This document shows, piece by piece, positions 1-24,713 of a stretch of 24,713 bases of DNA. The position numbers were made by a program, and so were the translations under genes. The stretch lies in NCBI GenBank assembly GCA_002385265.1, contig DGDD01000229.1, positions 1 to 24,713 of the forward strand. Reading direction: 5' to 3'. A model generated the notes under the pieces. It was not told the DNA's origin and did no database searches. It saw only the letters and a list, made by a program, of their open reading frames with translations. This DNA is from Chitinophagaceae bacterium UBA3961. Lineage in GTDB: Bacteria > Bacteroidota > Bacteroidia > Chitinophagales > Chitinophagaceae. Within the stretch, counting starts at the first letter, position 1. Every line of letters starts with the position of its first letter.

Positions 1-1
1 C

Positions 2-3000
2 CCGGAAGGAAACGAAGTGGACTTATTGGTGATCGAAACCAAAGCCACTGCCAAGCTTGAACGGGCAAGGACATCGCTCCGTAATTTTGTAATTAAGCGA
101 CTCAACGACAAGAATAGAGACTATGCACTAGCTGCTTTTTACAGTAAAGAAGATAATGGCGCTGACTGGCGTTTCTCATATATAAAAATAGAACACGAGA
201 GTTATAAAGATCAAAAGGGAAAGGTAAAAACCAAAAAAGAACTAACCCCTGCAAAACGCTTTTCATTCCTTGTGGGAGAACACGAACATGCCTATACTGC
301 ACAAAAGCAGCTACTGCCTGTTTTGCAGAACGATTACAGCAACCCTAATATCGAAGACCTTGAAAGCTGCTTTAGTATTGAAAAGGTTACCGATGAATTT
401 TTTGAACAGTATAAAGAATTATACCTCAAACTATCGGAGCATTTCAGTACAAATAAATCTGTGCAAAAGATTTTAGCAGCCAGTGGAATAGATAGCACAC
501 GATTTACAAAAAAACTATTAGGTCAAATTGTATTTCTTTATTTTCTTCAAAAGAAAGGCTGGTTAGGTGTACCTAAAAATGAACCCTGGGGCAAAGGCGA
601 CAAGAAGTTTATTCAATCACTTTTTGAAGAAGCAATAAATCAAAAAGAAAATTTCTTTAAAGACTATCTCCAGTATCTCTTCTACGAAGCGTTAGCAAAA
701 GCCCGTACCAATAGCCCCGATCCTGCTTACTACAAACGGTTCGATTGTAAAATACCTTTTTTAAATGGGGGTCTTTTTGAAGCCGATTACGATTGGCAAA
801 ATACCAACCTTTCCATACCCAACGATTTATTCAGGAATATTGAAAAAAATAAAGCGGGTGATGTAGGCACAGGTGTTTTGGATGTTTTTGACCGGTACAA
901 TTTCACCATAAAAGAAGATGAACCTTTAGAGAAAGAAGTGGCGGTTGACCCTGAAATGCTGGGCAAGGTATTCGAAAACATGCTGGAAATTACCGAGCGT
1001 AAAAGCAAGGGAGCATTTTATACACCCCGTGAAATTGTTCACTACATGTGCCAGGAAAGCCTGATTAATTACCTGGATAATGCAGTAAACAATACTGCGC
1101 AAAGTTATCAGGCATTGGACAGTGACCAATTAGATATGTTTCCCGGTGTTGCCAATAAAAAGGGACAGGCTAAATTTGAGATTGAACATAAAGGCAAAAC
1201 ACTTGTTCCCCTAGCAGACATTGAAACTTTTGTACGAAAGGGATTTCTTGCTACAGAAAATGACCAGGTAATTATAGAAAAGGGTAAGGAGACAAGTAGC
1301 TATAAATTTCAATTACGCGAAGCAGTACGTACACATGCAGATGAATTAGACAAACATTTAACCAGTATTAAAATCTGCGACCCTGCCATTGGTTCAGGGG
1401 CTTTCCCGGTGGGCTTATTACACGAGTTGGTAACCGCTCAAAAAGTATTACTGCCCTACCTGAGTGAAAAATACCTTGCTGAAAAGTTAAAGACGATAGA
1501 TTTAGGAAAAGCAGAATATAAAAAAGACCCAACCAAATATATTTACCGTGTTAAACGCCATGCCATACAGGAAAGTATTTATGGCGTGGATATAGATGCG
1601 TCTGCTATTGACATTGCCCGCCTTCGTTTATGGCTTTCTCTTATTGTTGACGAAGAAGATTTTTACAGTATCGAGGCATTGCCCAATTTGGATTATAAGA
1701 TTATTAAAGGAAGCAGCTTAATCGGACTGCCAGAAAAGAATCTAATTGATGATGAGGCAACAAAAAAATTAGAAAATTTAAAAGATGAGTTTTTCAAATT
1801 AACTGACGAAACAAAAAAGAAGCAACTACGTAGTAAAATAAATCAAGCAATTGATAAAGTATTGGCTACAAGTGAACAGTTTTCAGGTGTCTTTGCTGAT
1901 TTTGATTTCAAATTATTTTTTTCTGAGGTTTGGCACAAAAACAAAGGTTTCGATATCGTAATAGGAAATCCGCCTTATATATCCTATTATGGTAATAATG
2001 GTCAAGAGATTGATGATTTGACTCGCAACTATTTTAAAAATAATTATGACCATGTAAAGAAAGCAAATGACAGGATTAATAGTATGAATCTCATGACTGA
2101 AAAGGGATTAAAGATTTTAAATAAGACTGGAATACTTTCTTTTATCACGAATAAAACTTTGGCTGTATTGCCTTCTTATATTAACCTTCGTGAATATCTC
2201 TTAAAAAACCATTCAATTAGTTTTATTGTAACTAATCTTGATCCCTTTGAAGCAATTGTTGATTGCGTTGTTTTTGGCATAAATAAAGACAAGAGAAATA
2301 CAGCGCTTAAATTCTTCAAAGGACAGCTAACGGAATCAATTTCTGTGAAACAGACTGATTTTTTTAGTAATAATAAACTTGAGTTTCACGTCGGCTCCAA
2401 CAAAAAAATAATTGACAAAATTGAAAACTTTAAAAATCGTCTTGAAGAAGTACTGACAATAAATAGAGGGGTAAATATTGGCGGATGCTTTGAACATTTT
2501 CTATCTAAAGAAAAAAAAGAAGGCTATTACCCTTATTTAGGTGGAACAAGGAATATAAAAAAGTATCAGTATAAAGTGTTTGCAGATGATGGTTATTTTA
2601 AGTTTGACACAATCAAGGAAAAGAAGTTGAGAGATAAAGGAGCTAATATTGTTTTGGGTAATCCAGAACGATATATTCAACCAAGATTATTCATCCCTGA
2701 ATCTGGACAAACAATTATGGCTGCTTTGTGCAACGAACAAATTTATGGTGCGTATGGTCTTTTAGTTGGCACAGCAGCAGATAATGAAAAACTTATACTT
2801 TTTTGTGCCCTACTTAATAGCGAGTTAATTACCTATTATGCAATTGAGAAGGAAATTCTTAGAAAAGGCAATAAAGCTACGCCGCATGTAGGCGTAAGAG
2901 GTTTAAATAGTATTCCGATACCAAAATTTTCTACAGAAATAAGTAAAATATTAATAACACTAGTCGATTATGTAACGCTTCTAAAAACAATAGAAGATTC

Positions 3001-3271
3001 AGGAATTGTAATAGCTTATTTTGAAACAATTATAAATGCTTTAATTTTTGAGAGCTATTTCGCCAATGAAATAGCTTTATCTAAAAAGGCAATTTCATTG
3101 CATATAATTTCTCTAGAAAATCTACTGAAAAGTCAATCTACCGAAAAAAAATTGTCAATAATTCAATCAGAATTCAGCCGATTATACGACCCCAATCACC
3201 CTGTTCGCAATAATATAGAAACACTCGACAGTGTGGAAGAAGTAAGAATCATTAAAGAAGCTATTTTATGA
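2..3271 (+). CDS. Eco57I-class (type IIG-like) N6-adenine DNA methyltransferase, 5' end cut by window
   Basis: Predicted to methylate adenine in a specific DNA site, as part of a restriction or phage-defence system. The frame is open to base 2, so the true start lies upstream; the GTG at 17 is internal. Numbering residues from that GTG, motif I (D-P-A-I-G-S-G) is at 455-461 and the catalytic N-P-P-Y motif IV at 651-654, the arrangement of gamma-class N6-adenine methyltransferases. A long helical insert separates them, as is usual in Eco57I-type proteins. The region from about 800 to 1000 resembles a TaqI-like target-recognition domain, with an N-P-E-R-Y-I segment and a late I-P-I-P-K-F. An E-T-K triplet at 7-9 superficially resembles a nuclease ExK, but I do not claim a nuclease domain. 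The stop overlaps the ATPase start by 4 nt, so the two are translationally coupled. Base composition is AT-richer than in the metabolic genes further along. Confidence 0.88.
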   Translation, partial: PEGNEVDLLVIETKATAKLERARTSLRNFVIKRLNDKNRDYALAAFYSKEDNGADWRFSYIKIEHESYKDQKGKVKTKKELTPAKRFSFLVGEHEHAYTAQKQLLPVLQNDYSNPNIEDLESCFSIEKVTDEFFEQYKELYLKLSEHFSTNKSVQKILAASGIDSTRFTKKLLGQIVFLYFLQKKGWLGVPKNEPWGKGDKKFIQSLFEEAINQKENFFKDYLQYLFYEALAKARTNSPDPAYYKRFDCKIPFLNGGLFEADYDWQNTNLSIPNDLFRNIEKNKAGDVGTGVLDVFDRYNFTIKEDEPLEKEVAVDPEMLGKVFENMLEITERKSKGAFYTPREIVHYMCQESLINYLDNAVNNTAQSYQALDSDQLDMFPGVANKKGQAKFEIEHKGKTLVPLADIETFVRKGFLATENDQVIIEKGKETSSYKFQLREAVRTHADELDKHLTSIKICDPAIGSGAFPVGLLHELVTAQKVLLPYLSEKYLAEKLKTIDLGKAEYKKDPTKYIYRVKRHAIQESIYGVDIDASAIDIARLRLWLSLIVDEEDFYSIEALPNLDYKIIKGSSLIGLPEKNLIDDEATKKLENLKDEFFKLTDETKKKQLRSKINQAIDKVLATSEQFSGVFADFDFKLFFSEVWHKNKGFDIVIGNPPYISYYGNNGQEIDDLTRNYFKNNYDHVKKANDRINSMNLMTEKGLKILNKTGILSFITNKTLAVLPSYINLREYLLKNHSISFIVTNLDPFEAIVDCVVFGINKDKRNTALKFFKGQLTESISVKQTDFFSNNKLEFHVGSNKKIIDKIENFKNRLEEVLTINRGVNIGGCFEHFLSKEKKEGYYPYLGGTRNIKKYQYKVFADDGYFKFDTIKEKKLRDKGANIVLGNPERYIQPRLFIPESGQTIMAALCNEQIYGAYGLLVGTAADNEKLILFCALLNSELITYYAIEKEILRKGNKATPHVGVRGLNSIPIPKFSTEISKILITLVDYVTLLKTIEDSGIVIAYFETIINALIFESYFANEIALSKKAISLHIISLENLLKSQSTEKKLSIIQSEFSRLYDPNHPVRNNIETLDSVEEVRIIKEAIL

Positions 3272-4752
3272 AAATACAAAAAATCGAACTTAACAACTAC
3301 AAAGCATTCTATGGAAAGCAGCTCCTAAACGTTTCTGGAAAAAATGTATTTATCTATGGTGAAAATGGCAGTGGTAAAAGTTCGCTTTATTATGCTTTAA
3401 AAGATTTCTTTCAATCATCAATTGAAACTATTAACTTAAGTAAAGTTGAGAATATTTTTATAGAGCCTGCAAATAAGGGAAATGTATTTATTAAGGTTTC
3501 ATTTAAACCCGATAAGGACGGGAAAAAGCGTGGTAAAACATATGAATTTTCAACGGCTGTAAATGATACACGAATAGTTGGAGATACTAGTATCAGAGAT
3601 GCAAACTCTTTGAAGTCTTTTTTAACTTACAAGCATCTTTTAGATATACATCATATTAAAAGTGATAAAGAAATTGACTTGTTTAGCTTACTGGTAAAAG
3701 GTGTATTAAAGCATTTTAAATATACACTCACTGCTGGTAAGGAATTAGGCGCACTTTGGTCCGAAGTTGAAAGATTATTATCAACAGAAACTAATCGTTC
3801 CTATAATTTAATACAAAAGAAAAGAGAAGTAAATGCAGCACTGTTAGAATTCGATACAGCGTTCAATCAACTTTTTATTTCCCCTACCGCGTCAAAACCT
3901 AATCCTGAGTATTTACTTGACCATGCGAAGCCTATTTTGGAATTATTTGATAATGACATAGAATTAATTTTACAATATAAAAAAGGAAAACTTCATGATG
4001 ATTACACAGGGTTTAAAAAAGAACCGACTGTAAATATCGATTTGAAATATGCTGGCAAACCAGTGGAAAAGCCACACCTATTTTTAAATGAAGCACGTTT
4101 ATCAGCAATTGCGATTTCAATTTATTTGGGAATGATTAAACGACATCCACAACTAAAGCCATATAAAATTTTGTTTTTGGATGATATTTTTATTGGTTTA
4201 GATATATCAAACCGCCTACCGCTTCTTAAGATAATTGACACGCATTTCATCGAATATCAAATTTTTATCACAACATACGATAAGCCTTGGTATGAGTTTG
4301 TAAAAAGTTTTCTGGAAGGTAAGGCTGGCTGGGTAACAATTGAATTTTATGCTACTAAAACACATAAAGGATATGAAATACCAAGAATTGTTGACAACAG
4401 TGACTACTTAGCAAAGGCAGACCAGCACGTCAGAGAAAATGATTATAAAAGTGCAGCAGTTTATACACGAACCGCATTTGAAAGAGAGGTGCAAAAGTTC
4501 TGTGACAGAAAAAATATTCCAGTTCCATTTCACAAACAAGCTAAAAAATATACCTCTGAGAATTTTTGGAATGCAATTAAAGGGCAAGGCCATTTATTAC
4601 CACCAATGGTTACAGATATTGAACAATATCGGGATCTGGTATTGAATGCTTTTAGTCATTATAACACAGAGAAGCATGAAATTAGGAGAGAGTTAACAAG
4701 TGCGATAATTGCGATAAAGAATCTAAAAGTAACACTTGATGCAATTGTTTAA
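3268..4752 (+). CDS. SMC/RecF-like AAA (ABC-type) ATPase with C-terminal helical, HEPN-like domain
   Basis: ATPase that probably serves as sensor or motor of the defence cassette. Walker A (G-E-N-G-S-G-K-S) is at residues 31-38, an ABC-signature-like stretch (L-N-E-A-R-L-S) at 273-279, and Walker B (I-L-F-L-D-D) at 301-306 followed by G-L-D at 310-312. A sensor-like I-F-I-T-T-Y-D comes shortly after. The stretch between Walker A and the signature is short (about 230 residues), so there is no long SMC coiled coil. There is no TOPRIM domain of the OLD type after Walker B. Instead the last 110 residues are helical and end in R-D-L-V-L-N-A-F-S-H (455-464), similar to the N-x-x-S-H or R-x(n)-H signatures of HEPN/DUF4145-like domains. 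It starts inside the methyltransferase stop codon (ATGA), so both are made from one mRNA. The ATPase call is firm; the HEPN-like call is tentative. Confidence 0.85.
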   Translation: MKIQKIELNNYKAFYGKQLLNVSGKNVFIYGENGSGKSSLYYALKDFFQSSIETINLSKVENIFIEPANKGNVFIKVSFKPDKDGKKRGKTYEFSTAVNDTRIVGDTSIRDANSLKSFLTYKHLLDIHHIKSDKEIDLFSLLVKGVLKHFKYTLTAGKELGALWSEVERLLSTETNRSYNLIQKKREVNAALLEFDTAFNQLFISPTASKPNPEYLLDHAKPILELFDNDIELILQYKKGKLHDDYTGFKKEPTVNIDLKYAGKPVEKPHLFLNEARLSAIAISIYLGMIKRHPQLKPYKILFLDDIFIGLDISNRLPLLKIIDTHFIEYQIFITTYDKPWYEFVKSFLEGKAGWVTIEFYATKTHKGYEIPRIVDNSDYLAKADQHVRENDYKSAAVYTRTAFEREVQKFCDRKNIPVPFHKQAKKYTSENFWNAIKGQGHLLPPMVTDIEQYRDLVLNAFSHYNTEKHEIRRELTSAIIAIKNLKVTLDAIV

Positions 4753-4777
4753 ACTACGTAAATCTGTTTCATTGAAA

Positions 4778-4785
4778 TATTTTTG
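4778..4785 (+). promoter_or_regulatory. Possible -7 promoter element for the nuclease-like gene
   Basis: TATTTTTG matches the Bacteroidetes -7 consensus TAnnTTTG exactly and lies in the 130-nt gap before the 4883 gene. No TTTG is found 19-21 nt upstream, so support is partial. If real, the third cassette gene can be expressed independently of the first two. Confidence 0.3.
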
Positions 4786-4882
4786 ATTAATCAGACTTTA
4801 AATCGTTAGATATTACTAAATATTACCTGAGATTAATAATATAATTGGAACAATCAAAAAGCTGAATTAGAGGTTTAATATC

Positions 4883-5728
4883 ATGAATAATGTTTTATAC
4901 ATAATGGTAACAAACTGGGAGCTTCATTGGGATAAACTTGGAGCAAAATGGAATCATTCTACCTTATTTACAGTTCCAGTCATTAAGGATAACCTGGCAA
5001 ATACTACATGGCCTACGGAAGCTACTACCTTGTTTATCAAAAAAACAAAAGAAAATTCTTTTGAAAAAGCATGGCTGGGCAAAACAAAAAACTTTCGCAA
5101 AGACTCTAATAATGGTAAGCCTGCAATTCGCTTTGAAGTCACAGACTTGGTAGAAATTGATTGCCCCATTGAATACAGGAACTATACCAACGGTTGGCAT
5201 TTGAATAAATCTTTTGTGCAGGGTGAAAATATTCAATTTGCTGCTGTCATTGACAATGGTTTAACTCCCGCCTTCTTTGAACAAATGAGCAATTGTTCTT
5301 GGGAATTATTTGAGCAACACTGCTTCCATTTATTAAGAGTAATAGGCATCCATGATATTCATACACTCCCACGTCAAGCACAACAGGGTAAAGCAGATGG
5401 CTTTTTCCGCTTCCATTCCCTAACGGTAATTTATGATGCTACATTAGAAAATAATTTTGAATCAGTAAAGGAGCAACAAATAGAAAACTACATCAACCAG
5501 CTAAAAAAAGAAAAGATAGACTTTAACAAAATCAGCTATACAATAAAAAATACACAAAGACAGGTTTGGATTATTACACGGGGCAATAGTGTTCGTCTTT
5601 TAAAAACTGAAGACCACGTAAAAGTGAAAGAAGTTCCGTACACCAAACTTATTGATGTATATAACAAAAGATTGAAAGCCGAAATTGGTTCTGACGAATT
5701 ATGGGACATATTGAAAGATCTGAAATAA
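4883..5728 (+). CDS. Predicted PD-(D/E)XK-like restriction endonuclease-fold protein
   Basis: Protein of 281 residues, possibly the DNA-cleaving or target-recognising partner of the methyltransferase and ATPase. The N-terminal half (to about 125) has no fold I recognise. The C-terminal half looks like a restriction-endonuclease core: a helix (W-E-L-F-E-Q-H-C-F-H-L-L), then G-K-A-D-G-F-F with D172, then a strand ending in V-I-Y-D185-A-T187. In active enzymes the last motif is usually (D/E)-x-K; here the Lys position holds Thr, so the lysine may have migrated (K198 in the next helix is a candidate) or the site may be inactive. A further core strand (V-W-I-I-T-R-G) follows. The chosen ATG at 4883 has a purine-rich AGAGG upstream; an in-frame ATG at 4904 is possible. 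The gene lies 130 nt after the ATPase, on the same strand. Fold assignment is moderate; activity is unproven. Confidence 0.6.
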   Translation: MNNVLYIMVTNWELHWDKLGAKWNHSTLFTVPVIKDNLANTTWPTEATTLFIKKTKENSFEKAWLGKTKNFRKDSNNGKPAIRFEVTDLVEIDCPIEYRNYTNGWHLNKSFVQGENIQFAAVIDNGLTPAFFEQMSNCSWELFEQHCFHLLRVIGIHDIHTLPRQAQQGKADGFFRFHSLTVIYDATLENNFESVKEQQIENYINQLKKEKIDFNKISYTIKNTQRQVWIITRGNSVRLLKTEDHVKVKEVPYTKLIDVYNKRLKAEIGSDELWDILKDLK

Positions 5729-5805
5729 GTAAAAGAAAATACTATTCTGATTGTTGCATTGAGCAGCTCATTAGCTAAATAAGGTTATCCTATACGTAGA
5801 AAAGC

Positions 5806-5837
5806 GGGTAATTTCCAGCAAAGTCCTGTAATTACCC
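5806..5837 (-). terminator. Hairpin with T-run on the reverse strand
   Basis: GGGTAATT (5806-5813) pairs with AATTACCC (5830-5837), with an inner CAG/CTG pairing. Read on the reverse strand it is followed by GCTTTT, like an intrinsic terminator. It overlaps the stop of the small reverse-strand relic at 5832-5915 and lies 77 nt past the nuclease-like gene. Confidence 0.4.
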
Positions 5838-5915
5838 CCTCAAAACCGCCTTCAGCCGGAATATCAGCTTCAAATCGTCCAGTAAGGAGTTCGAGATTTG
5901 GCCAATTGGGGGCAC
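5832..5915 (-). pseudogene. Short coding-like relic (27 codons), possible 3' end of a lost mobile-element gene
   Basis: The reverse strand reads V-P-P-I-G-Q-I-S-N-S-L-L-D-D-L and then L-K-L-I-F-R-L-K-A-V-L-R-G before a TAA. The amphipathic helix-like composition and the terminator-like hairpin exactly at its stop suggest the last codons of a former gene. An in-frame stop sits immediately upstream, so nothing larger remains. I suspect a recombinase or transposase tail from its position at the edge of the defence block, but cannot identify the family from 27 residues. Confidence 0.22.
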
Positions 5916-5920
5916 TTAAA

Positions 5921-5946
5921 AAATGGCTTCCGAAAGGGAGCCATTT
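5921..5946. terminator. Strong intrinsic hairpin, bidirectional
   Basis: An 11-bp stem (AAATGGCTTCC at 5921-5931 with GGGAGCCATTT at 5936-5946, one G-T pair) closes a GAAA tetraloop, with A-residues before and T-residues after. It can stop + transcription leaving the defence cassette (about 190 nt downstream of it) and also transcription entering from the other side. Confidence 0.65.
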
Positions 5947-5999
5947 TTAGTTGTACGAATTTGATGGGTCAGTTAATACGGATAGCAGGGTTGTTCATC

Positions 6000-6033
6000 G
6001 CGGCGAGAAAGAGGACGCGGAGAAGCGCGGAGG
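6000..6033. repeat. Relic of a degenerate GCGGAGAA-type intergenic repeat
   Basis: The stretch is built from near-repeated words GCGGCGAGAA, GACGCGGAGAA and GCGCGGAG. It is similar in style to the repeat modules at 7.5-8 kb and 22.5-22.8 kb and is not coding. Confidence 0.35.
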
Positions 6034-6465
6034 GTTTCCAACCTGTACAATCATCAAAATAGTTCGGTTCATTACAGCGCATTTACTTTTTCTGTGAGCA
6101 GTTTTGACTGCCTTAACTATTGAACTACTTCAAAAGCCGATCCTTTTGATCTGTAGAAAGATGTATACAGTAAAGTAAGCATAGTTCAATAAAGTCAACT
6201 ATAATAAAAGATGCCCTCCATTCAATAATTGAAAATAGTTTTCAATATACTCATAACCGTTATCTCGTGCAACTATTTCATCAATTCACAAATCATCATT
6301 CTAAGATGATTTATAAGTGACCGATTCAAAATTGAAAACGCCCCAAAAGGAAGGATGCAGGGAAGGTTATACCAATCATGTTATTGTACATAGCAATAAC
6401 AAATCTCCTAAGAACTTATTTGAACGCGCCAGCTCGATCGCGCCTTTGGACGCAAAAATCATGAC
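6034..6465. other. Non-coding stretch upstream of the sigma-factor promoter
   Basis: No convincing gene. An 8-bp inverted repeat AAATCATC / GATGATTT (6290-6297 and 6305-6312) is the only clear structure. A 61-codon GTG-started frame at 6317-6502 runs through the predicted promoter and resembles no known protein, so it is not called. Confidence 0.4.
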
Positions 6466-6497
6466 TTTGCAGAAAAAGCGATTATTTTATGAATTTG
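6466..6497 (+). promoter_or_regulatory. Bacteroidetes-type promoter of the ECF sigma-factor operon
   Basis: TTTG at 6466-6469, a 20-nt spacer, and TGAATTTG at 6490-6497 match TTTG-N19-21-TAnnTTTG with one mismatch. Predicted transcription start is near 6503, giving a leader of about 95 nt before the ATG at 6599. The leader holds a 6-bp inverted repeat (CTACCT 6528-6533, AGGTAG 6547-6552). Confidence 0.5.
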
Positions 6498-6598
6498 TTT
6501 AAAGTAAAACCGATCGTCCCACGTCTTCTACCTAAAGCAGCCAAAAAGGTAGTAAATTGGAACCGCATTCAGTCATCTTAAATCATTCGGAATCAACC

Positions 6599-7153
6599 AT
6601 GAGCGATCGAAGCAGAGAGAGATCGGTAAGTACAGCCGTTTCCAAATATGGAAAGCAGCTCTTTGCTTTTATTCGTGGGAAAGTGAACAAATTGGAAGAC
6701 GCCGAGGATATTCTGCAAGACGTATGGTACCAGTTCAGCAGATTGGCCAATGTAGATGAATTGGAAAGCGTGAGTGGCTGGTTGTATTCGGTAAGTAGGA
6801 ATAAAATTACAGACCTCTACCGAAAGAAAAAGCCCGATTTGATTGATGACTTTTCTCAGGAGGATGAAGACGGAGCGCTCCAACTCCGGGAAATGCTTTT
6901 GATGGACAATAACAATCATCCAGAAAAAGAATATTTCCGTGAGCTGATCTGGGAAGAGTTGTTAAAAGCGTTGAATGAGCTACCTGAAAAGCAGCGAAAG
7001 GTATTTGTTCTAAATGAAATGGAAGACAGAACACTGCAGTCGATCGCCGATGAAGAAGGTGAAAATTTAAAAACCATCATCAGCCGTAAATTATACGCAG
7101 TAAAATTTCTTCGCAAAAAATTAGAACCATTGTATAACGAATTATATATCTAA
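6599..7153 (+). CDS. ECF-type sigma-70 family RNA polymerase sigma factor
   Basis: Alternative sigma factor of 184 residues that directs RNA polymerase to a specific regulon. Region 2 lies at roughly residues 15-90 and carries the typical A-E-D-I-L-Q-D-V core-binding helix and a following W-L-Y-S-V-S-R-N-K-I -10-recognition helix. Region 4 is at about 125-180, with L-P-E-K-Q-R-K-V-F and a helix-turn-helix (T-L-Q-S-I-A-D-E-E-G). There is no region 1 or 3, so it belongs to the extracytoplasmic-function group. The ATG at 6599 is preferred over an in-frame TTG at 6557 because family similarity begins after it. The stop is followed after only 4 nt by a membrane-protein gene, so the two form an operon. 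No standard anti-sigma (FecR or zinc anti-sigma) is adjacent. Confidence 0.9.
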   Translation: MSDRSRERSVSTAVSKYGKQLFAFIRGKVNKLEDAEDILQDVWYQFSRLANVDELESVSGWLYSVSRNKITDLYRKKKPDLIDDFSQEDEDGALQLREMLLMDNNNHPEKEYFRELIWEELLKALNELPEKQRKVFVLNEMEDRTLQSIADEEGENLKTIISRKLYAVKFLRKKLEPLYNELYI

Positions 7154-7157
7154 GGAT

Positions 7158-7502
7158 ATGAAAAAAAGATTTATTTTTTTAGCCCCCTTGTTTGTTGCCG
7201 CATTTTTTGCCTTTGTGTTTGTAGTGATGTGGTTGTGGAACCACTTAATGCCCGGCATTTTCGGACTGAGAGAAATCAGCTATTGGGAAGCTTTCGGCCT
7301 CTTCCTCTTGAGTAAACTATTGTTTGGCGGCTTCCATGGCGGCGGCGACAGAAGCAAATGGAAAGACTGTGATGGACCCGGTAGAAGGGAATGGCGCAGA
7401 ATGAGCGCTGAAGAAAAACAGAAATACAAAGAAGAAATGAAAGGGAAATGGAGAGAATGGTGCGGGGAGAAGAAAACTGAGAAAGAACAGGGTGATAATT
7501 AA
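7158..7502 (+). CDS. Small two-helix membrane protein coupled to the ECF sigma factor
   Basis: Protein of 114 residues of unknown function. Two hydrophobic segments (about 4-29 and 40-58) are followed by a glycine/histidine-rich turn (F-H-G-G-G) and a highly charged cytosolic-like tail (65-114) with regularly spaced Trp (K-W-R-E-W) and the phrase R-R-M-S-A-E-E-K. The ribosome-binding sequence AAGGAT overlaps the sigma-factor stop codon and the gap is 4 nt, so translation is coupled. The context suggests a membrane-bound partner, perhaps an unconventional anti-sigma or envelope-stress sensor; this is inference from position only. Confidence 0.75.
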   Translation: MKKRFIFLAPLFVAAFFAFVFVVMWLWNHLMPGIFGLREISYWEAFGLFLLSKLLFGGFHGGGDRSKWKDCDGPGRREWRRMSAEEKQKYKEEMKGKWREWCGEKKTEKEQGDN

Positions 7503-7735
7503 TAATTAAGAATTAATAATTAAACAGCCGGGATAATTAATAATTAATAATGAAATAGCCGGAGAACAGGAACGAGGAAATACAGGGAAACTGCCAGCGC
7601 TGCGGACGCTGCGCCGCTGCGGTGAAAAATAAAGGGGAGTTATTGAGAAGGAAGAGGTAGACTATCCATCTTGTAAATCCTGATCGCAGTTAAGTTGAAT
7701 GAATATCGGTGATTAATCTGCGAATCTGTGATCAA
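7499..7735. repeat. Intergenic repeat copy A (AT-rich CAGCCGG ends plus GC-rich modules)
   Basis: Starts with two AT-rich words of TTAAGAATTAATAATTAA type, each ending in CAGCCGG or TAGCCGG (7499-7531 and 7532-7563). Next come GAGGAAATACAG (7574-7585), GCCAGCGCTGCG (7593-7604) and a 23-nt stretch (7607-7629) identical to bases 22677-22699. A GAATATC...TTAATCTG module (7700-7720) also matches copy B. It begins within the last codons of the upstream gene. No matching inverted right end is visible, so this copy is incomplete. Confidence 0.65.
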
Positions 7736-7784
7736 AAAAAACCGAATTCTCAATTTGATATTTAACCATCGGAATTTTCAATCA

Positions 7785-7980
7785 GTTTACTTTACCGCAA
7801 AGAAACGAAGAACGCAAAGTTCCGCAACGAAAACCGTGCGACTCCTTCGCGATCTTAGCAGGCACCGCGGTGAACATCCCAAGCAGCGAAGCTGCGAAAA
7901 ACTTAATAACAAATAACTCAATAACTCAAAACTTTATCTAAAGGTAAATCTGTTTTAATTAGTGGTATCTGTGGTAAGTT
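7785..7980. repeat. Intergenic repeat copy C (CTTTGCGG / GTGGTATCTGTGG modules)
   Basis: The sequence from 7838 to 7880 parallels 22752-22797: both begin GCGACTCCTT and both contain GCGGTGAACA. Bases 7947-7975 match 22545-22573 at 26 of 29 positions. Short GCGG/GCAA words recur throughout. No protein-coding potential is credible. Together with copy A this accounts for most of the 640-nt gap before the next gene; bases 7981-8143 show only a remnant of the same words near 8000-8065. Confidence 0.6.
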
Positions 7981-8143
7981 TCACATCAACCTTGCCAACA
8001 CTTTGCGTAACTTTTTAACCTTCTAATTCCTTTGCGATAAAAAGAGCAGCGCAGCTGCGTTGTAGCTCATACTACCTTAACATTTCTTTTAAAGTAACAA
8101 ACCGGCTCCCCCGTCTTCAATAGTATAACAAACCTTTTTTACC

Positions 8144-8401
8144 ATGATCTCAAGATTTTTTGGAGCAGTGATAGGAGGTGCTTTGGCAGCAACCTTATTC
8201 ATATTATCAGGCCCTATATTGATTCTCGTACTATTAGCCAGATTTATCGTTTCCCCTTTTGGTTCGTCGCGAATGCGCTTTTCTCGAAGAAGACCCGTAT
8301 TCGTATATACCAGAAGTTATCAAAATACAGATCGCTTTCAAGAGCCGATTAGAACGATGAGTGAAGAAGAATACGAGCGATTGAGAAATCAACGAAATTA
8401 A
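8144..8401 (+). CDS. Small hypothetical membrane protein
   Basis: Protein of 85 residues of unknown function. One long hydrophobic segment (about 3-38, rich in Ile, Leu and Ala with a central G-P-I-L) may cross the membrane once or form a hairpin. It is followed by a basic stretch (S-S-R-M-R-F-S-R-R-R-P), placing the tail in the cytoplasm by the positive-inside rule. The C-terminus reads R-T-M-S-E-E-E-Y-E-R-L, echoing R-R-M-S-A-E-E-K in the membrane protein at 7158, which hints at a shared short motif or partner. It stands alone between repeats and a convergent gene. Confidence 0.6.
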   Translation: MISRFFGAVIGGALAATLFILSGPILILVLLARFIVSPFGSSRMRFSRRRPVFVYTRSYQNTDRFQEPIRTMSEEEYERLRNQRN

Positions 8402-8457
8402 TAGGCCAATGAAGGTGGTTTGTGATGAATTACAAACTCGGAGCTAAAAAAAGAGTG

Positions 8458-9240
8458 CTAGACCTTCGAAATAAACCGATACAGGTAAGGAGCTTTATAG
8501 GCCTTACCTGTATATTTTTTCTCCAATCGTTCCAGAATGTTCATGCTCAGCATTTTTCTTTGAAAATTGGTGCGATCGAATGCTTTCTGGTATACGGCTT
8601 CATACAATTTTTGCAATTCACCCATGGTAAAGGTTTCATTCAATAAATTGAAGCCTACTAGTTTTTGATCGAGGTCTATTTGCAAGCGCTCAATGGCTTT
8701 CTTAACTATGAGTGCGTGATCGAGATAGAGCTTTGGAAGTTTCTTAACATCCACCCATTTCATTTCTGTTACAAACTCTTCGCTCAGTAATTCAACATTG
8801 GCTTCATCGATCAGTGCGTAGTAACAAACCGAGATGAATCGCTGATCAAACCAATTCTTTACATCCCTATCTTTTGCTAATTCCTGGAACCACTCTCCCA
8901 TCATGTGACCTTGAGATCGATTGACGGCACCCGTAGTATAAAACTGCTCCAAATAAATATTACCAATACCCGATCTTTCTTTCAAAATTCTCAAAGCCGC
9001 ATCGTCTAATTCTTCTGTTTTCTCAATAAACCCTCCCGGTAAACAATAAAAAGGTATATCACCGTATCTAATCAGCAGGACTTTTAATTCATCGTCGTGG
9101 AAACTAAAAATAACCGTGTCAATAGAAACCCCCGGCATGTACTTTTCACGTACTTCTGCCATGTTTACATCGATGGATCTCACCAACGATTTCATTCGCT
9201 CCTTTTCCCTTCCCTTTCCCTTTCCGCCCTTGGTTGCCAT
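8458..9240 (-). CDS. Nudix-fold winged-helix transcriptional regulator (NrtR/AraR-like)
   Basis: Predicted repressor or activator that senses a nucleotide or sugar derivative. Residues about 37-170 form a Nudix domain. The Nudix box starts at G70 and keeps E76, R84, E88 and G91, but the paired R-E and E-E become R84-I85 and E88-R89. Such loss of catalytic acids is typical of Nudix proteins turned regulators (NrtR; AraR in Bacteroides). Residues about 185-260 are the characteristic C-terminal winged helix (F-T-M-G-E-L-Q-K-L-Y, then R-K-M-L). The Lys/Gly/Arg-rich first 15 residues may be dispensable; Met16 is an alternative start. The gene is divergent from the secreted-protein/GH3 operon, with a strong palindrome between them, so control of glycoside use is likely. 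The ligand is unknown. Confidence 0.85.
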   Translation of the reverse strand: MATKGGKGKGREKERMKSLVRSIDVNMAEVREKYMPGVSIDTVIFSFHDDELKVLLIRYGDIPFYCLPGGFIEKTEELDDAALRILKERSGIGNIYLEQFYTTGAVNRSQGHMMGEWFQELAKDRDVKNWFDQRFISVCYYALIDEANVELLSEEFVTEMKWVDVKKLPKLYLDHALIVKKAIERLQIDLDQKLVGFNLLNETFTMGELQKLYEAVYQKAFDRTNFQRKMLSMNILERLEKKYTGKAYKAPYLYRFISKV

Positions 9241-9375
9241 GCTACTTTGTATCTAGTTGATATTCAATTAATTATTCGATAATTGCGCCGAAACTTGAGC
9301 GCCCACTTCATCAAAAATGTCGAAAAAAGCCTGCCCTGCAAAACTTTTTTACTCGCAATCTACAAAAATAAGTAT

Positions 9376-9398
9376 CATTGTGTCATAATGACTCAATG
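9376..9398. promoter_or_regulatory. 23-bp near-perfect palindrome, likely operator of the Nudix-type regulator
   Basis: CATTGTGTCAT (9376-9386), one central A, then ATGACTCAATG (9388-9398); the arms match at 10 of 11 positions. It lies between the divergent regulator gene and the secreted-protein/GH3 genes and overlaps a weak -7-like TATCATTG (9373-9380), which fits a repressor site. NrtR-family regulators bind palindromes of about 21 bp. Confidence 0.55.
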
Positions 9399-9454
9399 AA
9401 GGGTTGCAGCTTCCTTGGTCATTCCATCATTTAATAACGAATCAAATTTTCTGT

Positions 9455-9850
9455 ATGAAAAAAATCTCCTTCCTGCTTACCATTCTTATGGTGAGTGTTT
9501 TTTCAATGAATGCCTTTTCGCAAAGTTCACCCGCTCCTGCTCCTGCAGATTTCTTTGCCGGTAAATGGAATGTTGTAATCAAGAATACACCACAAGGTGA
9601 TGCGAAATTGGTTTTCAATTTCACCAAGAAAGATGGTGCTTTAAGCGGAGTAGTAACCGATTCTGCGGGTACCGAAATTTCAAAAATGAGCAATTTGGAA
9701 GTGAAAGAAAATGAGGTAACCGTTTCTTTCTCAGCACAAGGCTTCGATTTAACCATTACTCTTACTAAAAAAGACGAGGATCATTTAACCGGCATGTTGA
9801 TGAACATGTTTGAAGTAGAAGCCATTCGCATCAAAGAAGAGAAAAAATAA
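9455..9850 (+). CDS. Small secreted protein with beta-rich (lipocalin-like) body
   Basis: Exported protein of 131 residues; function unknown. A classical signal peptide (M-K-K-I-S-F-L-L to A-F-S-Q, about 22 residues) is followed by a Pro/Ala linker and alternating strands (W-N-V-V-I-K, A-K-L-V-F-N-F, L-S-G-V-V-T, V-T-V-S-F, D-L-T-I-T-L) that suggest a small beta-barrel. The ATG at 9455 is chosen because it begins the signal peptide; an upstream TTG at 9404 would add an unlikely leader. It lies 41 nt before the GH3 gene and is probably co-transcribed with it from the promoter under the palindrome at 9376-9398. It may assist or sense the substrate of the glycosidase, which is inference from position. 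Confidence 0.7.
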   Translation: MKKISFLLTILMVSVFSMNAFSQSSPAPAPADFFAGKWNVVIKNTPQGDAKLVFNFTKKDGALSGVVTDSAGTEISKMSNLEVKENEVTVSFSAQGFDLTITLTKKDEDHLTGMLMNMFEVEAIRIKEEKK

Positions 9851-9891
9851 AATAACTATTGGTATAGCAATCGTTAATTCATTTATCACGT

Positions 9892-12237
9892 ATGAAAAAA
9901 ATTCTGTTAGTACTGTTTGCCGCATTGGTAACAGGAACCATGTTCGCGCAAGCACCTCAATTTGGCAAAGCACCTTTGAAAGAAGTGATCAAAGCCATGA
10001 CCGTCGAGGAAAAAGCAAAAATTGTAGTGGGTAAAGGCTTTATCATCGCCGGTTTGAATATGGGACAAACCGACAAAACGCCCGATAAAATTGAAGGCGT
10101 TTCGGGACATACTGTTCCCATTGCACGATTGGGCATTCCCTCTGCAGCTTTGGCTGATGGACCTTCCGGAGTGCACCGCTTTATGACGGGTAAAGATTCT
10201 GCCAACGGCTATTTCACTACTGCATTTCCTATTGGAACATTATTGGCCTCCAGTTGGGACACCGCCTTAGTGCGTAAAGTAGGAACTGCATTCGGCGCAG
10301 AAATCAAGGCCTATGGCATTGATTTTATATTAGGACCAGGCATGAATATTCACCGCAATCCATTAGGAGGTAGAAATTTCGAATATTATTCAGAAGATCC
10401 GTTGGTGACGGGAGAAATAGCCGCGGCAATAATTAAGGGCATTCAATCACAAGGTGTGGGTGCAACAGTAAAACACTTTGCTGCGAATAATCAAGAAACC
10501 AACCGTAATTCTGTTAATACCATCGTAAGTGAACGCACCCTTCGTGAAATCTACTTGCGTGCTTTCGAAATTGCGATCAAAAAATCGCAGCCTTGGGCCG
10601 TAATGAGTTCTTACAATTTGATCAACGGAACTTTTGCATCAGAAAACAGTGATCTGTTGAAGACTGTATTAAAAGACGAATGGGGTTACAAAGGATTTGT
10701 GATGACCGATTGGTTTGGAGGCAAAGATCCCGTTGCGCAAATGAAAGCGGGGAACCATTTGTTGATGCCCGGAACAGAAGCGCAAGTAAAAACAATTGTA
10801 GCTGCTGTAAAAAAAGGAGAATTGGCTGAATCCATTCTTGATGAAAACGTGGAAGCCATTCTAACAGTGTTATTGAAAACACCTGTGGCGAAAAACTATG
10901 CATTCAACAATAAGCCTGATTTAAAAAAGGCTGCGCAGGTTTCAAGAGAAGCCGCTGCAGAGGGAATGGTATTGCTGAAAAATGCACAGGGAAGTTTGCC
11001 CTTTGCAAAAACAACCGGTTCTGTGGCCTTATTCGGAAACAGAGGGTATGAGATGATCACAGGCGGAACAGGAAGTGGTGAGGTAAGTTATGAACACGCT
11101 GTTTCTTTAGCAGAAGGATTGAAGAATGCAGGGTATGCTACCGACGCTTCTTTGGCGTTGAAATACAGCAGTTACATGAGTGACTATCTGAAAAAGCATC
11201 CGAAGAAATCTTTTGTTCAGGAGTTCATGAACCCTACCCCACCTGCTGAAGAATTATCGCTCAGTGATGAAGAAATTGCAACGGCGGCTACCAACAATCA
11301 AACCGCTATCTTTTATTTATCAAGAAATGCCGGAGAAGGAAAGGATAGAAAAGTAGAGAACGACTATCAACTTTCAGAAACAGAAATAAAGAATTTTGAA
11401 AAAATTGCTGCTGCATTTCATGCTAAGGGCAAAAGAGTGATTGCGGTAGTCAATGCAGGAGGAGTGGTTGATCTGAGTTTATTGAAAGAAAAAGCAGACG
11501 CTATCTTATTGGCTTGGCAACCCGGGAACGAAGGAGGCAATGCTATTGCCGACATCATTAGTGGCAAAGTGAACCCTTCCGGAAAACTAGCCACCAGTTT
11601 TCCAGGTAATTATAAAAAAGAACCTACGGCTCCTTACTTCCCAGGAAAAGAGTTTCCTGAAAAGGCTACTGTTGGTTTGATGGGAATGAAAACCGTTCCG
11701 GCAGAAGTAACCTATACTGAAGGCATTTACATGGGATACCGTTATTTCAACACCTTCAATGTAAAACCCTTGTTTGAATTTGGCTATGGTCAATCGTACA
11801 CCAGTTTCAAATACAGCGGTGTTAAACTTAGTGCACCTGATTTCGACGGTAGCATCAAAGCAACGGTTACCATTACCAATACCGGAAAGAAAGCCGGCAA
11901 AGAAGTGGTGCAATTGTATTTGGGAGCTCCGAATTCAAAACTCGACAAGCCGGTTTCGGAATTGAAAGGTTTTGCAAAAACAAAGCTCTTGCAACCCGGT
12001 GCTTCGCAAACCATCACCTTTACATTGAAACCGGAGGACCTCGCCTCTTTTGATACAGAGCGTTCTTCTTGGATAGCTGATGCAGGAAAATATACCATCA
12101 GCATTGGTGCCTCTAGTTTGGACATCAAGTCAAGTGCTAATTTCCAATTGGCAAAGGAATTGATTGTAGAGAAATTGCATGCGGCTTTGAAACCACAGGG
12201 AGTGGTGGACGAGTTGAAAGTGAAAAAAGGGTTTTAA
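9892..12237 (+). CDS. bglX: Glycoside hydrolase family 3 beta-glucosidase, periplasmic (BglX-like)
   Basis: Hydrolyses terminal beta-linked glucose (possibly xylose) from oligosaccharides in the periplasm. The protein has 781 residues, close to the usual BglX length. The signal peptide is residues 1-20, ending F-A-Q. The GH3 N-terminal barrel follows, with L-A-D-G-P-S-G-V-H-R, the substrate-binding K-H-F-A-A-N-N segment, and the nucleophile Asp273 in F-V-M-T-D-W. The GH3 C-terminal alpha/beta domain is at about 350-590 (G-M-V-L-L-K-N and W-Q-P-G-N-E-G-G-N-A). A fibronectin-III-like domain occupies about 660-755 (V-V-Q-L-Y-L and E-L-K-G-F). No PA14 insert is seen. It follows a small secreted protein by 41 nt and converges on galactokinase. 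True substrate specificity cannot be read from sequence. Confidence 0.92.
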   Translation: MKKILLVLFAALVTGTMFAQAPQFGKAPLKEVIKAMTVEEKAKIVVGKGFIIAGLNMGQTDKTPDKIEGVSGHTVPIARLGIPSAALADGPSGVHRFMTGKDSANGYFTTAFPIGTLLASSWDTALVRKVGTAFGAEIKAYGIDFILGPGMNIHRNPLGGRNFEYYSEDPLVTGEIAAAIIKGIQSQGVGATVKHFAANNQETNRNSVNTIVSERTLREIYLRAFEIAIKKSQPWAVMSSYNLINGTFASENSDLLKTVLKDEWGYKGFVMTDWFGGKDPVAQMKAGNHLLMPGTEAQVKTIVAAVKKGELAESILDENVEAILTVLLKTPVAKNYAFNNKPDLKKAAQVSREAAAEGMVLLKNAQGSLPFAKTTGSVALFGNRGYEMITGGTGSGEVSYEHAVSLAEGLKNAGYATDASLALKYSSYMSDYLKKHPKKSFVQEFMNPTPPAEELSLSDEEIATAATNNQTAIFYLSRNAGEGKDRKVENDYQLSETEIKNFEKIAAAFHAKGKRVIAVVNAGGVVDLSLLKEKADAILLAWQPGNEGGNAIADIISGKVNPSGKLATSFPGNYKKEPTAPYFPGKEFPEKATVGLMGMKTVPAEVTYTEGIYMGYRYFNTFNVKPLFEFGYGQSYTSFKYSGVKLSAPDFDGSIKATVTITNTGKKAGKEVVQLYLGAPNSKLDKPVSELKGFAKTKLLQPGASQTITFTLKPEDLASFDTERSSWIADAGKYTISIGASSLDIKSSANFQLAKELIVEKLHAALKPQGVVDELKVKKGF

Positions 12238-12275
12238 CTAATGGGTGAATTTGTTGAGTGGGGAATGAGTTAACC

Positions 12276-13427
12276 TCAACTTAATAGAGTCGTTCCATTT
12301 TCAATACTAACGTGATGCACGGTTAAGGCTTTTTGCATCTGTTTTTGATACGACTCGGAGAGGGTGTTTACGATTTCGTGAACACCTTCTTCTTTTATGA
12401 TATTGATGGTGCAACCACCAAAGCCGCCACCCATCATCCTAGAGCCTAACACATGGGGATGATTCTTCACGGCTTCCACTAAAAAATCGAGTTCCGGGCA
12501 ACTTACTTCGTATTCTTTACTAAGTCCCTCATGAGTCCGAAACATTTTCTTCCCAAATGCTTCAATGTTACCTGTTTCCAAATCATCACATCCGGATAAT
12601 AAACGGATATTTTCTTCCACCACGAATTTACAGCGCTGATAAATGAGCGCGTCTTTTGGCAATACGAGCTGTTTGAGTTGATCCAAACTAATGTCTCGTA
12701 ATGATCTTACTTCAGGATATACTTCTTGCACCCAGGCCACGCCGGTTTCACATTGTTCTCTTCGAACATTGTATTCGGATGAAGCGAGGGAATGTTTCAC
12801 ATTGGTATCGAACAATACAATTTTATAGCCATTCAATTGTAAAGGCTTGTATTCATATTCGAGGGATTTGCAATCGAGTTTGATCACATGGTCTTTCTTT
12901 CCAAAACCACTGGCAAACTGATCCATGATACCACATTTTACACCGGCGTATTCATGTTCTGCTTTTTGAGACAGTTTCACCAAATCGATTCTTGAAAGTG
13001 GATGTTCAAAAGCGGTACTCAATGCCATTGCCATGGCGCATTCTATTGCTGCGGAAGAACTGAGTCCGGCACCTACCGGCACATCGGAGCTTAAAGCTGC
13101 TTCAAATCCGGACAGCGCAAATCCTGCTTTTTGAAATTGTGCAACCACTCCAAGAAGGTAGTTGGGCCAAGAAGGTTGGGATTGTGGTGCAAGATCTTGA
13201 AGTTCAATTTCAAATCGTTGCTCCCAATCGGCCGAATGCAGTACTATACGATTATCGGTTCTTTTATTAAGGACGATATAAGCTGCTTTATCAATAGCTG
13301 CCGGTAGAACAAAGCCTTCGTTGTAATCGGTATGTTCACCGATGAGATTGATACGGCCGGGAGATTTTACCAGAACGGATTTTTCTATGAGATAAGGCTT
13401 AAGTCTTTGCGGAAAAGAATCGGTCAT
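12276..13427 (-). CDS. galK: Galactokinase
   Basis: Phosphorylates alpha-D-galactose with ATP to galactose-1-phosphate, the first committed step of the Leloir pathway, in the cytoplasm. The protein has 383 residues, normal for the family. The galactokinase signature G-R-I-N-L-I-G-E-H-T-D-Y-N is at residues 24-36, the GHMP ATP-binding loop P-V-G-A-G-L-S-S-S-A-A at 117-127, and the catalytic Asp169 in G-I-M-D-Q. A late G-G-G-F-G-G motif completes the GHMP fold. The ATG at 13427 is preferred: the frame extends 47 codons further upstream, but that part has no similarity and runs through the promoter-like TATATTTG. It converges on the GH3 gene with 38 nt between stops. No galT, galE or galM is in the window. 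Confidence 0.95.
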   Translation of the reverse strand: MTDSFPQRLKPYLIEKSVLVKSPGRINLIGEHTDYNEGFVLPAAIDKAAYIVLNKRTDNRIVLHSADWEQRFEIELQDLAPQSQPSWPNYLLGVVAQFQKAGFALSGFEAALSSDVPVGAGLSSSAAIECAMAMALSTAFEHPLSRIDLVKLSQKAEHEYAGVKCGIMDQFASGFGKKDHVIKLDCKSLEYEYKPLQLNGYKIVLFDTNVKHSLASSEYNVRREQCETGVAWVQEVYPEVRSLRDISLDQLKQLVLPKDALIYQRCKFVVEENIRLLSGCDDLETGNIEAFGKKMFRTHEGLSKEYEVSCPELDFLVEAVKNHPHVLGSRMMGGGFGGCTINIIKEEGVHEIVNTLSESYQKQMQKALTVHHVSIENGTTLLS

Positions 13428-13444
13428 AAGTAAGAAATAAAATG

Positions 13445-13452
13445 CAAATATA
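13445..13452 (-). promoter_or_regulatory. Possible -7 element of galactokinase promoter
   Basis: The reverse strand reads TATATTTG, an exact TAnnTTTG match, 17 nt before the chosen ATG. No TTTG is found at the expected -33 distance, so support is partial. If used, it excludes the longer reading frame. Confidence 0.35.
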
Positions 13453-13610
13453 TCTAAGAGTGTTGATAAGCGTACTATCCCCAAGGTATTGACTTGTAAT
13501 ATATTATACATAATCAAACTCGCCGTACTATTTTTATTCATTGATAACCAACAAGATGCGGTTAACATACTTAAACTAAAATTCCTACGTTATTAAACAA
13601 ATCCCTACCA

Positions 13611-14696
13611 GTGAAAACACGTCTACTATTATCAGGCTTGTTATTGGCAGCTACTGTATCTGCCCAAAGAAATGTGGACTTAGACAAGTTCTCCATTTCA
13701 GCTCAATACCGAGCTCTTCCCCAAATACAAATTGATACCACTTACCGAACATTCAATGTAGAAATCGAGACAACGCGATTGATGCAGCCATTGCTGAATA
13801 CGATCAGTCCGGAAAAATCGGTTTGGATTGATGGTTGGAGAAAATTAGACCGGGATGGTCATATCCGAATTAAAATAAGATTCGAAGACATTTTACCGGA
13901 AAGTGTTTCTACTAAAGAACGTATTGAGACGATCAAAAACAGAAACGGCCAAATAACAGGTACGCGCACTTACTATTCGCAAGAAGTGATCTATACTTTT
14001 CAAGCCAATGCAATCTTAGAAGATTATAGAGGCATGAACTTAGAAGAAAGAATGCTCGCCAATAGAAATAATAAAATGGTATACCGAAGTCCTGAGTTTG
14101 CAATTAAAACTGTTGCTGACGGATACTTCGCATTGAATTCTATTTCTATTGCACAAGATTTATTTAGAAGAAATGTTCAAAATGCGGTGAACAATTTAAG
14201 TAATCAGCTTACAAGAGATTACGGTTATCAAACTGTTACAAGTACCGATATCATGTGGATCGTAGGAAGCAGAAAAGATGCTGAATACGATGATCACAGA
14301 AAAGCATTCCAAATTGTAAGTGATGCATTCTTTAGAATGAGCGCCGATAAGCCTACCGATGAAATCAGAGAAATGCTCCAACCGGCTATTGACTACTTCA
14401 ATAAAATAAAAAGAGTATATAATGGAAAAAGCAAGCGGGAGCGCAAGCTTCGTTATGCGAGCTACTACAACTTAGCAGTAATTTACTATTATTTAGACGA
14501 TCCTATGGCTATGATGAATGAAGCGAAAGGCCTTCGTTTGAATGATTATGACACCGGTGATGCTACCGGTTTTGAACACTCGGCAACCAATTTGAAGAAT
14601 GTTCTTCAAATCAACAATATGAATACTCGTCACTTCCCTATTGACATTACTAAGTTCAAAGGGCCGTATGAACGTACAGACGTAACGAGTAAATAA
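13611..14696 (+). CDS. Secreted protein of unknown function
   Basis: Exported protein of 361 residues that I do not recognise as a named family. A signal peptide (M-K-T-R-L-L-L-S-G to V-S-A-Q, residues 1-19) leads into a beta-rich half with T-Y-R-T-F-N-V-E-I and W-I-D-G-W-R-K-L-D. A helical second half (from about 235) contains a tetratricopeptide-like pair (Y-A-S-Y-Y-N-L-A-V-I-Y-Y-Y-L, then A-M-M-N-E-A-K-G-L). The start is GTG at 13611, the only start that keeps the whole signal peptide. It is divergent from galactokinase and followed by a strong terminator, so it is probably a single-gene unit. Confidence 0.75.
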   Translation: MKTRLLLSGLLLAATVSAQRNVDLDKFSISAQYRALPQIQIDTTYRTFNVEIETTRLMQPLLNTISPEKSVWIDGWRKLDRDGHIRIKIRFEDILPESVSTKERIETIKNRNGQITGTRTYYSQEVIYTFQANAILEDYRGMNLEERMLANRNNKMVYRSPEFAIKTVADGYFALNSISIAQDLFRRNVQNAVNNLSNQLTRDYGYQTVTSTDIMWIVGSRKDAEYDDHRKAFQIVSDAFFRMSADKPTDEIREMLQPAIDYFNKIKRVYNGKSKRERKLRYASYYNLAVIYYYLDDPMAMMNEAKGLRLNDYDTGDATGFEHSATNLKNVLQINNMNTRHFPIDITKFKGPYERTDVTSK

Positions 14697-14719
14697 GTTT
14701 AGGATAATCAGTTATGGTT

Positions 14720-14748
14720 AGGGGTGGCCTTGGTCGGCACCCCTTTTT
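14720..14748 (+). terminator. Intrinsic terminator after the 13611 gene
   Basis: AGGGGTG (14720-14726) pairs with CACCCCT (14738-14744), followed by TTTTT. It sits 24 nt past the stop codon. Confidence 0.85.
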
Positions 14749-14763
14749 AATTTTTAAGCACCC

Positions 14764-14797
14764 AAAAAAAATGGGGCCGCAGCCACCTGCGTACCCC
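14764..14797 (-). terminator. Orphan reverse-strand terminator hairpin
   Basis: GGGG (14773-14776) with CCCC (14794-14797) encloses CGCAG-CCAC-CTGCG (14778-14791). Eight A-residues lie on its left, so on the reverse strand the hairpin is followed by T8. No reverse-strand gene lies upstream of it; 14798-15051 holds nothing else I can identify. Confidence 0.6.
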
Positions 14798-15051
14798 AAC
14801 TAACCTAACCTATGACCATTGTGAGAAATCTAAATTCAATTAAACTATATCAGTACTTAAATGAATGATGCCGATACAATTCATTTGGTTGGGCAGCTTC
14901 CAAAAAATTAGGAATACGAAAGGGGAGAATTGTAATAGACTTAACTGTTTCTAAGAATACTTTCTAAATAAATTTAAAATCAGATCTGGGTCTGCCATTG
15001 AATGGTTGAGCCCTGAAATTCATTTATTTTAGCGAAATAATTTTTTCTAAA

Positions 15052-16734
15052 ATGAATAAGAAAATAGCACTTGGTTGTTTGTTGGTGTTTGAGTTCCTTT
15101 TTGCAAATGCACAAAAATCAGACATCGCCGTACCTAGTGCCGTGCAATACCAGTGGCAAGAACGTGAACGCATCATGTTCGTGCATTTTGGCGTAGCTAC
15201 ATGGACCGGCAACGAATACGATGAAACAGGAAAATTTGATATCAGTCGGTTGAATCCTTCAAAGCTGAACACCGACCAATGGTGTGAAGTGGCGAAATCT
15301 TGGGGTGCGAAAGAAATCATTTTTGTAGCGAAACATGTGGGTGGATTTTGTTGGTGGCCTACAAAAACCACCGAATACTGTGTACGCAATATTCCTTGGA
15401 AAAATGGCAAAGGCGATTTGATGAAAGAAGTAGCCGCTTCTTGCAAGAAATATGGAATTAAGATGGGCGTGTACATCTATCCGGGCGACGTAGCCTATGG
15501 AGCCGGTATTGGAAGCGGAGGCAAAACAAAAGATCCTAGTTTACAAGAAGCCTATAATAAAGTGTTTCGTCAACAATTAACAGAAGTTCTGACAAACTAT
15601 GGCGAAATGGCTGAGGTTTGGTTTGATGGAAACTGTGTCGTAGAAGTGGGCGATATATTAAAGAAGTATGCTTCAAAAGCAACGATCTTTCAAAGTCCTT
15701 ATGCAAGCTTGCGTTGGCCGGGTACTGAATCGGGCAAGCTCAGTTACCCGGTTTGGAATACGGTTCCCTCCGGTAGATTGAAATTGGGATTGGCCACGCA
15801 GTACGATGATACTCCTGATGGTGATGCTTGGGCGCCACTAGAAGCCGATGCGCCCTTGTATGATCATTATTGGTTTTGGAGTAAGGAAAAAGAAAAGAAA
15901 CGCAAGTCTTTAGAAGAGCTGATTGATATGTACTACAAATCTGTAGGCTATGGAGGGAATTTATTGATCAACTCTTGTCCCGACACCACCGGTTTAATAG
16001 TTCCCGATGATGTATCCTTGTATCGAGCTTTCGGAGCTGAGCTACAAAAGCGTTTTGAAAAGCCGGTAGCACAACTCAAATTACCCATTGCCATCAACCC
16101 GATTTTACATTTCCAAAAGCCAACTGCCATCAATCATATCGTATTGGAAGAACAGTATCAATACGGTCATAGAATCAGGGCCTACACCATTGAAGCAAAA
16201 GTGAATGGGAAATGGGTGGAAATAGCGAAAGGAGAATCGGTGGGACGCAAAAAAATCGAAGCATTCAAAACAATCACTACAACGGACATTCGAATTAATG
16301 TAACCAAAAACAAATTGGCCCCTAAGTGGCGATCGGTTTCAGCCTATCATGTTTCGAATTTTGAACCCAGTGTAACCATTCAGAACGACCCCGAGTGGAA
16401 AGTGTGCGGCAGCTATGATACTAAGACCTTTAAAAATGGCGCAGACACCTTGGTATTGAATTTGGATTCCTTCATCACCAAACCCGGTCAGTACGAAATT
16501 GCCATGGTAGCCGATGTTGCCATTACCGGCACCTATATAGTAGAAACCTATCTTGAATTTGATGGAGAAAACACCCAACAGGAATACTTACAGAAAACGG
16601 GACACAGTTCTTTCAATATCAATAGAACCGCCCAAATAGACCGCAACAGTCATACAAAGCTCACACTCTATATGAAATCGGACAATGAAGTGTTTCAGAA
16701 TAGAGGGGTGTTTAAGATACGAGCAAGACGATAG
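15052..16734 (+). CDS. Secreted GH29 alpha-L-fucosidase with C-terminal carbohydrate-binding-like domain
   Basis: Releases alpha-linked L-fucose from glycans, probably in the periplasm or at the cell surface. The protein has 560 residues. The signal peptide is about residues 1-20, ending A-N-A-Q. The GH29 barrel covers about 30-335: M-F-V-H-F-G near 42-47, A-K-H-V-G-G-F-C-W-W near 98 (the usual H-H-D-G-F is H-V-G-G-F here), and the nucleophile Asp192 in V-W-F-D-G. N-L-L-I-N-S and P-D-T-T-G mark the end of the barrel. Residues about 350-445 resemble a discoidin/F5-8-type galactose-binding domain (I-N-H-I-V-L-E-E, then W-V-E-I-A). The final 110 residues form another beta-rich region. The pattern fits the GH29-B subgroup (alpha-1,3/1,4), but this is uncertain. 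Confidence 0.9.
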   Translation: MNKKIALGCLLVFEFLFANAQKSDIAVPSAVQYQWQERERIMFVHFGVATWTGNEYDETGKFDISRLNPSKLNTDQWCEVAKSWGAKEIIFVAKHVGGFCWWPTKTTEYCVRNIPWKNGKGDLMKEVAASCKKYGIKMGVYIYPGDVAYGAGIGSGGKTKDPSLQEAYNKVFRQQLTEVLTNYGEMAEVWFDGNCVVEVGDILKKYASKATIFQSPYASLRWPGTESGKLSYPVWNTVPSGRLKLGLATQYDDTPDGDAWAPLEADAPLYDHYWFWSKEKEKKRKSLEELIDMYYKSVGYGGNLLINSCPDTTGLIVPDDVSLYRAFGAELQKRFEKPVAQLKLPIAINPILHFQKPTAINHIVLEEQYQYGHRIRAYTIEAKVNGKWVEIAKGESVGRKKIEAFKTITTTDIRINVTKNKLAPKWRSVSAYHVSNFEPSVTIQNDPEWKVCGSYDTKTFKNGADTLVLNLDSFITKPGQYEIAMVADVAITGTYIVETYLEFDGENTQQEYLQKTGHSSFNINRTAQIDRNSHTKLTLYMKSDNEVFQNRGVFKIRARR

Positions 16735-17025
16735 ATTGAAAGCAGCTTACTATGCTAAGTAACAAAAACGATGGTTTTCCGGCCCCGGCAGTTATGCTGC
16801 AATAAGACTTTCCTCTTATTGACATTAAAATACAATTCTTAAGAAAAAACGAAATCCAAAATCAACTGATAACCATTGAGTAGTGCCAAACGCTCCAATC
16901 GTAAGCTTTTTGTTAATTAGGTTCTTTCTTTTAAAACAGAGAAAAACCCAGATTTAGCTCTAAGCATTTCCTTCTATATTCGAAAAATTCCAATCAAATT
17001 AAAATTGAAAATATAAGAAACGGAG
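16735..17025. other. Intergenic stretch without a gene
   Basis: Only a weak 7-bp inverted repeat AATAAGA / TCTTATT (16801-16807, 16814-16820) is visible, possibly a weak terminator for the fucosidase gene. A poor -7-like TATATTCG lies at 16975-16982. Confidence 0.3.
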
Positions 17026-17059
17026 GGTTTGTACGTATTTGAAGCATTACGTACAAACC
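17026..17059 (+). promoter_or_regulatory. Perfect 12-bp inverted repeat in the 5' leader of the LamG gene
   Basis: GGTTTGTACGTA (17026-17037) and TACGTACAAACC (17048-17059) are exact reverse complements around a 10-nt loop. The right arm ends 8 nt before the ATG at 17068, where a ribosome-binding site would be expected, with GGAGGG just left of or inside the left arm. It could act as an RNA hairpin gating translation or as a DNA operator. Confidence 0.55.
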
Positions 17060-17067
17060 TTAGCATC

Positions 17068-19017
17068 ATGTTCACGACCTTATTGAAAAGACTAACCTTA
17101 CCCCCGATCTTATTAACGTTAAGTCTTTTTACATACGCTCAAAATTACAGTTTAACTCTAAACGGTAGTAATTATGCGAATCTAGGCTCAAATGCTGCAT
17201 TCGATGCATCTAATATTAAAACAGTAGAGGTCTTTGTTAAATTCAACAGCTTTGCAGGAACACAAGAAATTGTGAGCAGGTCTACCAATAGCTCGGGACT
17301 GGAACTATTGATCTATGGTGGCAATCTCAGCTTTTACCTAATGTACAACGCCTCAAATGCTAGCAATATTGATTATGCTACATCCAATTTGAGTACCGGC
17401 TTATGGTATCATATTGCGGCTGTATGGGATGGAACAAAAGAAGGCATGAAGTTATATGTAAACGGTGTAAGTGTAGGTACGAGATCTGATGTTGGTAATA
17501 TTAACAGCACCGGAATTGGCGCTCCCAGTGGAAACTTGTTGTTGGGCGATTGGAGCGACGCTGGATCAAGAAGATATTTTAACGGAGATATAGACGAAGT
17601 ACGCCTCTGGAGCACCGTTCAATCTCCTTCTACATTAAAAATAAAAATGTTTAGCGGACCTGCAGTAAATGCAGCCGGTTTGATTGCCTATTACAAATGC
17701 AACGACGGATCGGGTACTACTCTAGTCAACAGTAGCTCTAACACAAGTGGTGTTGATGGCTCTTTGGTTAGCTCACCCACATTCACTGCAAGTCCGGTTC
17801 AATTTACTGCCAACTCTCTCAATTTTGACGGTTCAAATGATGCAGCCATTATTCCCAAATCGGTTACTTCTGATTTCACCATTGAATTTTGGATGAAAAC
17901 AACACAAACAGGTGGTGGAAGTGCCGGATCGCAATGGTACAGCGGTACAGGCCTTGTAGATGCAGAAGTTGGAGGCGTTACTACTGATTTCGGTATAACT
18001 ATGACAGGTAACCGAGCAGCTTTTGGCATTGGCCAACCGGATGTGACCATTACCTCTACCTCTGCTGTGAATACAGGCTCTTGGGTACATATTGCTGCCA
18101 CTTGGAAACAATCAACAGGCGCCATGGTACTCTATGTTAACGGAGCCCAGGAAGCCACCGGAACCGGAGGAACATCACTTCGCTCGGCACCAACACGCAT
18201 TGCGCTAGGGATGATTCAAACCAATGGCAATTTCTACAACGGATTCCTCGATGAAGTCAGGATCTGGAATACTGTAAGAACTGCTACGGAAATTGCCAAT
18301 AACATGAACCGAGAAGTAAATCCGGCGAGTGAAACAAACTTAATAGCTCAATATACTTTTAACAATGGTGCATCATCGGGTACAAATACGGGTTTGGTTT
18401 TCTTAATCGATCAAAAAAATGAGAACGCAGGCCAAATGTTTAACTTTGCGTTGACCGGAAGTACTTCCAATTTTTCTGCTCAGAAAAGCGGACTTTCACT
18501 GATACCTCTGAAATGGCTCAGTTTCTCTGCGCAGAAAAAGCAACAAGAAGTTATTCTTCAATGGAGCACCGTTACAGAAACCAATACACGAGAATTCTAT
18601 ATTGAACAAAGTGTAAATGGAACAAATTGGTATACTATTGGAAGAATCAGTGCTCAAAACAACAGTGGGTTTACCAGTAACTACAGTTTTGTAGACCGGA
18701 ACCCCGTAAGCAACAACAATTACTATAGAATTAAGCAGATCGATTTAGACGGAAACTTCAGTTACAGTGAAGTAAAAGTTGTGCGCTTCACCAATTCAAA
18801 ACAACTGATCACCATCGTCAAAAACCCGATCTATAATAAAATCATGGAAGTAAAAGTAGAAGAACCGATGGATCTTCAATTGTACAACAGTTTCGGACAA
18901 GTGCTTTGGTCTAAACAAGTACAGGCCGGTTACGTAACCCTCGATATGAGCAACTTCATTTCAGGTGTGTACTATGTGAGCGGAAAAGGCCATACCATCA
19001 CCATCGTTATCAATTAA
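17068..19017 (+). CDS. Secreted protein with two LamG/concanavalin-like domains and T9SS-type C-terminal tail
   Basis: Probable surface-exposed glycan- or protein-binding protein of 649 residues. After a signal peptide (residues 1-24, ending Y-A-Q), two LamG-like beta-sandwiches follow at about 25-185 and 249-410. Both contain the diagnostic W-x-H-I-A-A, L-Y-V-N-G and D-E-V-R-(L/I)-W phrases. From 481 (L-K-W-L-S-F) there is a fibronectin-like segment with F-Y-I-E-Q-S, N-W and Y-Y-R-I-K-Q-I-D-L-D-G. Residues 572-649 resemble a type IX secretion sorting domain (L-Y-N-S-F-G-Q, S-G-V-Y-Y-V). The ATG at 17068 is chosen because it starts the signal peptide; a TTG at 17029 inside the upstream hairpin is unlikely. 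No catalytic domain is seen, so a binding or adhesion role is inferred. Confidence 0.88.
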   Translation: MFTTLLKRLTLPPILLTLSLFTYAQNYSLTLNGSNYANLGSNAAFDASNIKTVEVFVKFNSFAGTQEIVSRSTNSSGLELLIYGGNLSFYLMYNASNASNIDYATSNLSTGLWYHIAAVWDGTKEGMKLYVNGVSVGTRSDVGNINSTGIGAPSGNLLLGDWSDAGSRRYFNGDIDEVRLWSTVQSPSTLKIKMFSGPAVNAAGLIAYYKCNDGSGTTLVNSSSNTSGVDGSLVSSPTFTASPVQFTANSLNFDGSNDAAIIPKSVTSDFTIEFWMKTTQTGGGSAGSQWYSGTGLVDAEVGGVTTDFGITMTGNRAAFGIGQPDVTITSTSAVNTGSWVHIAATWKQSTGAMVLYVNGAQEATGTGGTSLRSAPTRIALGMIQTNGNFYNGFLDEVRIWNTVRTATEIANNMNREVNPASETNLIAQYTFNNGASSGTNTGLVFLIDQKNENAGQMFNFALTGSTSNFSAQKSGLSLIPLKWLSFSAQKKQQEVILQWSTVTETNTREFYIEQSVNGTNWYTIGRISAQNNSGFTSNYSFVDRNPVSNNNYYRIKQIDLDGNFSYSEVKVVRFTNSKQLITIVKNPIYNKIMEVKVEEPMDLQLYNSFGQVLWSKQVQAGYVTLDMSNFISGVYYVSGKGHTITIVIN

Positions 19018-19074
19018 AACGCAGTAAGTCAATTTTTACATAGTTTTTCAGGGATCACTTTGTTCACTCCGACT

Positions 19075-19104
19075 AAAAAGCCCTGCAATTCAATTGCGGG
19101 GCTT
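19075..19104 (-). terminator. Intrinsic terminator of the reverse-strand TonB-receptor operon
   Basis: A 12-bp stem, AAGCCCTGCAAT (19078-19089) with ATTGCGGGGCTT (19093-19104), has one G-T pair and a 3-nt loop. On the reverse strand it is followed by a run of five T-residues (pairing partly within the stem). It lies 17 nt past the lipoprotein stop and may also stop convergent transcription from the LamG gene. Confidence 0.85.
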
Positions 19105-19121
19105 GACTATTATAGAAGTTC

Positions 19122-19685
19122 TTATTGAATTTTTGTTGCGAATGTAGCTTCAATATCGGTTCCTGATTTTGTACTCGATACATCATCCGACTCGGCTTTA
19201 TTTGGAGGAGTACCGGGGTAGTGTCTCAACACCACTTGAATACTTCCGGTGGCTGCGGCCCCTGTAGTCCAAGTAGAGGTGAGTCCAACGGAAATTCCAT
19301 CTACGTCTTTACTCAAATTGGAAACGGAAATATTTGTACCGGAAGCGGGGATGAAATAAAAACGATGCGCAATTGCCTCCGTCAAAATCTCACTTGTAAT
19401 ATCTGCTACCGGAGATGCCGTTTTGTTCAACACAGCGATGCTCACATTGTATGTAGTATTTGGGGCTAATACTATTTGATCGGTTGTGGGAGCATTACCA
19501 CCCGGACCATCCGGATCATCAAACTTATATACTAAAGAACTACCTCCAGCCGCAGGTGTAAACGTAAGTTGGAGTGTGGTCAAAACTTCTTCATCGTTTT
19601 CTTCTACGGCTACTTTTTTACAAGAAGCTACTGTTGCACCTAACAATAGAACCAGAACAAATGCTTTTACTTTATTGAATTTCAT
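19122..19685 (-). CDS. Lipoprotein accompanying the TonB-dependent receptor
   Basis: Predicted lipoprotein of 187 residues. The signal segment ends in a lipobox (G-A-T-V-A-S-C, Cys at 21), then K-K for lipid anchoring. The body is beta-rich with L-Q-L-T-F-T-P near the start, D-D-P-D-G-P-G-G-N-A-P-T, an N-T-T-Y-N-V-S-I strand, and V-V-L-R-H-Y-P near the end. I recall proteins of this pattern downstream of metal-type TonB receptors in Bacteroidota, often named 'type 1 periplasmic binding fold' proteins; I cannot verify that here. The ATG at 19685 starts the lipoprotein signal; upstream codons overlap the receptor. It is last in a three-gene operon, 19 nt after the receptor stop, and ends at a strong terminator. 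It may capture substrate or help the receptor. Confidence 0.78.
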   Translation of the reverse strand: MKFNKVKAFVLVLLLGATVASCKKVAVEENDEEVLTTLQLTFTPAAGGSSLVYKFDDPDGPGGNAPTTDQIVLAPNTTYNVSIAVLNKTASPVADITSEILTEAIAHRFYFIPASGTNISVSNLSKDVDGISVGLTSTWTTGAAATGSIQVVLRHYPGTPPNKAESDDVSSTKSGTDIEATFATKIQ

Positions 19686-19704
19686 GATTTTTAATTTTAG
19701 ATAA

Positions 19705-22014
19705 TTACAGATTAAAACTTGCGCGAATAATGATATTCCTACCCATTTCATCGGTGAAATACCGCATTGCATTTAAATAGTCGCGATACGTAACATTAAA
19801 CAAATTGCGAGCTGAAATTGAAAAATTGAATTTGTGATCCCACCATTCGGTATCTGTTCCTACCGATAAATTGACCAGTTGGTAAGCCGCCGGCGCAGCT
19901 TTGTAATCATACTTTAAACCGTTTGCTGTTGGAACTCTTCGTTGCTTGTCAACATACTGATATTCCAAATTCAGATAGGAATTGCTTCTCTTTAAGCCAT
20001 CTTTAAATGTATACTTCAGACCGCTATTGTAGCGATTTGCGGGCATCATAATCAACCAATCGTTTGTCTTCCTATTTCTCGCATACAGGATCGACCATTT
20101 AACATCCCATTCAAGAGATTTTGTTACTTTCAAATTGGTTTGACCATCTAATCCATATAAAAAAGCATCTGTTTGTTCGTACTGCCAAAGAGGGAAAGCC
20201 CCGGCGATGGTCAATACAGGCGCATCAGGTTTGGGTTGCTGGTAAATAAAATCGTTGATGTAATTTCCGTAAAACAACAATTCCATTTGCCATTTATCAG
20301 CCTTATCGTGATGCTGTACAGTGATGGATAGATTGGACGATTTCTCAGGAACCAAATTTATATCGCCCTTTTCATAGGTTGCTGTTCCATGATGAATACC
20401 ATCCGACAACAATTCATTTACATAGGGAGCCCGGGTTGCACGACTGAAGCTACCGATCAATTTCCACTGATCTGTCCAGTTGTAAATACCCGTAACAGAA
20501 GCGCCAAATGTTGTGAACTTGAATGTATTATCGAGCGTATCGCCATTGAATTTCAACCGTGTTGTTGCAATATTCTTGAAATCGAAACGAGCGCCGGCCT
20601 GCAGTTCCCATTTTCCAAAAAACCATTTTTCGATATCATATACGCCATAATTTGTGGCGAAATAATTGGGTATAAAATACCGACCTGAATACACATTGTT
20701 TTGTTGCATCGTTACCACCCCACTGCTTCCCTGGTGCCTTCCTGTTCTCGGACGTTCCCAAGAAATATCCTCCGTTAAAGTGGCGATGTTTAAATCAAGC
20801 TGTGGTTTTGAAGAGGCGCTCCGAACAATATCATACTCTTGACGTGAATTGATTTGAGCCGCTACCAACAAGCTAATTTTATGCCCATTCAAATTGTAAG
20901 AGGTTTGAGACTTTATCAAATCGTGCGTCACCTGTTGGCGGGGTCGTTTAATTTGATACGATTGTTCATTGAGAAAAGATGCATCGGGACGGTCTGAAGC
21001 GATCGCTTTTTCCAAATCGGTGATGTTCCCAATATGCGATCCTGTAAAAATACCCACTTGTGTAAAGAAGTGACTGTAAAACAACTCGGTGCTCCACAAT
21101 TTCTTCTTATATCCGGCTGTTACGGAGAAATTAATTTCCTGCATACCGGTATTGTTCAGACGATAATTGGGCGTCATTACATTTGCGCCATTCTTGAACG
21201 TGCCTTGAAGCCTGTATGCAAAAGCGTCAGCTTTTTTGAGACGTTGTTCGAATTGAGCCGAAGCAATGTATTCTTGATTATTAGTAGCATAGGCGGTATG
21301 TAGTACTCCGGAGGTACCCACTGTAGTTCTCAGTGGTTTGGTATCTACAATTACCACACCACCAATAGCATCGCTTCCATAGCGCAACTCATCTACTCCT
21401 TTTATTACCAGTAGCTTGTCTGCCAAGTACGTGTCAATTTCAGGTGCGTGTTCATTGCCCCATTGCTGCCCTTCTTGGCGTACACCATTATTGATGGTGA
21501 GAATTCTGCTGCCATGTAATCCATGAATAACAGGTTTAGCGATGGTATTACCGGTTTGAAGCATGGTCACTCCCGTTAATCTTGAAAGTGCTTCTGCGAG
21601 TGAACCGGTTTTTGCTTCTTGCAGTGCAATGCCACTTAGCTCCTTTTTAAATCCGGAGCTTTGAATGCCTTTAGAAGCCGAAACCACTACTTTTTCAAGG
21701 GTTTTACTAGCGTGCAGCAGCTTGAAATCGAAATGCATGTCTTTTTGCAGATCCAGCAATTCCGAAATTGTATCACAAGATGCATGGGAAATTACCAATG
21801 TATATTTACCGGCGCAAAGTCCGTTGAAAAGGAAATCGCCATTATTATCCGACAAGGCCGATTTATTCAATTCTTTGATTAATAAAGTAGCACCTGCCAA
21901 TTTTTCTTTGGTATCCTTGTCCTCAATATGACCGCTCAAACGAAAGCTACAGTTTTGAGCTTGTACCGAATACATCGATACAAGTAAGAATACCAGACTT
22001 AGAAGTCTGAACAT
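19705..22014 (-). CDS. TonB-dependent outer-membrane receptor (ZnuD/CirA-like)
   Basis: Outer-membrane beta-barrel that imports a scarce substrate, probably a metal or metal complex, using TonB energy. The protein has 769 residues. The signal peptide is about 1-20 (ending V-Q-A-Q). A carboxypeptidase-regulatory-like domain follows at about 25-105 (S-G-H-I-E-D, L-A-G-A-T-L-L, N-N-G-D-F-L-F). The plug is at about 115-225, with H-G-L-H-G-S-R-I-L-T-I-N-N-G-V and Y-G-S-D-A-I-G-G-V. The rest is barrel, ending in I-R-A-S-F-N-L with a C-terminal hydrophobic residue. The plug pattern is closer to ZnuD-type receptors than to SusC, and no SusD partner follows. ATG at 22014 is used instead of an in-frame TTG at 22026. 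It is second in an operon, 26 nt after a small His-containing protein. The substrate is inferred, not shown. Confidence 0.9.
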   Translation of the reverse strand: MFRLLSLVFLLVSMYSVQAQNCSFRLSGHIEDKDTKEKLAGATLLIKELNKSALSDNNGDFLFNGLCAGKYTLVISHASCDTISELLDLQKDMHFDFKLLHASKTLEKVVVSASKGIQSSGFKKELSGIALQEAKTGSLAEALSRLTGVTMLQTGNTIAKPVIHGLHGSRILTINNGVRQEGQQWGNEHAPEIDTYLADKLLVIKGVDELRYGSDAIGGVVIVDTKPLRTTVGTSGVLHTAYATNNQEYIASAQFEQRLKKADAFAYRLQGTFKNGANVMTPNYRLNNTGMQEINFSVTAGYKKKLWSTELFYSHFFTQVGIFTGSHIGNITDLEKAIASDRPDASFLNEQSYQIKRPRQQVTHDLIKSQTSYNLNGHKISLLVAAQINSRQEYDIVRSASSKPQLDLNIATLTEDISWERPRTGRHQGSSGVVTMQQNNVYSGRYFIPNYFATNYGVYDIEKWFFGKWELQAGARFDFKNIATTRLKFNGDTLDNTFKFTTFGASVTGIYNWTDQWKLIGSFSRATRAPYVNELLSDGIHHGTATYEKGDINLVPEKSSNLSITVQHHDKADKWQMELLFYGNYINDFIYQQPKPDAPVLTIAGAFPLWQYEQTDAFLYGLDGQTNLKVTKSLEWDVKWSILYARNRKTNDWLIMMPANRYNSGLKYTFKDGLKRSNSYLNLEYQYVDKQRRVPTANGLKYDYKAAPAAYQLVNLSVGTDTEWWDHKFNFSISARNLFNVTYRDYLNAMRYFTDEMGRNIIIRASFNL

Positions 22015-22040
22015 AATAAAATACAATTAAAGATGACTAA

Positions 22041-22391
22041 TTAAGAAACAGAATTAGTCAAGGCAGGCGGGCCACGTCTATTAAAGACTTCTTGAAAACT
22101 AAGATGAAATGAGGAGGGTTCATTGCTTTCAACATGAACAAGGAACTGTTGCGTGGGGGTGGCCTCTATTGCATCCAATTCTAGGAACGGGGTTCCTACC
22201 ACCCAATCTTGAACATGACAGAACTTGTTGTAAGAAACCAGATCGTCGGCGCTACAATCTTTGTGTTGGTGCACCGAATCGATGTGTCGGGAAAATTGGT
22301 CGTGCCAAACCCATTGGGGCGTGATGCTGAAAACAAACAGCGTCACTACCAATAGTGATAGTAATTTGTATATCGGAGACCCTTTTTTCAT
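22041..22391 (-). CDS. Small membrane-anchored or exported protein with His/Cys-containing segment
   Basis: Protein of 116 residues of unknown function, first gene of the TonB-receptor operon. A hydrophobic signal/anchor covers residues about 7-26 (Y-K-L-L-S-L-L-V-V-T-L-F-V-F). It is followed by a segment rich in possible metal ligands: W-H-D-Q-F-S-R-H-I-D-S-V-H-Q-H-K-D-C and F-C-H-V-Q-D-W. This suits a periplasmic metal-handling role next to a metal-type receptor, but is an inference. The ATG at 22391 is chosen because a consensus promoter at 22409-22439 overlaps the alternative start at 22421. The predicted leader is only about 12 nt. Confidence 0.7.
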   Translation of the reverse strand: MKKGSPIYKLLSLLVVTLFVFSITPQWVWHDQFSRHIDSVHQHKDCSADDLVSYNKFCHVQDWVVGTPFLELDAIEATPTQQFLVHVESNEPSSFHLSFQEVFNRRGPPALTNSVS

Positions 22392-22408
22392 TTTTTGCAA
22401 CAACGTAT

Positions 22409-22439
22409 CAAAAATAGGCAAATGGGGGGAAGTGGCAAA
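22409..22439 (-). promoter_or_regulatory. Consensus Bacteroidetes promoter of the TonB-receptor operon
   Basis: The reverse strand reads TTTG (22439-22436), a 19-nt spacer, then TATTTTTG (22416-22409). Both elements and the spacing match TTTG-N19-21-TAnnTTTG without a mismatch. Transcription should start near 22403, just before the ATG at 22391. Confidence 0.7.
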
Positions 22440-22463
22440 ATTTGAATGAAGAGCGGGGGTTGA

Positions 22464-22843
22464 GAATTAAGAAGTAAAAATTAAGAATTAAGAATTGAAC
22501 AGCCGGCAGTCGGACTGATTGAATATCAGCAGCTAATCTGTGTGAATCTGTTCTAATTCGTGGTATCGGTGGTGAAAAAGAAAGCAGAAAGAACAGGGGG
22601 AATACAAGAGGGAGGATGGAAGATAGAAGAGGGAGGAAATACAGAAGGACCGCCAGCGCTGCGTTGCCGCTGCGATCGCTGCGCCGCTGCGGTGAAAAAG
22701 AAGGAATAAGGAAAAGGCAGAAAGAACAAAAACAGTAACAAACGAAACTTCGCGACTCCTTTGCGGACTTAGCGGACTCTGCGGTGAACACACCCTAACC
22801 GCCGGCTGTTCCATTATTAATTATTAATTCTTAATTATTAATT
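22464..22843. repeat. MITE-like intergenic repeat copy B with terminal inverted repeats
   Basis: GAACAGCCGGC (22497-22507) and its exact reverse complement GCCGGCTGTTC (22801-22811) face each other. They are flanked outside by AT-rich TTAAGAATTAA-type words (22464-22496 and 22812-22843) that are also inverted. The interior is a mosaic of modules shared with 7499-7735 and 7785-7980, including an identical 23-nt piece (22677-22699 with 7607-7629). Reverse-strand open frames here are low-complexity and not genes. No transposase is present, so any mobility would need help in trans. Confidence 0.65.
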
Positions 22844-22957
22844 GTCCCTACAGGTTTCCCCCTAATTTCTCAATTTACCCCCCTCCAACCCTTGCACCAA
22901 AACAGTAACACAGCCCTTTCTACGTTCAATACTAGGTCCAACGAAAAACCGGGTTAC

Positions 22958-23581
22958 ATGTATTCTATCCTTTTGAAAAAAACAGTATTTGTAGTTGTAA
23001 GCAGTTTGGCATTTTACATCAGTATGGCACAACCGAAGAAGACAGTTCCAACGGTCAGCGCCCTACCCGATTCTGATATTCCCTGTATTGTAGAGAAGCA
23101 ACAAGGCTCTGTAATAGTGAAATGGAACATGTTCCAAGACACCCTCGCCGATCAATACAAGATCGAGTACTCAATGGATGCCTCCAACTGGACCACCATT
23201 GCCGTGATCCCCACTCCCATGCGCAAGCAAGGCATGCAGTATTACAGTTTTATCCATGATTTCCCCAGCGCCCGCGACAATTATTACCGCGTCACGCAGA
23301 TGCAAACCAACGGCACTGAAATTCGTTCTTCCGTGCAACACATCTCTTTTACCAAAGATGTTCCCGTAGTACGCATCAAAAAAGACACGGTTGAGAACGG
23401 CTTTCTCGACATCGAACTAAAAGAAGCCGGTCCCATTTATATCTACAGCTCCGCCGGTCAACTCCTCTTTCAAAAAAACCTCAAGCCCGGTCCCTGTTTA
23501 ATTGACATCATGCACTTCGGCAAAGGCGCTTATTATGTGAAGGATATGAAAATGACGCAGAAGATTGTGTTGCCGAATTAG
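22958..23581 (+). CDS. Small secreted protein with fibronectin-like body and T9SS-type tail
   Basis: Exported protein of 207 residues. The signal peptide is about residues 1-25 (I-L-L-K-K-T to S-M-A-Q). A fibronectin-III-like body has V-I-V-K-W-N, Y-K-I-E-Y-S-M-D-A-S-N-W-T and D-N-Y-Y-R-V-T-Q-M-Q. The tail reads I-Y-I-Y-S-S-A-G-Q-L-L-F-Q-K and K-G-A-Y-Y-V-K-D, which parallels the sorting domain of the LamG protein (L-Y-N-S-F-G-Q, S-G-V-Y-Y-V). It thus looks like a reduced version of that protein's last 170 residues. ATG at 22958 is preferred over TTG at 22892, which would add 22 residues before the signal peptide. The gene stands alone; its role is unknown. Confidence 0.72.
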   Translation: MYSILLKKTVFVVVSSLAFYISMAQPKKTVPTVSALPDSDIPCIVEKQQGSVIVKWNMFQDTLADQYKIEYSMDASNWTTIAVIPTPMRKQGMQYYSFIHDFPSARDNYYRVTQMQTNGTEIRSSVQHISFTKDVPVVRIKKDTVENGFLDIELKEAGPIYIYSSAGQLLFQKNLKPGPCLIDIMHFGKGAYYVKDMKMTQKIVLPN

Positions 23582-23837
23582 GGGGTGAGGGGAATTGTCT
23601 TAGGCACAATTTATTACTGTGGCTGGCAGGAAACTGCTGAAGATTGGGTACGCTTACAGCTCTCTTAGGGACCAAAGACCACCTAGGCTCCGGAACTAAA
23701 AAAATACAGTACGTTTCAGAAAACAAATTTTCATTTCTGGTTTGCCTATACTTAATATTCTAATAAGAGTCATTCCATTTACTAAATTATAGCGACAATT
23801 TTGACTTGATACTTTCAGTTTGTCCCAAGAAATATTC

Positions 23838-24347
23838 TCATCGGTGACTAATCTCTGCTATGATATCACTAATCCAAAGCTTTTCATATCTGTCTGGAAT
23901 ATATCCGTTTAAGATGTCAACTATTTTCTGAGCTGTTTTGTCGTTCGCATTGTACAAATCAAAACTAAGTTTACGACGATTGGATGAAAAGTAAAGATTG
24001 ATGATTCCCCCGCTCATTACTTGTGTATTCATTTTGTACACTGAGTCCCCTTTAATTTCCTTCGATATGTTAATGATTGAATCAATTGATGAATTTCGAA
24101 AATTCCCTATTAAGACAGTGTCTACTTTAGCTTTTTTAGAATCATTGAATAGCCAAGCTTCTTCCAATGTATACACAAATTGAGATCCTCGAACTCTAAA
24201 CATAGGTTGCATTGTCCACATGTTGCTTCCAAGTCCAATAGAAATATATGACAAAGTAAATGAAGTGTCAGTTTTCGTATCAGCCTGTTGAGCAAAGACC
24301 TTCATTGAGATTAAATGCAGTCCTATGAAAAATAAAAGAAGTTTCAT
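23838..24347 (-). CDS. Small secreted protein of unknown function
   Basis: Exported protein of 169 residues. The signal peptide is about 1-20 (M-K-L-L-L-F-F-I-G to V-F-A-Q-Q). The mature part has no family I recognise; it shows F-T-L-S-Y-I-S-I-G-L-G-S-N and alternating strands, then a C-terminal helix pair (K-I-V-D-I-L-N-G-Y and L-W-I-S-D-I-I-A-E-I). ATG at 24347 is chosen because a -7-like TTATTTTG (reverse strand, 24370-24363) covers the alternative ATG at 24365. It is AT-richer than the TonB-receptor genes and stands alone, facing the T9SS-type protein gene, with 256 nt between them holding only a weak 6-bp inverted repeat (23593-23611). Confidence 0.6.
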   Translation of the reverse strand: MKLLLFFIGLHLISMKVFAQQADTKTDTSFTLSYISIGLGSNMWTMQPMFRVRGSQFVYTLEEAWLFNDSKKAKVDTVLIGNFRNSSIDSIINISKEIKGDSVYKMNTQVMSGGIINLYFSSNRRKLSFDLYNANDKTAQKIVDILNGYIPDRYEKLWISDIIAEISHR

Positions 24348-24540
24348 TCTATAACGGGATTTCAAAATAAGTCTAATCTGAAATGTACGAAACTCCCCAA
24401 GAATTGATACATTATTAACTTTATTACAACTATACTGTTATCGATATATGCGACTGATCCACTATCACCAAAATTCCCAATTTTTCAAAAAAGAACATCT
24501 TTACCACATAATTTTCACCCCAAATTCATCTATTTAAATG

Positions 24541-24610
24541 CAACCCACTTCGGGGTTGTATGGCACGTTTGTCACTCTGTTGCTACCAATCTGCAACCCC
24601 TTCGGGGTTG
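24541..24610. repeat. Pair of REP-like palindromes
   Basis: CAACCCACTTCGGGGTTG (24541-24558) and CAACCCCTTCGGGGTTG (24594-24610) are near-identical hairpins (7-bp stem, 3-nt loop in the second) in the same orientation, 35 nt apart. No gene is seen from 24371 to the window end. Confidence 0.6.
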
Positions 24611-24713
24611 GAAAAAACGGACTCATTTTTGAGGACATTTACAAAATAGCGGGGGACGAGCCGAAGGTCAGATATATTATCCCAGTCTCCCCGGAAGCTT
24701 AAGTTGGCCTCTG

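What the first reader, a model, noticed from the sequence alone, without database searches (positions are those of the whole stretch)
2..5728. Three-gene putative defence cassette: adenine methyltransferase, SMC-like ATPase, REase-fold protein
An Eco57I-class methyltransferase is fused by a 4-nt overlap to an ATPase with Walker A, an ABC-like signature and Walker B, and is followed on the same strand by a predicted restriction-endonuclease fold. Classic type IIG systems need no ATPase, and BREX, DISARM, Septu or Gabija gene sets do not match this order. It may be a distinct ATP-assisted restriction or phage-sensing system. Only the right part is visible; genes upstream of base 1 could change the picture.
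Basis: partly seen in the sequence, partly recalled or inferred. Interest (0 to 1): 0.75.

Follow-up and report, generated by a model that had tools for sequence, protein, structure and literature searches.

The report
Helicase–methyltransferase–ATPase restriction operon, cut short

Summary
The three ORFs exist: an Eco57I-class adenine methyltransferase (g1, 2-3271, 5' end lost at the contig edge), a RecF/SMC-type ATPase (g2, 3268-4752, 4-nt overlap) and a nuclease-fold protein (g3, 4883-5728). The cassette as drawn is not the unit. Contig C92 of the same genome ends in 55 nt matching the window's first 55 at 53 positions; it holds the missing start of g1 and, just upstream, a PLD-nuclease/SNF2 helicase. 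In 395 genomes of the phylum, all 17 other genomes with close g1 relatives also have the helicase (found in 40 of 394), on the same contig in 16. g2 is a recurrent, optional third gene (methyltransferase upstream in 8 of 9 other loci). g3 was not near g1/g2 in any locus seen; its model is an EVE/YTH-like domain plus a PD-(D/E)xK nuclease, a described type IV architecture. Best reading: an ATP-dependent restriction-modification-like system: g1 modifies and specifies, the PLD-SNF2 helicase cuts, g2 is clamp or sensor with a perhaps HEPN-like tail. BREX, Hma, Pbe, Gabija and Septu criteria were not met; DISARM was not fully tested. No experiment was done.

The parts
1..55 (+). left end of the window = left end of its contig; 53 of 55 nt match the right end of contig C92 of the same genome, which carries the start of g1 and the PLD-SNF2 helicase (L062 7858-11163)
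   Evidence: mismatches at positions 22 and 34; best other ungapped 55-nt match in C92 is 28 of 55
2..3271 (+). g1: Eco57I-class N6-adenine methyltransferase with TaqI-like target-recognition domain; 5' end missing (probable start codon at L062 11163)
3268..4752 (+). g2: RecF/SMC-head ABC-type ATPase (residues 1-380) with a helical C-terminal domain (380-494), possibly DUF4145/HEPN-like
4883..5728 (+). g3: predicted EVE/YTH-like (PUA fold) domain (2-113) + PD-(D/E)xK nuclease fold (123-281); neighbour, probably an independent type IV enzyme
5912..5960 (+). very stable terminator-like hairpin about 190 nt after g3 (5921-5948, ending in a T run); possible end of the transcript
   Evidence: -19.9 kcal/mol, z -5.05

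Best explanation
g1 and g2 are genes two and three of an ATP-dependent restriction-modification-like operon: PLD(HKD)-SNF2 helicase / Eco57I-class methyltransferase with its own target-recognition domain / ABC-type ATPase with a helical, perhaps DUF4145/HEPN-like tail. Inferred action: g1 reads a short site and puts N6-methyladenine on the host's copies. On unmodified incoming DNA g1 recruits the SNF2 motor, which translocates on ATP while its N-terminal PLD domain cuts. g2, present in a subset of loci, binds DNA through its SMC/RecF-like head and acts as clamp, sensor or licensing switch. Shown here: gene order, domains, linkage across genomes, exchange of the recognition domain. Inferred: adjacency of C92 and the window, methylation, translocation, cutting and the role of g2. 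g3 is a separate neighbouring nuclease that probably reads a modified base (type IV logic).
For: C92 ends in the start of g1 (L062 11163-11417) and carries the helicase just before it, 1-nt overlap of stop and start; contig ends match at 53 of 55 nt. Helicase domains: SNF2 E 9.1e-16, PLDc_2 E 6.3e-7; HAKVY...GSSN from residue 158, also in all 7 relatives checked for it. Linkage: 17 of 17 other genomes with g1 at E<=1e-60 (395 searched) also hold the helicase at E<=1e-60 (40 of 394 others); hypergeometric 3e-19, an overstatement because genomes are related (6 of 17 are one genus). Same contig in 16 of 17. g2: methyltransferase just upstream in 8 of 9 other loci; on a Nostoc plasmid a g2 relative again overlaps a TaqI-like recognition gene by 4 nt. 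Recognition-domain exchange: g1 of L038 and L040 are 95% identical in the catalytic core but 45% in the recognition domain.
Against: No activity was tested. The junction rests on a 55-nt overlap with 2 mismatches in a 304-contig genome. g1 itself may still cut: its own N-terminus keeps an ExK (VIETK). g2 is not found at E<=1e-30 in 13 of the 17 close g1 genomes (G448 keeps a remnant), and 3 of 9 g2 copies are interrupted or fragments, so it is not essential. 23 of 40 helicase genomes have no g1 relative at the cut-off (three of them, G506, G534, G616, have a more distant one). The Nostoc plasmid shows no gene named helicase in the 12 kb upstream, and in the Thiospirochaeta plasmid (25% identity) the gene directly upstream of the g2 relative is a hypothetical protein, not a methyltransferase. 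Only 2-3 candidates per genome were scored, so absences are soft.
Confidence: 0.66

Rival explanations
1. g1 is a stand-alone type IIG restriction enzyme-methyltransferase that cuts through its own N-terminal PD-(D/E)xK domain; helicase and ATPase are passengers of the defence island.
For: PADLOC model REase_MTase_IIG matches at 603 bits; the N-terminus has D-x(n)-ExK in this genome.
Against: The helicase accompanies g1 in 17 of 17 other genomes. The ExK is intact in only 5 of 17 aligned N-termini, this genome's included; relatives without it still have the helicase next door.
Confidence: 0.18
2. g2 is a guard: an ATPase-gated HEPN-like RNase that stalls or kills the cell when a phage blocks the restriction complex, as PrrC and RloC do (recalled) and as PARIS is described to do (PMC12839542 passages). 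This is compatible with the best explanation and concerns g2 alone.
For: DUF4145 matches 43 of 96 homologs at E<=0.05 (best 1.7e-4) and HEPN 2 of 96; two of 8 isolated tails match DUF4145 or HEPN at E 0.001-0.002. R401, N460 and H464 are unchanged in 126 of 126. An optional, often broken gene fits an accessory guard.
Against: The window's own g2 does not match DUF4145 or HEPN. The usual HEPN motif R-x(4-6)-H (recalled) is not there: R455 stands 8 residues before H464 and is kept in 124 of 126, and the residue before N460 is hydrophobic. No HEPN chain came up in the profile search of solved structures. The tail was not folded alone.
Confidence: 0.27
3. g1-g2-g3 is one functional cassette, with g3 as the effector nuclease of the ATPase.
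For: Same strand, 130 nt from g2, strong hairpin only after g3, so co-transcription is possible. ATPase-nuclease pairs exist (Gabija, PARIS, Septu).
Against: g3 absent from all 20 fetched g1/g2 loci (17 with downstream sequence to look at), and g1, g2 and helicase absent from all 4 g3 loci seen.
Confidence: 0.08

Closest known systems
ATP-dependent restriction-modification (types I, III, ISP; definitions recalled)
   Same: methyltransferase + target recognition + SF2 motor + nuclease; exchangeable recognition domain
   Different: nuclease is PLD-type, fused to a SNF2 helicase in its own gene; recognition domain fused to the methyltransferase; extra ABC-type ATPase in some loci
PADLOC candidate C3a139 'HKD+Snf2' and PADLOC REase_MTase_IIG model PDLC03596
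   Same: the related helicase of L040 matches C3a139 at 198 bits (this genome's own helicase was not run); g1 matches PDLC03596 at 603 bits
   Different: separate single-gene models there; here the two genes are consistent neighbours, at times with g2
CxC-ABC ATPase/DndE systems (PbeABCD)
   Same: HKD nuclease fused to an SF2 helicase, an ABC ATPase, in some a cytosine methylase (PMC10853773 passages)
   Different: g2 has a single Cys (412), so no CxC hook; no DndE recognised among the few proteins scanned; the methylase is Eco57I class
Hma / DUF499-centred BREX-related systems
   Same: helicase + methyltransferase + ATPase; type 2 has an HKD-SNF2 helicase (PMC8565338 and PMC12839542 passages)
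   Different: the ATPase there is DUF499, not found in this genome
EVE-PD-(D/E)xK type IV restriction enzymes (for g3)
   Same: EVE-like reader + PD-(D/E)xK nuclease, an architecture described in PMC7641849 section 9
   Different: no Pfam EVE match in 28 family members, Thr where the catalytic Lys is usual; 5 of 28 members match a cold-shock domain

Membership tests
Type IIG restriction enzyme (g1) | adenine methyltransferase and target-recognition domain in one chain | tested here: met
   Eco57I E 3.5e-28, TaqI_C 2.2e-8; NPPY, DPAIGSGAF
Type IIG restriction enzyme (g1) | own PD-(D/E)xK nuclease in the same chain | tested here: inconclusive
   ExK present in this genome's copy, intact in 5 of 17 aligned N-termini
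Type IIG restriction enzyme (g1) | works without ATPase or helicase partners | not testable with these tools
   co-occurrence with a helicase in 17 of 17 other genomes argues against it
ATP-dependent RM (type I-like) | methyltransferase with specificity module and SF2 motor-nuclease in one operon | tested here: met
   seen directly in relatives; in this genome across a contig break
ATP-dependent RM (type I-like) | ATP-driven cleavage of unmodified DNA | not testable with these tools
   needs biochemistry
BREX | PglZ beside the methyltransferase | tested here: not met
   the one PglZ match in the genome is on contig C23, a 518-aa protein whose N-terminus looks like a response-regulator receiver by eye (PorX type, recalled)
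Hma / DUF499 BREX-related | DUF499 ATPase | tested here: not met
   no PF04465 match in the genome; 1 of 14 control genomes rings
CxC-ABC/DndE (Pbe) | CxC zinc hook in the ATPase | tested here: not met
   single cysteine in g2
Gabija | TOPRIM domain in the ATPase protein (recalled) | tested here: not met
   no TOPRIM family among the 15 Pfam matches of g2 at E<=1; best GajA model 24.9 bits over residues 1-79
Septu | HNH nuclease PtuB next to PtuA (recalled) | tested here: not met
   the next gene is g3, modelled as PD-(D/E)xK; best PtuA model 25.7 bits over residues 1-100 of g2
DISARM | DrmA, DrmB, DrmC genes | tested here: inconclusive
   none recognised among the window and C92 proteins scanned with Pfam; genome not searched for them, C92 not scanned with PADLOC
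HEPN RNase (g2 tail) | R-x(4-6)-H motif (recalled) | tested here: not met
   R455-x8-H464; N460-x3-H464 unchanged in 126 of 126
HEPN fold (g2 tail) | helical HEPN/DUF4145 domain | tested here: inconclusive
   DUF4145 in 43 of 96 homologs at E<=0.05, best 1.7e-4, but not in the window's g2; tail not folded alone
EVE-PD-(D/E)xK type IV enzyme (g3) | PUA-superfamily reader domain | tested here: inconclusive
EVE-PD-(D/E)xK type IV enzyme (g3) | PD-(D/E)xK nuclease fold | tested here: met

The most novel reading that the evidence does not exclude
A widespread restriction system in which an Eco57I-class 'type IIG' protein is really the modification/specificity subunit of a separate PLD-SNF2 helicase-nuclease, watched by an ATPase with a divergent HEPN-like tail. 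When a phage disables the restriction complex, the ATPase switches to an RNA- or cell-directed response: a further, independently evolved restriction guard beside PrrC/RloC and PARIS.
Probability: 0.2. Interest if true: 0.72.

Novelty: new variant of a known kind. Interest (0 to 1): 0.45.

Why it matters
If right, a family that annotation models call a lone type IIG enzyme is the specificity half of a multi-gene, ATP-driven restriction machine, so such systems are being misread gene by gene. The optional ATPase attached to many of these operons, with its conserved R/N/H tail, is a testable candidate for a clamp or a restriction guard.

Tried and rejected
BREX: the only PglZ match in the genome is a 518-aa protein on another contig. 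Hma/BREX-related: no DUF499. Pbe/CxC: one cysteine in g2. g3 as obligate partner: rejected by neighbourhoods. Solved relatives by sequence: none for g2 at E<=0.001; none credible for the g2 tail (best E 0.33) or for g3 (best E 0.25); for g1 only methyltransferase matches. No HEPN chain is among the listed structural rows for g2, but those rows cover residues 1-380, so the tail is untested by structure. Viral contigs: 72 pattern hits, none a relative of g2. Phage records: none for g2. Plasmids: 3 records for g2, none for g3; of the 3, Nostoc has the 4-nt overlap, Thiospirochaeta does not have a methyltransferase directly upstream, and the Prevotella record has no annotation there and was not analysed. 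A right-hand copy of the tRNA-Leu end: only short or A/T-rich shared words. Rfam: nothing in the window at gathering scores. Sigma-70 promoter scan around g3: 8 found, 7.1 expected. (31 genomes of the phylum, 1 match, already known) added nothing.

Literature: seen as passages PMC8565338, PMC12839542, PMC10853773, PMC2292703, PMC12458937, PMC12715929, PMC7641849 with its section 9 whole; all else as search listings with abstract starts. Searches listed no paper that, from what I saw, names PLD-SNF2 helicase + Eco57I-class methyltransferase + this ATPase as a system. Krishnan et al. 2020 (NAR, PMC7544218), on ABC ATPases in conflict systems, is not held and may describe it.

Full report

What probably lies upstream. 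The helicase of a relative (L040) found one strong match in the window's own genome, on contig C92 (two further matches at E 1e-3 to 1e-4 are weak). C92 is 11,417 bases long. Its last 55 bases match the first 55 of the window at 53 positions, while the best match elsewhere in C92 is 28 of 55. C92 ends with the missing start of g1 (85 residues, the last 18 repeating the window's first 18 with one substitution) and, overlapping its start codon by 1 nt, a 1101-residue protein with PLD-like and SNF2/helicase-C domains. Before that stand AbiEi and AbiEii, then a large serine recombinase whose frame runs over a tRNA-Leu gene. This looks like an integrated defence island, though no right-hand attachment site was found. 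The join is an inference from the overlap; I did not build it.

Linkage. In a sample of 395 genomes of the phylum (unnamed; Bacteroidota by inference), g1 relatives at E<=1e-60 occur in 18, the own genome included, and the helicase in 41. All 17 other g1 genomes are among the 40 other helicase genomes (p 3e-19 if genomes were independent, which they are not: six belong to one genus). Only two candidates per genome were scored, so both tallies are lower bounds. Fifteen of the 17 neighbourhoods were laid out: in 14 the helicase is upstream on the same strand, directly in 10 and with one or two ORFs of 90 aa or more between in 4. In the fifteenth (G498) g1 runs off its contig and the helicase sits at the end of another contig that ends in the start of a g1; no end overlap was found there. 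For the other two (G447, G546) I fetched the stretches but did not lay them out; the coordinates put the helicase upstream on the same strand and contig. Conversely, 23 of 40 helicase genomes have no g1 relative at this cut-off; three of them (G506, G534, G616) have a more distant one next to the helicase, and the other 20 were not examined.

g2 is found at E<=1e-30 in 9 other genomes. A methyltransferase ORF lies just upstream in 8 (with a 101-aa ORF between in L036; cut by the contig start in L050); the ninth (G486) is a fragment without one. Seven of the 9 have the helicase. Only 4 of the 17 close g1 genomes have g2 at this cut-off, with a remnant in G448. In G430 and G463 g2 carries a stop. 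So g2 is recurrent but optional. On a Nostoc plasmid a g2 relative overlaps a 338-aa TaqI-like recognition gene by 4 nt, with no gene named helicase in the 12 kb before it. Database relatives at about 60% identity carry names such as Desulfatiglandales, Methylococcaceae and Chlorobium (best 120 listed), which suggests horizontal spread.

In L040 g2 is followed by a 1018-aa protein with UvrD-like helicase and ankyrin domains, which matches GajB and related models at 37-42 bits at most. ORFs of the same length stand after g2 in L038 and after the g2 fragment in L051 (not compared). In that genus the operon may thus have a further gene, and a link to Gabija-like helicases is not excluded there. 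The window has nothing of the kind after g2.

Specificity exchange. g1 of L038 and L040 are 95% identical in the catalytic core and 45% in the recognition domain; the window's g1 is 54-59% identical to five relatives, all of one genus, in the core and 23-25% in the recognition domain. This is the pattern of a specificity subunit under exchange.

Who cuts. The helicase has HAK...GSSN, as do the seven relatives checked for it. The N-terminus of g1 has an ExK in this genome, but it is intact in 5 of 17 aligned N-termini. I therefore favour the PLD-SNF2 protein as the nuclease and g1 as modification/specificity subunit, without excluding a cutting g1.

What g2 does. The tail (380-494) is helical, with parts at low confidence. 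DUF4145 matches 43 of 96 homologs at E<=0.05 (that table gives no positions, but isolated tails match too, 2 of 8). The window's own g2 does not match it. R401, N460 and H464 are unchanged in 126 of 126 aligned sequences, R455 in 124 and S463 in 123. The standard HEPN motif spacing is not met. A clamp or sensor is the cautious reading; a guard RNase is the bolder one.

Known or new. From what I saw of searches, no paper names this gene set. Hma is described with an m5C methyltransferase and a DUF499 ATPase; Pbe/CxC systems share the HKD-SF2 helicase and an ABC ATPase but have a CxC hook and DndE. One relevant paper could not be read. I rate it a new variant of ATP-dependent restriction-modification rather than a new kind.

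Noticed in passing
L062 (contig C92) 3008-7821: tRNA-Leu(CAG) overlapped by the frame of a large serine recombinase, then an AbiEi/AbiEii pair just before the helicase: the operon sits in what looks like a mobile defence island.
   Followed up: partly
G000 C92/C301 and G498 C147/C124: Two assemblies from different families both break at nearly the same codons of g1; a variable or recombining stretch, or chance.
   Followed up: no
L038, L050, L051 (g2 relatives): g2 is interrupted or reduced in 3 of 9 other genomes; in L038 helicase and methyltransferase stay open. This fits an accessory or costly gene.
   Followed up: partly
L040 10879-13935; also ORFs of the same length in L038 and L051: A 1018-aa UvrD-like helicase with ankyrin repeats follows g2 in L040, weakly GajB-like.
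   Followed up: partly
window 5921-5948: Very stable terminator-like hairpin that the consensus scan did not list.
   Followed up: partly
window 6557-7153: Sigma-70 region 2 and region 4 protein of 198 aa, ECF-like.
   Followed up: no
window 8458-22026: Sugar-use genes: NrtR/AraR-like Nudix regulator (8458-9240), GH3 glycosidase (9892-12237), galactokinase-like GHMP kinase (12276-13568), alpha-L-fucosidase (15052-16734), TonB-dependent receptor (19705-22026).
   Followed up: no
L049 9549-12494: A second Eco57I-type methyltransferase follows the g2 relative in G616.
   Followed up: no
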